Source: Pachyseris speciosa
Lineage: Eukaryota > Cnidaria > Anthozoa > Scleractinia > Pachyseridae
DNA: 64,000 nt
Reading direction: 5' to 3'
Assembly (NCBI GenBank): GCA_016490735.1
Contig: JAEMWC010001190.1
Location: forward strand, 16,001 to 80,000
Position 1 is the first letter of the stretch; every line of letters starts with the position of its first letter. Both the position numbers and the translations under genes were made by a program. This document shows positions 1 to 64,000 of this stretch, in pieces. The notes under the pieces were generated by a model. It saw only the letters and a list, made by a program, of their open reading frames with translations, had not been told where the DNA came from and made no database searches.

Positions 1-683
1 AATGTAAATTCTCATTGTACCTGAAGAAGGCTGGTTTGGCCAGCCGAAATATAGTACAGAAAACTTAAAACCATTCTACGTTGTATCGGCCCTTGCTTTT
101 ATACTCTCTTATGAACATTACCTAATCTGTATCACCTGCCATCATTTTACGAATTCCTCCTCCCTCATTATAGAAACAAAACTTTCGTAACTTTTTAATT
201 TAGGAAATTTAAGTAATTTAGAGGAGCGCATTTGAAAGCCATGAATAAAGTGATAAAACAAACAAATTAAAGACACTTGTTGCCTGATTTTCCCATTTTT
301 CACAAGGATCAGTGAAGAAAAGACAAGAACAGTAATCAAAATAGGACAAGGTATGCTTTGTCAGAAATAGATTTCGTTATGCGCACATGATTTGTACTCT
401 TTGTCTACTCATCCAATCGGAGCACGATGTCTTGATTGAAATCTGATCTCGGAATTGTACTTTACACATGTTGTAGATTCGAAAGAGAATCGGTTACAGG
501 ATAAGTCGGAAAATCAGTCAAAACATTATTCGGAAAGTCTTAAATCTGTTGGGAGAACATAAAGAATAAAGTCTTGTGGAAGTCTAGAGGATTTATTTTT
601 CCTTCTTCACATACTTTATTTGTTATCAGACTTAACTGGAAACATTGACTCAGTTTATAAAGATCTATCACTACAGGTATAAA
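1..683. other. No gene seen
   Basis: AT-rich non-coding DNA. The only open frames are short, with no recognisable domain or splice context. Confidence 0.5.
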
Positions 684-1039
684 CGGCCAGCTTAACGGGA
701 ATGTTTGGTGACCAAACAAAAAATAAACATTTTACTGTTTGGCGTCAGTTTTTGGTCATGTTTGATGTTGTTTGATAGTGTTTGGTAGGTGATGCTCACG
801 GCAAGGAATGAGGGATATGAGGGGGCGGAGTCACTTCAGAGCCGTCTCGACATCTGTCAATTACTCTCTTTCTTTGGCGAGATGCTATTGGATGATCGTT
901 GCCGTAGAAATTTGGAGGCGGTCCAAACTAAAAAATAAAAAAATAAAAAAAGATGGCGGCCCTGTCAAAAAAAATCAAATCTTATTAATTTTATTCATTA
1001 TAAGCTCGATAGGGTGAGGAGTGGTTACCCAATCTGCTG

Positions 1040-1143
1040 AGCCGGGGGCTCATGTAATAAACGTCCTAGTACTCCGGATCGAATTGGAATTTAGAAGTTA
1101 GAAGTGTTGGTTTTTGAGGAGAGGGGAAAACCGGAGTACCCGT

Positions 1144-1186
<43 letters not shown>

Positions 1187-1255
1187 AACCTACATATGAC
1201 GTTGAGTCCAGGAATCGAACCCGGGCCACATTCGCGAGATCTTGTCGGCAGGAAT
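1040..1255 (-). repeat. tRNA-derived short repeat fragment
   Basis: Read on the minus strand, GTGGCCCGGGTTCGATTCC is a good RNA polymerase III B box. It is followed by the body GAGGTTTTTCTACGGGTAC and a CTCCTCAAAAACCAACA tail. From memory this body is abundant in scleractinian sequence; that recollection cannot be checked here. The A-box half is not evident, so the copy is probably 5' truncated. Confidence 0.5.
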
Positions 1256-1259
1256 AGGA

Positions 1260-3320
1260 AGTCGAATGTTTGAACGAGTCTTCTTCAGCGAACGGGGTAC
1301 CCGTTCGAATGCGTCGTTAATTTTCTCCCGAACGGATTATCCAAGCCGTTCAGCGAATTGCTCACGTTTTTAGAACTTATACAACTTTTACCTAAACGGG
1401 CTATCAAAATACTAAGTATATTAAATCCCTTTGATTACTGAACAAAAATGACTAGAAAAGGATACAAAACGATCCTTCTAAAAATAGAGAACTACTTTCA
1501 AATACATGAATCGGACGCACTTCACTAATTCATGATTATTACAAGTATTACCCTTATTTTGTCCTGAGGAAAGAATTTTCGCTAATTTTAAGGCTCATTT
1601 GCTATTCAAGAACATTTGTTTGCAACAGACTTGTTTACTTTCGTGGTATCGTATCACAACTCCTGCGCGGCGGAAATAATCGGCTTCTTTGGCCCTTGAA
1701 ATAACACGTTTAGTGTCTCGAAAGACATTTTTTTGTGTCCACTACGCAGGAGTGCTCGATGGAGCCGATCTGCAAAATAACCGCTCTGCAGGCCGATTTT
1801 GGGCTGGCTGGCAAAATGTTTGCTGAAATGAAAATCTTGCTGGCAGTGTTATTTTAACGAAATCTTGCTAGCATTTGTGTCCGTAATGAGTCTTACTGGT
1901 TGACAGGAATCAAAACACGTCATATTTCTGGCAGTTGTCTTATTTCAGTTCTCATGCTGGCTGAGAGTACTGAGGGCGCACTTTTATCTGCGTGAGATTG
2001 AAAATAAAGTTAATGAAAAACAAACTGTTTTAATATCTTGGGCTCGTAACGCAACTTTCAAAAGTCTCAACTCATTGAATAGCATGTGCTGTCAGTTGGC
2101 TTCGTATTTTGGTGGATTTTTATGTGTGAGAAGATAGGACTTCGGGGGAAAAACTAAAAGGGATACAGATAGAGGCCTACTGCCCGTCTTCGGAACGATC
2201 TGACATCCGAAATAAACCATTTGACATATTTTGCCCAAAAATTAAATTGAAATTAATACTTAGCTGGCTGGGTATTTTTCTTCCTTACGCGACTGCTGGC
2301 TGGCAAACTGGAAAGATTCCACCCGTGCTGGCTGCCATTTCATGTTTTGTGGCATTTTCATCTTTGCTGGCTAGTTGAGAAACGACACGCTCGTAGCTGG
2401 CTGGGATTTTTATTTCTCAAAAGTTTTGCTCGCTGGCATTGAAGAGCGGTTATTTTTTTCCCAGGAAAGTTAAATATTAACGAAGATTGGCAGGGGGACA
2501 CTCAGCTAGTGTTTAGTATATCGTACGATAAAAATTCTCAGAAAAGGTCGTTGGGTACTCCTGATAACGGCATTATTTGACCCCGCAAAAGAGTTATTAT
2601 TGGACACAGTCAGCTGATGTTGTAGTACATCGCTGGTTCGATTTTTATGGACGTGACAGGCAAACACTTCGATTCAGATAACACTCTTCGACAGGAAAAC
2701 CACAATAAACATTCATGATACTCGAATAAAACTCGCCCATTGTGCTTACCAAACAAACACATCGACTCGGTCATCGTCACTCTGCTGGAAAATTTCCGAA
2801 AATCATCTAATGAACTGAAACATACTTTACGAAGAAACTCTGGAATTGACTGAACACAGCGCTGAACACCGCCGCATGGCACACGTGTGTGGCAATTAGT
2901 GTCGCTTTCAAACAAACACAACACAGTCGCGATTAGCATTTTCCTGTACAATCTCACTAGACCACCGTACTATAACAAGGATACTTTGTGAAGAGGTAAT
3001 TGAGACTCTGAGTGAGAGCTGTGCCCAGATTTAAGAGCAAATGAGCATCATACTACTACCTTGCGGGCATCGCTGGACGAAAGGCTATTAAACGGATGCT
3101 TCGAGTTGAGCGATTCCACCCGATGACTGATCGGATTATGCCGACGATAAGCCTCCAAAACCATACTAAAAGTCAGGCTCTCGATCCCGCAACATGGAAA
3201 CTATAAACCAACGGTGTAAATATCAAGGACGAGTAGTTGACTGATCGCATTTCCGAACACTTTCCGATTGTTACCCGGACTAACTTACTTACTAACAGAA
3301 GAAATAGCAAAGTGGATACT
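1260..3320. other. No gene seen
   Basis: No supported coding exon. Repeated GCTGGCTGG words occur at 1800-2420, and the open frame at 2610-2957 has no domain signal. It looks like decayed repeat DNA. Confidence 0.45.
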
Positions 3321-3325
3321 TGAGA

Positions 3326-3497
3326 ATGACTATATGAAGATCATATATTTGAACTGCGGATTAATGATTAAATGTGACTGATCATCGCAGTAGTGAAAAT
3401 AAAGCCTGAAAAAAGTAGGTAGCGTTCATAACTCCGATGATCAGTCACATTTAATCATTAATCCGCAGTTCAAATATATGATTTCCATATGGTCATT
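3326..3497. repeat. Inverted repeat beside a tRNA-like unit
   Basis: About 70 bases from 3326 (with AACTGCGGATTAATGATTA and GTGACTGATCATCG) return inverted at about 3428-3497, with a 32-base spacer holding GCGTTCATAACTCCGATGAT. The inner words recur after the tRNA-like unit at 3665-3700, so the two belong to the same composite repeat. Confidence 0.7.
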
Positions 3498-3556
3498 CTC
3501 ATATATTCACCACTCACGGGTATATTACGAACCAACAAAACGACCATCTCCCAGAT

Positions 3557-3629
3557 GGCTTGTTAGCTCAGTCGGTAGAGCGCTGCACCGGTATCGCAGA
3601 GGTCGTTGGTTCGAATCCCGTACAAGCCT
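3557..3629 (+). tRNA. tRNA-Thr(GGT)-like sequence, probably a repeat-borne pseudo-tRNA
   Basis: The 7-bp acceptor stem is perfect (GGCTTGT with ACAAGCC), and the D arm GCTC-AGTCGGTA-GAGC is good. The anticodon loop CCGGTAT would give anticodon GGT, but position 33 is C instead of the near-universal U, the last anticodon-stem pair is A-C, and the T stem has a mismatch. The flanks (GTTCATAACTGCGATGATC) match those of the tRNA-like units at 37660-38860. I therefore read it as a tRNA-derived repeat and not a working tRNA gene. Confidence 0.45.
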
Positions 3630-3786
3630 GAATTTTGTTTCAGGCTCTATTTTCACTACTGCTTAAGTAGTGTTCATAACTGCGATGATCAGTCACATTT
3701 AATTAATTAAAGTGGATACTGTTGCCATAGGAACAGTAGCCACAAAAATTGCTCCTGTGGAGCAGCTCGTGAATGCAGAGGATACA

Positions 3787-3955
3787 TTTTGAGGCTGCGT
3801 CCACCAAAACCATATAAACTCTTGAATATTTTTTACGATTTCTGTGATATTCGTTATTTCCAAATAGTAGGTGCATGGCGGGATTTTATAGTTTTCACAA
3901 AACTGAAAATATTTCAAAGAGTTTATATGGTTCTGGGGGACGCAGCCTCAAAATT
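3787..3955. mobile_element. Foldback MITE-like element
   Basis: TTTTGAGGCTGCGTCC followed by ACCATATAAACTCTTGAA at the left is repeated inverted at 3907-3954, leaving a loop of about 80 bases. It is non-coding. Open frames on both strands here are by-products of the inverted arms. Confidence 0.65.
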
Positions 3956-4217
3956 AGAGACGTTTGTATGGATTTTGAACTAAGTTTTAAAGTCCATAAC
4001 TTGGTTTCTGTTCAACCTGAAAGCATCAAACTTGGACAAATGGCCAATCTCAAATTGGTTAAATTTTGAAACTCGCCGCAGTTCGCTTCGCAACTCCGAA
4101 ATGGTTCATTCAAGGAATAAGTGGCGCATATTCGTATGCTAATCTACACGTCGATTTCGCCGCAACATTTTGCTGGGCACACAACAGCTACAACCAGTTG
4201 CAAAAATACTTGAGATA

Positions 4218-4448
4218 CCACTAAATTCCGACTAAATAGAGATCACCCACCCCCCTCCCCTTATCAACGTTGTAGGGCCAAATTTTGTCTTGGTAGAAAC
4301 GCGAGGCCAGGCAGAAAATGTGGTCCAGCAACATTGCTTAGGGGAGGGGGAAGAGGGGAGTCTGGCCTGCCGTGTAGTAACTGTCAGAGGACAGTTTTAA
4401 GAGAAAAGTGTGTTTTTTATTGGAAGTGTCTCAGCATTTTTGCAACTG
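4218..4448. repeat. Direct repeat, copy A (about 230 bp)
   Basis: CACTAAATTCCGACT through TGTCTCAGCATTTTTG is repeated in the same orientation at 5475-5707 with few differences. The copies enclose about 1 kb of non-coding sequence. It could be a segmental duplication or a small terminal-repeat retroelement without genes, but no primer-binding site or polypurine tract was recognised. Confidence 0.7.
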
Positions 4449-5474
4449 GTTGTCTGAATGAGTTGGCCTTGTATGGGCGTTCTGTTACGTACCCAATCGA
4501 TGAAGTGGTATACTTTTGTGATGTTATGGGGTGATTGTAAAAACAGGTGATTCAATGTCATACATTATGAGGCTTACAAATAACCAACAATAAACGTGTA
4601 TTTTGCAGCATTGCGGTTATGACGTAATGGCTGCTATTTTTAGTGTTTCATTAGAGTAAGCGGGAAAAAAGGCGCAAATATGGCCATGAAGGACCGATGA
4701 AAGGTTTTTTGGGTTTTTACGGAATTTTTGGACACCTTTCTATGTAGAGAAGTGTAAAACTAGGTGACGTAGTTCTATTCGCTTTCAGAAATGATGTATG
4801 AACGTCAATTAACCGGTGTTAGATCGACCATATAAGGGTTTGTTTACGTTCGTGGAAATTAACACGAGCATGTTCTTCTGTGACCGCGTGCCGTTCAAGG
4901 GCAAGCCATCGGGGAAGCTTTCCGCTGAAGCAAATCATCTTCTGCTGAAACGAAATCCTGATAGAGGTTCGCTTTTAAAAAGGAGATAAAAGTTCCTTCC
5001 TTCTTAAAGACATTTTGGTGTCGCTTTCATGCTTAGGCTAGAGAACCTTGCGTCTATTGGCGCACTGTGAACGGAGGCTGGCAACTTTCGCAGTCATCTT
5101 TTTCTTTTCAAAAATTCGGTAGGCATGCAATATCTCTATGCTACATCAGCAACGTTTTCGATAAGAGTTAAATCACCAGTACCCTTACGAATAGCAAACA
5201 GCTTGCCGCCAACGTCTTTTACAGCTCCAGCGCGAAATCGAATGTAGCCTCTTGTGTCAAAACGCACAAACTCAAAACTACACCAATTCCAAGGCGCTTT
5301 CTGCGCACACTTCCGGATCAATTAGAACGCTAACAGGTCTGCAGTTCTCTTGAGTAAGACGAAAACTTTGAAAATAACTCTTCTGCAGCCACGTAGTCAG
5401 CTTTCACTTCTAGAAAGCTATGTTTAATCTTGCACATAAATCAGACAACCTGTTGGAAAAATTCTTGAGACACT

Positions 5475-5707
5475 ACACTAAATTCCGACTCAAAAGAGAT
5501 CACCCATCCCCCTCCCCTTATCAATGTCGTAGGGCCGAATTTTGTCTTGGTAGAAACGCGAGGCCAGGCAGAAAATGTGGTCCAGCAACATTGCTTAGGG
5601 GAGGGGGAAGAGGGGAGTCTGGCCTGCCGTGTAGTAACTGTCAGGGGACAGTTTTAAGAGAAAAGTGTGTTTTTTATTGGAAGTGTCTCAACATTTTTGC
5701 CACTGAT
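5475..5707. repeat. Direct repeat, copy B (about 230 bp)
   Basis: Second copy of the segment at 4218-4448. Substitutions are scattered and it shares the GGGGAGGGGGAAGAGGGG stretch. Open frames through both copies are similar only because the DNA is duplicated. Confidence 0.7.
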
Positions 5708-7463
5708 TGTGGCATATACTTTGTAAAAGCACATCGAGTTAAAGCTACGCCTGCTTGAGTAACGCGAATGGTATAAAATCACCCTATAATAAAAATGCTG
5801 TACTCGCCAAAACGTATTAAAGGAGCGTATCCTCGATCGATGTGATCATGAGAAGAAACTCAAAACAGGTGACAGGTTTCAAGAGCTGAAAGTCTACCGA
5901 CAAATCAATCGTACCTGTTATCGTCTCAATCAAAAGTGATCTGCGTGTATTCGGTCATTTGTTAGTATCAAGAAAAGCGGATCAAGTTTGATAACAATAG
6001 GCTTTGTTCTAAGACCAAAAAATGACCTAATATGGTCATTTTTGAACAATAGCAGCAACAGGTTCAAAATACATACGGGACTTCCGAAATTTCGGAATAA
6101 CATACGAGCGGCAAGTTTAAATGATCGGAAAGACCGAAGAAAATACAAATTCTCCCTGGGAGAGGGTATGCTGGCAGAGTTCTTTCGGTGGAAAAAGTTA
6201 CGCTGGGGTGGCTGGTGGGGAAAACGGTTGCTATAAAAACAATCAAACGCTGCAGTTTACGACAAGTATAACATCGGCATTGCTTGTTTCGGTACTATAT
6301 GCTGTGCATCTTTCAGCTTCAACCTGGAAAAAGATATGTACCAGTCCATTCTTCGTAGGCTCGTTAAAGGAAGGAAAGTATACAGTCGAATGAAATTATA
6401 AACGAGGACTAGACAAGATCGCAAGCTGTGGCTATATCCACGCCGTTAGCTTCGCATTTGACGTTCAATTACGGCTTGGCCGCTGTCAGGATTTATCTAC
6501 CATATTTGAGATCATTCAAATATCGCGCTCCATAAATCAGAGTCAGTAATAAGCGCCGAGTGCTTTAAAAACTGGATAACATTCTCGTCCCACAAGTTGT
6601 TTCTTGCTCGCGTTTGCCGCCATGTATACTGATTAGTCCTTTTGTCTTCAGTGTTTCATGCTTGTTTTTATTTCGTGTAGATCAAAAAGGCTGAAAAGTA
6701 ACTGCTTCATTTCGTCGAAAAGCATCGCATATAGTCGAAAAAATCGATACGAGAAGAGCGTACACTATTTCAATCAAAGAATTTGCGTGCAGTGACCTGT
6801 GAAAGACCACATCCAAACACATCTCTTCAATTAAAGCGCTAAGGTGTTATAAAACGGGTAACAACGAAAAAAATTAGCAAACATAAGTCGCACCTTCCTT
6901 TTTGACATTACGTGCCGCGCGTTCGCTTGAAACGAAACAGATGAACTCTGCGTAGAGCTGGGAAAAAAACTCTGATCACAAGCTCTGTACAAATTAAGGA
7001 AAAATGTTCCGATCAGTATATCTTTTAAAATGACGGTTTAATACATTGACAAACTTGACGAGCAAGACCTTAAATGAAAAATATTCCCACCTCCTTTGCC
7101 AAGCGCCGCGCGCTCTGTGAAAACTTGAAAAAGTTGTTTTGAGCAGAATCCAGCTTCTTTTAGCTTCTTTTTGATTTGACGTGTTGGTTTATAAAAATGA
7201 GGACCTCATTAGAAAACAGCTGAGCGGACAAACAACGTCTTTAATACTCACTCACTTGAGGCCATTCTACAACTGATCAAGACTCGGCTGTCGATTAGCA
7301 CAACAACATTACGTACAGTGACAATTTTTTTCGTGCTTCAATAAACACTAGGCGACTTGAATTTAGAGAGAGATGATCTGAGTGAGTCACTACATTACGG
7401 TTAATTTTTGAAGTGCCGACCTTCCGATCATACCGATGCGCCCACCGACGGTCAATTCTTCCT
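5708..7463. other. No gene seen
   Basis: AT-rich sequence with short unrelated open frames. I see no exon with plausible splice sites and no mobile-element protein motif. Confidence 0.45.
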
Positions 7464-8329
7464 TAAAGGCCCTAGCAAACGGCTTCAACATTTGCTTCAA
7501 CATCCTTTCGATTTTGTTGAATGGCAATGTTGAAAGCGTTTGCCACCCCTTTCCGCCGTGTTGAAACGTGTTGAAACGAAGTTGAATCGATGTTGAAAGA
7601 GTTTAAAAGCATTTAAACTGTGCTTCAACATCCGTTCAACATTTCTTTTGTTCTCTGGAATGTTCGGAATGTTGAAGCGGAGTTGAAGTCGTTTGCCTCG
7701 CTCTTTCAACATTGTTGAGCAAGCGCATGCGCAATTAAGAAGACGTAACCATGGTCACCATGGATTCAAAGACGGTAGCAAAGCAAAACAATTTTGTGTG
7801 TGGCTGTAGTACGTCCGGACGAAAGTATTTCGATCGGGGAAATAACTTTATTCCCACCAAGGACTTGTTTTCGAGTGATATCCTGTTCGATGTAGCTCAG
7901 TATTCGTTGAAAATTGGCATGACTCATTCGCATCATTTCTTTATATTCCGTTGTGTCTACGATCGCCAATTCCTTCACGTGTTGTTGAAATAGCCCCTTT
8001 CATCCCTTCTTCTGATCCATAGCCTTGTCTTTCCCCTTCCTGGTTTTCCTCATCATTCAAAACTTCGAAAGGTACAAAAACTGCTAATAACGAGCGAACT
8101 TTGTTGTAAACATGCGCGCGATCTACTGTGTCATTTCAAAATGGCGCCCTTGCATGACTGTGTCTCGGCCTGAAACTAATTACCAGGCCACTCGCGAAGT
8201 TTTGTTGAATGAAATGTTGAAACCGTTTCCCATCCCACCCTTCAACATCATTCAACAATCTTTCAACAGCGTCCAACAAAATCGAACGGATGTTGAAGCA
8301 AATGTTGAAGCCGTTTGCTAGGGCCTTTA
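7464..8329. mobile_element. PIF/Harbinger-type derivative
   Basis: The terminal inverted repeats begin AAGGCCCTAGCAAACGGC and continue for about 50 bases with one or two differences. TA or TWA trinucleotides flank both ends, as PIF/Harbinger elements prefer. Both subterminal regions are packed with TGTTGAA/TTCAACA words. A scrap of Harbinger-like transposase is encoded inside on the minus strand (7766-7978). At under 900 bp it cannot be autonomous. Confidence 0.7.
7766..7978 (-). pseudogene. Harbinger-like transposase N-terminal fragment
   Basis: The 70-residue frame contains MRMSHANFQRILSYIEQDI followed by a basic segment and VISPIEIL. This matches the usual N-terminal layout of PIF/Harbinger nucleases (RM-x3-F-x2-LL, then a phrase with I-x-P-x-E-x-L). 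The DDE catalytic core is absent. It lies centrally in an element with matching inverted ends, which supports the family call. It is a relic and not a working enzyme. Confidence 0.55.
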
Positions 8330-8594
8330 GGTTACACCGGTGGCAATTGATCGTGCGAGAGCAAATGTATACCTCCCACTCCCCCTAATGCATCCAATTT
8401 GTCATGCCGACAATTTTTCCGATGAAAATAGGCTTTTCGTTAAGTTTCGGCAAAAGTCCTTCAGGGCTACTAATAATGGGGCTATTGTGTTATACTTAAC
8501 GAAGGAATTTGATCCGGTACAATGGACCATTTCTTGATACGTAATTATTCCGAATATTCTTTTGTTACGCGTTTTTGGTTAACGGACATGCTTT

Positions 8595-8948
8595 GTGGCA
8601 AGGAATCCCCACGCTTCCGGTCGTAGATTCAATGAAAGGCGAGACATTTGTATTCGCGAGGCTTGGGAGAATTTCTCGAAACACGTGGACTGTCCATTGG
8701 ATTTGAAACTAGAACAGCGTCTGGTAGTCGATAACGTACTTCACAGCAAAGATATTCTCGCTGTTTTTCCTACGGGATTTGGCAAAAGTAAGCTTATGTA
8801 CTCAGCAGGACTTATTTGTTGCCGCTGCTGTAATCGAAAGAAGTCGTCGTCTGACAGTATCGGTTATATTCTGATCGAAGACCAGGTCGCCGAAGCCCGA
8901 AGTATGGGAATGTCTGCTGCTTCATTTGCCGAAGGATTTAATCTCTAG
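8595..8948 (+). pseudogene. RecQ-like DEAD-box helicase fragment
   Basis: The frame carries LEQRLVVDNVLHSKDILAV followed by PTGFGKS, a RecQ-type motif 0 region plus Walker A. Near its end is DQVAEARSMGMSAASF, matching the motif Ia region in which RecQ-type helicases have DQV-x-L-x2-LG-x2-A. Motifs II-VI are missing and the frame stops. Helicase genes of this type travel with several DNA transposons, so it may be cargo of the surrounding 9.3-kb candidate. It is not a functional gene as it stands. Confidence 0.55.
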
Positions 8949-9668
8949 CGAGTTAAATCTCTTGTTTGGATCAGCCAAGAAAGTAATCGACAAACACTTT
9001 GTCAACAGCGTACCCTCCGGCACAGCAAACTTTGGATTTACCAAGTTCAATGTGGCCTCAATACTGAAGCTGAAGCCTTCCCTGGTATTTCGCATTTTTG
9101 TAGCACATTGTAGGCGGACTCTCTCAGAAAGTGAGGCGTTTTTTTCAGCGACGATTCCCGATGCGTGTGCCAGATTGTCCCTTCGTGTCCTCTCTTGTTC
9201 GACAGAGGAAACAAATTTTCTGTGGCAATCGACTTCCACGAATCAGTTTCCGTAGCGTACTTGCAAGGAAACTTTGCAGCATCTACAGTTATCGTTGGGA
9301 CTTAGGGGGTTTGGTTTTTGCCCAAAACAGATTGCTTTTTAAGTATTTTGCAGTCATATTTGTCTTTCACTTGTTTATATGATATTTCCGGTTTGCACTG
9401 ATTAGCCAAATTTTGACAGCTCAGACAGGCGGAGGCCACAGGAAGCATTTTTTCCTTCCTCCAACGCCCAACCCCGACCCCCCCCCCCCCTACCCTCCCC
9501 TCCCGAGAGAGCTTGCTCACAGGCTAAGTGAAAAGTTTAGAGAGGTATGAAAAAAATTAACTTCCTACGAACTGACGCGCATCTCCCTCATTCTTTGCCA
9601 TGTGGTTCGTTTTTCCAACATGTTTTACACCCGTGCGTGCTGCGCTATCTCATCAGCTAATTGTCAAA

Positions 9669-9782
9669 ATGGCAAACAAGGAAGAAGGTTTTGTCGACGT
9701 GGCTGAAGTTGAAGTTGAAGAACCCTCTAATCAGAAGCTGAAACAAGGTAAAAGAAGATGGAATAAAGAAGCAAACGGATAA
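9669..9782 (+). other. Possible first exon of a small gene
   Basis: A short frame opens at ATGGCAAACAAGG, encodes an acidic stretch (VAEVEVEEPSNQ) and then a basic one. It contains CAAGGTAAAAG, a fair splice donor. No downstream exon could be traced before the Polinton. The evidence is only composition and one splice-like site. Confidence 0.22.
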
Positions 9783-10083
9783 TCGAACTTTTTGGAACAC
9801 TCCATACCTGTGGAACATACTTTTTTCCACGGACTACCACATACCTGACTCACCGATGGTTCTAAAGGTCTTGCGTCTGAATGTTTGATATTTGTGCGAT
9901 TAAACATGGTTTACTTGTTTGGTTAGTGCTTCCGCCAAACATCAACATTTTTGGTTACCAAACATTCCCCGTTAGGCCGAGGCTCTACATAATCTATATC
10001 TGTATCACTTGCTATCCTCTTTCGCAGATATGTTCTCTTTAGATCATTATATGAGACCATCTTTAGTAAGTTCCTCTTAATCG

Positions 10084-10225
10084 GAAAACGCTAATGTAAA
10101 TAGCTCCCGATAAACGGTTTTTATCAGGCTTTGTTATACATAAGCAAATAAAAACTAGCTAGAAAAACCGACGTTTCGGTGTCATCATGATGTCATTGTC
10201 AAAGTAAATGAGAAGGAAACTGTTA
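10084..10225. other. Flanking repeat DNA into which the Polinton inserted
   Basis: Contains ACCGACGTTTCGGTG and CATCATGATGTCATTGTCAA, words typical of a cnidarian interspersed repeat family as I remember it. No gene is seen. Confidence 0.35.
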
Positions 10226-10231
10226 TGCGAG
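10226..10231. other. Polinton target-site duplication, left copy
   Basis: TGCGAG directly before the left terminal repeat matches TGCGAG at 28909-28914 exactly. Six bases is the usual Polinton duplication length. Confidence 0.95.
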
Positions 10232-10537
10232 AGTAGTATAGTACATGGGTGATCTAGCACATTCTCCATAAAATTGTGCAATTTTTCAAAACAGCACACT
10301 TTTTCCTAAGGTCAAGGTCACGTGATCTAGCACACTTTTTGCCAAGGTTAAGGTCATCTATTTAAGTACTTTATGATATAAAAAACACTTAAAGAAATGT
10401 CGCTATAGGTTATTATGGAGAATGAAGAAAGAAATCTCCGGGCCTTGGAAAAGCCCTCTCAAATCAGGTCAGGTAGCCAGATGGTAAATGGCCTAAGTCA
10501 GAAAAATATTGGATCAGGTAGCCAGATGGTAAATGAT
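10232..10537 (+). repeat. Polinton left terminal inverted repeat
   Basis: Identical in reverse complement to 28603-28908, starting AGTAGTATAGTACATGGG. It contains two tandem near-copies of GCACACTTTTT-CC/GCC-AAGGT-AAGGTCA, a near-palindrome AAAATTGTGCAATTTT, a TATA-like box and the first 41 codons of the polymerase gene. The repeat ends exactly at a codon boundary. Confidence 0.97.
10340..10414 (+). promoter_or_regulatory. Candidate early promoter inside the left TIR
   Basis: GATATAAAAAACAC at about 10375-10388 lies about 30 bases before the polymerase start and could be a TATA element. No TCTAA motif like those of the internal genes is present. The same sequence stands before the right-end gene because it is in the TIR. 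Promoter activity is inferred only. Confidence 0.4.
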
Positions 10538-13500
10538 CCGAGTCAAAAAATTATATATTCTAATAGTATAGACATGGAAAATAGAAATAGTATTTTCAAA
10601 GAATTATTGAAAAGATTAGGCCGTATGGATGTTGGCGAGATGAGGCGATTAGTTAGTCTCGCTGATAACATCAAAAAGCAGAAGCCAATTCCGGCACCTC
10701 ACAAGAGTGTGAAGCAGATGGTTAAAGATTATGAAGACAACATAATTCTTCCACCACCACAATTTAGAGATAGACCAGTACCAAAACCAAGAACTAAAAA
10801 ACTAGCCCCAATACCAGAACCAAGGACTAAGATAGAGCAAACAGATAAAGCTCTCAAAGGATACACCAAATCATTTCAAATAGATATCAAAAATTACAAA
10901 GACCCGCTATTACAACTGCAAAACATAAGAAAGGCTGTAGCGTACCGTCTTGTAAGTTTACTAAAATCAATGAAAGGACTGAAATTCGTTGAAACACTAA
11001 AGGTAACATTCAGAAAAATGTCTGATGGTGAAATAATACATAAAACAGCCTTTTTCAACAGTCCACCTCAAACAATTATAAATAATCTCCAGATCAGTGA
11101 ATCACTTCAAGCGTCAAAACAAAATATATTAAATAAGATTGCAGTTTGGATTTCAGAAGGATCTGGCTGGGTTGTGGAATCAGTCGACAAGCATTTTCTA
11201 AATGTTGTAATATATCAGCCAATGAAAGGCTCATCATATATTAAACTACCCCCAGAATTAATGAATGCAATGAAGGGATTGATTAACATAAAGAATGATG
11301 ACAATGAATGTTTCAGATGGTGTCATATCAGGCACTTGAATCCACAAGAGAAGAACCCTCAGAGAATAAAAAAATCTGATAGACAACATATTAATACGTT
11401 AGATTATTCGGGGGTTGAATTTCCAGTCACAACTAAACAGTATAACAAGATAGAAAAACAAAATGAGATCAACATCAATGTATTTGGTTATGAAAACAAA
11501 CAACCATATCCAATTTACATTTCAAAAGAAAAGTATGAAGACTGTTTGAATCTTCTATTGATTACAGAAAATGAAAACAAACACTACGTTTTAATCAAAG
11601 ATTTCAACAGATTCATGCGCAACAAAACAAAGCACAATGAAAGAAAACACTTTTGCATGCACTGTCTACAATGTTTCAGCTCAGAAAGAGTCTTGAATGA
11701 TCATGTGGACAACTGCATACTGGTTAATGGCACACAAGCAATAAAGATGCCAAACAAAGACAATAATATTCTAAAATTCAACAACTTCCATAAACAACAG
11801 CAAGTACCATTTGTGATCTATGCTGATTTTGAGGCTATAACTGAGAAAATACACGGTTGTCAACCCAACAATGATAAATCATACACTGAAGCCTATCAGA
11901 AGCATACTGATTGTGGATATGGTTACAAGGTTGTTTGTTGTTATGATGATAAATACAGCAAGCCAATACAAATATACAGGGGTGAAAAGGCTGTATACAA
12001 ATTCATGGAAGCTATGTTAGAGGAAGTTAAATATTGCAAGAAGATTGTAAAAGAATTCAACAAACCATTGAAAATGACTGAGGATGATGAAGAGAAATTC
12101 CAAAAAGCCAAAGAATGTCACATTTGTGATAAAAAATACACTGAAAAGGATATCAGAGTAAGAGATCACTGTCACATTACTGGTCAGTATAGAGGATCAG
12201 CTCATCAAGAATGTAACTTGAAACTTAGAGTTAACCCAGAAGAAGTGAAGATACCTGTTATATTTCACAATCTAAGAGGTTATGACAGTCATTTTATCAT
12301 GCAGGAGATTGGAGCTATTGTCAAGAAACACACATTCAAAAATAAAAAAGGTGAAGTCTGCCAAATGAACATCAATGCTATCCCAAATAACATGGAGAAG
12401 TATATGGCTTTCATGCTTGGCAATCACCTAACATTTCTTGATAGTTTCCAGTTCATGAGCTCTAGTTTGGAAAAACTTGTAGGCAATCTACCAAAAGAAG
12501 CCTTAAAATTCACCTCACAAGAGTTCAAGGGAAAGGATCTTAATCTGATAGCACAGAAAGGTGTTTATCCATACGACTACATGGACAGTTTCGATAAATT
12601 CAATCAGAAGTTACCCTCAAAAGAAGAATTCTATAGCATACTGAGTGATACGCATATATCAGATGAAGACTATACACATGCTCAGACTGTTTGGAAAGCA
12701 TTCTCCTTAAACAACATGGGTGATTATCATGACCTGTACCTTAAAACAGATGTACTCCTGTTGGCTGATGTATTTGAGAACTTCAGAAGAACATGTCTCG
12801 AGTACTACAAACTGGATCCGTGTCACTATTTCACATCTCCTGGTTTATCATGGGATGCGATGTTAAAGATGACTGATATCAAACTGGAATTGATGACTGA
12901 CATTGATATGTTCCAGTTCATTGAAAAGGGTATGAGAGGTGGTATCAGCTATATTGCAAATCGTTACGGTAAAGCTAATAATAAATACATGAAGAAGTAT
13001 GATGAGAAGGCGCCCTCAAAGTACATTATGTATCTTGATGCTAATAATCTATACGGTTGGGCAATGAGTCAATACCTTCCAACAGGCGGATTCAGATGGA
13101 TGACTGAGAATAAAATAAATAATCTCAACCTGGCTAAATACAAAGAAGACAGCAATAAGGGTTTGATTCTGGAAGTTGATCTGGAATACCCCCAGGAGTT
13201 GCATGATCTGCATAATGATTACCCGCTTGGACCAGAGAAGGTGAAAGTAACTGGAGACATGCTTTCAGATTACTGTAAAGACATAGCAGAGAAATACAAT
13301 ATATCGACTGGTTTGGTACATAAACTGATGCCAACATTAAGCAACAAAGAGAAGTATGTTCTGCATTACAGGAACCTCCAATTATACACAGACTTAGGTT
13401 TAAAGGTAACAAAAATCCACAGAGTGCTAGAGTTCAAACAATCACCTTGGCTGAGACAGTACATTGATTTCAATACACAGAAAAGAACTAATGCCAAGAA

Positions 13501-14305
13501 TGCTTTTGAGAAAGATTTCTTCAAGTTGATGAATAACTCAGTATTCGGCAAAACTATGGAAAATCTCAGAAAGAGAGTAGATGTCAGATTGGTGACTGAT
13601 GAGAAGAAGCTATTGAAATTAGCCAGTAAACCAACTTATGTTAGCAGTAAGATATTCAATGAAAATCTGGTAGCAGTGCATAAGATAAAAGAAACACTAA
13701 CTCTAAACAGGCCGGCATATGTAGGAATGTGTATTCTTGATCTCAGTAAGACACTTATGTATGATTTCCATTACAACTACATTAAACAAAAGTACGGTAA
13801 TAAGGCTAAGCTGCTCTTCACTGACACGGACAGTTTGACATATGAAATTGAAGCTGAAGATGTCTACAGGGATTTCTGGAATGATAAAGATAAATTCGAT
13901 AACAGTGACTATCCTGAAAGCTCGCCATTCTCCGATAAGACCAATAAGAAAGTGATTGGTAAGATGAAAGATGAGGCTGCTGGAGTCCCAATATGTGAAT
14001 TCGTAGGGCTGAGATCAAAGATGTATAGCTATATTAAAGATGATCAGAAAGGAGGAAAAACAGCAAAAGGAATCAAAAAGAACACAATCAAAAATGAAAT
14101 CAAGCATGAAAATTATAAAGACACTCTATTCAATGATAAACAAATGTATCATAAAATGAAAACAATCAGAAGTGAAAACCATCAATTAGGAAGCTATGAA
14201 ATCAACAAAGTATCACTCAGCTGCTTCGATGACAAAAGATATTTATCAAAAGACGGAATCAACAGTTATGCTTATGGCCATCACAAAATAAATAGCCAGG
14301 AATAA
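10415..14305 (+). CDS. polB: Polinton protein-primed family B DNA polymerase
   Basis: Replicates the element, with the terminal repeat ends as presumed protein-primed origins. The 1296-residue frame is unbroken. Visible motifs are a C2H2-like finger (HFCMHCLQCFSSERVLNDH, about 411-430), Exo I YADFEA with D471 and E473, an endonuclease-VII-like zinc cluster (CHIC...DHCHITGQYRG, about 566-600) between Exo I and Exo II, Exo II GYDSHF with D624, Exo III YLKTD with D779, motif A LDANNLYG with D875, motif B K1037-x2-NNSVFGK, and motif C TDTDS with D1137 and D1139. All exonuclease and polymerase catalytic residues are present. The N-terminal 41 residues lie within the TIR and are shared with the gene at the other end. 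The extension before residue 300 is of unknown role and may include the terminal protein function. Confidence 0.97.
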   Translation: MENEERNLRALEKPSQIRSGSQMVNGLSQKNIGSGSQMVNDPSQKIIYSNSIDMENRNSIFKELLKRLGRMDVGEMRRLVSLADNIKKQKPIPAPHKSVKQMVKDYEDNIILPPPQFRDRPVPKPRTKKLAPIPEPRTKIEQTDKALKGYTKSFQIDIKNYKDPLLQLQNIRKAVAYRLVSLLKSMKGLKFVETLKVTFRKMSDGEIIHKTAFFNSPPQTIINNLQISESLQASKQNILNKIAVWISEGSGWVVESVDKHFLNVVIYQPMKGSSYIKLPPELMNAMKGLINIKNDDNECFRWCHIRHLNPQEKNPQRIKKSDRQHINTLDYSGVEFPVTTKQYNKIEKQNEININVFGYENKQPYPIYISKEKYEDCLNLLLITENENKHYVLIKDFNRFMRNKTKHNERKHFCMHCLQCFSSERVLNDHVDNCILVNGTQAIKMPNKDNNILKFNNFHKQQQVPFVIYADFEAITEKIHGCQPNNDKSYTEAYQKHTDCGYGYKVVCCYDDKYSKPIQIYRGEKAVYKFMEAMLEEVKYCKKIVKEFNKPLKMTEDDEEKFQKAKECHICDKKYTEKDIRVRDHCHITGQYRGSAHQECNLKLRVNPEEVKIPVIFHNLRGYDSHFIMQEIGAIVKKHTFKNKKGEVCQMNINAIPNNMEKYMAFMLGNHLTFLDSFQFMSSSLEKLVGNLPKEALKFTSQEFKGKDLNLIAQKGVYPYDYMDSFDKFNQKLPSKEEFYSILSDTHISDEDYTHAQTVWKAFSLNNMGDYHDLYLKTDVLLLADVFENFRRTCLEYYKLDPCHYFTSPGLSWDAMLKMTDIKLELMTDIDMFQFIEKGMRGGISYIANRYGKANNKYMKKYDEKAPSKYIMYLDANNLYGWAMSQYLPTGGFRWMTENKINNLNLAKYKEDSNKGLILEVDLEYPQELHDLHNDYPLGPEKVKVTGDMLSDYCKDIAEKYNISTGLVHKLMPTLSNKEKYVLHYRNLQLYTDLGLKVTKIHRVLEFKQSPWLRQYIDFNTQKRTNAKNAFEKDFFKLMNNSVFGKTMENLRKRVDVRLVTDEKKLLKLASKPTYVSSKIFNENLVAVHKIKETLTLNRPAYVGMCILDLSKTLMYDFHYNYIKQKYGNKAKLLFTDTDSLTYEIEAEDVYRDFWNDKDKFDNSDYPESSPFSDKTNKKVIGKMKDEAAGVPICEFVGLRSKMYSYIKDDQKGGKTAKGIKKNTIKNEIKHENYKDTLFNDKQMYHKMKTIRSENHQLGSYEINKVSLSCFDDKRYLSKDGINSYAYGHHKINSQE

Positions 14306-14380
14306 AAATACTCTTGGCTACCAAAATAGCAAAATACAGTATAATACTGACCTCTCTCACATATATAGGTTAGATAAAAG

Positions 14381-15163
14381 TTAGTCTTTTCTTATACGTG
14401 ATAAATACAATTTGCTTTCTTCCATGTGTTTGGTTATTTCAAAAATTAAATCTTCAAAACAATTGCTCATAATGTATTTGCACTTGTTTTTCTCATACAT
14501 TTGCTTCATACTTTTTTGTTTATCAGTCACTTGGTATACACCAGTGGGACTTTTGAATTCAAGACATAGAGCATTGTATTCTTTTGTTGGATTCATTAAC
14601 ATTAAATCACATTGTCCGGACATATATCCTTTGTTGTAACTTTTGATTCTCATGTTTGAGCTTATTTGATTCTCACCTAAGCCGGCTATCATTAATGCGT
14701 CTTCATATTTCTTTCTGATGAATGAAACAATCTTGCAGTGTAAATCATTTTCATTTTCAATCAATAGCATGTTATTGTTTCTGTCATTGAACTGTTTTTG
14801 ATATATTCGTTTTCTGACTAATGGTAAGACCTTTTTAGTAACCCAATGTTTAATTTCTTTGGCTTCTTGTTTTTTGGATGAGAATAAAAGTGAATGAAAT
14901 CCTGTTTCATTTATAAAAAAACATTTGAAAGTTTTTTCAATTGCATCAGCGAAAATTGACTTTGTTTTGGAATTTATGGACAGTTTGAAGTCCAATAAGA
15001 TTTTATCTTCAGAATCAACATGATCTCTGATTGCTCTTTGCGGATTTTTATAGTTGAGAATAATGGCTATGTCTCTTCCTCTGAACCATATATCGTTTTT
15101 ATCATCGAGATAACAATCTATTGAAACGTCTAATTCTTTATTATCGTAGGAATATTTTTGCAT
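14381..15163 (-). CDS. BRO-N domain protein with C-terminal VRR-NUC-like nuclease
   Basis: A 260-residue fusion. Residues 1-110 (YSYDNKELDVSI, WFRGRDIAIILNYKNPQRAI) match the BRO-N/Bro fold DNA-binding domain found in baculoviruses, phages and large DNA viruses. Residues 125-245 carry SGQCDLMLMN, then LCLEFKSPTGVYQVTDKQ, the D-x(n)-ExK plus Q pattern of VRR-NUC/PD-(D/E)XK enzymes. The role is not known; DNA repair, resolution or host-genome attack are possibilities. It starts 11 bases after TCTAA, which overlaps the integrase stop codon. The frame is unbroken. Confidence 0.75.
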   Translation of the reverse strand: MQKYSYDNKELDVSIDCYLDDKNDIWFRGRDIAIILNYKNPQRAIRDHVDSEDKILLDFKLSINSKTKSIFADAIEKTFKCFFINETGFHSLLFSSKKQEAKEIKHWVTKKVLPLVRKRIYQKQFNDRNNNMLLIENENDLHCKIVSFIRKKYEDALMIAGLGENQISSNMRIKSYNKGYMSGQCDLMLMNPTKEYNALCLEFKSPTGVYQVTDKQKSMKQMYEKNKCKYIMSNCFEDLIFEITKHMEESKLYLSRIRKD

Positions 15164-15179
15164 CTACATGTATGTTAGA
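15164..15179 (-). promoter_or_regulatory. TCTAA motif of the BRO/nuclease gene
   Basis: TCTAA (complement of 15175-15179), then an 11-base spacer, then the start codon. The TAA is the integrase stop. Confidence 0.6.
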
Positions 15180-16047
15180 TAATTTTCTTTAAATCCTTGA
15201 ACGGTATCCAACTGTTAAAGTCATCACTATATCCCTTCCACTTCACCAAAGCTTGTTTCTTCTTGTAATCTCTGCGAATGACTTTATCAATACGGAATAC
15301 ATCCTGTTTAGCCTTTAATAACTCAGGTTCATAAAAACTCCCTTCAATTTCTTCATCGTTGTGATCTTTTAGTTTGTATGTTATTGGATTAGTGTATTGG
15401 ATTTTATCAACTATAAACACTTCTTCTGTCCAATTTGGTGTATAGCCCTTGTCGAACACAATCCGTTTATACTTGGATATTCGGACCTTATCACCTATTT
15501 TAAATTTTAGTTTCTGTTTTAATGGCTCCATATCACCATACAAATTGAAGTAAACAGTTCCTTCATTCCTCTTATCAGATGCTTCAACAGGTGTCATCTT
15601 TGTGCTTGAATGTTTTGTGTTGTTATACTGTTTCACTAATTTTTGTAACATGTCTAAATACTGTGTATTGCCTTGAACAGTGAACTGCTTCCACATTTTG
15701 GATTTAATTGTCCTATTCCATCTTTCAACTACTGATGATTTCTCTTCATTCTCAGTTGAGTACATCTGTACACTATGTTTCTCTAGCAAGTCCTTCAAGT
15801 GTTTGTTGTAAAACTCTTTTCCCTTGTCGACCCATAAATACTGTGGTTTTCTACCTTCCTTGAATATTGATTTGAATGCTTCAGTGACAGATTCACCTTT
15901 CTTATCCTTCAATGGGACAATCCAACCATATTTGCTGAAGACATCAATAACCATAAGAAGATATCGATAACCTTTATTCCATTTACTGAACTGTTGCATT
16001 TCAACTAGATCACTTGCCCATATTTCATCAATTTTATTTACAATCAC
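15175..16047 (-). CDS. int: Polinton integrase (rve family) with chromodomain, 5' end in another frame
   Basis: Catalyses element insertion. The 290-residue frame has the retroviral-type triad D13 (ASDLVEM), D74 (WVDKGKEFYN) and E108 (SSVVERWNRT). A chromodomain lies at about 248-290 (VLVKWKGYSDDFNSW-type core; here ALVKWKGYSDDFNSW), which usually guides insertion to modified chromatin. The conserved N-terminal region of Polinton integrases, with a WQEKLADELH motif, is visible just upstream but one frame away. The break is at 16069-16075, and that upstream frame is open to about 16185, overlapping the end of the next gene. No ATG was found for the extension, so the true start is unresolved. 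Confidence 0.93.
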   Translation of the reverse strand: MIVNKIDEIWASDLVEMQQFSKWNKGYRYLLMVIDVFSKYGWIVPLKDKKGESVTEAFKSIFKEGRKPQYLWVDKGKEFYNKHLKDLLEKHSVQMYSTENEEKSSVVERWNRTIKSKMWKQFTVQGNTQYLDMLQKLVKQYNNTKHSSTKMTPVEASDKRNEGTVYFNLYGDMEPLKQKLKFKIGDKVRISKYKRIVFDKGYTPNWTEEVFIVDKIQYTNPITYKLKDHNDEEIEGSFYEPELLKAKQDVFRIDKVIRRDYKKKQALVKWKGYSDDFNSWIPFKDLKKII

Positions 16048-16093
16048 ACGCCGCCGAGTGAAATTTCGTTTTATGGTGCATGTAATTCATCAG

Positions 16094-17033
16094 CTAGTTT
16101 TTCTTGCCAGTTTTCTTCACTCGACGGCTTTTTCCGTTTTTTGAAACACCAAGACCAAGTTTCTGTTTTTTGTCGATTAAGAATCTAGCTGTTTGACCCC
16201 ATTTTGGCATCTCACCATATGGTATTTGATCTAGTGACTCGACCATTGTTCTATCACATTCACCTTTATTTTTCCCATATCATAACAAATATCATGATAA
16301 GCTGCTATTTCATCCACCTTATTGTAAGGTTGTACATTCCATTTCAAGACCTCGCCAGTATTTGGATCATATTCCAACTGCTCATGCAATGGATTATAAG
16401 GGCCCATATACTTATACTTACTTGGAGTCCAACCTGCTTTTGGTTTAGGAAGCTTGCCAATTACCTTATGGATATCAATCGCGCCTCCCATTTTATTGAT
16501 TTTAGATACCCATTTTTGTATATCTTCTGGTTTTGCATACATGATATCTCCAAGCAATGAGCCACCACGTGTATAATCAACTCCAGCAATATCTGTTTTA
16601 TACATTTTTTTCTTGTCAGAGCGTTTGGGTCTAATAGCAGTGCTCAATTGCATTAAGCCTTCTTTACCAACCTTTGTGATTGCAGGCTTTGCGAGGGAAA
16701 GTCCTTTGTCAATTAATTTCTTTTGCAGCTTTGGATTTCTCATTGCTTCTGATGCATAATATCTTCCCATTTCTACACCTTTCTTTGCTAAATAAGGGAC
16801 TCCATGTTCCAAGAATCCTGTTAGCGCCATATCTGCGGCTGAATCTAGTATGCCCGCCCCTTCAGACGGGCTATTCAGTTTCCCCGATTTCTGACAAATT
16901 TAGTCTTTGTGATTCCACATTCAGCACAAGTACATTTCATCACAGTTCGACCATTTTTAGTCTTTTGATATCTTTCACTTCCTGGCACACATTCAGTGAC
17001 TTTCTTCTGTTTAACACAATATGATTTCACCAT
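16094..17033 (-). CDS. Zinc-ribbon plus phospholipase-A2-like virion protein, two frame breaks
   Basis: Read from ATG at 17033, the N-terminus has a Cys-rich ribbon (MKCTCAECGITKTKF). A one-base frame break at 16888-16890 (an AAA run on the coding strand) leads into a frame with a hydrophobic segment. A parvovirus-VP1-like PLA2 domain follows: GPYNPL for the calcium loop and AAYHDICYD with the catalytic His-Asp. A second break lies at 16269-16273 (A5 run). The rest of the domain and a Lys-rich tail end at 16094. In viruses such PLA2 domains help breach endosomal membranes during entry. The protein is described as broken; either both breaks are sequence errors or the gene is inactive. Confidence 0.7.
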
Positions 17034-17050
17034 TATACATATAAGTTAGA
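17034..17050 (-). promoter_or_regulatory. TCTAA motif of the PLA2-like gene
   Basis: TCTAA, 12-base spacer, then ATG at 17033. It overlaps the stop of the 46-residue gene upstream. Confidence 0.55.
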
Positions 17051-17186
17051 TATTTTCTTTAAAAACTTGTTTCACTTCACATATTATTATAACATCTTCG
17101 CCGAATTGGTTCTTGAGTACTATCATTATCTTGTCATTACGAACTACAACAGGCGTTCCAACAACTTGCACAATAATTGTTTCCAT
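17046..17186 (-). CDS. Small conserved-looking 46-residue protein
   Basis: ATG at 17186, TAA at 17048-17046, sitting exactly between the protease and the PLA2-like gene with no spare sequence. The product is rich in Val and Ile (METIIVQVVGTPVVV and KIMIVLKNQ), suggesting a compact beta-strand protein. It has no Cys pair or membrane helix. Function is unknown. Support comes from position, a TCTAA motif 9 bases before its start, and the way both of its ends tile with neighbouring genes. Confidence 0.6.
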   Translation of the reverse strand: METIIVQVVGTPVVVRNDKIMIVLKNQFGEDVIIICEVKQVFKENI

Positions 17187-17200
17187 ATAATTTGGTTAGA
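17187..17200 (-). promoter_or_regulatory. TCTAA motif of the 46-residue gene
   Basis: TCTAA, 9-base spacer, then ATG at 17186. The TAA is the protease stop. Confidence 0.5.
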
Positions 17201-17642
17201 TATTTTTGAAATAATTTATGATGAACCTGTGATTGACTCTTGTGTCTGTTGGATCAAATTCAGCATTATGTATTGTATTAAGAATGGATCTGCCTTTTTG
17301 TCTCTCAAGAAGATAGTACAAACACCAATATCCACATAATACTGATTCCCTTTCTTGTATCTCATCACCAGAGTATTCAAGTTGTTTACCGCTTGCAGCC
17401 ATGTATTTCTGTACTTCTGTTGGCATCATTAAACCGAAAGAGTCGAAGTATTCACAGTATTTATCATTTTTGAAATTCCTATAACAAACCCAATGAGTAC
17501 CAGGTCCAATTTTGGAATCAAGATTGACTATCCCACATTCATTGTTTTTTATTTGTCTCGGCAGATTGTCTCTTGAAAATACTCCTCTAAAATGTTTTAT
17601 TCCAAGTTGTTTAACCCAATTGATTAAATCAAAGTTGGATAA
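17196..17642 (-). CDS. Adenain-like cysteine protease (start unresolved)
   Basis: Matures virion precursors. The frame shows NWVKQLGIKHFRGVFSRDNL at the N-terminus, then GTHWVCYRN (catalytic His), YFDSFG (acidic residue), and QERESVLCGYWCLYYL (oxyanion Gln and catalytic Cys). This is the order seen in adenovirus protease and its Polinton relatives. About 148 residues are assignable. The first ATG in frame is well inside the domain, at 17429, so it cannot be the real start. The frame stays open upstream past 17720 and overlaps the preceding gene. A non-ATG start, a lost start codon or readthrough coupling are possible. Confidence 0.9.
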   Translation of the reverse strand, partial: LSNFDLINWVKQLGIKHFRGVFSRDNLPRQIKNNECGIVNLDSKIGPGTHWVCYRNFKNDKYCEYFDSFGLMMPTEVQKYMAASGKQLEYSGDEIQERESVLCGYWCLYYLLERQKGRSILNTIHNAEFDPTDTRVNHRFIINYFKNI

Positions 17643-17650
17643 GGGTTTAT

Positions 17651-18502
17651 TTACAAAATGGTTCCTAGTATGGGGATTGAATTGAATGGACTGTTTTTGC
17701 CCAGTAGAAGTCCTTTTCCTTTTCTTTTTTTTTTCATTCCATAACCGATTGGGTTATTCCATGTACCAAAAACAGGAGGAGATTGCCATGGAATCATAGC
17801 ATGTTTCCCACCTTTCTTTCTGGGTACAATGTCATCTGGAACATGAACAGGTATTGACCGTCTTGGACGGCTGCTTTCAACATGCAAACCTTTTCCAGTT
17901 AATTTTCTGATTGCTTCTATAGCCAAAGGAATTCCAATACTGGCGAGTATTGTTCCAATACCCTTTCCAGTCTGCGCTTTTGTTGGTTTTATAACAACGT
18001 CTCCACCATACTGCATTTTTTGTATAACATCAGCCATCTGTCTCGTATTCAATAAATTTCCTACATTCAATAATTGGGATAAATTGGCATTAGGAATAAG
18101 AAATCCTCCTTTTTGTTTCTTTCCAAATAGTTTATCAATGCCGAGACTTGCTAATGAAGAAAGAGCACCTGTAGCCAATGCTGGAGCCGCTTTAGCTACT
18201 GCTTTACCTGCATAAGGCAATAGTCTTGTTCCAAGTGAAAAAAGACTGGACCAAAGAGAACCTCCTTCTTGGACTGATTTTCTGATCTGTGCTTTGGATA
18301 TCTTTACATCAGCACCTGTTCCATTTCTCTGTGATTTGGCTAATTTTTTTATCTGTGTTTTTGTCAACATCATTTGATCACCTCCAGTGAGATCTCCATG
18401 TGCGAGTCTCAATGTTACCGGTGAATTTGTTTGTATAGCTTTTGCAAGCCTTTGCTTCTGACTTCCTGAAAGTCTTACTCCATGAGGATGATAAGTAGTC
18501 AT
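17651..18502 (-). CDS. Polinton basic virion-associated protein (unnamed family)
   Basis: A 283-residue protein made of short Q-centred repeats (LTKTQIKKLAKSQ, ISKAQIRK), a hydrophobic small-residue stretch at about 93-125 (AGKAVAKAAPALATGALSSL), a second at about 183-207, and a Lys-rich tail. Proteins of this build occur next to the protease and capsid genes of many Polintons. They resemble adenovirus minor core or membrane-active proteins in composition only. The product could bind DNA or membrane inside the particle. The coding strand contains an A10 run at 17731-17740 without loss of frame. Its start lacks a clear TCTAA motif. Confidence 0.65.
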   Translation of the reverse strand: MTTYHPHGVRLSGSQKQRLAKAIQTNSPVTLRLAHGDLTGGDQMMLTKTQIKKLAKSQRNGTGADVKISKAQIRKSVQEGGSLWSSLFSLGTRLLPYAGKAVAKAAPALATGALSSLASLGIDKLFGKKQKGGFLIPNANLSQLLNVGNLLNTRQMADVIQKMQYGGDVVIKPTKAQTGKGIGTILASIGIPLAIEAIRKLTGKGLHVESSRPRRSIPVHVPDDIVPRKKGGKHAMIPWQSPPVFGTWNNPIGYGMKKKRKGKGLLLGKNSPFNSIPILGTIL

Positions 18503-18565
18503 ATAATATATGTTTATACTAAATTGTATTTAATACAAACAATCATTTAATTTAATTTATTTAAT

Positions 18566-19848
18566 TTACATTGATCTCAGAATTAATTTTCCATCAGTCT
18601 TTCTCATCTCAATATCCTGCTCATAGAGTACCAATGCATACACACTATAATCATGATCTGTTGCAGCACTTAAAGTGTATTTGAAAGTCAGTTTTGTCAT
18701 TCCATCTTTAATATCCTGTTTCTGTTTTGTCAGATCGAAATAAACAAAAGGGAATATTGTACCGAAGTTGCCCCTGTTAAGAAGGGTACTTTCACTGAAA
18801 TCATTTACAGCTTGAACATATTTCAAAACATCTCTAAATACTCTTGTTGGTTCTGTTGATGGTTTATAATGAACCTCTGGATAATCATTACCATTGCCAA
18901 CTTCAAGATAACAATCAGTCAAAGTTTTGTCATTACCAACAGAAAAGTGTTATAGAGAAATTTATTGGCTGTCTGAGATGCATCACTTGCATCATTGATG
19001 ATGAATACAAAAACATGCCTGGGTTTGTTTATTCCTGTGGAAATACGGAAATTGGCTGTCTGCTGTCTTGTTGAATTGCCTCTCTCAACCATTTCTCTCA
19101 TGTAAGTCCACTTTCTGTTGTCAAGATACTTGCTCATGTATAAGGACTTTCCCGCAGAATTAAAAACAATGCGAGGAACTATTAGCTGGAATTTAGTTAG
19201 TACCACACGGCAATCATCAGCAGCTTGCCAAATCAAATTGGCATCACTCTCAAGTGTCAATTTCACCTCTATTTTTGAGTTAGGCATGAGTTCATCCCAA
19301 AAGCTCTTGAAAAAACCGTATCTGTTCAATGCTATCTCTGCATTTACTTCACCACCATCATTAAGCAAAGCTTTACGATCTGAGAATCCTTTGTTATAAG
19401 CAGCTTGTGCCACTCTGTTTTCAGCACCTCTGCTGGTGTCAAGATAGAAGAACTCATTGGTTCCCTGACTTACAACATAACCCTGTGAATACTCAAGCAA
19501 TGACTTAATATTTGTGGCCTGGTTAGCGTCTCGGCATTCATAAACATCAAGACCATTCATTTTTACATTAATGGTGTTAATAAGAGCGTGAGCTGAATTA
19601 ACAATACCATTTCGATCTGCAGCAGCAATGTTAGCTCCATCTGCAAGCTTATTTTCTTTGAAAATAACATTAAAACGGGCATTATACCAGTCAAATGGTG
19701 TAGTCTCTCCACTGTTATCAACAATGAATCGGTAGCCTGTTTTACTCTGATGAGCATTGTTTGCTACTACAGTATTAAGTGCTGTCTCTAGTTCGAACAC
19801 TACATCTTCATATCTTTCGATATATTTTGAGTCACGATAGTTTGACAT
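18566..19848 (-). CDS. mcp: Polinton major capsid protein, one frame break
   Basis: Double jelly-roll major capsid protein forming the hexons. ATG at 19848 opens a 309-residue frame with TPFDWYNARFNV, FFYLDTSRG and RHVFVFIINDASDASQ, typical of the Polinton family. At 18943-18946 (a run of four T on the coding strand) the frame shifts by one. The C-terminal domain continues to 18566 with CYLEVGNGNDYPEV and YSVYALVLYEQDIEM. Combined length, about 425 residues, is a little short for the family but both barrels appear present. The gene starts 11 bases after TCTAA. Confidence 0.93.
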
Positions 19849-19864
19849 ATATTATTGTGTTAGA
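19849..19864 (-). promoter_or_regulatory. TCTAA motif of the major capsid gene
   Basis: TCTAA, 11-base AT-rich spacer (CACAATAATAT), then ATG. The TAA is the core-protein stop codon. Confidence 0.65.
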
Positions 19865-20096
19865 TAAAAGTTATTTTACGAGGTCGGCCTCTCTTTCTTT
19901 TGATTAAACCACCAGTCTGGCTCACACTCTCAGTTCCACTCTTTCTCTTTTTCAAAAGTTCTATGATTTTGTCACCAGCTTTTTTGCCTGCATGTTCACC
20001 AATTGTTGTTGCTGCTTTTTTTCCAGCTGTTTTGATCATATCAGTCACAATACCTTCACCATGTTGTTCATATTTTTTAAACTCAAACCGTTTCAT
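19860..20096 (-). CDS. Small basic core-like protein with AT-hook
   Basis: 78 residues. The N-terminal half is Lys-rich with an Ala/Gly helix (MIKTAGKKAATTIGEHAG). The C-terminus has KRKRGRPRK, an AT-hook core (GRP flanked by basic residues) that binds the minor groove of AT-rich DNA. Position between major and minor capsid genes fits a genome-packing protein comparable in role to adenovirus core proteins. The role is inferred. Upstream is CCTAA, a variant motif only 6 bases from the ATG, after the minor capsid stop. Confidence 0.7.
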   Translation of the reverse strand: MKRFEFKKYEQHGEGIVTDMIKTAGKKAATTIGEHAGKKAGDKIIELLKKRKSGTESVSQTGGLIKRKRGRPRKITFI

Positions 20097-20109
20097 ATAC
20101 TATTAGGTT

Positions 20110-20895
20110 TTATAATTCTGTCTCTCTCAAGAATAACTCAATATACCAATCTATCCCATTTAAATCGACTGGAGCTCTAGAAGAGTCTGTGACATAAAAA
20201 CGTATTGAGCTGATTGTATGTGTTGAGACAGGATTCCATGAAAGAAAACGAGGTTTGTAAGTGAAAGGTAAACTTCTAACGAGATCTGTGACAGGAATAA
20301 CAGCGATTGTATTTGTGCTATTTCCATCAACAATGCTATCTGTCACCAAATCACAATTGATATAAATTTCATCTACTCCTCTTGTAATATCAGGTAGATT
20401 TGTTCCATATTCTGTGGCTGGAACTAATTTTGAATCGAAACCGATAAGTTTTCTGAAATCAAGATTCCTCAGATCCACACGATAATTTTCATTGAGTTCA
20501 ATCAAAATGCGATATGTTGACAAAACGAAATACATGTTAATACCATACTTGAATTTTGATTTGTCTGTTTCAGATGGATTCAGTACATGGCTATTTTTTC
20601 TCATATACTCATGAATGTAACTATTGATATCGTCGTATGAATACATCCCGTTAACGAATGTTATTGTTTCCCAGTTTACACCTTTGTCATAGCTGTATTT
20701 CATTTGATTATTCCCAAAAATATCTCTGATATTGTACCAACTGTATGTCATATTGATGACATTCACAGCCATTTCATATTTTAAATCATTCGTTAATTTA
20801 AGAGGTGAATTAAATCTTTTTTCAAAATCATGACTCTTGCTGACACCAATTTTGTCTCTGTTTTTACTGTTGAATCGTAATGAAATTTCTGTCAT
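20110..20895 (-). CDS. Polinton minor capsid (penton) protein
   Basis: A 261-residue single jelly-roll protein expected at the vertices of the particle. Recognisable phrases are SLRFNSKNRD at the N-terminus, INMTYSWYNI, and a C-terminal RFYVTDSSRAPVDLNGIDWY, characteristic of Polinton minor capsid proteins. The frame is unbroken. It starts 11 bases after TCTAA and is followed within 14 bases by the core protein gene, so it is packed in the leftward virion block. Confidence 0.88.
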   Translation of the reverse strand: MTEISLRFNSKNRDKIGVSKSHDFEKRFNSPLKLTNDLKYEMAVNVINMTYSWYNIRDIFGNNQMKYSYDKGVNWETITFVNGMYSYDDINSYIHEYMRKNSHVLNPSETDKSKFKYGINMYFVLSTYRILIELNENYRVDLRNLDFRKLIGFDSKLVPATEYGTNLPDITRGVDEIYINCDLVTDSIVDGNSTNTIAVIPVTDLVRSLPFTYKPRFLSWNPVSTHTISSIRFYVTDSSRAPVDLNGIDWYIELFLRETEL

Positions 20896-20911
20896 ATACT
20901 TTTACATTAGA
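20896..20911 (-). promoter_or_regulatory. TCTAA motif of the minor capsid gene
   Basis: TCTAA, 11-base spacer TGTAAAAGTAT, then ATG. The upstream gene's stop lies inside the spacer. Confidence 0.65.
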
Positions 20912-21705
20912 TATTTCATCATTATTTTATTTAGCTCACCAGTTTTCAGGATTCCCAGTCTGTTCAATGTATGCAATATTTTTGTGAATTCATTTTGAAC
21001 ATTTTTGCTGTTGTTGCCGGCTGAAATAGATCCACCAAGTAACTGTAAACGTGAAAGCATGTCACCCAAAAATGCGCCCCTTGAACCCATTCCTTTCCCT
21101 GTTTTGTATTTGTAAGAAGCTAATACATCATCAATCGTTTCTCTGTATTTCTTCAAAGCTTGTATTTCTCTTTTATGAGATTCATTTTCTTCTGGAGTGA
21201 ATGATTTTTTTTTTCTTCCCATATCCTTGGCAATTTCTGCAGATTTCACCCTTTCCTCGACAAGTTTTTGTGGGGCGACTTGAGTTAATTCGGATGGTTT
21301 CAAAAGATTGTGATTTCTTAATATGATTCTATCATCTCTATCGAAATAGTTATCGATCGATAATATGTTGGGTGTCTGATCCTCTTTTTCAGGTGCTTCA
21401 ATTGTCAAAGGAAGTTCCGTTCCCATTGTAATTGCTCTGCGATTAGCTTCAATAACATCATCAAGTCCTTGTGTTAAAGCCTGTTGATTTTTTTTCAACT
21501 GTTCAATGACTTCATCCTGTTTTTTGTCGACACTTTCTTTCACACTCTTCTGGACATCAATAGAGGGTTTCAGCAATTCTGATGTTGTATCATATGCATC
21601 CTGTTTTCTGTATTCATAAGTCTTGATAACATCACGAACTTCTCTTGTTTTGTTTCCGGCTTCAATTCCACTTTTTAGAAGCCTTTTCATTCGTTCTATA
21701 TCCAT
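20902..21705 (-). CDS. Coiled-coil protein of the Polinton virion block
   Basis: About 267 residues from ATG at 21705; a TTG six bases earlier is less likely because the ATG fits the TCTAA+11 rule. Residues 40-95 are strongly heptad-like (SVDKKQDEVIEQLKKNQQAL). A Pro/Glu-rich linker follows, then a Gly-rich segment and a C-terminal helical region. I do not recognise a catalytic motif. Its place next to the minor capsid gene suggests a structural or scaffolding role, which is inference. Confidence 0.6.
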   Translation of the reverse strand: MDIERMKRLLKSGIEAGNKTREVRDVIKTYEYRKQDAYDTTSELLKPSIDVQKSVKESVDKKQDEVIEQLKKNQQALTQGLDDVIEANRRAITMGTELPLTIEAPEKEDQTPNILSIDNYFDRDDRIILRNHNLLKPSELTQVAPQKLVEERVKSAEIAKDMGRKKKSFTPEENESHKREIQALKKYRETIDDVLASYKYKTGKGMGSRGAFLGDMLSRLQLLGGSISAGNNSKNVQNEFTKILHTLNRLGILKTGELNKIMMKYLM

Positions 21706-21741
21706 ATACAATTGTGTTAGACTAATCTAAACTATTTACAT
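21706..21741. promoter_or_regulatory. 36-bp bidirectional late promoter candidate
   Basis: TTAGACTAATCTAA (21717-21730) supplies TCTAA on both strands. The spacer to each start codon, leftward at 21705 and rightward at 21742, is exactly 11 bases. It is the only sequence between the divergent virion blocks. Confidence 0.65.
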
Positions 21742-22379
21742 ATGGAAATCCCTAATTATGATATTCAGGGTTTAAAGAATTCATTCAGACAGTTGTATCC
21801 GTATATGCCAAAAGATACATTTAGAATGTTATTGGCTGGTAATTCTGGATCTGGAAAGACAACATTGTTCATGCATCTGATTATGGAACCGTTGGTTTAT
21901 TATGATCAGATACATCTTTATGCAAAAAATTTGGATCAAGACAAATATCAATATCTTCGGAAAGTAATGGATGAAATAAGCAGTCACATTGGATATCCTG
22001 CCTTGGTTTGCAGTCAAGAAGAGATATTGCCAGTTGAACAAATAAAAACACAGATTTGCAGCGATTGGTTGTTTTTGATGATTTCGTGACTGACAAGAAA
22101 CAAGATCAGATAATCAGCTATTTCATTCAGGGGAGACACAAGAACTGTTCAGTCATATATCTCACACAATCATTCTATGGATGCCCAAAATCAATCAGAC
22201 TCAATTGCAGTCACTTCTGCCTTTATGATTTCCCATCCTCAAGAGAAAGGAACTTGATTGCACAGGAGCTTGGAATCGACAAGAAGAAATACATTGAAGC
22301 AACCAAAAAACCATATTCCTTCTGTTATGTTGACAAGCCGATGAAAACAATCAAGAGAAATTTTTATGGTGCTGTTTAA
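21742..22379 (+). CDS. Polinton genome-packaging ATPase, one frame break
   Basis: FtsK/HerA-family ATPase that pumps DNA into capsids. The first frame (21742-22089) opens NYDIQGLKNSFRQLYPYMPK and has Walker A AGNSGSGKTT. The second frame carries Walker B RLVVFDDF and a sensor-like VIYLTQSFYG and ends at 22379. The shift is one base at the A5 run 22044-22048. Combined length is about 212 residues, normal for the family. The second half has no own TCTAA motif, so it is not an independent gene. Confidence 0.93.
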
Positions 22380-22395
22380 TCTAATCTAATATTAT
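22380..22395 (+). promoter_or_regulatory. TCTAA motif before the 24-residue ORF
   Basis: TCTAATCTAA double motif. The outer copy is 11 bases from ATG 22396 and follows the ATPase stop directly. Confidence 0.5.
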
Positions 22396-22470
22396 ATGGC
22401 AATCAACAATTTTCAAAATCCAGAAAAACAGGAGAATCCCAGAACAGAAAGAATCGAAAGATTAATCTAA
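22396..22470 (+). CDS. 24-residue ORF resembling a fibre leader
   Basis: MAINNFQNPEKQENPR has the same flavour as the starts of the two fibre proteins (MGVFNAQINQDK, MGVFNSPQNQDN), which in such proteins attach the fibre to the capsid. It ends before any collagen repeat. It may be the leftover head of a third fibre gene or a free decoy or attachment peptide. Its TCTAA motif is intact. Confidence 0.45.
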   Translation: MAINNFQNPEKQENPRTERIERLI

Positions 22471-22482
22471 CAAGATGATATA
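22466..22482 (+). promoter_or_regulatory. TCTAA motif of fibre gene 1
   Basis: TCTAA, 12-base spacer, then ATG 22483. It overlaps the stop of the 24-residue ORF. Confidence 0.55.
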
Positions 22483-25400
22483 ATGGGAGTTTTTAATGCT
22501 CAAATAAATCAAGATAAAACAGAAACTGGTACTGGTGAAAGAGGCCCAGCTGGTCCAATTGGTCCCAAAGGTGAAAAAGGTGATAGAGGTCCAAAAGGTA
22601 ATACAGGTGCAATTGGTCCACAAGGAGCTACTGGAGCTGTTGGTCCCAAAGGTGATGGATTTAGATTAACACAAGATGGTAATTATGACATTGAAAATAA
22701 ACGTTTGACATATGTTGGTGATCCAGTAAATCATTATGATTCTGCTAACTTGGGATATGTTAATGATGCTGTTTTATCAATTGAAGGAACACGTGTTAAT
22801 CCATTCAAATTTCTTCTTGAAGATACATCAAAAACAACTATTCTTAGAAATGCGAATAATCTGCAATTTGAAGACTATGATAAAAGCCCTTACTCAATAA
22901 ATAAAAAATCTTGTCTTTTGTATCCCCACTGCTGGTCTTACAACTGTTCTTCGTTTTGATCTGACACAATTGGAAGTTTCAAAGTACACTTTAGTTGTTG
23001 AGTTTTATACTGATGGTAACCCAAATAATGCAACAGTCGATGACGACAATCTGTCATCAAATTTAATTGAAAGAAAGGATTCAATAAAAAGAGCATTTCC
23101 AAAGACTCATCTTGTTGATGGTTATCTTAAGAGAATATTCTTCCTTGAAAAAACAAATCATGGTTCCACATCAATGGAGTTATTGTTGATTTCGCCATAT
23201 TTACAAAATAATAAAAAACATTATGTTATAGTTTATGGTGTTTATGGATTTTCTAATATCATTTTATCACATATTCACGACCCAGTGTATGAAATTGAAA
23301 ACGGCAATGTTGTATTCGGTGGTGATATTAACATGAAATTAAACAAAATCATCAACCTGCAGGATAACCCCTCAAACCCACAAGATGCTGTAAACAAAAA
23401 ATATGTTGATGATGAACTGGCTGATTTCCTTAATATAAACACAGGCGGTGTGATTTATGCACCTGTTAGCATGAATAGAAATGATCTGTTTGGCATACCA
23501 GATAACCCAAGATTTGGTTATTCAGCTGTAAATAGAAACTATGTGAACAATAATTTTTTGAAACTAAATGGAAGTGTTGCGATGACTTCTGATTTGAATC
23601 TTGGAGGTAATAAATTGACTAATGTAGCAGCGCCAACAGCAAACAATGATACAGCCACAAAGGGGTATGTTGATACTGAAATTGCTGGAATTACTGGCAT
23701 TGATGTTTCACCATTTCTTAAAAAAGATGGAAGTGTTGCAATGACTGGTGATCTTGACATGGGTGACAATAAAATAACAAATGTTGAGACTCCAAACTCT
23801 GATAAAGATTCTGCCAACAAAAAGTATGTTGATGACCTTGTTTTTTCAGCATCAGGAGCTCAACGCAACCCATTCGCTTTTCTGTTAAAAGACATATCCA
23901 AGTCTTCTGCAGTTAGTGGTGCAACAAACCTTCAAATTGAGAATTTTGACAGATCACCTTATCACATAAACAAGTCATCATTGTCTTTTTTATTAAACGA
24001 AAAGGCAACTTTACATCCAAAATTCGTTTTAATGTGACATCTTTAAGAAATGGACGGTACACATTTGTTACTGAGTTTTACTCACCATCAGACCCACGCC
24101 AAGCTACAATTGGGCTCGATCTTCGCACATTGAATATACGAGATGCGGGACAGCCATTTCAAAAACCTTTTCTCAAAACCCCGTATGTTGATGGTTATAT
24201 GAAGAAGCTTTTCCGAATCGAAAAAACTGGTGGCGGTCAAGCGTTAATTGATGTTTTACTTTTTAGCACAGCTCCTGCGTCTAACACCAAAACACATATC
24301 ATCGTTTATGGGGCCTATGGCTATCATACCAATTTGTCTTACTTTCTCCATGACCCGGCTTATGAAATTGAAAACGGCCATGTTGCATTTGGCAGTAATA
24401 TTGACATGAAACTAAACAAAATCCTCAACCTGCAGGATAACCCCTCAAACCCACAAGATGCTGTAAACAAAAGTTATGTGGACCAGAGGTTGCAAACCAA
24501 ACTCGATACGATTGCACAACAAAATCTGAATATGAACAACAATGCCATTACTGATCTTGCTCCACCCGTCAATTTAGATGATGCGGTTACAAAAAGATAT
24601 ACTGACGAGTATTTTCTTCGACGAGACGGTTCGACTGCAATGTATGGCGATTTGTCGATGGGTGGAAATAGAGTGACTAATTTAGCGGACGTGGTGAATG
24701 AAACTGATGCAGTGAACTTTAGAGTTTTAAATCAAGCTGGAATAGCTATTAGATCGAACACTTTATTATTGAATGGAATAAATGCGATGGCAGCAGATAT
24801 GAAACTTGGAGGGCATAAAATCATTAACTTAAAAGAAGGAACAAATAAAACCGATGCCGTAAATTTAGATCAATTAGAAAAAAGTCATATTTCATCTGCT
24901 TCTCATCCAAAGAATGCTTTCAAATATTTGATGAATGATATCGATGAAGTCAGTACTGAATATGGCTTGAAAGTTAATGGATATGTCAATTTACCTCGTT
25001 CACCACATTTGATTTCAAAAAAGGTCATTGATATAGACTTGAATAAAGAAGCTAATCATATTTACAGAGCTAGAATTGGATTTAATATGTACACAATAAA
25101 AGATGGAAAATACACTTTCATTCTTGAATGGCTATTTCCTGATTATGAAGGAATGAGTCTTAGTAGTGTAACATTCAGTGCAACTGGTGGAATTACAATT
25201 CATAAAACTGTAGGGAGAAAATTTGATAACAGAAATGAAGATCATTCGAGATATTTATTATGGATTGAAAAACCATCAGCAAGTTCACCACCTGAATATT
25301 TATATTGTACGATTCATATTAATGCTAACCCAACTTATCCAAATAAGTACAAAGTTCATTGTGTTGCATATGGTATTGATTTTGAAGCTGTAGACGTTCC

Positions 25401-26127
25401 ATCAAGTGTTTACGACTTCTCTGAACCTTTCAAAATCGTTAATGAAAAAATACAATTACAAACTGATTTAGATTTGAATGGACATGCCTTGATTAATAAT
25501 TCATCAAACTTATTTGATGGTCAAAATGGTGAATTGACAATGCTAAATAACATTAATATGAACAGCTTTCTTATAAGTGAGGCTAAACTTGGCGGTGATT
25601 TAAATCTGAATGGCTATAGAATTCATAATAATAGTTTGAATCTATTTCGTTCAAGCGTTACAGGTGTAATTATGGAAACAGCTTTCGATCTCGGAGGATT
25701 TGCTCTCTATCAGCCAAAATTAGGAGGTGATCTAAATTTGAATGGAAATAATATAATCGGTCAAATACAATATTTAAATTGCTCTGTCAAAGCCAAACAA
25801 GGACATAATAAGAATGCTTTAAAGCCTGTATTGATAAATGGCTCTGATTTTTTAGTCATTCATAACAATAACTTTTATATTAAGAAAATGTATATCATAC
25901 AAGGAACAAAACCCGGAATATTTTATTTCAAGACAAAAGCAGAAGGTGGTATGCCTTTGCCATTACCAGCAACTATTTATGAACACAGACATAATACTAT
26001 GAGTAGAAACATCACAACGGTTAACGTCAATAAATCATTATCGAGAGGCTATTTTATAATTGACTATTCACATCCTAATAGTGGAGCATTTGATACAGCA
26101 TTCACACTTGAAGTGGTCATGAATTAA
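22483..26127 (+). CDS. Long collagen-type fibre protein, two frame breaks
   Basis: Likely trimeric receptor-binding fibre. The head (MGVFNAQINQD) leads into about 14 G-x-y collagen triplets, then into repeated beta modules of the kind LGGNKLTNV...TKGYVD. These modules are familiar from phage tail fibres. Three larger homologous domains follow, each opening like NPFKFLL or NAFKYLM and containing YTF-x-EF. Frame breaks occur at 22903-22908 (A6) and 23986-23991 (T6), at equivalent points of domains 1 and 2. Domain 3 is unbroken to 26127. Total length would be near 1200 residues. Internal duplication is plain from IINLQDNPSNPQDAVNK at 23351 and its copy at 24420. Confidence 0.8.
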
Positions 26128-26144
26128 TCTAAATTAATATTATA
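26128..26144 (+). promoter_or_regulatory. TCTAA motif of fibre gene 2
   Basis: TCTAA, 12-base spacer ATTAATATTATA, then ATG 26145. It directly follows the stop of fibre gene 1. Confidence 0.55.
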
Positions 26145-27154
26145 ATGGGAGTTTTCAATTCTCCACAAAATCAAGATAATAAAGGTGATAAAGGCGATAC
26201 TGGTGAAAGAGGTCTCAAAGGTGATAATGGAAATGGTTTTACATTAACACAAGATGGTCACTATGATCTTGGAAACAAACATTTGACTAATGTAAAAGCA
26301 GGCAATGATTCTGATCATGTTGTAATCAAATCACAAGTTTCAGATATTGTCAGAGATAGTTTTTTGGATTTGTGGGTTTCTGAATTCATCAGATTGTGCT
26401 CTGAATGTACTTATCAAATCGACAGAGCGAATAATAATTTTCTAGATATGAATGCAGACAGAAAAGTTGAAACATTGTACGATCTCTCGAATGAAGAAAA
26501 TAATGCAACGCAACCGACTTTGAACATAAGACCCACTGTTTGTACCAAGGCTGAGAAACATAATGGACGTTATTTTTTGAAGTTTGATGGATCACAGAGA
26601 ATGATAAGTCAAATCAATTTAAATAATAATGCTGTTAATATCTTCATTGTTTATAAATTAAATTCAAATACAGGTGGAAGTCCATGGAAAAATGGTCTTT
26701 TTGGTCATGATAATAGAGGTTATGATAAGTTTGTCAGCTATTACAATGGTTCAAATTTAGTTATAAGTGGTGTTGATCAATCAAATTGTGTGTATTTCGG
26801 TCCAGCAGCATCTATACAAAGTTTCAGAAAAATAGCAGATTATTCAGTAAATGATTTGGGTCAAATAAATGTTTGGCACTGCTTGTCTGTTCACTGGGAT
26901 AATTTATCTTCTCCAAAAACAAACACAAGTAAAATCTATTGGAATAAAAAACATATTGGAAGTTTTACAGCGGCTAACAGAAGTGGTAGTCGGCAAATGA
27001 CTTTTGGTGATTTGGATCCTAGCTCCATCGCACCTCTTGACGGTAGTGTTATTTTTTCTGTGTGTACTTGGATTCTATATTAGACGAAAAAACAATTTCA
27101 GATCATCATCAAATTTTAATCCAACGATATAATATAAATGAACAAAATAATTAG
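26145..27154 (+). CDS. Short fibre protein with collagen stalk and LamG/ConA-like head, one frame break
   Basis: Opens MGVFNSPQNQDN, has five or six collagen triplets, one GF-x-LTQDG-x-YD neck shared with fibre 1, then a 200-residue domain (ATQPTLNIRPT, RYFLKFDGSQRM, NIFIVYKLN, VWHCLSVHWD). That domain fits a laminin-G/concanavalin-like carbohydrate-binding fold. The frame stops at 27083, but the final strand and helix continue one frame away after the T6 run 27052-27057, to a stop at 27154. It probably gives the particle a second host-binding specificity. Confidence 0.75.
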
Positions 27155-27557
27155 ATATGTGAGATGGTTTACTCGGGATGCTGAACGGAAAAACCCTGGT
27201 GTTGACAAGAGGATTTTGAAATCAGCTTTGGTTTATCAGTTTCTATATCACAAACATTTTAACAAGTATGTTGAGGTTAGAGATATCCTTTTGGAGCATG
27301 AAGACATTGGATTAATTGGATATGGTGATGGTTGCCTGACACATTTGCTGGAGCATACTCTTGGATGGATTAATGTGTTGCAAACACATGCAATATTACA
27401 TGATGCTTTCGGTCGATTCTACGTCAAACATTCACTTGACAGAGGATATTCTTATGCTTTCCCCCGTTTCATGACAACGAAATTTAACAAATTGTCACCT
27501 CTAAGTGGACAATTGTCTGGTTTGTGGTACTGTGTGTTGAACAGAATCGTTATATAA
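27138..27557 (+). CDS. Unrecognised Polinton protein, 139 residues
   Basis: Starts MNKIIRYVRWFTRDAERKNP and contains GDGCLTHLLEHTLGWINVL and HAILHDAFGRFYVKHSLDRG, a His/Asp-containing region that could be catalytic, but I cannot assign a family. It has no clear transmembrane helix or signal peptide. Its start lies 13 bases after TCCAA, a one-base variant of the motif, and overlaps the extended end of fibre gene 2. The frame is unbroken. Confidence 0.6.
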   Translation: MNKIIRYVRWFTRDAERKNPGVDKRILKSALVYQFLYHKHFNKYVEVRDILLEHEDIGLIGYGDGCLTHLLEHTLGWINVLQTHAILHDAFGRFYVKHSLDRGYSYAFPRFMTTKFNKLSPLSGQLSGLWYCVLNRIVI

Positions 27558-27566
27558 GCATATTGT

Positions 27567-28052
27567 ATGAAAGAGCGAAAAAGCATATTCAGCTGGAACC
27601 ATATTTCAGGTGAATTAACAGAAGATCAGGTAAATGAATTAAAATCCTATTACCGAACATATCACAGAAAGTGTTGGGCTTATAAACAAGCTGTTAAACG
27701 GTTCAAAAAATGGAAATTACTGGGGAATTCAGCATCCATTATATTTGCAACTGGCGGTCTTGCCGCAAGTATTTCGACTGGTGGTGTTAGTTTAGTTGCC
27801 ATCAGTACAGTATCACTTTTAATACAAGGTTGGATGAAACACAAGAACCTTGACATGAAAATACAGAATTGTACATATGCTTATCAAAGCTACCAGCATC
27901 TTCTCAATACAATAAAAGAAACCATGAGAAGCGGTAATTTTGATAATTCCAGCATACACAATACAATGAAGAACATAGACGATTATGTTGTTGATAATAG
28001 TCCAATTATTGATAAGTACCTACTGAAATATGATGAAAAATTCACTGTTTGA
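27567..28052 (+). CDS. Predicted membrane protein of the Polinton
   Basis: 161 residues. A basic N-terminal half (YYRTYHRKCWAYKQAVKRFK) is followed by a hydrophobic Gly/Ala/Ser-rich segment at about 53-88 (SASIIFATGGLAASIS, VSLVAISTVSLLI) able to form a hairpin of two membrane helices, then a soluble C-terminus. Proteins of this plan are common in Polintons and related viruses; their job is unknown. It lies 9 bases after the preceding gene and ends at the inward-facing end of the VLTF3-like gene, overlapping its tail by 11 bases. Confidence 0.6.
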   Translation: MKERKSIFSWNHISGELTEDQVNELKSYYRTYHRKCWAYKQAVKRFKKWKLLGNSASIIFATGGLAASISTGGVSLVAISTVSLLIQGWMKHKNLDMKIQNCTYAYQSYQHLLNTIKETMRSGNFDNSSIHNTMKNIDDYVVDNSPIIDKYLLKYDEKFTV

Positions 28053-28725
28053 TAATACGAATAATCTTATCAAATATTAACAATAGAATCTCAACCCAAT
28101 ATTGATTATAAAATTTCAGTGTTTTCTTTGAGTTGGTTAATATGATATACTCATAAGGCAGATCCATCATCATAAACAATTGTTTCAGAATGAATTTGGT
28201 GTTTATCATTCTTTTACGATTCTTATTCACCGAAGGGATGATAGTGTCTATCTCCTTGAATATTCTTAATATTTTACCCTTATCTTTTACTGAAATTTGA
28301 AATCTATTCTTGCAACATATACCATTTATCACATTTTCAATATGGTACTTCCGATGATATATAGATTTCCGCTTTATTTTATACATATTATTATGAAAGT
28401 CAACGTACTCCTTACAATAATCATAACCATGGACTGAACCACAATTTGTACAAACATTTTCACCATTGTCATTAATCATTTTCTGATTATCACAACATGG
28501 TTCATTTTTGACACTATGTTCTGCTATCTTCTGATCACATAAAGGACATATTAGATATTTTTCTACTTCAACAAAATATTCGTGAATATCTGGATTACAA
28601 AAATCATTTACCATCTGGCTACCTGATCCAATATTTTTCTGACTTAGGCCATTTACCATCTGGCTACCTGACCTGATTTGAGAGGGCTTTTCCAAGGCCC
28701 GGAGATTTCTTTCTTCATTCTCCAT
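28042..28725 (-). CDS. VLTF3-like zinc protein, candidate late transcription factor
   Basis: 227 residues. The first 41 are encoded in the right TIR and are identical to the start of the polymerase. The body has CPLCDQKI and CTNCGSVHGYDYC zinc-knuckle pairs, then RKSIYHRKYHIENV and a helical C-terminus (KFILKQLFMMM). Zinc ribbon plus a basic Y-x-R-x-x-H region is the layout of poxvirus late transcription factor VLTF3 and its relatives in large DNA viruses. The match is by motif layout only. If right, it would activate the TCTAA-type promoters. Without its neighbours one could call it merely a zinc-ribbon protein. Confidence 0.6.
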   Translation of the reverse strand: MENEERNLRALEKPSQIRSGSQMVNGLSQKNIGSGSQMVNDFCNPDIHEYFVEVEKYLICPLCDQKIAEHSVKNEPCCDNQKMINDNGENVCTNCGSVHGYDYCKEYVDFHNNMYKIKRKSIYHRKYHIENVINGICCKNRFQISVKDKGKILRIFKEIDTIIPSVNKNRKRMINTKFILKQLFMMMDLPYEYIILTNSKKTLKFYNQYWVEILLLIFDKIIRIIKQ

Positions 28726-28908
28726 AATAACCTATAGCGACATTTCTTTAAGTGTTTTTTATATCATAAAGTACTTAAATAGATGACCTTAACCTTGGCA
28801 AAAAGTGTGCTAGATCACGTGACCTTGACCTTAGGAAAAAGTGTGCTGTTTTGAAAAATTGCACAATTTTATGGAGAATGTGCTAGATCACCCATGTACT
28901 ATACTACT
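28603..28908 (-). repeat. Polinton right terminal inverted repeat
   Basis: Exact reverse complement of 10232-10537. It carries the promoter region, start codon and first 41 codons of the VLTF3-like gene. Confidence 0.97.
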
Positions 28909-28914
28909 TGCGAG
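28909..28914. other. Polinton target-site duplication, right copy
   Basis: TGCGAG, identical to 10226-10231. Confidence 0.95.
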
Positions 28915-29207
28915 ACTAATGGCTCACTAAATTAACATAATAAAGGTCGTAGCGAGTGAGAAAAGTACAAGAATACTTTCGTCAGTATTGAATCCGACTG
29001 CACGCTGAGACTAGGTTTTAATTGTCTTATGTACAGAATTTCGTGCACTAAACAATCAAATTTCTGAAAAAGTTGTAAGCAAACGAAAGCGCTAAAACAA
29101 TCCTCACCCCCATGGCTATCACCTCCAGGTGCGACATTTAACGTTGGTCAAAAACTACCACAACGAAAACATTGCTAAGCAATAGCCCATTTGCGAATTA
29201 CCTTTGA

Positions 29208-29239
<32 letters not shown>

Positions 29240-30418
29240 TCTTCGTATGAAAATAAGGTTTCATTCACCTGCATATTAAACTCATTTTCATTCGAATAGT
29301 TGAACACTAGGCCCCGCTTTGAAAAAAGAGGCCTAAAGTAATTCGGAAATGGCCTATTTTGACATAATTGTCCGTAGAAATGACATAAAGGTAGTATCAA
29401 CCTTGGAATTTAGATCAGTCAACAATCACTCTAAACTCAGGGCTGTATAAAAGCACTCTATCACACCGAAATCCTTGCTTTGCTAAGCAAAAACAAAACC
29501 CTAAACTGCCTTGAAAGTTTTGTAGTTTACTTTCTACGTCCACCGAGGAAGCTTCTTCAATTAAAGATTCTCAGCGGCAAAACATCATCCAGTTAAACAG
29601 CAGCGAAGACAGAGTTATTATTACAACCTTGCCAAACCTCAGAAGCTGAAAATAACTCCAACGTTAACAAGTTTTGCTTGGTTAAAAAAAACTTAATTCC
29701 ATGCTTTCCATTGGGTTGGACGCGTCGGGAAAAAATGTTAAATTTTGTAAAAACCTCACATACTTTGGCTTACTCTGGGTCCTGGAGGTCTCTTTGTTTG
29801 TTTGCATGTTTTTTTGTGTGTCATCTATGAGCGGCGAAGCAGAATTTACATGTGGTAAGGTGACTGATAAAAATTTCAAACATCCTGAGGAGCAAACAAG
29901 GTAATATTATTCAGAACTACGCTTTCTTCCAAATTGAGGAGATTATTGTTGGAAAAATGGCCAATATCCTATTCTGATAAGCACACTGTTACTTTACGCT
30001 TCGCAATCGCATGTTTTGACGTTTGCCTCACTTTCTTACGGCGCTCTCTACAATTTTCCATTTTTAGAAGCCCAAACATCTTATTGCGGCTTACTGCTTT
30101 TTCGCTGAGCGAATTTAATGTGACAACAGACCAAATAACAAGTGACAATTTTGCGGTTTTTGCCCCGTCGAAATCGGCAAAATCCTTGTTGTGAAATACG
30201 ACAAATTATATAACAAAATGTTCATTGACATGCGTTATTTTCAGTGAGATAATCGATGTTTACATTCACCTTTTTTTACATTTTAGGGTTGGTGCAAGTA
30301 ATGAGTTTGTGGACCCTAGGAAAGCCGATGTGAACGCCTCGGAACAGATGTTTATATTGCCGTTCGAGCAAACCAAGTGTTTTTGTTCAGAAATACTTCA
30401 ACTAAAGCTATGTAGACC
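28915..30418. other. No gene seen
   Basis: Non-coding, AT-rich. A splice-acceptor-like TTTACATTTTAG at 30275-30286 precedes an open stretch, but no matching donor or protein family was found. Confidence 0.4.
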
Positions 30419-30945
30419 TTATCCCGGTTTCAGACGCCGTATTGGCGGGTAGGCAAACAGAACAGATTTTACAGTGTTTGTATGCAATTCCCTCGTTGCA
30501 AAAAAAAGCGTGAAGCTCCTGTTTCTCAATAAAAAATTATATTGTTAATTAATGGTACTAGGCAAAGGGTTCCACTAACAAAATTTGAGGGATTATGTTG
30601 TGCCAGAAAACGTTCTTTGGGTTTTGAATTTTCCATACATTAGTCTGTTATTTTTTCACGCGAATTTTTCAGCCCACGGCAAAAAATTACAAACAAATGT
30701 ATGGAAAAATTAAAAAAGCCAGAGAACTTTATCTGGTACGGCTAAATCCCTAAAATTTTGTCCGTGGAACCCTTATCGTAGAACTATTAATTAGAAGTAT
30801 ATTTTTTTGCTAGGAAACAGGCGCTTCACGCATTTTTTTTTTTTTTTACAACGAATTTGCATACAAACACTCTAATTTCTCCTCTGTTTACCTACCCGTC
30901 AAGATGGCGTCTGAAACCTTGATAACGTCTATGCTGGTAGAGTTT
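30419..30945. mobile_element. Foldback MITE with long imperfect inverted arms
   Basis: Arms of about 90 bases (CGGTTTCAGACGCC, CGGGTAGG, AGTGTTTGTATGCAA) are inverted between 30421-30515 and 30855-30945. The middle is itself partly self-complementary (TTTTTCCATACATT at 30620-30720). It is non-coding. Confidence 0.7.
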
Positions 30946-31864
30946 GAGAAATCTCGATTTTTTCATTTTGCACACCTACAGGAAATATTTACGGACAGCC
31001 GCACATAACAACTTAATTGACTTAACAGTCATTATTTTTTCTGCTTTTTCCATTTTTTCTTTGGTCTGTGTAGAATTCTTTGCGATTAGACAGGCCAGGT
31101 GTTGTTAGTAGCATGCCTCCAATTTGGCTAATTAAACAAAGTCACTACAATACTCCTCTAAGGCTACAAGATTGTATTATCTTTTACATCAACTACTTAC
31201 AGACACACGTAGGAGCAAGCGACACAACCAGAAAAAAGACTGCAAGGTACATCTCAGCCTGAAGAAATTCAAAGCAGACAATGAGTGAATAATCCTTGTA
31301 TTTATTTTGATGCCCGTGGTTTGAGGAGAGAAAATAAGGAGAGAGAAGAGTTTTCGTTTTGTTATTAGGATTAAACATCTCAATCCAATTCGCAACTCGA
31401 CAAAGTTGAAAGTTCGGTAGGATCAACTGCCGACACTCTACTCAAATGTATGTATTAGCTTCGCCACATCAAACGTTACATGTCAGTTGTATCTATCAGC
31501 AAATCCATTATATCTTTTTGTAAACCGAAGCAATGAAGACAGAAATTTGGGATTGAGGCAGTGAGTTAGTGAATTTTGTTGAGTCACCTAGTCGATCCTT
31601 TTGAGAGAGGAAAATTGGACGGCTAACCCAGACGCTGTTTACTTTGACCGAGAGGGAAAACAGAGAAAACAAAGCTTTCAACTATTCCGATTAATTTTCC
31701 GAATAAACAAACAGGAAGTTGGAAGACCCTCTTTTAATGGTACCAATGGCACGAGTAAAGTGAAAGTTCTTGGAAATTTTAATTCGACATACGTAGAAAC
31801 TTACAGGAAACTAAAAGAATCTAAGGCACATGGTCCTTAAAATGAAAGCGGTGCGAGGCAAAAA

Positions 31865-32170
31865 AAAGTTATCCGCCGACCGGTTATTTCAGTTGGTAGA
31901 GCACCGGACTTCCGTGCGCGCGGTCGGTCCATGTTTACACCTCTGCGAGACCAGCATTCAGGGTCTTTATATAATTGAGGAGAAAGTGCTGCTATGGTAA
32001 TGACATCTGCAAACGGTCATATTTTCTAATCTTCCCTGACAAGGACATTAACGACACTTGTTCCTAATAATCTATGAGACGTTAAGGAACCCACGCACTG
32101 TTCGAAAACAGTAGAGGCATCGTCCCTGGTGTGGTGGTCTATCTCTATCTTTCACATTCATGAGTGGGTT
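31865..32170 (+). mobile_element. tRNA-derived SINE, plus strand
   Basis: Starts CGACCGGTTATTTCAGTTGG with a recognisable A box (CAGTTGGTAGAGCACC). The body contains GCATTCAGGGTCTTTATATA, GAGGAGAAAGTGCTGC, TGACATCTGCAAA and GAGACGTTAAGGAACC. The same body, inverted, is found at 53740-54145, so this is a dispersed family. The B box is damaged. Confidence 0.75.
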
Positions 32171-32288
32171 GGGTTGGCGGGCGAGATCAAAATGTAGACT
32201 GGTAGCTGCTAGCGGCGCGTTTAAATGCTGACGTCGGATCTCACCCAACAGAAGAATTGAAAATCGCGCACCGACTATGCGATATGAC

Positions 32289-32291
<3 letters not shown>

Positions 32292-32338
<47 letters not shown>
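32292..32338. repeat. (AT)n microsatellite
   Basis: Uninterrupted TA dinucleotides inside the tail of the SINE region. Confidence 0.95.
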
Positions 32339-32340
<2 letters not shown>

Positions 32341-33639
32341 TCCTTTGCTATTACCGCAAACGACTTTATGTTGTCCAGACATTGCTCTCCTAGGTGGTTA
32401 TCAAAAAAATAAAATAAAATAAAATGAAATTTTTTTTTGGAGCGATAATTATACGATTGATAGCCATAACTGGGTACTGCAAAAATAGTGTAACCCTCAT
32501 GTTAGTAGCGCCAAACAAAAAGAAGGAGGAAAGTCTGTCCTTGTTACATCGAGCGCATTATTCTTATAATAATGCCCGAGGTCTGTGTTTTTTTTTTTTT
32601 CGCAATAACAATCCATAGAATCCTTATCAACATATAACCCTGTAAAATTACAAAATCGCAAAGTCAGCGGGTATTCCAACTTGGGTCTCCTGCTCGAAAG
32701 ACGGCAGCTATATCCGCTCGACCATAAACACACAGCATAAAAAATTACTTAGGGATATTAAGGCATAGTTAGAAGCATTTGCATAAAATAATAATTATAA
32801 CATTGTGTAGATATAAAAAGCATGGCTGCTCCTCCTTGTTTGGGGTGGCCCCCGAAAACGACCAGGGGCTCATGGACCCGCGGGGTCCCCAGTCAGTAAT
32901 ATTACAACATCTCCCCTCTAGCAGGATTCAATGACTCTTTCTCGCTTCCTGACTCCTCCTCCAGATCTCGTAGTAATTAGTGGATTTTGTGCTTGTACCT
33001 TGATTCTCAACGGTGCGTCTTTTTTTCTGAGTGACCGTTCCTCAGTTTCAGGTAAATTAAAACTTCTGGGGGAGCCGCCAAGCTGGGAAGCCACAGCATG
33101 ACGCAGTTGGGGATGCATGAATTGATCATTTGGAACTGAGATGATCTGTCTCTTATTTCTTCTGTAGATAAGCCCCTGTTCATCTTCCAGGGGATACGAC
33201 CTTGGTAACACGCTCCCGATTTGGAATAATTCGCACTTTGTCCCCCACCTCAAGTGGAGGCAAGTCTCTACTCTGTTTGTCATAGTTTCTCTTAAAAATG
33301 TCCTGACGAAGTTGAAGTGCTTTCACAACTTGGTCAGGGTCCACTTCTTGGGGTAACAAGAGACTTCGACGAGTAGGTATTATTGTGCGTGTTCGCTGAC
33401 TCATCAGTAACTAAACAGGTGACACACCTATATCTTGGAAAGGTGTATTGCGATACTTCAGCAATCCCTCAAATGGGTCCTTAGGGTCTGCTGCAGCCTT
33501 CTTCAGGGTACGTGCACTGCCCTCTCTTCTGCATCATTCAATTGTGGGTACTCCGGTGAGCTTGTAGTATGGCGAGATCCCCATGGCTACTGTTAAATAA
33601 ATTTCTGGTATTGCTCTAGTGATGATCTTCAGATCATGG

Positions 33640-34520
33640 CCAAGTTCATCTTGATGGTGCAGCAGTTCCACGATGGCATGAAAGCGAGAGTGCAGGATGA
33701 CGGCGAGTACTCTCAGCCGTTCCTGTAACCAGTGGAGTAAAGCAGGATTGCATGCCGGCTCCCACCCTGTTCAGTGTGATGTTCTCCGCGATGCTAACTG
33801 ACGCTTTCCGAGACGGTGACATTGGAGTTGGCTTTCGGTATCGTACCCACGGCAAACTCTTTAACACTCGGAGACTGCTAGCCAAGACCAAAGTGCATGA
33901 AGACACAGCCCGAGATATCCTCTTCGCTGACGACTGCGCGCTGGATGCTTCCACTCAGTCTGACATGTAGGGAAGCATGGACATCTCCTCCCAATTGCCT
34001 GCAACGACTTTGGGCTCACGATTTCCACCAAGAAGACAGAGGTCATGCACCAGCCAGCGCCTGAAGCTCCCTACACCGAGCCCACATCACCGTCAACGGT
34101 CAGCGACTAGCCGTATCAGACAAGTTTGTCTACCTCGGCAGTACTTTGTCACGCTCCTTCAACATCGATGAGGGAGAGGCCTACAGAATCGCTAGAGCCA
34201 GCGCAGCCTTCGTTAGATTGAAGGATAAGGTCTGGAAGCGCAGAGGACTAAGCCTTGACACCAAGCCCAAAGTATACAGAGCAGTTGTGTTACCATCCCT
34301 GCTCTACGCCTGCGTGACCTGGACAGTTTACACTCGGCATTTCCGATAGCTCAATGCCTTCCATATGAGATGTCTCAGAACCTTGCTCTGCTTTAAGTGA
34401 CTGGACAAAGTGCCAGACACGGAAGTGCTCTTGCGGGCTGAGATTGAGAGCATCCACGCCATCCTGACGCGCTCTCAGCTCCGGTGGGCTGGCCATGTTA
34501 ACCACATGGAAGACAGTTCG
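33640..34520 (+). pseudogene. Non-LTR retrotransposon reverse transcriptase fragment
   Basis: Plus-strand scraps in two or three frames show QGCMPAPTLFSVMFSAMLTD, RDILFADDCALDA (the FADD catalytic box), VLPSLLYACVTWTVY and SQLRWAGHVNHMED, the ordered motifs of LINE reverse transcriptases from the fingers to the C-terminal thumb. It has several stops and frame changes, no endonuclease and no 3' tail. It sits inside the gypsy remnant in the opposite orientation, so it arrived later or came with a rearrangement. Confidence 0.85.
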
Positions 34521-34862
34521 TGCAATGATCGGCCTAATCATTCGCCTTCGCACACACCCCACACCCCCAGTGACGTGAAGAAGTCGTGGTCATCTTCTCA
34601 GGTTGACTGACTGTTCAGTGTCACTGAGAGGTGCTCTGCTAAGACAGTCTGAGATTACTTGCTTATTTCTAGGAACATATCTCACATCAAGATCATACTT
34701 GGCGAGATTTAGAAGCATCACTTTAGCCTGGGAAGGGCATCATTAGGTGGTGTTTCTTGAATGTAGGCTCTTACGGTTTATAAACAGTTTCAACAATGAC
34801 TCTTCACCCATTCATTCATTCATGAAGTTAAATTTTTATGCTTCCCATACAATAGGTAACAG

Positions 34863-34867
<5 letters not shown>

Positions 34868-34920
<53 letters not shown>
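34868..34920. repeat. (CT)n microsatellite
   Basis: Pure CT dinucleotides. Frames across it (poly-Leu-Ser or poly-Arg-Glu) are artefacts. Confidence 0.95.
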
Positions 34921-34924
<4 letters not shown>

Positions 34925-35411
34925 GTTGGCATATTTTCTCTCACTGGTAGTAGGTGATTTGGAGCCGAATACAGTTGCGTTACCTTGTTGCATAATCATT
35001 GCACCACGTTCAGTGCTACTTGCATCCACATCAGTTTAGCACTGTTTATTTCTTGTTGCGAAATAAGCAAATACAGGTGCTGTAGTGATGACAGTTGTTT
35101 TTATTTTGTCGGATTTTGTCTTCGCCGTCAACTTTGCCTCATAAGAAACGGAAAGGGTGAAAAGATATTTGAACGGTTCCAGCACCGAGCCAGCGCTAAG
35201 GCGTTTTTTTGCCCTCAGAAAATCGCATCGCTCAGCTTTCATACCACTCGACAAAAAGGCCGAAAGATTCATGCTTTTTCTCTTGCCTCTCGATCGAAAA
35301 TCCGTCCAAGCGGTCCCGAGCTATCCCTCAGAGCAAAACAAAATCCCACATTTTGCAAAAGGTCGAAATGCGTAGGAAGATCTTTATGTGCCGGCCAGAA
35401 ACCGTCCTGCT

Positions 35412-35525
35412 GATTGCCTCCTTCTGTTTGGACGCCTTTAAATGATAACTTATTAAAGTTTCCAACCACTGTACGCATTTTAAATCGGTTGATGTTGAGC
35501 GGCGTCCAGTCAGGAAGAGGCAATC
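35412..35525. repeat. Short foldback
   Basis: GATTGCCTCCTTCTGTTTGG is repeated inverted at 35501-35525 with a 64-base loop. Confidence 0.6.
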
Positions 35526-35964
35526 ATCACTTCATGTGCATAGCTTACTTCGTTAGGGTTGAGGTTCAAACCTATTTCAAACCTCTGCTTCTGTCAAGCA
35601 CTGCTCTCAACTTATTATCAATGTCTCTTTGATCTTCACCATGTATCAGGAAATCATCTACCATAATTTTGACAGGAACCCCTTCAAACAGCCTGTACAT
35701 CTCCCTTTAATACATTTCAGGTGTCGATGAAGTACTGAAGGATCCTCAGAAACTGAACTCCTCATGTTGTTCGACTAAGACAAAAAAAACATGGCTGCTC
35801 CTCCTTGTTAGGGATGGCCCCCTAACACAATTAGGGATCCATGAGCCCGTGGGGTCCCAAGTCAGTATTACAACAATGTCGAAGTAATAAAGTTTTTCTA
35901 ATCAAAATAATTACTTACTTATTAATTAATTACTTAATCGTCTTTTTTCTTATTAAAAAAATAT

Positions 35965-36850
35965 TTTCTAAATTTCGGAAAAGATGGTAGAAAATGAGTC
36001 AACATCACGCAACATACCTCACCGAGAGAAGAAATAGTCTGGTCACGGCTTGGTTCGGATCTGAAAAAAGAAAACCAGCTTTTATTCTTTATTTACGGTT
36101 TTGCCTTTCAAGGGGTTTTATTTTGTTAGTTTTGAAAATTTCGCGCCTCTTGTACCTTTACGAGTTACCCCTGGCGCTGGTAAAATATTTCTCCCCTGCC
36201 AAGTGCTGTTTTAGAACTCGCTTTTCCCGCCCTCCCATTTGTCGTCTTTAGCATCATCCCTTCTAGTCTCCCGGGCTCACGCCCCCTGTCCCCCCTCCAC
36301 TGTCTTGAAAACCTGTCACCCATGTATTGAGAAGTTAATTGACGCACGCTTAAAACATTCATGTCCTGGAAAACTGACACAAATTTTTCACGGTTGTAAA
36401 AAAATATTAGGAACAATTTTCCGAATAAAAAATTAGGAAAGTGGAGAAACGTTGCTAGTAGTACTAATAAAGGCGCAAGTTAAAGAGAAAAAATTATGTA
36501 ATTGGGAAATTATAATTCTTCAACATATGTAAAAAACTGGCAGGAACTTTCACAAACAAGCACATATGGTCCACAGAAAGGAAAGAGGAGTGAGAGGAGA
36601 AAAACCTATCCACTATTTAATATTGTCCAAGATATTTCTCTTGACGAATTTTGTTCATTGTAAGTTTATTTAATAATTTATTTTCTTAATTTTCCTCGAA
36701 GATGGTGGAAAACGAACGAACAACACGCAACGTACCTTAAGGACACAAGAAATAGTTTGATCACTTATTGAGGTTGATCTGGCTGAAAATGAAAATACTC
36801 CATTTTATTTTACAGTTCTAGATTGGAGGACTTATTTTGATGTAAAAATA
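35965..36850. repeat. Diverged direct repeats
   Basis: AAGATGGTAGAAAATGAG... at 35980 and AAGATGGTGGAAAACGAACG at 36701 begin two similar segments of about 130 bases about 720 bases apart. No coding content is seen; they may be remnants of LTR-like ends. Confidence 0.4.
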
Positions 36851-37659
36851 TACTGGTTTTGAGATAAATGTTTGATGGATCAGGACGCTTCTCGGACATA
36901 GTTTTAAAACCAGCATATAAGGAAAACGTATTTCACAGGTAACCAACTTGATTTAGTAAGGCACAACAGTAACCTCAGCACCTGCATACAATACATACCT
37001 CTTTTTTCTTGAAAACTCCTCAGTCTCAATATGAATAATAGCACCGATTAAACTCTCTCGTTCACTGCAGTCAGGCAACAGCGATGGAATCAGCTGGTGT
37101 CATTTGTGTAATAAATATAATGACTAAGCAGAGAAAAGACGTCAGAGGTGCATTTGTTTTTCTTAAAACCCATTTGAATCCATATGGCTGAATTAATTTG
37201 GTTTTTCATCAGCCAATGCTTTTTATTTAAAGACATAAGGATGTTTATGTTAAGGATAGAACTTCCCTTCGACGGCCATGCGGTGCACTTGTGAGTTCAC
37301 AGTTGATTCTGTTTAGGGAGTAATCGAAAAAGGTTAAGGACCGGGGTGAAAAGCAACCTCCAAGGTGCTACCTCTAAGAATGTTGACCAAAAGAAGGAGA
37401 GAGTGGAAACTGGGAAATTAATTAATGTATTTAGAGAGGGATTGACTTTTTGAATAAGGAACATGCAGCCTTGTTACAACATCGTCCTGAATCTAACATA
37501 CTCAGTATAAAAGAAGAGATTGTTTAAAAGGAAGTAATTTTTCCTCTGAGCCATTTGAGATTTCACGGAGCGAAACCTGAGCATAAGGTGAAAACGTTTT
37601 CTCGGTTCGAAAGCTGGATGTAACGAGTAGCGAAGCCAGGCGGTTTAAATATAGCAACG
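36851..37659. other. No gene seen
   Basis: AT-rich sequence without recognisable repeats or exons. Confidence 0.4.
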
Positions 37660-37790
37660 CATAAATTACTCAAATGAAGAATGATCCTCGCAGTTATGAA
37701 CGCAATTTACGCAATTGCGAAAAGAAGCCTGAAAAAATTTCAGGACTTGAACGGGGTTTGAACCCGTGACCTCGCGATTACCGGTGCGAT

Positions 37791-37831
<41 letters not shown>

Positions 37832-38860
37832 AGGTCAATTGTGGGTTCATATGATTCCGTGAAAGAAATGAGTATGAATCATATGTGAATTTCGGAAATG
37901 AAATCAAATCCAACGTCAGGGGCTTCATAGCTCAGTTGGTTAGAGCATCGCACCGGTAATCGCGAGGTCACGGGTTCAAACCCAGGCTTCTTTTCGCAAT
38001 TGCGTAAATTGCGTTCATAACTGCGAGGATCATTTTTCATTTGATTTCATTTCCGCAGTTCATATATGATTCGTTTCATATATCATTCATACTCATTTCT
38101 TTCACGGAATCATATGAACCCACAATTAACCTGCTCCCAACGTCAGTGGCTTCATAGTTCAGTTGGTTAGAGCATCGCACCGGTAATCGCGAGGTCACGG
38201 GTTCAAACCCCGTTCAAGTCCTGAATTTTTTTTTCTTTCAGGTTTCTTTTCGCAATTGCGTAAATTGCGTTCATAACTGCGAGGATCATTTTTCATTTGA
38301 TTTCATTTCCGCAGTATATTAATGATTCATTTCATATATCATTCATGCTCATTTCTTTCACGGGATCATATGAACCCACAATTGACCTGCTCCCAACGTC
38401 AGTGGCTTCATAGTTCAGTTGGTTAGGGCATCGCACCGGTAATCGCGAGGTCGCGGGTTCAAACCCCGTTCAAGTCCTGAATTTTTTTTTTCTTTCAGGT
38501 TTCTTTTCGCAATTGCATAAATTGCGTTCATAACTGCGAGGATCATTCTTCATTTGATTTCATTTCCGCAGTTCATATATGATTCATTTCATATATTATT
38601 CACACTCATTTCTTTCACGGGAACATATGAACCCACAATTGACCTGCTCCCAACGTCAGTGGCTTCATAGTTCAGTTGGTTAGGGCATCGCACCGGTAAT
38701 CGCGAGGTCGCGGGTTCAAACCCCGTTCAAGTCCTGAATTTTTTTTTTCTTTCAGGTTTCTTTTCGCAATTGCATAAATTGCGTTCATAACTGCGAGGAT
38801 CATTCTTCATTTGATTTCATTTCCGCAGTTCATATATGATTCATTTCATATATCATTCAT
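37660..38860. repeat. Array of tRNA-Thr-like repeats
   Basis: One unit is inverted (tRNA-like part 37741-37816, minus strand) and four are direct, with tRNA-like parts starting at 37921, 38148, 38404 and 38661. The last three are spaced 256-257 bases. Each has GGCTTCATAG-TTCAGTTGGTTAGAG, the loop CACCGGTAA, GGTCACGGGTTCAAACCC, a CAGG/T-rich piece, GCAATTGCGTAAATTGCG and TTCATAACTGCGAGGATCA. The anticodon arm contains an extra C that spoils the stem, so these are not functional tRNAs. The flanks tie them to the unit at 3557. Confidence 0.8.
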
Positions 38861-38869
38861 ACGCATAAA

Positions 38870-39430
38870 TTACTGTAAAAACCGGACATAGCTTATTCAG
38901 TTCTCTGTCTGTGTGGTTTTTCTCTTGCTTAAACTGTCTCAAACAAACGGCGGTCTTCCAAAGGATTTTTCTTAAGAAACGATTGCAGCAGATCTCGAGA
39001 AAACGTATATTCTGTTTTATTTAGCGTACGCCTGCGAGTAGCGAACACACATCTGAAACGAAACTCCCAAAATATACGGACGCCATACGTGCTAATCTTT
39101 TTGTCTACTTAAAGATATTTATTTCTGTTACACTTCTTAATGAACTATTGTTCTTTTAGTATTTAAACGCCCAAAATTTTTATCATTTTCTGTCTTAATA
39201 ATGGCGTTACGTTAACGTCGAAACGTCGTCGAATTAGCTTTTTACCTTTTTTTATCTTTTTATCATGTTTTTTAGAAATATTTTATTGCAATCTTTTATA
39301 GTGAAATGTTTTCAAAGCCACTTCTTTTCCGTGTGTTTATTTTTAGTTTGTTTTATTTAGAGCTGTTTTTTGCTCCGTATTGCAATTTTAGGCATATCTT
39401 TGGGAGATTTTTAATTTTGATTAATAAGGT
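38870..39430. other. No gene seen
   Basis: AT-rich sequence. ACGTTAACGTCGAAACG at 39210 is a repeat-type word. No exon is supported. Confidence 0.4.
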
Positions 39431-39435
39431 TGCAT

Positions 39436-39970
39436 GATGCCTGGAAGACCTATGACAGAAGAGCAGAGGGAAAAAAAGAGAGAAAGAAAACGAGAACGAC
39501 AAAGGTGAAAAAAAACTACGAGAAATGAGAAGCAACAGAACGGAGGAAGAGCGAGAAGCTGAAGTACAAAGACTGCGGGAAATGAGAAGGAGCAGAACTG
39601 AAGAAGAACGGGAACCTGAAGTACAAAGACTGCGAGAGTTGAGAAGGAGCAGAACTGAACAAGAACGGAAAACTGAAATACAAAGACTGCGAGAATGAGA
39701 AGGAACAGAACTGAAGAAGAAAGGGAAACTGAAGTACAAAGACTGCGAGAATTGAGAAGGAGCAGAACTCAACAAGAAGGGGAATACTGAAATACAACGA
39801 CTGCGAGAATTGAGAAGGAGCGGAACCGAAGAAGAACGGGAAACTGAAATACAAAGACTGCGAGAAATGAGAAGGAGCAGAACCGAAGAAGAACGGGTGA
39901 CTGAAGTAGAAAGACTGCGAGAATTGAGAAGGAGTAGAACTGAAGAAGAACGGGAAACTGAAATACAAAT
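39436..39970 (+). repeat. Coding-type 57-bp tandem repeat, charged 19-residue unit
   Basis: After a start-like MMPGRPMTEEQREKKRERKR segment that ends in TGA, about eight 57-base units run from 39537 to 39970. Each encodes RTEEERETEIQRLRELRRS or a close variant. One unit is a base short and another a base long, so the frame is lost and regained. Such Arg/Glu repeats form long single helices. The array stops where the minus-strand polymerase fragment begins. Long minus-strand frames across it are only its shadow. Confidence 0.6.
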
Positions 39971-39984
39971 CAGCTGGTCCGGCG

Positions 39985-41017
39985 TCTTGGCCACTTGCAC
40001 GAAACAAGGGTGCTCGTGGATCATGACGTCTTGGACACCTGGAATTCCCGCACCCCCCGCAACAGTTTGCCGCAGTCCCTGTAAAACAGACGCCGACAAT
40101 GAGGGCACAAAGCACTGGCCGTCCCCTTCTCCGACCTAGCCCGAGCATGATCGGGGCAACCTTCTTGCAAACAAGCCCCGCAATGATCGGCGTTTAGGGT
40201 GCAGCGATGTTGGCCCGCATTGTTGTAGCCCTTGTAGCAATGAGCGCAAAAGTAACTGGTACCAAGCAAAAGTCTCAAAGTTCCGGTCGGCGTCCACCAC
40301 CACGATGGTGTAGTCGACCATGGACAGATGAGCCGCAAACTGTTTCAATTCCGTGTCCCCGCAGACGCCCAAAGGCACACCCGTGGTCACGTGCAACTGA
40401 GTGGCCGCCCACAATTGCGGAGCGCGCCCTCGTTGGAACGCGAGCCATTGTGGATGGTTCTCTAGCTTGGCGCGCGCCGTCATCACAGCCCGCGCGCAGC
40501 ACAGCTGTGCCCGCGTACAAGGAATCTTGATCACGGCCCTCTTAATGACGCGCAACACCTCCGACGACCGATGACCCGGTTTCATGCGGCGTTTGGTACC
40601 CCCGCCGCGCGGCGTGCCACACACGTGCACGAACGTCAATTGAAACTGTTCGTTGGGATTCAACATCTTGGCCAGGTGCTGCAACATGGTGTCCACCCGC
40701 AAAGAATCCCTACGCCATTCCCCGGCCGTCAACCCCCAACCGTTGTAACTGTTCACCAAACGATTAGAGCCTATGGTGAAGAACACGCGGTCCCGATCCT
40801 CAATCTCTTCCTCCTGGTCGCGCAGCAAACGTTCCAGGGCCCCGCGAAGCCCTTGTGTCAACGCGGCCGCCAAGTTCTGGCGCGGTCTCAAAGCCCCCAC
40901 TTGGCGCACGCGCGTCCGAAACATGGGCTCCTGGACGCCCATGCACACACTGCGCCGCTGCACCACGGGCTCAAACTCGAACTCGAATCTTCCTGGCAGG
41001 TCCTGGTCTTGACTCAT
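39985..41017 (-). pseudogene. N-terminal region of a second, different DNA polymerase B (truncated)
   Basis: From ATG 41017 the frame runs GHRSSEVLRVIKRAVIKI, RAQLCCARAVMTARAKLENH and TTGVPLGVCGDTELKQF. These are signature phrases of the N-terminal region of DNA_pol_B_2 polymerases carried by a distinct group of Polinton-like elements and adintovirus-like viruses, by my recollection of the family. After VVVDADRNFETF the frame shifts near 40265 and residues appear to be lost. A zinc-rich module follows (GTSYFCAHCYKGYNN, CGACLQEGCPDH, CPHCRRLFYRDC), then sequence ends at the 57-bp repeat array. The exonuclease and polymerase cores are missing, so it cannot be active. It is unrelated at sequence level to the intact polymerase at 10415. 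Confidence 0.7.
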
Positions 41018-41263
41018 GCTGGTACGGTACCGTCACGCCAGGCACCTCACTTTATACACCGTCACTGCTGACGCCACCCTGGCGTGGCCCCATCCCCGCA
41101 TACCAATCAATGCAAACCACCCGGTCTGACGTCATGGAAGAACCGGGGGGATGAGGGGTCCCTCCCCCTCTTGAGGTCACGTGGGGAATCTCCGCGGCGC
41201 TGATTGGTGGACACCAAATCGATAAAGGCGACGCACCGGCCACGGAGATCACTCTGTTTCAAG
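41018..41263. promoter_or_regulatory. Compact divergent promoter of the G+C-rich element
   Basis: For the minus gene, TATAAAG lies 30-40 bases before ATG 41017. For the plus gene, GATAAAG lies about 40 bases before ATG 41264. Between them are the palindromic CRE TGACGTCA (about 41128), an E-box-type CACGTG (about 41176) and CCAAT boxes in both orientations (ACCAATCAATG, GATTGGTGG). Such density in 246 bases resembles viral or housekeeping bidirectional promoters. Confidence 0.6.
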
Positions 41264-41554
41264 ATGGCGTCCGAAACACCTCGTGAGAAAATGCCAAGAT
41301 TAGACGTAGTGAAAGAAGGATGGCGCAAGACTGTGACCATCCATGATGGAATACGTTGGACACCAGACGACAGAAGTCCAGACCAGGACGATTCAGTGTC
41401 CTATTGGGATTTTCTACCGCCGGAAATGCAAGAAATGATCCTCCGCCAAAAAGAACAATTGGAAATTCAGGACATCATTAATCACCTCGCCATGCGCTGG
41501 GACAAAATACACCAGCAAATGGACCAGCTACCACGCTGTCGCGTGCACGGAACC
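41264..41554 (+). CDS. Exon 1 of the plus-strand array gene
   Basis: ATGGCGTCC in good context opens 97 codons ending exactly at a GTAAGT donor. The protein begins MASETPREKMPR, has WDFLPPEMQEMILRQKEQL (faintly like the first helix of an F-box) and QMDQLPRCRVHG. Intron 1 (41555-41627, 73 bases) has a near-perfect branch site TACTAAG and a polypyrimidine-CAG acceptor, so splicing here is convincing. I do not recognise the protein family. Confidence 0.65.
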
Positions 41555-41627
41555 GTAAGTTCACGTTTTTTCATTTTCATGGTAGTTAGCTCATACTAAG
41601 TCGCCCCTTTCCTGCCCTTTTCCTCAG

Positions 41628-41762
41628 CCCCTACCCGCCAAAGTTTTCTGTCTGACCTACACTCAACAAATTCTCAACGAGAGCGATTACATTCCTTGGT
41701 TCCAAGACCGTCATTGCCACATGCCCATTGAGCGACACTGGTTCGGAGGACTTTTGTTTTGA
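41628..41762 (+). CDS. Array exon 2
   Basis: 45 codons in phase with exon 1, containing FCLTYTQQILNESDYIPWF and a Cys/His-rich end. The last codon is TGA, and the donor GTAAGT follows it at once. If translated from exon 1 the protein would end here. If the exon is skipped or spliced differently, the stop is avoided. The next gap, 41763-41785, is only 23 bases. Confidence 0.55.
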   Translation, partial: PLPAKVFCLTYTQQILNESDYIPWFQDRHCHMPIERHWFGGLLF

Positions 41763-41785
41763 GTAAGTGTCCCCTTTTTTCGCAG

Positions 41786-41945
41786 CCCATGTTCCTCCAA
41801 GAAAAATGCATGCTGCTGCGCGTCCCCACCAGCATCCTGAGACCGCGACCGGGACGTGCTGCCGCTAGATTTCATTTGCACGGCAAGCATTGGCATGCGT
41901 TTGAAAGTACACACCATTTGTTTCACAAGCTCAGACGGTTCCGCT
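41786..41945 (+). CDS. Array exon 3
   Basis: Between CGCAG and GTAAGT. An open frame has PMFLQEKCMLLRVPT and a His-rich segment (HLHGKHWHAFESTHHLFHK), possibly metal binding. It is 160 bases long, so it changes phase. Following spacer 41946-41968 is 23 bases. Confidence 0.5.
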
Positions 41946-41968
41946 GTAAGTAATTGTTCTCTTTGTAG

Positions 41969-42151
41969 ATCGTACCCCATGGCACCTGCGATTTCCGTTG
42001 GTTAGACTACACCCATCCCGCTATGACCATCCTTCGCGCCCAAACGCTGGTAGCGGCTTGTGTCACCCACCGGGGCAAAATCATCCGGGCTCATCAAGTC
42101 CGCGAGCATGCTCACCCCCTCCGCTGCCCCTGGGATTATTAGCCGTGACGC
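41969..42151 (+). CDS. Array exon 4
   Basis: The best open frame starts at the acceptor: IVPHGTCDFRWLDYTHPAM, then ILRAQTLVAACVTHRGK, ending CPWDY and a stop shortly before the donor. That frame is not the one dictated by joining exon 3 at its donor, so either a different exon is joined here or exons are used singly after a common leader. Following spacer is 25 bases. Confidence 0.45.
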
Positions 42152-42176
42152 GTAAGTGTTTCTTCCTTTCTGTCAG

Positions 42177-42726
42177 ATCACCTCTTGGTTATGTTCCCTG
42201 CCACGGGGGTGGACCTGTTATCAACCTGAACCCAGTCATCATTGGTACTGGGACTATGAAGGGCTCCAACCCAATCTGCACATCGTCTTCGTACCCCTCC
42301 GCCAAGTAAGTCTTTTTCCTCTTGTCTTCCAGTTGCCCCAGGGGTGGATTTGTATCAAAATACCCAAGATCCATCTGCACTGGATAAAAAGCCAACTTGC
42401 GCGTCGTCTTCGTTATCCCCAAAGTAAGTGCTTCCTTTTTTCTCAGGCCAGAGGATGGTGTTGTTACTTGGGTGCCTCATCCATTCAGTGGTACTAGGAC
42501 TTTGTCGCCCCCGGTAAACCCCTTCGCATCGTCTTCGTCCATACATTGACGGGATCAGACCCACCAACCCATCGCTGAGTAAGTCTTTTCTGTTTCTTTC
42601 TCAGGGCATGCCCCAGGGCTGGAGTTGCTTTAGATCCCACGAAGACGAAGGTCGTGTGGTCCACCTACACGGTGATCTGCGCCTCGGTCATCCCCTGTCA
42701 TTCACTTTCATCGATCTTCCTGGCAT
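42177..42726 (+). CDS. Four tandem P-x-G-W-x-C modules of the array
   Basis: Modules at 42177-42305 (LPRGWTCYQPE), 42333-42423 (LPQGWICIKIP), 42447-42578 (ARGWCCYLGAS) and 42605-42726 (MPQGWSCFRSHEDEG). They are paralogous: a GWxC start, then an aromatic/His region and a hydrophobic end such as IVFVPL or FTFIDL. Each is bounded by a pyrimidine-CAG and a GTAAGT. The spacers are 27, 23 and 26 bases. The third module has an internal stop, and the last ends at a weaker GTAGCC donor. Function is unknown; the conserved Trp and Cys suggest a small folded domain. Confidence 0.5.
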
Positions 42727-42760
42727 GTAGCCACTCATTCATCTCTTGCCCTTTTTTCAG

Positions 42761-42958
42761 TTTCTGATCGACGCCTACGGGAAGTGGGCCAACAGTAAGA
42801 GTGAGAGTTGCATTTTCGATTGTCCGATGTACCCTCGTTGCAAGCGCCTCGTCTACTCAAAGCAGATCCCGGTCGCCCTCAGAGCCTTCCTGCCACGCAG
42901 ATCCACCTTGGCCAATTTCCAACGCGTATTGGACTACTTTGAATCTCTCGACAGCTGA
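42761..42958 (+). CDS. Array exon with Cys-rich segment
   Basis: After CTTTTTTCAG, 66 codons to TGA: FLIDAYGKWANSKSESCIFD, then CPMYPRCKRLV and a basic tail LPRRSTLANFQRVLDYFESL. The stop is not followed by a donor, and the next acceptor is 170 bases on. This may be a terminal exon of one transcript form. Confidence 0.5.
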   Translation, partial: FLIDAYGKWANSKSESCIFDCPMYPRCKRLVYSKQIPVALRAFLPRRSTLANFQRVLDYFESLDS

Positions 42959-43130
42959 CGGTCCACCCCCGGGCAGTTGCCAATCGCCTCCAACAGCGTC
43001 TGGTGTTGGTCCTAATACCGTTGCCATGTTGTTTGGTTTTCGTTCTCGTTTTCACCTTTGTATTGCTTCCATTTTATTTGTGTTATCAAAACCTATCAAA
43101 TTCCCATTCCATCGTGTGGTTTTTTTGCAG

Positions 43131-43253
43131 ACCATGCCCAAGGGTTGGGGTTGCATCAGATCCAACCATAATCCAGATCCTCTCCTTCGCTATCACAGTG
43201 ACCTCCGCTTTGGCGTTTTCTCTTTCCATAGGTCTTCATTCACCCCCTGATAC
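43131..43253 (+). CDS. Fifth P-x-G-W-x-C module
   Basis: Acceptor TTTTTTTGCAG is followed by ACCATGCCCAAGG, a start codon in near-ideal context. It encodes TMPKGWGCIRSNHN and YHSDLRFGVFSF, clearly paralogous to the module at 42605 (HLHGDLRLG). Confidence 0.5.
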
Positions 43254-43531
43254 GCCTAGCTAGCCTCAATCCCTGCCACCAACTAATTGTCACGCAGCCA
43301 CCCTTCCTTGCTTGCCATCGACGACTAAGATTAAAATACAAAGGCGTCACGATATGCGCACATGTTACGCACGGTTACTGGTTGCCTCTTCGTCGCTAGG
43401 TTTACATCGACCCTCTAATACGCCTGGCCAACCTAGATCCCTCCTATGAACTGACGGTCCACCGCATACGCTTCGTCGCTCGCGACCGCTGGTTGACATT
43501 CAAACACAAACACAACATCTTCCTTGAATTT
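43232..43531 (+). CDS. Two PLIRLA modules of the array
   Basis: After CCATAG at 43231 and CGCTAG at 43399 come paralogous exons VFIHPLIRLASLNPCHQL and VYIDPLIRLANLDPSYEL, each followed by a basic stretch. The sequence between them is partly duplicated too. Function is unknown. Confidence 0.45.
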
Positions 43532-43589
43532 TGGTTCCAGTTATCTCATGCACGTGGATTATTAAACGCTGTGCTTGCTTTCTTCGCAG

Positions 43590-44348
43590 AGATTCTTCGA
43601 TCCCATGGCCGAACGCACACTCCCCAAAGAAAGAATCCTCGTTTGCCCCCACATCTCTGCTTGCGGTCGTTAGCTCTACGTACTCCGCGGCCACGTCGTG
43701 CGCCACATCCTGTAACTCCATTGATTGTCTGTTCTCTCTCTCACAGCTGTTCATTGTGCCCATGGTCCATTGGTCCACCGTACGCCCCGGCCGAGTCAAC
43801 CCACCCAAAGTCATGATCCTCATCTGTCCTCATTTCAGTGAATGCGGTCAACACTTACGTGCCCTCAATAGACTTGCTTTGAGTCATTTGTGCCAATGAA
43901 AGTGCCTGTTCTCTCTCGTCGCTGTACATTGTCTTTGTTGTCTGCCGCTGTCTACGCCATGGCCAAGTCGACCCACCCCAAGTCAGGGAACTCGTCTGCC
44001 CTTACTTCGGTCACTGCAGCCAATTCAAGCGCGACCTCAGTACCCAGGCTTTGCGCCATGTACGTCACTGCGACAACCAACAACCTAACCGACCTCTAAC
44101 GTATCGTCCTTTGCACCGGTGTTCTTGCCCATTCTATCAACCACTTGAGTGACTGTGTCTATTCTCTCGTAGCTGTACATTGTGCCCATGATCTGTCTAC
44201 ACCATGGCCGAATCGTCGTCCCACCCAGAGTCAGGATGCTCCTCTGCCCTTACTTTGGTTAATGCGGTCAATACCAACGTGCCCTCAGTTCCCAGGCTTT
44301 GCGCCACGTACGCCATTGCGACACCAACTATCATGGCCCAGCCGTAAC
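43590..44348 (+). CDS. Four tandem CP-x4-CG finger modules
   Basis: Modules begin at 43590, 43747, 43922 and 44173. Their cores are ILVCPHISACG, ILICPHFSECGQHLRAL, ELVCPYFGHCSQFKRDL and MLLCPYFG followed by an in-frame stop and CGQYQRAL. Most end with ALRHVRHC or similar, giving a C-x5-C-x(12-15)-H/C pattern that could hold zinc. Each is preceded by a related TGTCTATTCTCTC-type pyrimidine run. The third has lost the AG of its acceptor, and the first and fourth carry stops, so the set is partly decayed. Confidence 0.5.
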
Positions 44349-44369
44349 TTTACGTCGCTGTTTTTGCAG

Positions 44370-44516
44370 ATCCTAACCAGCACCCTCCTCTGTTCGGACA
44401 TTGATCCCCAGTACTGGGCATGCGCGGGCCACACCTGCTTCCATCTTCCCACCCGCTTCTTTTACCAAGAGATTGACTTCTTCACCAATTCCCGTGCTTT
44501 CCTTGCCAGTGCATGA
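44370..44516 (+). CDS. Array exon ending in an ATGA overlap
   Basis: After TTTTTGCAG: ILTSTLLCSDIDPQYWACAG, HTCFHLPTRFFYQEIDFF, then TGA. The A of the preceding GCA and the TGA form ATGA, whose ATG begins the next frame. The Cys/His content resembles the other modules. Confidence 0.5.
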   Translation: MLTSTLLCSDIDPQYWACAGHTCFHLPTRFFYQEIDFFTNSRAFLASA

Positions 44517-44716
44517 CAGACGTCCTGAACGTGTTCCCCACCCATCCCGACGCTGAGGTCAAGTTTTGGCAGCACCTCCAACGCTATTGGATCCAACAAC
44601 GTTTCGTGCGCTGTGAACATTGCCAACACTACACTTTGTTAACCGCCTGTCAACAATGCCACTTTCAAAACCACCCTTATCGTTATCCCTTTAGTTGCAA
44701 ATATTGTAAACATTAG
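44513..44716 (+). CDS. 67-residue zinc-cluster ORF
   Basis: ATG overlaps the previous stop (ATGA). MTDVLNVFPTHPDAEVKFW leads to a dense metal-binding region, CEHCQHYTLLTACQQCHF, and ends CKYCKH. Three CxxC pairs in 35 residues suggest two small zinc knuckles. No family was recognised. The frame is unbroken, unlike several modules before it. Confidence 0.5.
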   Translation: MTDVLNVFPTHPDAEVKFWQHLQRYWIQQRFVRCEHCQHYTLLTACQQCHFQNHPYRYPFSCKYCKH

Positions 44717-44758
44717 CCTTTTGATAGTTTCATTAAAAACCCTTTATTTGTATTGCAG

Positions 44759-44925
44759 TGTTTTGTTGATTCTTGGTGTTTTGTGGATTTCTCCACCGCT
44801 CCAGATCGCCTGTTGTCCCGCGAGATGTCCCCAATCGTTGCCGTCGCCGCCAATCCTGTCATCGCTACCGACACCTGCTCCCATCATACAGCTACTATTA
44901 CCACTCGTACTACTAAACCGTAGTT
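44759..44925 (+). CDS. Ser/Thr-rich array exon
   Basis: After TATTGCAG an open frame of about 55 codons becomes Ala/Thr-rich (TATITTRTTKP) and stops. The evidence is acceptor plus openness only. Confidence 0.3.
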
Positions 44926-44959
44926 GCAAACAACACTAACTGCCTGTTCTCGCTCACAG

Positions 44960-45331
44960 GTGATGTTTGCATGTGCGGCAGACAAGTACAGTTCACGACG
45001 CTTGGTCCGCTTGGTACGACGCTTGCTCTTCTGCCCTTTCTCCAATGACTGCGGAGAACATGTACGAAGCTACGCGCCATGCCCCATGCGTCATTCACGG
45101 AATTTTGCATCTCTTTTCGACGTTAAAAATAGAACCATCATAAGATACAATTAAACAGTGTGTAAATAAGAAATCATGTCTGTTCATTGACTCTCGTCCC
45201 CCGCAGTTGCAAACAACACTAACTGCCTGTTCTCGCTCGCAGGTGCTGTTTGCAGCTACGACAGACAGCAAAGTCCGACGCTTGTTCCTCTGCCCTTTCT
45301 TCAATGACTGCGGAGAACAAACATGAAGCTA
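44960..45331 (+). CDS. Last two CP-x4-CG modules in a 265-bp tandem duplication
   Basis: Modules at 44960 (VMFACAADK, LLFCPFSNDCGEHVR) and 45243 (VLFAATTDS, LFLCPFFNDCGEQT) share acceptor TGCCTGTTCTCGCTC(A/G)CAG and the upstream word TTGCAAACAACACTAA. The duplication includes the exon, its 3' flank and a polyadenylation signal. The second copy gains an early TGA. Confidence 0.5.
45150..45155 (+). terminator. ATTAAA polyadenylation signal, first copy
   Basis: ATTAAA followed by the GU-rich CAGTGTGTAAATAAG, the usual layout of a metazoan cleavage site. Confidence 0.5.
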
Positions 45332-45411
45332 TGCGTCATGCGCCATTCGGCGTCATTCGCCAAATTTTGAATCTCTTTTCAAGGCTGTAAACAGAACTAT
45401 CATAAAATACC

Positions 45412-45417
45412 ATTAAA
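45412..45417 (+). terminator. ATTAAA polyadenylation signal, second copy
   Basis: Duplicate of the signal at 45150, followed by CGGTGTGTAAATAAC. It marks the probable end of the G+C-rich unit. Confidence 0.5.
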
Positions 45418-45459
45418 CGGTGTGTAAATAACAGTCACATGTCTGTTCATTGACTCTCA

Positions 45460-47829
45460 TCCCAAGGTCACGTGACCCTCGGGGGAAACACTTTCAATGC
45501 AGTTTGACGAGTTTGATTGATAGCTCGTTCTGGCTTCTGATTGGTCAATTCAATTTTGATAGACAGGTCGTTCTGGCTTCTTATTGGTCGAAAATTTTGA
45601 CATATTTGGGTCTATACTAGTCCATAGTACTATTCTCGTGGATACCCGAGGCATAGGAACGAGTTATTGTGGGCACTGCGTGTCACTCACTCACTAAGGT
45701 GTAGACACACTTCGTAATTAGTCGGCCCCGAACGAGAGTGCTCGGTACATCGATCGTTACCGAAGATAACCAATTACCTCTCCCGCTCAGTGTGCATCGT
45801 GCCTGGAGGATTGCTGATTTTGTAGCTTTCACAGGACGATTAGGTGTCTTCAGGTGGACTGAATATGTTTCAAATTAGTACTATGGCCAACTTGGAGACT
45901 GGATTTCGTTTCCTTTAAAACGAATCCTATTTGTCGAACATATTGAACTTACATGAGCGAATCGAGGACTTCGTGAACGAAACAACTATGGAGAACATTG
46001 GCAGAATTGACGAGTTCATGATGCGAAACCAGAGGCCTTTTGTGGTCAAACGATGGCAACATTGCTTCAATCGTAGACTGGTGGTTTCACATTGGAAGTG
46101 TTATATCTCATGAATATTCATATTGTACGCGCATGCTCAGTTCAAGGGCTTTTGCCATGTGCTTTTCGGGTTTCGTCATGTTCGATTAAACCGTTGCGTT
46201 TAATAGTATCTGTTCTATGCGTTTTACCTTGCTACAAGAAACCCCACTACACTACAGGAAGTGAAGTTCTGACCTATACAGAGACCTTTTTTCTATACAG
46301 CAAGGCTGTACTCTATCGGTTTGCGGTGCCCTGAGCGGTTAATATTTGGATTAGTGCGACTGCAAATAATTATTTGTCGCCCGGGCAGAGCATTCTTGCT
46401 TGAATGAAGTGCACTGTGCATTAAAACAGGCCAAAAATATTCTAACAAACTGGTGTTGGTTTATTGTGTTGGCGAAGCGTGGCACACAACATTTGTTCTA
46501 CAAACAGTCGCATACTCGATGACATGAATGAACAGCTATGAATTTCATAGCTGTTCGGAAAATTCCTTGCAGATCTTTTCACACAATCTTCACTGAGCCG
46601 GGAGCGCCGCTCGGTAAGCCGCACAAATCTGCTCCATTTCTCAAAGTATCTCAAGATTTTTCTTTCTTGTGGTTTATTGCTGGTTTATTTTAGTGCCTCA
46701 GAAGTTGTTGACGGGCTGGGATCTTTACGCGTTGATTTTGTCGTTTCATTTAACTATAAATGAGTGTTTATACAAATTTATTTGACGTTGGCGTTTGTGT
46801 TTACTCTTCCGATTGCTTTGTTTTGCTAATTTTGACAAAACAAGATAAACTATGTAATGCGAAGCAACTACAGGAAAGAATTAGAAGCATCGTTTTTCTT
46901 CTCGTAATAGTATAGTTTTTCCTTGTTTTTTATTTCGTGACGAACCAGTTGATTACATTTGCTAATATTCACGAAGACCAAACCTAGCGAAACATTATTT
47001 AAGACTTTGCTATACTGCATCCATGTCCGACCGTTCTGCAAGATGATTCTTTAAAATAGTCATTTTTACAGCTTGTATCTTTTATCTGTGGTATATTTCA
47101 ATCACACACTCAGTCGCTGATATCTGGAAGAAGCCATGACATTTATGAAAGTAGAAAATATGTCAAGTATAGTAATATACGTAATTGTGCACTAAAAAGC
47201 TCTCTCATTTACTTTTATAACCAATTAATCACGCAATCAATTAATAATTTTTTGACACCCCTGCCAGAATAGTTGAAGTTTTTCTTAGAGAAAATTGAAT
47301 GCACAGTAGTCCTGTGTTTTTATTGGGCAGGACTCATATCTCGAAAAACAATCTGGAAATCCCATAGCAACAGCACTTTGTCAATTTATTTATAATTCCA
47401 CACGCCTGTTCCTCTGTGGTCTCATCTGCACACAACTTCTTGAAACCCATTGGGTCTTGGGCTTCCTCATAGCCCAACTCTCTTTGCAATCGTTTGCATA
47501 ACAAAAAACACCACTAGAAACCAGGAATGCTACAATGAGCTAGTGAACAGTAATACCCTCCAAGGAGGCTCTATATTCACAGAAAATACTATCAGATATA
47601 TGTTCCCTGCAAAGGATGAAAAGTCAATAAACCTAGGTAGTTAAATTTCTAACATTCCCTTGCATGTGCCTTCTTGTAATAATTGTGCTACAAAGGCCGG
47701 TAGACAAAGGCTTGGGTTTGTGTACCTTATCCACGAGTTGGCCATAGGTATTTTTCTCCAGTACGTTAAGTTGGCAGAAACAATAATTGATGAAGTGTCA
47801 TTGTTCAACAATTTAGATTTAGATGGCTG

Positions 47830-47887
<58 letters not shown>

Positions 47888-48332
47888 TTTTTTGGGGGGG
47901 GGATATGCCACCCTAATGTGATTTGTTGACTGATTGTTGAGCAGTGAGACTTAGTGTATCTCTTAACAACAGTTAGAACAATGGAGGGTATATTGGTTTG
48001 GAGTTCTTAAGTTTACAGTGAAAATGTATGTCAGTTAAAAAGCATATTAATCATTGTACTGAAATATTATCGAAAAAGTACCATTATCCAACTTTTACTG
48101 ATTGTTGAACAGTGACTCTAAAATACCTTTTTTTTTAACAACATTTAAGAACAATACTGTCTTTGCTTCAGAGAAACAGGATGATCACAACACATCTTAA
48201 TAATTATTGTAAATACTGTAATATTTGAATTAAGGGTCACTAAAAAACAAAATTAAGAATTGGGTGGGAATGGTGTCAACATAATGTGATGCGGCATAAA
48301 TGGCTGGTTAGGCAGTTAACAATCAGGGTCCA
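45460..48332. other. No convincing gene
   Basis: Holds a short imperfect duplication (GTTCTGGCTTCTNATTGGTC at 45525 and 45568) and an unassigned 60-codon frame at 45931-46113 (MSNILNLHERIEDFVNETTM). Nothing else is seen except the TTA microsatellite. Confidence 0.4.
47834..47885. repeat. (TTA)n microsatellite
   Basis: Pure trinucleotide run. Confidence 0.95.
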
Positions 48333-48437
48333 GTTGCTCGAAGCATGGTTAGCGCTAATCAGGGTTAAACACCATGACAACCTATAGGTTTTAAGACATC
48401 TTAACCAATGGTTGGCGCTAACCATGCTTCGAGCAAC
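48333..48437. mobile_element. 105-bp foldback element
   Basis: GTTGCTCGAAGCATGGTTAG is repeated inverted at the right end (GCTAACCATGCTTCGAGCAA), with a nearly complete hairpin and a short loop. It is non-coding. Confidence 0.75.
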
Positions 48438-48967
48438 TCAGCCCAGTAAGGTAGCTAGGAGGCTGATTGTTGCACAGTGACGCTATCTTTTGTCTAATAA
48501 CATTAACGACAACATTGGTTGTTAGGTTTTCACCAGCTTTGTTTGGATAGATTAATTGAGTAATGCGAATTCCGTGAATTGAGACACGCAGAAGAAAAGG
48601 CCATAAGCTTTCCTCAATAAAAAAAATTATTTAGATATGCCTGTGTTTATGCCTGAAAAGCAAATTTAATTTTTGCATGAGTAAATCTATGCGAAGACGA
48701 AGCAAGCAAATACGAGAGTCACTTTGAAGTTCAATTTGTACTCGAACTGAACATGTTTTTCACAAAATTTGCTAGAAGTTGCTTCAGGGATACAACCAAT
48801 CGGTCAATTAAAGGTAAAGCACGGCAAAAATTCACATTCAAACCTGTAATGTTGTTTTGAAAGGTAGACTCTCAGAAGCGCTCACTTGTGATGATTCGCA
48901 GTGATCAAGGCACATCCCACATGTCCTTGATTCCTTGAAGAGGGATTTCTTCTCTATGAACCAACCT

Positions 48968-49440
48968 ACACTGGAAAAGTTGAAAATTTACAGGCGCATG
49001 TAAATCCAATTTCCAAAGTGTAAATCTGGATTTACATGTTTTGTAAATTATAATTTACATGTTAAGGTTTTGTAAATTAAAATTTACAAGATATTTACAT
49101 GTTAGAGTGGATCATGTAAATGTACTGTAAATAGTTATTTACAGGACCATGTTCTTGTAGTATAAATTGACGAACCTGTAAATAACATGTAAATTATTTC
49201 AAGTAGATTTACAGTATCTCACTCATGTAAATGGTTTCAAACTATCCTGTAAATAACATGTAAATGGATACAATCCTGTAAACTGAATTTACATGAAACT
49301 TTCATGTTTTAGGGGAACATGTAAATTTACTGTAAATAATGATTAAAAGTCATTTCTGGAAGTATAATTTGAAGAACATCAGATGTAAATAACATGGAAA
49401 TGTTGTTTCATGAAAATAGGGTAAATGTTCCCGTAAAAGT
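48968..49440 (-). repeat. ATGTAAAT-rich array, left
   Basis: Irregular repeats of CCTGTAAATAACATGTAAAT and relatives, i.e. the reverse orientation of the array at 59310-60230. The outer edge ACTGGAAAAGTTGAAAATTT resembles the inverted outer edge of the right array. Confidence 0.7.
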
Positions 49441-50058
49441 TATTAACAGGGTCATTTTTTCTGGTAAGCATGATTTTTTAGTGTAACGTGATGTTTACAA
49501 GTTAGTTGTTTCGCCAGGGCAGGAAGAATCCTCAAGTTACCATTCACGTGAGAAAGGCCCGGGCTGTTGAATGAAAACTTTTCAATAACTTGAAATCGAA
49601 GCATTTGTTTCTTCTCCCCTTTAAAGTAATTGAACCCAGGAAAAAGGAGTTCAATATTGGCCTTAACTTCAGTTAACTGGAGCAATGCATACATTCCTTT
49701 TTGGTGTCATTTATAAGGTAAGCCGATTATACCTTAAACGAAAAGGGGACAAGAGGATCTTGATACCTTGGTAATCGACTGCAAATATGTAAATGAAGCG
49801 GCAAATCGGAAGAATGGCTGTCAAATAAGTAAGCAAATTCCAAAAAACACTTCAAAAATGAGTCGGGCTGGACGTTCGGGCTGTGGCTCGATTATACCAT
49901 ATACGTAGTATCTGTCAAAGCTCATTAGTCAAACGCTGCCAGCGACAGTGTGGGCTCACTTAACTCGGTAACCGCGCCACTATAATTTTGGCGCCGTTAC
50001 TGGCGCTTTTTTTAACGCCGTTGGGTTCAAAATAACTTACGTCTTCCACTAGGAAAGT

Positions 50059-51173
50059 ATGGCTCAACTGCAAGCGAAAGATTGTTCGATTATTCCTGAG
50101 GTAAGTTAATCTTTTTTTTGTATTTTCTTGTGTTTTAAAATTTTGGAACCGGCTCCTCTTTCACAACGGACGATCGAACACTCGATACTTTAAATGTATT
50201 CTACCTGAAATGGCGATCATTTTGAAGGGTAAAGAGTGTTTACATTCGTCCGGATTCAAAGTGAAAAATTATTGAATACAAAAGGGTTTCTATCAAGATC
50301 GATTATATCAATACATGAAGCTTTATTTTATTCGCAAGTCCCACGAATTGGTGCAGACATAATTGCAACACCCGTACCGCTCGTCGTAAATAAATATAAA
50401 GCATCTGTCTCAAAATGATCAGCTTCAAACATGCTGCATTTTTCGCAGGTATCAATTGAAGAATCATGAAGATATTATTTATATTCAATATCGAGGACCG
50501 GTGTCACTGCAAAAAGCCATATTGACTTCAAAGCATGTGTTTTCACTTGCATACACAAGGTTAATTAAGCTTCAATTAATAAACTTAATTGCCATTTAAA
50601 GTGTATAGGTCTGCAGTGCACCAGTGAACATTTAGTGATAGACTGAAGAAATGGATTAAAATCGACAGATGGGTTTCAGTACAGGCCATACACACAACGG
50701 TCTCATCTCCTTTCTTGATGAAATACCATAAAGTTTCTCAAGTAACCATCCCAAAAGTCTAGAAAGTGTGATGATTGTGGATACTCATTAAATCAATGCA
50801 ATTTATTTTGGCAGGTTGAATTAGATACAGCAGAAGGATTCTTGAAAGCAAATGGTTTGAGGACCTGACACCAGTCTTGGTTGTTAAGAATAGGGTACAG
50901 TATATTTTCTAGTTAATAATATGTTATGGTCAATGCCTTAGCAAGGAAATGCTTTTGCTGTTAAAAAACACAGTGTACATGTAACTGAAAATTTTCAACA
51001 CTAGTCCAGAAAGAAGCCCACTTCACTTCACTTCACTTCATTTTCACTTCTTTTTATTCATAATAATTTATGATATACAATTTAGAAAAATACACAACCT
51101 GCGTGTAGCAAAGCTAATCAAGGTGGGTTGTGTAACTTACAATCAAATTTAGCAAAATGAATTCTTAGTAATG

Positions 51174-51217
<44 letters not shown>

Positions 51218-51229
51218 GAGTGAAACACA

Positions 51230-51272
<43 letters not shown>

Positions 51273-51409
51273 TGTACAGGGATTTGATTAGCTGACTTTT
51301 TGAGCATTATCCCTTCATAGTTAGCCCTTCGTCGTTAGCGCTTCGTCGTGCTGAGTGATTATTCGCTCTGACGAAGGGCTAACACTCGAAACGTCAGCTA
51401 ATCGAATCC

Positions 51410-51444
<35 letters not shown>

Positions 51445-54015
51445 AATAAACCAAATTCTTAGTAAGTCTTTCATTCAATTCATAAACTAAAGTTTGGCTT
51501 AACTCTTGTGTTTAAAGAATTGAATCAATTACAGTGTAAAACACAATCAGGGTGAACAATCCAAGGTAAAAACTTTGTAAACACAAAAGAGCAGCTGTAA
51601 TACTGAACTGAAGCTTATAGTTACTTATTATGCAAAATAATATTTTAGGGGCTATGGCTCCAAAAGATGTGGTTTTGTTGAAAAGGATCAATGTTGAAAC
51701 ACTGAAGTGCTATTTCTCTGAGTGTATTATAAACCTTTCTTGCTTGAAAAAACCTACAGTATCCCTGTGTGATTTTGAGGAACCACTTGACTAAAATTAA
51801 TGTGAAATAGCTCTACATGTTTTTTTGTTATGGATGAGAATAGTACAGATGTGGTATTTATGGGGAGTTTTGATTTTTACAAAAAAATTCAAGTAGAAAG
51901 CAAATCTCATCCAAAGGTGCATTTCATCGTGCGAATACACACAACATACTTATTTCCTGTTGGTATTGATGATACGTACCTTGGCTATTGGTTTTGACAT
52001 GTCATGCAAAAGCAATCTTGAACATGATTTTTTGTAAACATTCATGAGAATAATGCAATTATAAGATTGTCATTTTACTATAGGACTTTATTAATTTTGC
52101 CTTACATGTATAACAATTTCAATCTCCTATAGTAACAAGTATTCTCAGAAGCTGGATTTCTAAATAACTTGAATAAACCATCCTCCTGCATGTCTGGCTG
52201 AACTGTGATATACCTGCTCGCATCATAAGGTAATGCTGTTTTGCACAGGTTCAGAATTCACTTGACTGGGTGAATTTGAAGCCGGTCATGATAAAACGCA
52301 GACTGCAGACCATGCAGACTGTGCAGACCATGCAGACTAATAAATTTTTTGATTGCTTATTTTAAGTCTGATTTGCATTTGATTTAGGTGTTTATGCTTT
52401 TTTCTTACTCTTTGGGTGACATTGCAACAGCTTCCATTTTTTTGACTGGCTCGTGGCATAATTTTAGCCTTTGAGAATGCACTGTAAATTTCTCACAGGA
52501 CAAACTAGATCCGCACAGTCATGGCAAGGATTTCCATATCTTTTAAGCAAAGAATATTTCTCAATCTAAACCTGTGTTTACTTACGGCTAGACGTGGTGG
52601 TGCTACTCAAAATTGTTATTAGATTGCGTTATTTTCCTTATAAATAATTATTTCCAACACTTGAAACGGTTTCATGAATGCAGCTTTATTTTTGTCAAAA
52701 GTTTCCAGGGGCTCCAATCACAGATTGCAAATCAAAGCTGTCTGACTCGATGTGATGGATATGGTGAAGTGACGCGTGTGAAGGAACAGCGTCATAATTT
52801 CTTTTACATTTCAATCGAATGTTACTTCTGCCATTTAGCGGTTCGATCCTAGGCATTCGATAAAAGATTGCATCTGTTCAGCCTTTCAACCAATCTGTTT
52901 CGAACTGCTTGTCTAGCTGCTGTTTCTTATCCGTTCACTTGCTGGCCGTTCAGCTGTGCAAATGCCGAATGGATACCGTGTGGGAAACGCTTGGTTTACA
53001 GTATCCCATAAAATAAATCACAAAGGGTTGAATTCACAGGTTTGCTACTGAACTTGGTTTAATTGTCTCACAGGTTCGACGACTAACAGGTTACAACACA
53101 ACTCATCTCAATTCAAGCTGGCTCGATTGTTAAAATACACAGCCGTCAAATCACAAAAAGTCCTCGATTACACTTGACATTCAACTTGTCACCACAAAAT
53201 CAGTCACTTAGAATTGATTGACTTGACAGCTCATTGTCATGCAATTGGTGAGCCCCAGTTTCCGACAACTGCAAAGAATGTTTTCACGTGAGAGGCCAAA
53301 AGTTAATCTCAGCTTTTTGTGTTTTCTTTTCCTCAAAATTATTAATAGCTCGAAATAACCTCATGAGGTGTCCATAAAATGGAAACTGTTCCAATGTCGC
53401 CAAAAGAGTAAGAAAAAAGTATAAACACCTCAATCAAATGCAAATCGGATTTTTTTTGTAAAGCAGTAAAAAAATTTCCCACTCTGCATGGTCTGCACAG
53501 TCTGCATGGTCTGCAGTCTGCGTTTTATCATGACCGATTTGAAGCCTTGTGTATTATGGTTTCCTACATACATACATACATACATACATACATACATACA
53601 TACATACATACATACATACATACATACATACATACATACATACATACATACATACATACATACATACATACATACATACATACATACATACATACATACA
53701 TACCATACATACATACATACATACATAGATATCCTCTCCCCGTCGGGGCTTTTCAGGGATAGTTTACATCACTGGCCGGGGGACTTGACCAGACTGCTAG
53801 AGCAGTTTACAATTAATGAAGTAACTAATGAGTGCCCCCGTAATGTAGATATCTAGGACAGACACTAGGGGTGGTCACAGCCAGAGTTTTGTTACGTCCC
53901 TAGTGGTTCTTTTACGTCCCACAGAATCAGATTAAGTGAAAGTACTGTGAGACGGGGCCTACGGTTTATTGTCCTTATCCGAGAAGACTAGAAAGTCTAA
54001 CCATTTGCAGGTGTT

Positions 54016-54049
<34 letters not shown>

Positions 54050-57000
54050 TAAGACCCTGAGTGTTGGTTTGGCCGGGCTTAGAACCCGCGACCTCCCGCA
54101 TGGTAGTCTGGTGCTCTACCACTGAGCTAACCGGTCTGCGGTTCCTTTTTTCTATTCCAAATTTGTTTTGTTTGTCCCCTCCTCCCCTCAAAAAAATGAC
54201 TCTGATGAACTATTACATATATCTCTAAAACCAAAAGTGTATGCTCAGATATACTACATATCAGTAATCATGACATGTTGTACTTCAAAACCATGCATCA
54301 GCATGAGCCGAGCCAGTGCAGTAAATCGGGCTGTAGAGCGGGCTGAAAAACCTCATATAAACAGGCCCTAAATGGACACTAGAGAATCCCCAAGGGTGTC
54401 AGACTGTATAATACAGGTTTGACTGTATACGTGTAGTATAATGACTGTAATCAAGGGCTATAAAATAATGGCAAGTATTCTCTTGTCCAGAGAACATTAT
54501 TGTACAGATTATTTCAGTACAGTTGTTTGTTTTAGTTTCAGATAGTTGATGGCCTAAAGCTCTCTTTGCGAACAACGTTGACATGGTAAGCAACCTTGAC
54601 CTACCATTGATTGCATAGCATCTTCAACAGCAATAAAGAAAATGGAACAAGGTACATATAGTTTGAACTATTAAGGTTATCCTTTAAACAAATAAATGAT
54701 AATCACTCAGTACACATGGTTTAATAGCTATTGTGTGTCATGCAATTGGTGGCAGAAATATGTGCTTTAATTTTTACCTTTTAAATTCACATGGTAATCT
54801 TCCCCTGTTGTGTATGGATATAGAGCCTTGACTATTTGACAGGTGTCTGAAGCTACATGTGTTATCAAGGATAGGTTTTGTAGCTTGTTTGGCAAGTGTC
54901 TTTGTTCTGCACAAAAGTATAGTATCTCACAACAGTGTACATGAAGGCTGACAAAAACAATTCACTGTGCTTACATAGCTTATAGTATGCTGGAGTTATT
55001 TGTAGAGCCCATTTAAAAAACAATGTCAGAAAACCACTAATATATACATGTACTAATTTCTAGAAATTAATACATAATTTCTAGAAATTAGTGCAAGAAA
55101 ATGTTTTCCACAGAATAATAAAAAAGTGGACATTAAGGGGCATTAATAAACTTAAAAAATCATTTCTGTGTTACTCTTACATTATGTTTGGGGCTGTTTT
55201 ATCAAAGCCTTTAAGGGGAGCACATATGGTTAAAACTGCTATACTCGCATATGACCCCAGTGATATGTCATTGTTACATGTATGAATGGACAAATATCCA
55301 GACCCATGGGGATAGCCAAGCTTTTAGTCAGGCATAGAAAAGTGGATGTCCAGGAAACATGTCTCCACATACTATTTAGAATTTTAAGGGAATTTGGTCT
55401 CCAACTCCTGGCTAAAACCTCGATGTACGGCAAGCAGAGTCCCTTGACGCTTTTCTGTATAAACTTAGCAATTGTACTCTTTTCTCAGACACGGCATTCA
55501 TGTAAAGCAGTTTATTTTTAGTAATTAATTCCTAGACAAAGTTGTAATTAGGCAGAGGATTTTGTAAAATTTTTACTGATGAATTCTACCGTGTTAAATT
55601 AAAGTTATCTTATCTTATCTTATCTTATCTTACCTTAGGCTGGTTATCACTAGTGAGGGAATCTGAGTCACAGTTGCCAGCAGAATCATGAGCAGAGTTA
55701 TAAGGTGAGCAGAATCAGAGTTGGAAGGATCAGCATGTTTCCTTTTTCCTGATTCCTCTTACTATGGTATGGTGCATAAACTACAATGGCTCCTGGCATC
55801 ATTATTATGACCATAGACCCACCCTAACCCCCTCCCCCCCACCACCTCCCCTAGGCAATGTTGAAAAGCTCTCAGCAAACATTGACACTTCTTTTGCTTG
55901 GTTAATGTCTCTCCTATGCTCCCAGCTCAACATTGTTTGATGGGGGGGGGGGGGGGGGTAATTGGAGTGAATTTTGCTTGTATCATGTTGACTGTCCCAA
56001 CACATTCAACCCGCAATGTAGATTGTCAGAGCCATAAGCAGAAGTGTCAGAATGAACCTATCAAAGTGCTCCTTCTCACTCATTGTGATTGGTTTGTTTC
56101 TTCCTGTCCTGCTTCCGTCTTTGAAAATCTAGTTTTCACTAGTAAGCGACATAATCACTGTAAGGTTTACAATGCTGACTCCAACTCAATTCTGTTGCTA
56201 GTGAAAACCAGCCTGTAAAAATCTTAATGTTTAAATGTTACATGAACAGTTTACTTGACCATCCCTTTCACTGTGGCACTCAGAGTTTCCAAAATGCAAA
56301 TCATGGTACCTTGTGCACAGATTAAAAATCTTGCCTATAAGGGCACTCCTCAAATAATTCAGAAATTTTGGATGATGGGGATGAAAGAAATCAATCTTCA
56401 AAGGTAAAACTGTACATAGGTGCAACTTGGCATGTGTGTAACGTTTATGATACATTGTAAGCTGTAATTGCTTAACCCTTCAAGATCCGTATGGAAATGC
56501 AGAAGTGACAACTGCTAAAATGAAAAGAAATGCCTGTTTAGATCTAGTTACATGTTCCATCTGTATGAAATCGTCTGGAGGTGTCATCTTAATTTACATC
56601 TAAAGCTACTGTCAAGGTAGAAAAAGGTGTGTATCAATAACAGTTACACTGTAAGCCAGTCTGACCACTTAGAGAGTTGGATGAACATTTTAATCTTGCT
56701 TGACCAGCGGTACATTGTCCATAGTACAGAATCAAATCTGTTGTGCGTCATGAATAATGTGAGAATCTGAACAATGTGGGACAAATTCTATGCTTGTATT
56801 GTGTATGAAATAGGCGAACTTCAGTGACCCCAACCGTTAAATAAACTAGTGGTTAAAAATGGTACATGTAAATGACTTGGTGTGTAGGTTCTTTTTCAAC
56901 TGCTTTGGTTGCATACATTTTAAGGATTACAGTCAAACCTCGATTACCTGGACCTCGATTATCCGGACTTACTTAGCTGGTCCCATTTTTTGATGAATAT

Positions 57001-58189
57001 CAATTAGCCATATTTAAGATCCACAGTAAAGCTTTTACCTTTCTAATTAAGTATTGAAACTCTGTTCAAACTGAGTCTATTTCGCTTCAAGTCACAAATC
57101 TATACGCGTTTTGAGCTCACGCGCACCGTATTACTGCAATGCATTTCACTGAGCTTTGATTTAGTTTTGGCTCATTAATATTCATATTTTCGATAATGCG
57201 GACTATTCAGCTCAGTCCCTACGAGTCCAGATAATCGAGGTTTGACTGTACTCACTTACAAAAATAATTTAACTAATGGTAAACACAAGCCTTAATTTAA
57301 CCCTTTTCTTTGGGTTTAGGAATTATCTGAATATGAAACAAAAAGGTTGGAGCATATACAGGCCAATGAATTGAAACTTCTGAATTCAGGATTTGTAAGT
57401 ACAGCTGTACACTATACTGATATTTTGGGGATATTTTGCAATACAGTATGTGGTCTGGTGCCTCTGAGGTCTGGATTTCTAAGTAAAGTCAAAGCTTTTC
57501 TAATGGGACACTATCAAGAAGCAGAAAACATGTCGAACTGGGGCTGGACACTTACATGTATGGGACTGATGTTCATAAGTGAACAGTTGCATTATCAGCC
57601 ACAGGTGGCTGCTTCCAAGAGCTTGCATAGCTCATTCCAAAGACCACTGAAGAGAGAAAACGCTGCGTTTTGAAATGATTGTGTTATGTCTTCATTATTT
57701 ATGTAGTGTCAATAATATTGCAAGTATCACTGTTAGTAAGATACAGTTCTCCTTTTAGCTTTGAGAACTTTATAATATCTGTGGTCCTCACTGGCCAATT
57801 CCTAGAATAAAACCTGTCCTCAGGGGGTTAGAATTTTGCAATTGACTTGTGAAATACAGCTTTAACATGGATGCTTATACAAAACCTGCATAAAACATAT
57901 AAATAACTTAAATACATTTTAGGTTCGTCCTGATGAGTAGTTTCATTGTTTTTGTTAGGTGCCAAGAGACCAAGCAGTCACTGTTGGATTGCATTACTTA
58001 AAGGCGAAAACAGTGGGTTCTGCGAATATTCAGAAACTAAAATCTGCATGCATGCAGTTTTGCCTTTCCTCATCAAGTGATTCCAGAAAAGAAGATCTCC
58101 TGCAGTCTCTTGGGCAGGTGCTTGAAAACAAAATTGTTAAAAGAAAAACCGACAATGAAATGATAACACACGACAATTTGTGCATGTAA
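50059..58189 (+). CDS. Probable three-exon host-like gene
   Basis: Exon 1 is 50059-50100 (MAQLQAKDCSIIPE, donor GAG|GTAAGT). Exon 2 is 57320-57394 (ELSEYETKRLEHIQANELKL, acceptor GGGTTTAG, donor GTAAGT). Exon 3 is 57959-58189 (acceptor TTTGTTAG, VPRDQAVTVGLHYLKAKT through to TAA). All junctions are phase 0, giving about 115 residues. The LSEYE-x2-RL-x2-I-x2-N phrase recurs in nuclear proteins such as the N-terminus of WDR76-type proteins, so a DNA- or chromatin-linked role is possible but weakly founded. Intron 1 is about 7.2 kb and holds several mobile elements. Possible extra exons at 50815 (runs into a stop) and 54542-54585 (changes phase) were left out. Confidence 0.55.
51232..51457. mobile_element. 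Foldback repeat in intron 1
   Basis: AATTTGGTTTATCAACAGAG to TAGCTGAC is inverted at the right end. The loop includes GACGAAGGGCTAACACTCGA, a word I recall as widespread in cnidarian repeats. Confidence 0.7.
52283..53536. mobile_element. Non-autonomous mutator-like (MULE) element
   Basis: 54-bp perfect terminal inverted repeats starting CGGTCATGATAAAACGCAG are flanked by the 9-bp duplication ATTTGAAGC (52274-52282 and 53537-53545). Nine bases is the MULE signature length. The TIR itself contains a repeated CAGACCATGCAGA. The 1.15-kb interior has no transposase. It lies in intron 1 of the gene. Confidence 0.8.
53564..53727. repeat. (TACA)n microsatellite
   Basis: About 40 tetranucleotide units with one missing base near 53703. 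All frames across it are artefacts. Confidence 0.95.
53740..54145 (-). mobile_element. tRNA-derived SINE, minus strand
   Basis: Read leftward from 54145: AACCGGTTAGCTCAGTGG (A box), GGTCGCGGGTTCTAAGCC (B box), then CACTCAGGGTCTTAAAAATA, GAGGAGAAAGTGCTGCC and GGGACGTAAAAGAACC, the same body as at 31865. Both promoter boxes are good here. The TACA microsatellite adjoins its 3' end. Confidence 0.8.
55095..55634 (+). mobile_element. Possible LINE 3' end with (TTATC)n tail
   Basis: A partly open stretch ends in a TTAATTCC-rich tract and five TTATC units at about 55606-55632. A short tandem tail is typical of CR1/L2-type retrotransposon 3' ends. No protein motif is certain. Confidence 0.35.
56930..57248. 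mobile_element. Pogo/Tigger-type MITE
   Basis: Ends CAGTCAAACCTCGATTA and TAATCGAGGTTTGACTG, flanked by TA on both sides (56928-56929, 57249-57250). TIR sequence and TA target fit the pogo branch of Tc1/mariner. It is 319 bp and non-coding, about 70 bases before exon 2 of the gene. Confidence 0.85.
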
Positions 58190-58199
58190 CCACAGTGGT

Positions 58200-59309
58200 T
58201 TAATTTGAGGTTTCAACAGCTTTTATTTTCCTTAGTTTGAAAAGCGTTACAAAAATTTAAACCAAGGATAAAATGTTTTGTTCCAGAAAATATCAATAAT
58301 CCCCCAAACGAGGTTTCCTCGGTATGGACCCTGATTCTCCAACAGCTCCAAAAGTCCCAGGTTAGCTTCGTGCCTTAAAAAATTTTGTCTTTAAGATTCC
58401 CTTCCTCTAGAAATCAGAATTTAATTTCAGACTCTTTTGGGTTGGATTGCATATTTCCTGGAAGCACAACACATCAAAAAGGAAAAATATATGGATGATT
58501 TGTTTGTCGTAAGCGACCATGCGCCAGCCCCAATAATTGGAGTATTTATATCTTAAATGATGATGCATACTTTTATATACCAGTTTGTATTTTACACAGA
58601 CTTTAATCGATTAATAATCATATGAACCTTTATTTCACTCTTATGTAAATCATTTGGAATTTTTATGGAAGAAGACAAGGCACTTATTATAATATCACAA
58701 TTTGTGCTGAACAGACTAGTTTATAAAGGCGAAGTAACCCAGGTATTATGTTAATGCAGCAATGTTGTATTGCTTGTTTGAAGCAAGCATTAAGGACATG
58801 TACTACCTCACCAACAGTTCTGTTGTGTTGCACAGAAACAGGTTGAACATGAATGTGGTTAGTACTGAAACATTGTTAAATGAAGAGTGATCCTCGCAGT
58901 TGTGTAACAATTCCAGTGAACTTTTGCTTGTGTCACATAGTTTTATACAAAAATATTAAATTAGTTTTGAGGATGCAGAAGTTAAAAATATTTGATGAAA
59001 CTGGACATTTATTTGTGACAAAAGTCAAACCTTTTTAATATTTGTCGGCGGAGAAATTGGAATTCAGAATTCCTAAAATCTGCATGCACGTTGTTCATAT
59101 AGTATGGTAGAGTGAATGTAAGGAGTGGTCTCCAGTAAAACATTGAATGAATATTGATGGTTTAAGTTGTCACACAGGCAGAAATTAAGGTTATATTTAT
59201 ATTGACAGACACAGAAATCTTAGAATCGTAAACGATTGAAAAGGGTGTTACATTATGATCAATGGAATTACAATAAAACAATTTATAAAGCAGCTTTTTA
59301 AAGGCTCTT
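58200..59309. other. No gene seen; 3' flank of the three-exon gene
   Basis: AT-rich sequence. Contains GAAGAGTGATCCTCGCAGTT (58880), a scrap of the tRNA-Thr-like repeat flank. Confidence 0.4.
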
Positions 59310-60230
59310 TTACTCGATTTACGTGATGTTTGCAGGATTCCCTGATTCAATTTATATGATATTTACAGGCTCCCTTCCATTTACGTGATATTTACAGGCC
59401 CCCTTATTCTATTTACATGACTTTTACAGGTTCCTTTATTTGATTTACGTGATATTTACAGGTTACCTTATTCGATTGACATGATTTTTTACAGGCCCCC
59501 TTATTCCATTTACATGTTATTTGCAGGCTCCTTTATTCGATTTACATGATTTTCACAGGCTCCTTTATTCAATTTACATGATATTTACAGGCCCCCTTAT
59601 TCGGTTTGCATGATATTTACAGGCTCCTTTATTCGATTTACATGATGTTTACAGGCTCCTTTATTCGATTTACGTGACATTTACAGGCTCCTTTAATCGA
59701 TTAACATGATATTTACAGGCTCCTTTAGTCGATTTACGTGATCTTTACAATTTACATGATATTTACAGGCTCCCTTATTCGATTTACATGTTATTTACAG
59801 GCTCCTTTATTCGATTTACATGATATTTACAGGCTCCCTTATTCGATTTACGTGATATTTACAGGCTCCCTTTTCCATTTACATGATATTTACAGACCCC
59901 TCATTCGATTCGCATGATATTTACAGGCTCCTTGATTCGATTTACATGATATTTACAGGCTCCCTTACTGGATTAACATGCTATTTACAGGATTCTTTAT
60001 TTCATTTACATGGTATTTACAGGGTCTTGTGTCCCTGGGCTGAGAAATTTACAGGATCTTTTCCATAATTTACATGTTTCACCTGAATTATTTACATGTT
60101 TTTTACAGGATTTGTCAGAACATGTAAATGGGTAAAAATCATGTAAATATTCATTTACAGTATCTTTCTGATCATTTACATGTTAATTACATGTTTTTTA
60201 CATACTATGGAAATTTTCAATAGCTATTTC
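59310..60230 (+). repeat. 32-bp tandem array, right
   Basis: About 20 units of the type GATTTACATGATATTTACAG followed by GCTCCTTTATTC run to about 60000 and then loosen into scattered TTTACATG words. This is a minisatellite or the subterminal array of a large element. The matching inverted array is at 48968-49440. Confidence 0.85.
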
Positions 60231-60777
60231 CATTGTTTACGCTGTCGAGTGTTCCCTGGATCTTGTTCTTTTGATTTACAGTTTTAAAAACCTGTGTTTT
60301 CCTTCTGAGAACGGGATACTGCTGAAAATTTAAGTATGACACGGCAGCCATTTTGATGTGCTAGCTCCATGTTCTCGTGACAGCAAGAATATTATTCGAT
60401 ACCACCTTTCAGGCAAGCTGACAAATTACCCAATACCACCTTGCTTACGTGGTTTCTTTAATCGGGATTTCTTTGCACGTATCAAATTTTTTTTAACTTA
60501 CTTCTTTGACCTTCTTCATGTATGTGCAGCCTTCTATTATGCCTCTTCAGGCTTTCGCTTCTGGTCCAGAACCCTGAGGGGGCTATAATTGCGAACAGCT
60601 TATAAAGAAATGCCTTTTCAGGAGGAAAAAGTCGGTTTTGTGTAGGTAGGCTAATTAGTTGTTAATCTTTATCATGCATCAAAGATACTTGTTTTGGTTT
60701 AAATTATGGGTTTAATGACGCTTTTGAAAAAATGTTTTATTACAAAATAAAATTACTTTGAAAACTTTGTGGCCTTA
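60231..60777. other. No gene seen
   Basis: Short sequence between the tandem array and the Helitron. It may contain the Helitron 5' region, but no end motif was recognised. Confidence 0.35.
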
Positions 60778-61477
60778 GGAATTGCTTCTAGGGGTCACTG
60801 TATTGCATTCCCTCAAGCAGTGCGAGAACCAGCTACTATTCTGCCACGTCTACTAGCAGAAGTGGACATCATACGTGTGAGAAGAAGGAGAAAGATAACA
60901 TCCATAAGGACTTTAGAGTTAGAAGAAAACGGGTTGAAGGTGCTCTCTGTTGGCTGAAGGACAATAATCCTTTCTATACTGACATAGTTATTGACGAGGC
61001 TCGTCTGCAGAATTTACCAGCTGATGGTGAATTGTCCAATTTGAGAACAGTCGAGTTTTCTGAAACCGCAGAACACATGAACGATCAAGGTCCTGCCCCA
61101 CAGCAGTTGGATGCAGGCGAAATAGATAGTAGCGATGGCTAGACAGTCTCTGGGGTTTTCTTCCTGAGCCAGGAGTGAATGTGCAAGCTCAGGTGGAAGC
61201 AGCCATAAATGAAGTTGTGTCTGAGCCCCAGGAGGCTGAAAAAGAAGGGGTCGAGCAAGGTCGTACGCAACCCGTGATTCCATGGTCGAGCACCGACACA
61301 ACCCCAGCATCTGAGTTTACGACTGCATATTTTTTCACAATGGCTTTCCCCTGCTTGTTCCCGTGTGGGAAAGGTGATTTTCATATCAATCGTCCGATAA
61401 CATGTCCCACACTACATGACTGGGCGAAGCACCTGCTTTGGTATCAGGACGGGAGGTTTGTTAGACTCAAAGTATAG
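60778..61477 (+). pseudogene. Helitron N-terminal regions
   Basis: Frames include HCIAFPQAVREPATILPRL with LLAEVDII, then DFRVRRKRVEGALCWLKDNN in another frame. From 61175 comes the Helitron_like_N start FTMAFPCLFPCGKGDFHINR and DWAKHLLWYQDGRF. These normally form one continuous protein before the Rep domain. A TAG near 61141 and a stop at 61476 break it. Confidence 0.75.
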
Positions 61478-61627
61478 AAGTTCGTTGTACACAACGTGAT
61501 CATGAGGAAGCGTGCCTTAGAACAGAGCAGATACTTTGTTGATCAGCAACTAGGAGATCCACAGTGAACGGTTGCAGATCTACGGGAGTGACTGGCAACG
61601 GGTGATACTTCATTCACCAACAAGCTA

Positions 61628-62431
61628 TTGTATTTTGGAGCAAATTTGCGTGGCACTGCTCAGTATTGCCATCAAAGACGGAGAGAGCTTCGAGCTTTGG
61701 TTGAGTTCATGGTGAATGAGAAGAAAGCATTGCCTTCATTTTTTATGACTGGAAGTTGTGCTGAGTTTTACTTTCCTCCACTCAGAAGACTACTTAAACT
61801 GTACATTTTGCAGACCACAGGGGAAGAAGTTAACCTTGCTGATGATAGCAATGCCCGCTACAAGGCTGTACAGGAGAACACTCATGTTGTGGTAAACTAC
61901 TTTGACCTGCGTACGCAGTCATACCATGACAAGGTTCTAAAGCCTGTGTTTGGTGTCTCTGACTATTGGTACCGGTATGAATTTGTCAAGTCCCGCGGCC
62001 AAGTCCAATGGCACCAACTTAGCTGGACAGAGGACAGACAGCCACATCAGCTGTTGTACGGTCAAGCTCATAACGATGAGTGTGATGAAGATGAGTGTGC
62101 TGCCATACTTAATCAGTGGGCTGAAGCAAACCTAGCCATGACGGCATTACACCCAGCTAGTAGAGATGAGGAAGGAAAGCCAAGAAAAGATCTCTGGCCT
62201 CTACCTAAGGGTTCAGCTAACCCAATACCGAATGACCGAGATCCCCTGGTAAAGATGCTGATGGATATAGCTTTAACCCAAAATGCCATGCTGGAGGATC
62301 ATTTGCTCTTGGTGAACCGAGTTGGGTTGCTCAGTTGTTCAGATTACTGCTTGAGGACACCTCGCCATCCTTGGCAAGGATTGCGGCCTAATGAGAGGGT
62401 GTGCCACATGGAATTTGAAAGTGAGTTTTGA
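61628..62431 (+). pseudogene. Helitron Rep (HUH) region
   Basis: The 267-codon frame has YFGANLRGTAQYCHQRRREL, SFFMTGSCAEFYFPPL and FGVSDYWYRYEFVKSRG followed by QVQWHQLSW. The last piece is the HUH site, where Helitrons normally have His-hydrophobic-His. Here the first His is Gln, which would remove a metal ligand. The nicking step should therefore be lost even apart from the stops around it. Confidence 0.85.
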
Positions 62432-62433
62432 GG

Positions 62434-62446
62434 GCGTAGCCCTCAG

Positions 62447-62482
<36 letters not shown>

Positions 62483-63189
62483 ATAACTATCGTGTGTGGC
62501 TATATGCATGTAAAGACAGTGAACGTACTGGCGCTACTGCTGACCTCTTTGAGGACATGGTAAATGCTGTAGATACAGCTGATGTTGATCAAGTGACAGG
62601 GAAGTCAATTTGCGCTAAGATGCTAATAAAGACAGCGGGAAGGCGAGATATCAGTGGTCCCGAGGCCTCATTTGAGCTTAGTGGATTAGCACTTTGGCGT
62701 TGTAGCCGTCAGTTTACGTATTTGTCAATGACAGGGTCAAGGCTTCTAGAACGTGATGGTGACACTGCGACATGCAGCACCCCTTTAGATAAGTATCTTG
62801 CATGAGCGTAGGACCAGCATTGCTCTTGGTACCAGTTTGCATCTAAGGATGGCAGGGTGCCAGTTGTAAGTGAGGGTGCTACACATGCGACATGGCCATT
62901 GAGTGAGAACTACTGTAGATCAATGCTCCTCTTACAGTGGCCAAACTGGTTTCACATCCAAGAAGTAAAGGGAGATTCTGAATCTTGGATTGATCGTTTT
63001 AAGGACTTTGTTGCAACTAACGAGTGCCCAACATTTGTGAAAACGCAAGTTTTTAAGGCGAAGCACTATGCAGAACATCCCAAGAACTGGTATTTGAAGA
63101 CAACGAGGATGATGATGCTGTTGAAGCAGAAGACCAACCAGACTGGGTTGATGTCTATGCAGGCCAGAATCAGAGATACGAAGGTGTAG
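62434..63189 (+). pseudogene. Helitron middle region
   Basis: Frames carry VDQVTGKSICAKMLIKTAGR (where the Rep tyrosines should be), FELSGLALWRCSRQFTYLSM, and from 62857 VVSEGATHATWPLSENYCRS with LLLQWPNW. The order matches Helitron proteins between Rep and helicase. Stops at 62805 and 63189 split it. Confidence 0.7.
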
Positions 63190-63992
63190 AGAAGGACTTA
63201 AATTATGATGACGGTGGAGAGCAATATAACTGGAGCAGTGTTTCCATCAATCTTCCTGAAGGTAAAGACCCAAAGACATGGCTTGATGAAACCATAAAAC
63301 AAGCTGAAGAACACGAAACTGTGGGCCTTGAATTACCAGATGTATCTCCAGTGTCCTTAAATGACAATCAGAGAGCTCTAGTCAGTCTAGTATTGCACAC
63401 ACTCTACACCTTTGTCGAGAACCAGAATGATTATCATCCTTTGCACCCTGTTGTCTCTGGAACTGCAGGAACAGGAAAGTCATATCTTATCAAATACCTT
63501 CAGAGGCTAGCGCGGCAATTATTCAGAAAGAATGACGCAGTACAGGTGATAACCCCCACTGGGAATTCTGCCTATCTTGTTCAAGGCAGTACTGTTCACA
63601 GCTTTTTAGGAATCCCAACTGGTGGAAGATCTTGCAATGAGCTAACTGTACCTTCAGGTCCTGTGTTAGAGAAAATTCAGAACAGGTGCAAAAATCTGAA
63701 AGTTCTGGTTGGCGATGAGCGATCAATGTTTGGTCGCACCACTCTGGGCTGGATGGATCAGCATACGCGATGTGCAATTAACAGAGGAGCAAATGCAGAA
63801 GAGCTTTGGGGAGCCCTTCCTGTAGTAGTGCTTATGGGAGATGATTTACAGCTACCTCCTGTGTGCTCCTGGATGCAGAAGTTTCAGTGGCACAATCTCT
63901 GCATAAGCCATGGTCCAGAACTTCTTTGTAGGATGGATGAGGAAAGCCTCTATGTCTTCCCAACACATCGTTTAGAATGGGTCTTAATTTGA
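63190..63992 (+). pseudogene. Helitron Pif1-type helicase, N-terminal half
   Basis: An open stretch from about 63190 contains SLNDNQRALVSLVLHTL, Walker A GTAGTGKSYLI, motif Ia VITPTGNSAYLV and VHSFLGIP, Walker B LVGDERSMF and motif III LMGDDLQLPPV. The frame ends at 63992 after HRLEWVLI, a few bases before the window edge, so motifs IV-VI are lost or in another frame. All visible ATPase motifs are intact. Confidence 0.88.
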
Positions 63993-64000
63993 TATTGACA

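Follow-up and report, generated by a model that had tools for sequence, protein, structure and literature searches.

Leader exon and cassette array at the right end of a Polinton/adintovirus-like provirus in Pachyseris speciosa: a candidate system of mutually exclusive exons

The G+C-rich segment described here lies in a window of 64,000 nucleotides (the whole stretch of DNA analysed) and, as judged from its sequence, is supported as the right end of a decayed Polinton/adintovirus-like provirus, whose leader exon is probably spliced to one of many mutually exclusive cassettes. The kind of element is known, while the layout of the array is the new part. The features of the segment and its left neighbour are listed below; some cassettes were placed by scan, and E4, E10, E15-E17, E19 and E20 by conservation or eye.

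39456..39984, plus: 57-nt tandem repeat array with an Arg/Glu-rich frame, outside the element and unrelated to it (repeat search)
40135..40269 (about), minus: polymerase B N-terminal Cys-rich region, second frame (match to P0002)
40262..41017, minus: polymerase B N-terminal fragment, 252 codons, ATG at 41017 (7 homologues; matches upstream of PF03175)
41018..41263, no strand: divergent promoter region, TATA-like sites both ways, TGACGTCA at 41127-41134 (read from sequence)
41264..41554, plus: E1, common leader exon, 97 codons, phase-0 end before GTAAGT at 41555 (metagenome homologues; 70 places)
41555..41627, plus: sole ordinary-sized intron, 73 nt, branch-point-like CTCATACTAAG by eye (read from sequence)
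41628..41762, plus: E2, stop TGA directly before donor 41763 (scan, copies)
41786..41945, plus: E3, donor 41946, stop here 8 nt inside spacer (scan, copies)
41969..42151, plus: E4, stop TAG 9 nt before donor 42152 (conservation, copies)
42177..42305, plus: E5, Gly-Trp family, donor 42306, no stop before donor in window copy (scan, paralogues, copies)
42333..42423, plus: E6, Gly-Trp family, donor 42424, no stop before donor (scan, paralogues, copies)
42447..42578, plus: E7, Gly-Trp family, stop 81 nt before donor 42579 (scan, paralogues)
42605..42730, plus: E8, Gly-Trp family (scan, paralogues, copies)
42761..42958, plus: E9 (scan; 67-94% in L044, L045, L046)
43134..43252, plus: E10, Gly-Trp family (paralogues, conservation)
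43232..43399, plus: E11, Tyr-Ile-Asp family (scan, paralogues, conservation)
43400..43588, plus: E12, Tyr-Ile-Asp family (scan, paralogues, conservation)
43590..43720, plus: E13, Cys-Pro family, in-frame stop here (scan, paralogues)
43747..43899, plus: E14, Cys-Pro family (scan, paralogues, conservation)
43922..44149, plus: E15, Cys-Pro family, acceptor without AG in window copy, by eye (paralogues, conservation)
44176..44360, plus: E16, Cys-Pro family, in-frame stop here (paralogues, conservation)
44370..44516, plus: E17 (71-79% in L044-L046)
44510..44716, plus: E18, own ATG, three CxxC pairs; ATTAAA at 44732-44737 (scan, conservation)
44953..45155, plus: E19, Cys-Pro family, polyadenylation signal 45150-45155 (paralogues, repeat, conservation)
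45236..45417, plus: E20, duplicate of E19, polyadenylation signal 45412-45417 (paralogues, repeat)
45605..45634, minus: right terminal repeat of the element (end common to 4 copies, by eye; genome-wide pattern)

The element has many relatives with shared ends in the host assembly, where the leader exon gave 81 match rows that merged into 70 places. Thirty leader loci, the best of the 81 rows and including the window, were fetched out of the 70 places; because these loci extend only 1.5 kb past the leader, their length restricts the counts for E6 and the cassettes beyond it. The polymerase N-terminus was found on the opposite strand, 224-534 nt from the leader, in all 30 fetched loci (best of the 70 places). 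PF03175 lies divergently within 6 kb of the leader at at least 11 of the 70 places (from part of 127 PF03175 rows), and the terminal repeat faces the leader 2.9-4.6 kb downstream at at least 21 (from 100 of its 184 places), both counts being lower bounds since they were drawn from part of the matches. Genome-wide, the terminal repeat occurs at 94 forward and 90 reverse places, with 0/0 for the control. Both ends were seen in six copies, 20-37 kb apart (20-24 kb in four of the six), and in copies with both ends among the matches listed the array lies between the terminal repeats.

Polinton target duplications are 6 bp long. In the present search, which had no control and tolerated an end displacement of up to 3 nt, they read as 6 bp in all four of the two-ended copies that were checked, as well as in one short relative. 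Only the right end survives in the window. An rve integrase is present in one copy (C134, L062; Pfam rve, E 3.6e-12), with none in the window fragment, and no chromodomain was found in the single integrase ORF scanned (291 aa). In addition, capsid-like and protease-like ORFs of the C189 copy match the sister locus L011 at 38-46%, and an ORF of this copy matches the protease-like ORF of a Polinton elsewhere in the window (E 0.001). Pfam found neither family in the capsid-like and protease-like ORFs, and the two labels, taken in part from similarity to L011, are presumptive. The leader-polymerase co-occurrence, the terminal repeat, the target duplications and the rve integrase support a Polinton/adintovirus-like provirus, in agreement with the original prediction of an integrated virus or Polinton-like element. 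The support it called for, recurrence of polymerase and array together with shared ends, was also found, and the case named as its refutation, a single-copy host array conserved without the polymerase, is contradicted by the same counts.

The G+C content of 39985-45627 is 0.520, versus 0.381 in the rest of the window; per 500 nt it reaches 0.46-0.60 across 40000-45500 and is mostly 0.32-0.43 outside. The claim that the segment differs in composition from everything around it thus stands as regards the raised G+C but not as regards uniqueness, since a second peak (0.51-0.54) occurs at 33500-34500. Likewise, the compact element proposed for 39985..45440 holds as a segment, but its right border lies at about 45634 and it makes up only the rightmost 5.6 kb of a larger provirus. 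On the left, the polymerase fragment is truncated at about 39985 by the unrelated 57-nt repeat array. The window also holds an unrelated Polinton, in which an intact polymerase, the protease-like ORF and a chromodomain were found.

Concerning the minus-strand polymerase, the frame at 40262-41017 is matched by 7 metagenome proteins at 47-65%, and the second frame (about 40135-40269) shows 53% over 45 aa to the next part of P0002, one of these homologues. Because both frames match upstream of PF03175 (DNA_pol_B_2) in 6 of 8 same-genome loci, the fragment is the part preceding that domain, which bears out the predicted truncated polymerase B N-terminus. In the window it is frameshifted and internally deleted, and the catalytic part is lost. 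The absence of a DNA_pol_B_2 match from a Pfam scan of the segment is no evidence, as the same scan also misses the intact Polinton polymerase of the window. P0008 is 98% identical to L032, a copy in this genome, and may therefore stem from the same host species and be no independent relative. No relative was found in viral contigs searched with the polymerase pieces and leader, in prokaryote genome contigs searched with the polymerase only, or in phages searched with P0002 only, and a PDB search by sequence gave no convincing match to the polymerase N-terminus. By eye, its Cys and His motifs presumably fit an OTU-like domain. An OTU-like domain at the PolB N-terminus and a chromodomain at the integrase C-terminus belong to the adintovirus definition (PMC11071296, in excerpt).

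Between polymerase and leader, the spacing of the promoter region is similar in most of the 30 fetched loci; the motif names used for it (TGACGTCA, TATA-like sites) are provisional. The leader itself has 3 metagenome homologues, all keeping the two codons spelled by the donor, and a dN/dS of 0.22, for which there is no frame control because its six-frame comparison comprised 3 ungapped copies only. An F-box, suggested by the LPPEMQ motif of the leader, was unsupported, with no match in Pfam at E 1 or by PDB profile search.

Cassette order, splice-site pairs and micro-spacers are conserved in the array. E2, E3 and E4 recur in 29, 26 and 27 of the 30 fetched loci, respectively (best of the 70 places), while E9-E12 and E14-E19 recur in the same order in L044 and L045 and largely so in L046. 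About 18 plus-strand cassettes in three paralogous families had been predicted. The three families were recovered (Gly-Trp, E5-E8 and E10; Tyr-Ile-Asp, E11 and E12; Cys-Pro-x-Phe, E13-E16, E19 and E20), but the count is about 19 and six cassettes (E2, E3, E4, E9, E17 and E18) stand alone. Three tandem E4 units of exactly 201 nt are 88-94% alike, and the two duplicated polyadenylation sites noted earlier correspond to an 82-nt repeat whose copies, at 45088 and 45350, are 83% identical and each carry ATTAAA. Frame 0 had the lowest dN/dS of the six frames for E2, E3 and E4; for E5, E6 and E8 another frame did better in this comparison across copies. Among the window paralogues, a third-position excess is mild in E11/E12 and absent in E14-E16. 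The window copy is broken at E7, E13, E15 and E16, and is likely dead.

Searches for known proteins gave nothing above the curated cut-offs with Pfam (leader and ORFs around E4-E6, E9, E10, E12-E13 and E15-E18), NCBIfam and PHROGs (leader and E18) or the PDB by sequence (leader, E18 and polymerase N-terminus). The best PDB match of E18, to part of actin-related protein 3 (E 0.0046), was taken as chance, a protein search with E18 found no relative, and no LxCxE motif occurs in the three plus-strand frames.

Splice signals had been predicted in the array, and GTAAGT indeed occurs 7 times on the plus strand of 41555-45500, versus 0.53 expected, and once on the minus strand. Across copies, the donors and acceptors are conserved and close to the consensus. 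Our scan of the copies revealed 164 micro-spacers on the sense strand and 0 on the other, this strand contrast being its control; 162 of the 164 place a strong donor 18-29 nt ahead of the next acceptor, and as the scan covered 16-35 nt only, longer gaps are not shown to be absent. The window scan yielded 20 acceptor-like sites, of which 8 were set aside as non-cassettes; phase 0, the phase of the leader, is the longest frame at 9 of the remaining 12 and not at 3. An initial ATG is missing from most cassettes, which nevertheless keep acceptor and phase. An in-frame stop lies -3 to +9 nt from the donor in E2 (10/22), E3 (12/22), E4 (16/22), E5 (8/9) and E6 (1/3), versus other-phase stops in 1/40, 3/43, 3/38, 0/17 and 0/5, respectively, after removal of 51 of the 129 exon rows, which lacked an acceptor, GTAAG or a stop. 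E6 has no stop near the donor in 12 copies, and E2 alone has a stop exactly at the donor in the window copy.

We thus believe that the cassettes look like phase-matched, micro-spaced exons sharing one leader rather than small genes. A single early-type transcript would start at the divergent promoter and run to the right terminal repeat, and E1, ending in phase 0, would be spliced to one acceptor out of about 19. Since donor and next acceptor stand only 18-29 nt apart, adjacent cassettes could not be joined and would be mutually exclusive. The frames of E2-E5 mostly end at their own donor, which would still splice on to a distal polyadenylated exon; no stop would therefore lie far upstream of a junction, and nonsense-mediated decay should be avoided. 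The products would have one common N-terminus and differ in their short tails, rich in Trp/His or Cys/His; they may be zinc-binding adaptors, each type directed at another host protein, and the array would grow by duplication of whole acceptor-exon-donor units. On the wider proposal we are evenly divided: that such a viral right-end exon library (about 19 tails, spacer-enforced exclusion, many stops fused to donors, whole-unit duplication) may serve as a modular generator of host-targeting adaptors.

The micro-spacers could instead be true ultra-short introns, with the cassettes joined serially into longer proteins. The near-consensus, conserved splice sites would fit this, as would the 27-nt spacer that follows E5 in the window copy, which keeps the reading frame even unspliced. 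We nevertheless regard this reading as unlikely: a spacer of 18-29 nt could not accommodate a separate branch point and is shorter than 43 nt, the shortest spliced human intron named in the excerpted text of PMC4463651, and the stops at the E2-E5 donors would in most cases terminate translation within the first cassette. A compact virus in which each cassette is a small gene of its own, unspliced, and the splice-like signals are incidental seems quite improbable: E18 has its own ATG, and E8 and E10 have one within their first codons, but the retention of acceptor and phase by cassettes lacking an initial ATG, and the restriction of the spacers to one strand (164 vs 0), argue against it.

Decaying tandem duplicates with no present or past function would explain the broken cassettes of the window copy and the lack of coding constraint in some exons. 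This is very improbable given the retention of E2-E4 in 26-29 of 30 copies and the constraint on E1-E4; death is likely for the window copy, not for the whole family. Finally, a host gene family captured by, or adjoining, the element is scarcely credible. No named viral relative was found, but the polymerase stands beside the array in every fetched locus, the array falls within the terminal repeats where both ends are among the matches listed, and sister elements carry a leader of similar motif at the same place, a weak similarity (E 0.13 among 1016 ORFs).

Regarding known systems, the element resembles Polinton/Maverick elements and adintoviruses, as described in excerpts of PMC11071296, PMC8363768 and PMC6431247, in its family B polymerase, rve, terminal repeats, target duplications and many integrated copies, and perhaps also in its capsid-like and protease-like ORFs. 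A leader with a micro-spaced exon array is not described for them in these excerpts (in PMC11071296 'splice' occurs 0 times and 'splic' once, concerning an iridovirus), and this terminal-region layout was not found in the published literature searched. Adenovirus E4 and atadenovirus right-end genes are alike in forming a terminal multi-product region of small proteins in one unit (PMC7551158, in excerpt). They differ in that no sequence match was found and no F-box was detected in the leader here, and transcription would here run outward to the end. Mutually exclusive exon clusters also place one exon per mRNA, with exclusion in some cases enforced by restricted intron size (PMC7969005; PMC6071210; in excerpt), whereas the present array would have about 19 cassettes, several with stops at the donor, in a virus-like element, and its exclusion is predicted from sequence. 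If the proposed splicing holds, spacing below the intron minimum combined with stops at donors would be a simple rule for expandable protein tails. The copies would offer splicing biology a natural series of 18-29 nt donor-acceptor distances in dozens of copies, and virology a way into the still unnamed early-region proteins of Polinton-type viruses.

The sister elements L009-L011 are alike in that PolB faces a leader with an LP-x-E-(M/I)-Q motif and acceptors open in phase 0, with a phase-0 GTAAAT in L010 (by eye). By contrast, their exons are few and long, against about 19 short ones in the present array: the scan gave exons of 201 and 159 codons in L010, where a third was seen by eye, exons of 201 and 41 codons in L009, and only the 201-codon one in L011.

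The original prediction of a segment richer in G+C than its surroundings was confirmed (0.520 vs. 0.381 outside), and its layout is as follows:

about 39985–45634: G+C-rich segment
40262–41017, minus strand: first frame of an N-terminal fragment of a family B DNA polymerase
41264–41554, plus strand: leader exon (E1), beginning 246 nt from the minus-strand polymerase
downstream of the leader, plus strand: row of about 19 short cassettes (E2–E20), terminated, as anticipated, by two duplicated polyadenylation sites

The integrated-virus or Polinton-like nature suggested for this segment was retained, and we are nearly certain that it is part of a provirus. The leader exon gave 81 match rows in the host assembly (983.7 Mb), in which the window occupies C1190:16001–80000; they merge into 70 places. 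In all of the 30 best-matching loci, every one fetched and the window included, the polymerase N-terminus lies on the opposite strand 224–534 nt away, so that the expected recurrent pairing was observed; the longest match to the window has 78–96% nucleotide identity in the other 29. A common end was also found, with four copies terminating on the right at an identical sequence (by eye). This sequence, used as a pattern genome-wide, occurs in 94 forward and 90 reverse places, while the control gave none. Among the 100 of 184 repeat places listed, the terminal repeat faces the leader from 2.9–4.6 kb downstream at at least 21 of the 70 leader places, and both ends are visible in at least six copies (20.2, 21.9, 22.3, 24.1, 31.0, and 37.4 kb). 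Flanking duplications, searched for without a control and with an end shift of up to 3 nt allowed, were present in all four two-ended copies examined; the best reading of their length is 6 bp, reached in two of the copies only with a shifted or altered terminal base, and the same reading applies to a 7.6 kb short relative found on two contigs. Nine terminal-repeat pairs 5.2–8.7 kb apart among the places listed (contigs C1, C4, C35, C55, C65, C188, C215, C229, and C287) are likely non-autonomous relatives sharing the element's ends. C287 and C35 carry an identical short insertion with mirrored flanks, indicating that the assembly contains duplicated or allelic contigs and that copy numbers may be inflated.

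Further genes were found in other copies. The copy on contig C134 carries an rve integrase ORF about 5 kb from the opposite end of the element. Past the polymerase, the copy on C189 carries ORFs 38–46% similar to those of a sister locus, which we take to be hexon- and adenain-like. The adenain-like one has a further match, to a protease-like ORF of a separate Polinton in the window. Pfam gave no named family for these candidates. Other ORFs, resembling one another, were seen by eye on the minus strand, as oriented there, of the sister element L009 and of L049 and L062, two copies of the window family.

The window copy lacks its left part and is probably dead. Its polymerase is truncated, as had been proposed, being frameshifted, missing pieces and interrupted at its end by an array of 57-nt repeats. 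The first frame has seven metagenome relatives, and the Cys-rich stretch following it in a different frame shows 53% over 45 aa to one. Each of the two frames matches upstream of DNA_pol_B_2 (PF03175) in 6 of the 8 genome loci carrying this domain, and in one locus (L006) both matches and PF03175 share a single phase of a 1345-aa open frame; thus, the window piece is the polymerase region preceding the catalytic domain. The Pfam scan is unable to show polymerase identity, since the domain goes undetected even in the intact polymerase of the separate Polinton in the window.

Concerning the array, the splice signals noticed earlier are in excess, with seven GTAAGT on the plus strand against 0.53 expected. 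The first intron measures 73 nt and contains a branch-point-like sequence, and the later donor-to-acceptor gaps, where pairable, are tiny. A scan of the 30 loci downstream of the leader, limited to gaps of 16–35 nt, returned 164 spacers, all on the sense strand, of which 162 are 18–29 nt long; the opposite strand gave none. Two codons spelled by the leader donor are kept in three metagenome relatives of the leader; two diverge right after them, and the third, 98% identical to a copy in the host genome, continues for a few residues. Of the 12 cassette acceptors scanned in the window, nine have their longest frame in the leader's phase (phase 0), eight more acceptor-like sites having been left out as non-cassettes; E4, E10, E15–E17, E19, and E20 were assigned by conservation or by eye. 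Across copies, an in-frame stop lies between -3 and +9 nt relative to the donor in E2 (10/22), E3 (12/22), E4 (16/22), E5 (8/9), and E6 (1/3), compared with 1/40, 3/43, 3/38, 0/17, and 0/5 in the other two phases. Additional E2–E6 stops are found at -4, the donor itself providing the stop. E2 is the one cassette of the window copy whose stop sits precisely at its donor. Most of E9–E19 were found again, in unchanged order, in three further copies, and one copy has three tandem E4 units of exactly 201 nt each (exon plus 18-nt spacer), 88–94% alike. Additional cassette-like exons lie between E4 and E5 in L019, L021, and L024 and are absent from the window, C367, and C1950, while in L032 (3071–3256) E18 directly follows E5, a shortened array.

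With the parts, order, phases and spacing of the array established, we infer a single transcript with a single leader and a choice among cassettes, a splicing logic that we regard as probable. The spacers are shorter than the 43 nt that PMC4463651 names as a spliced intron length, and a cassette should therefore not join its neighbor. Its donor may still be joined to a polyadenylated exon farther downstream. When the stop lies at the donor, it should be too close to the junction to trigger nonsense-mediated decay. The products would have a common leader and variable Trp/His- or Cys-rich tails; that they are putative zinc-binding, host-targeting adaptors is a guess, and a rather doubtful one. 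An F-box in the leader was considered and found no support in Pfam or PDB profile searches.

Median dN/dS between copies was 0.22 for the leader, which had no six-frame control, and 0.33–0.68 for cassettes with more than one pair. Frame 0 was the lowest of six for E2, E3, and E4 and not for E5, E6, and E8, and no third-position excess was seen among the window paralogues E14–E16. Constraint is thus demonstrated for the first cassettes only.

In the sister lineage (L009–L011), another polymerase of the same type faces a leader that shares the short motif, but a few long phase-0 exons occupy the place of the ~19 short cassettes. Leader similarity is weak (E 0.13), with the L009 and L010 leaders ranking first and second among 1016 ORFs. 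Judging from this layout, the array may be an expanded, miniaturized derivative of an ordinary few-exon region. The provirus type is already known and the array layout is the new part; no published description of it was found in a comparison that did not extend to the founding adintovirus paper.

The separate Polinton (10409–28731) is A+T-rich and apparently intact, with the start of its first ORF duplicated at both ends, an rve+Chromo integrase, long ORFs containing repeats and collagen-like stretches, and its protease-like ORF below the Pfam cut-off. Finally, four clustered tRNA matches, three in a row about 256 nt apart, lie at 37743–38734, and ORFs at 61592–63992 correspond to a Helitron-like N-terminal part and a PIF1 helicase.
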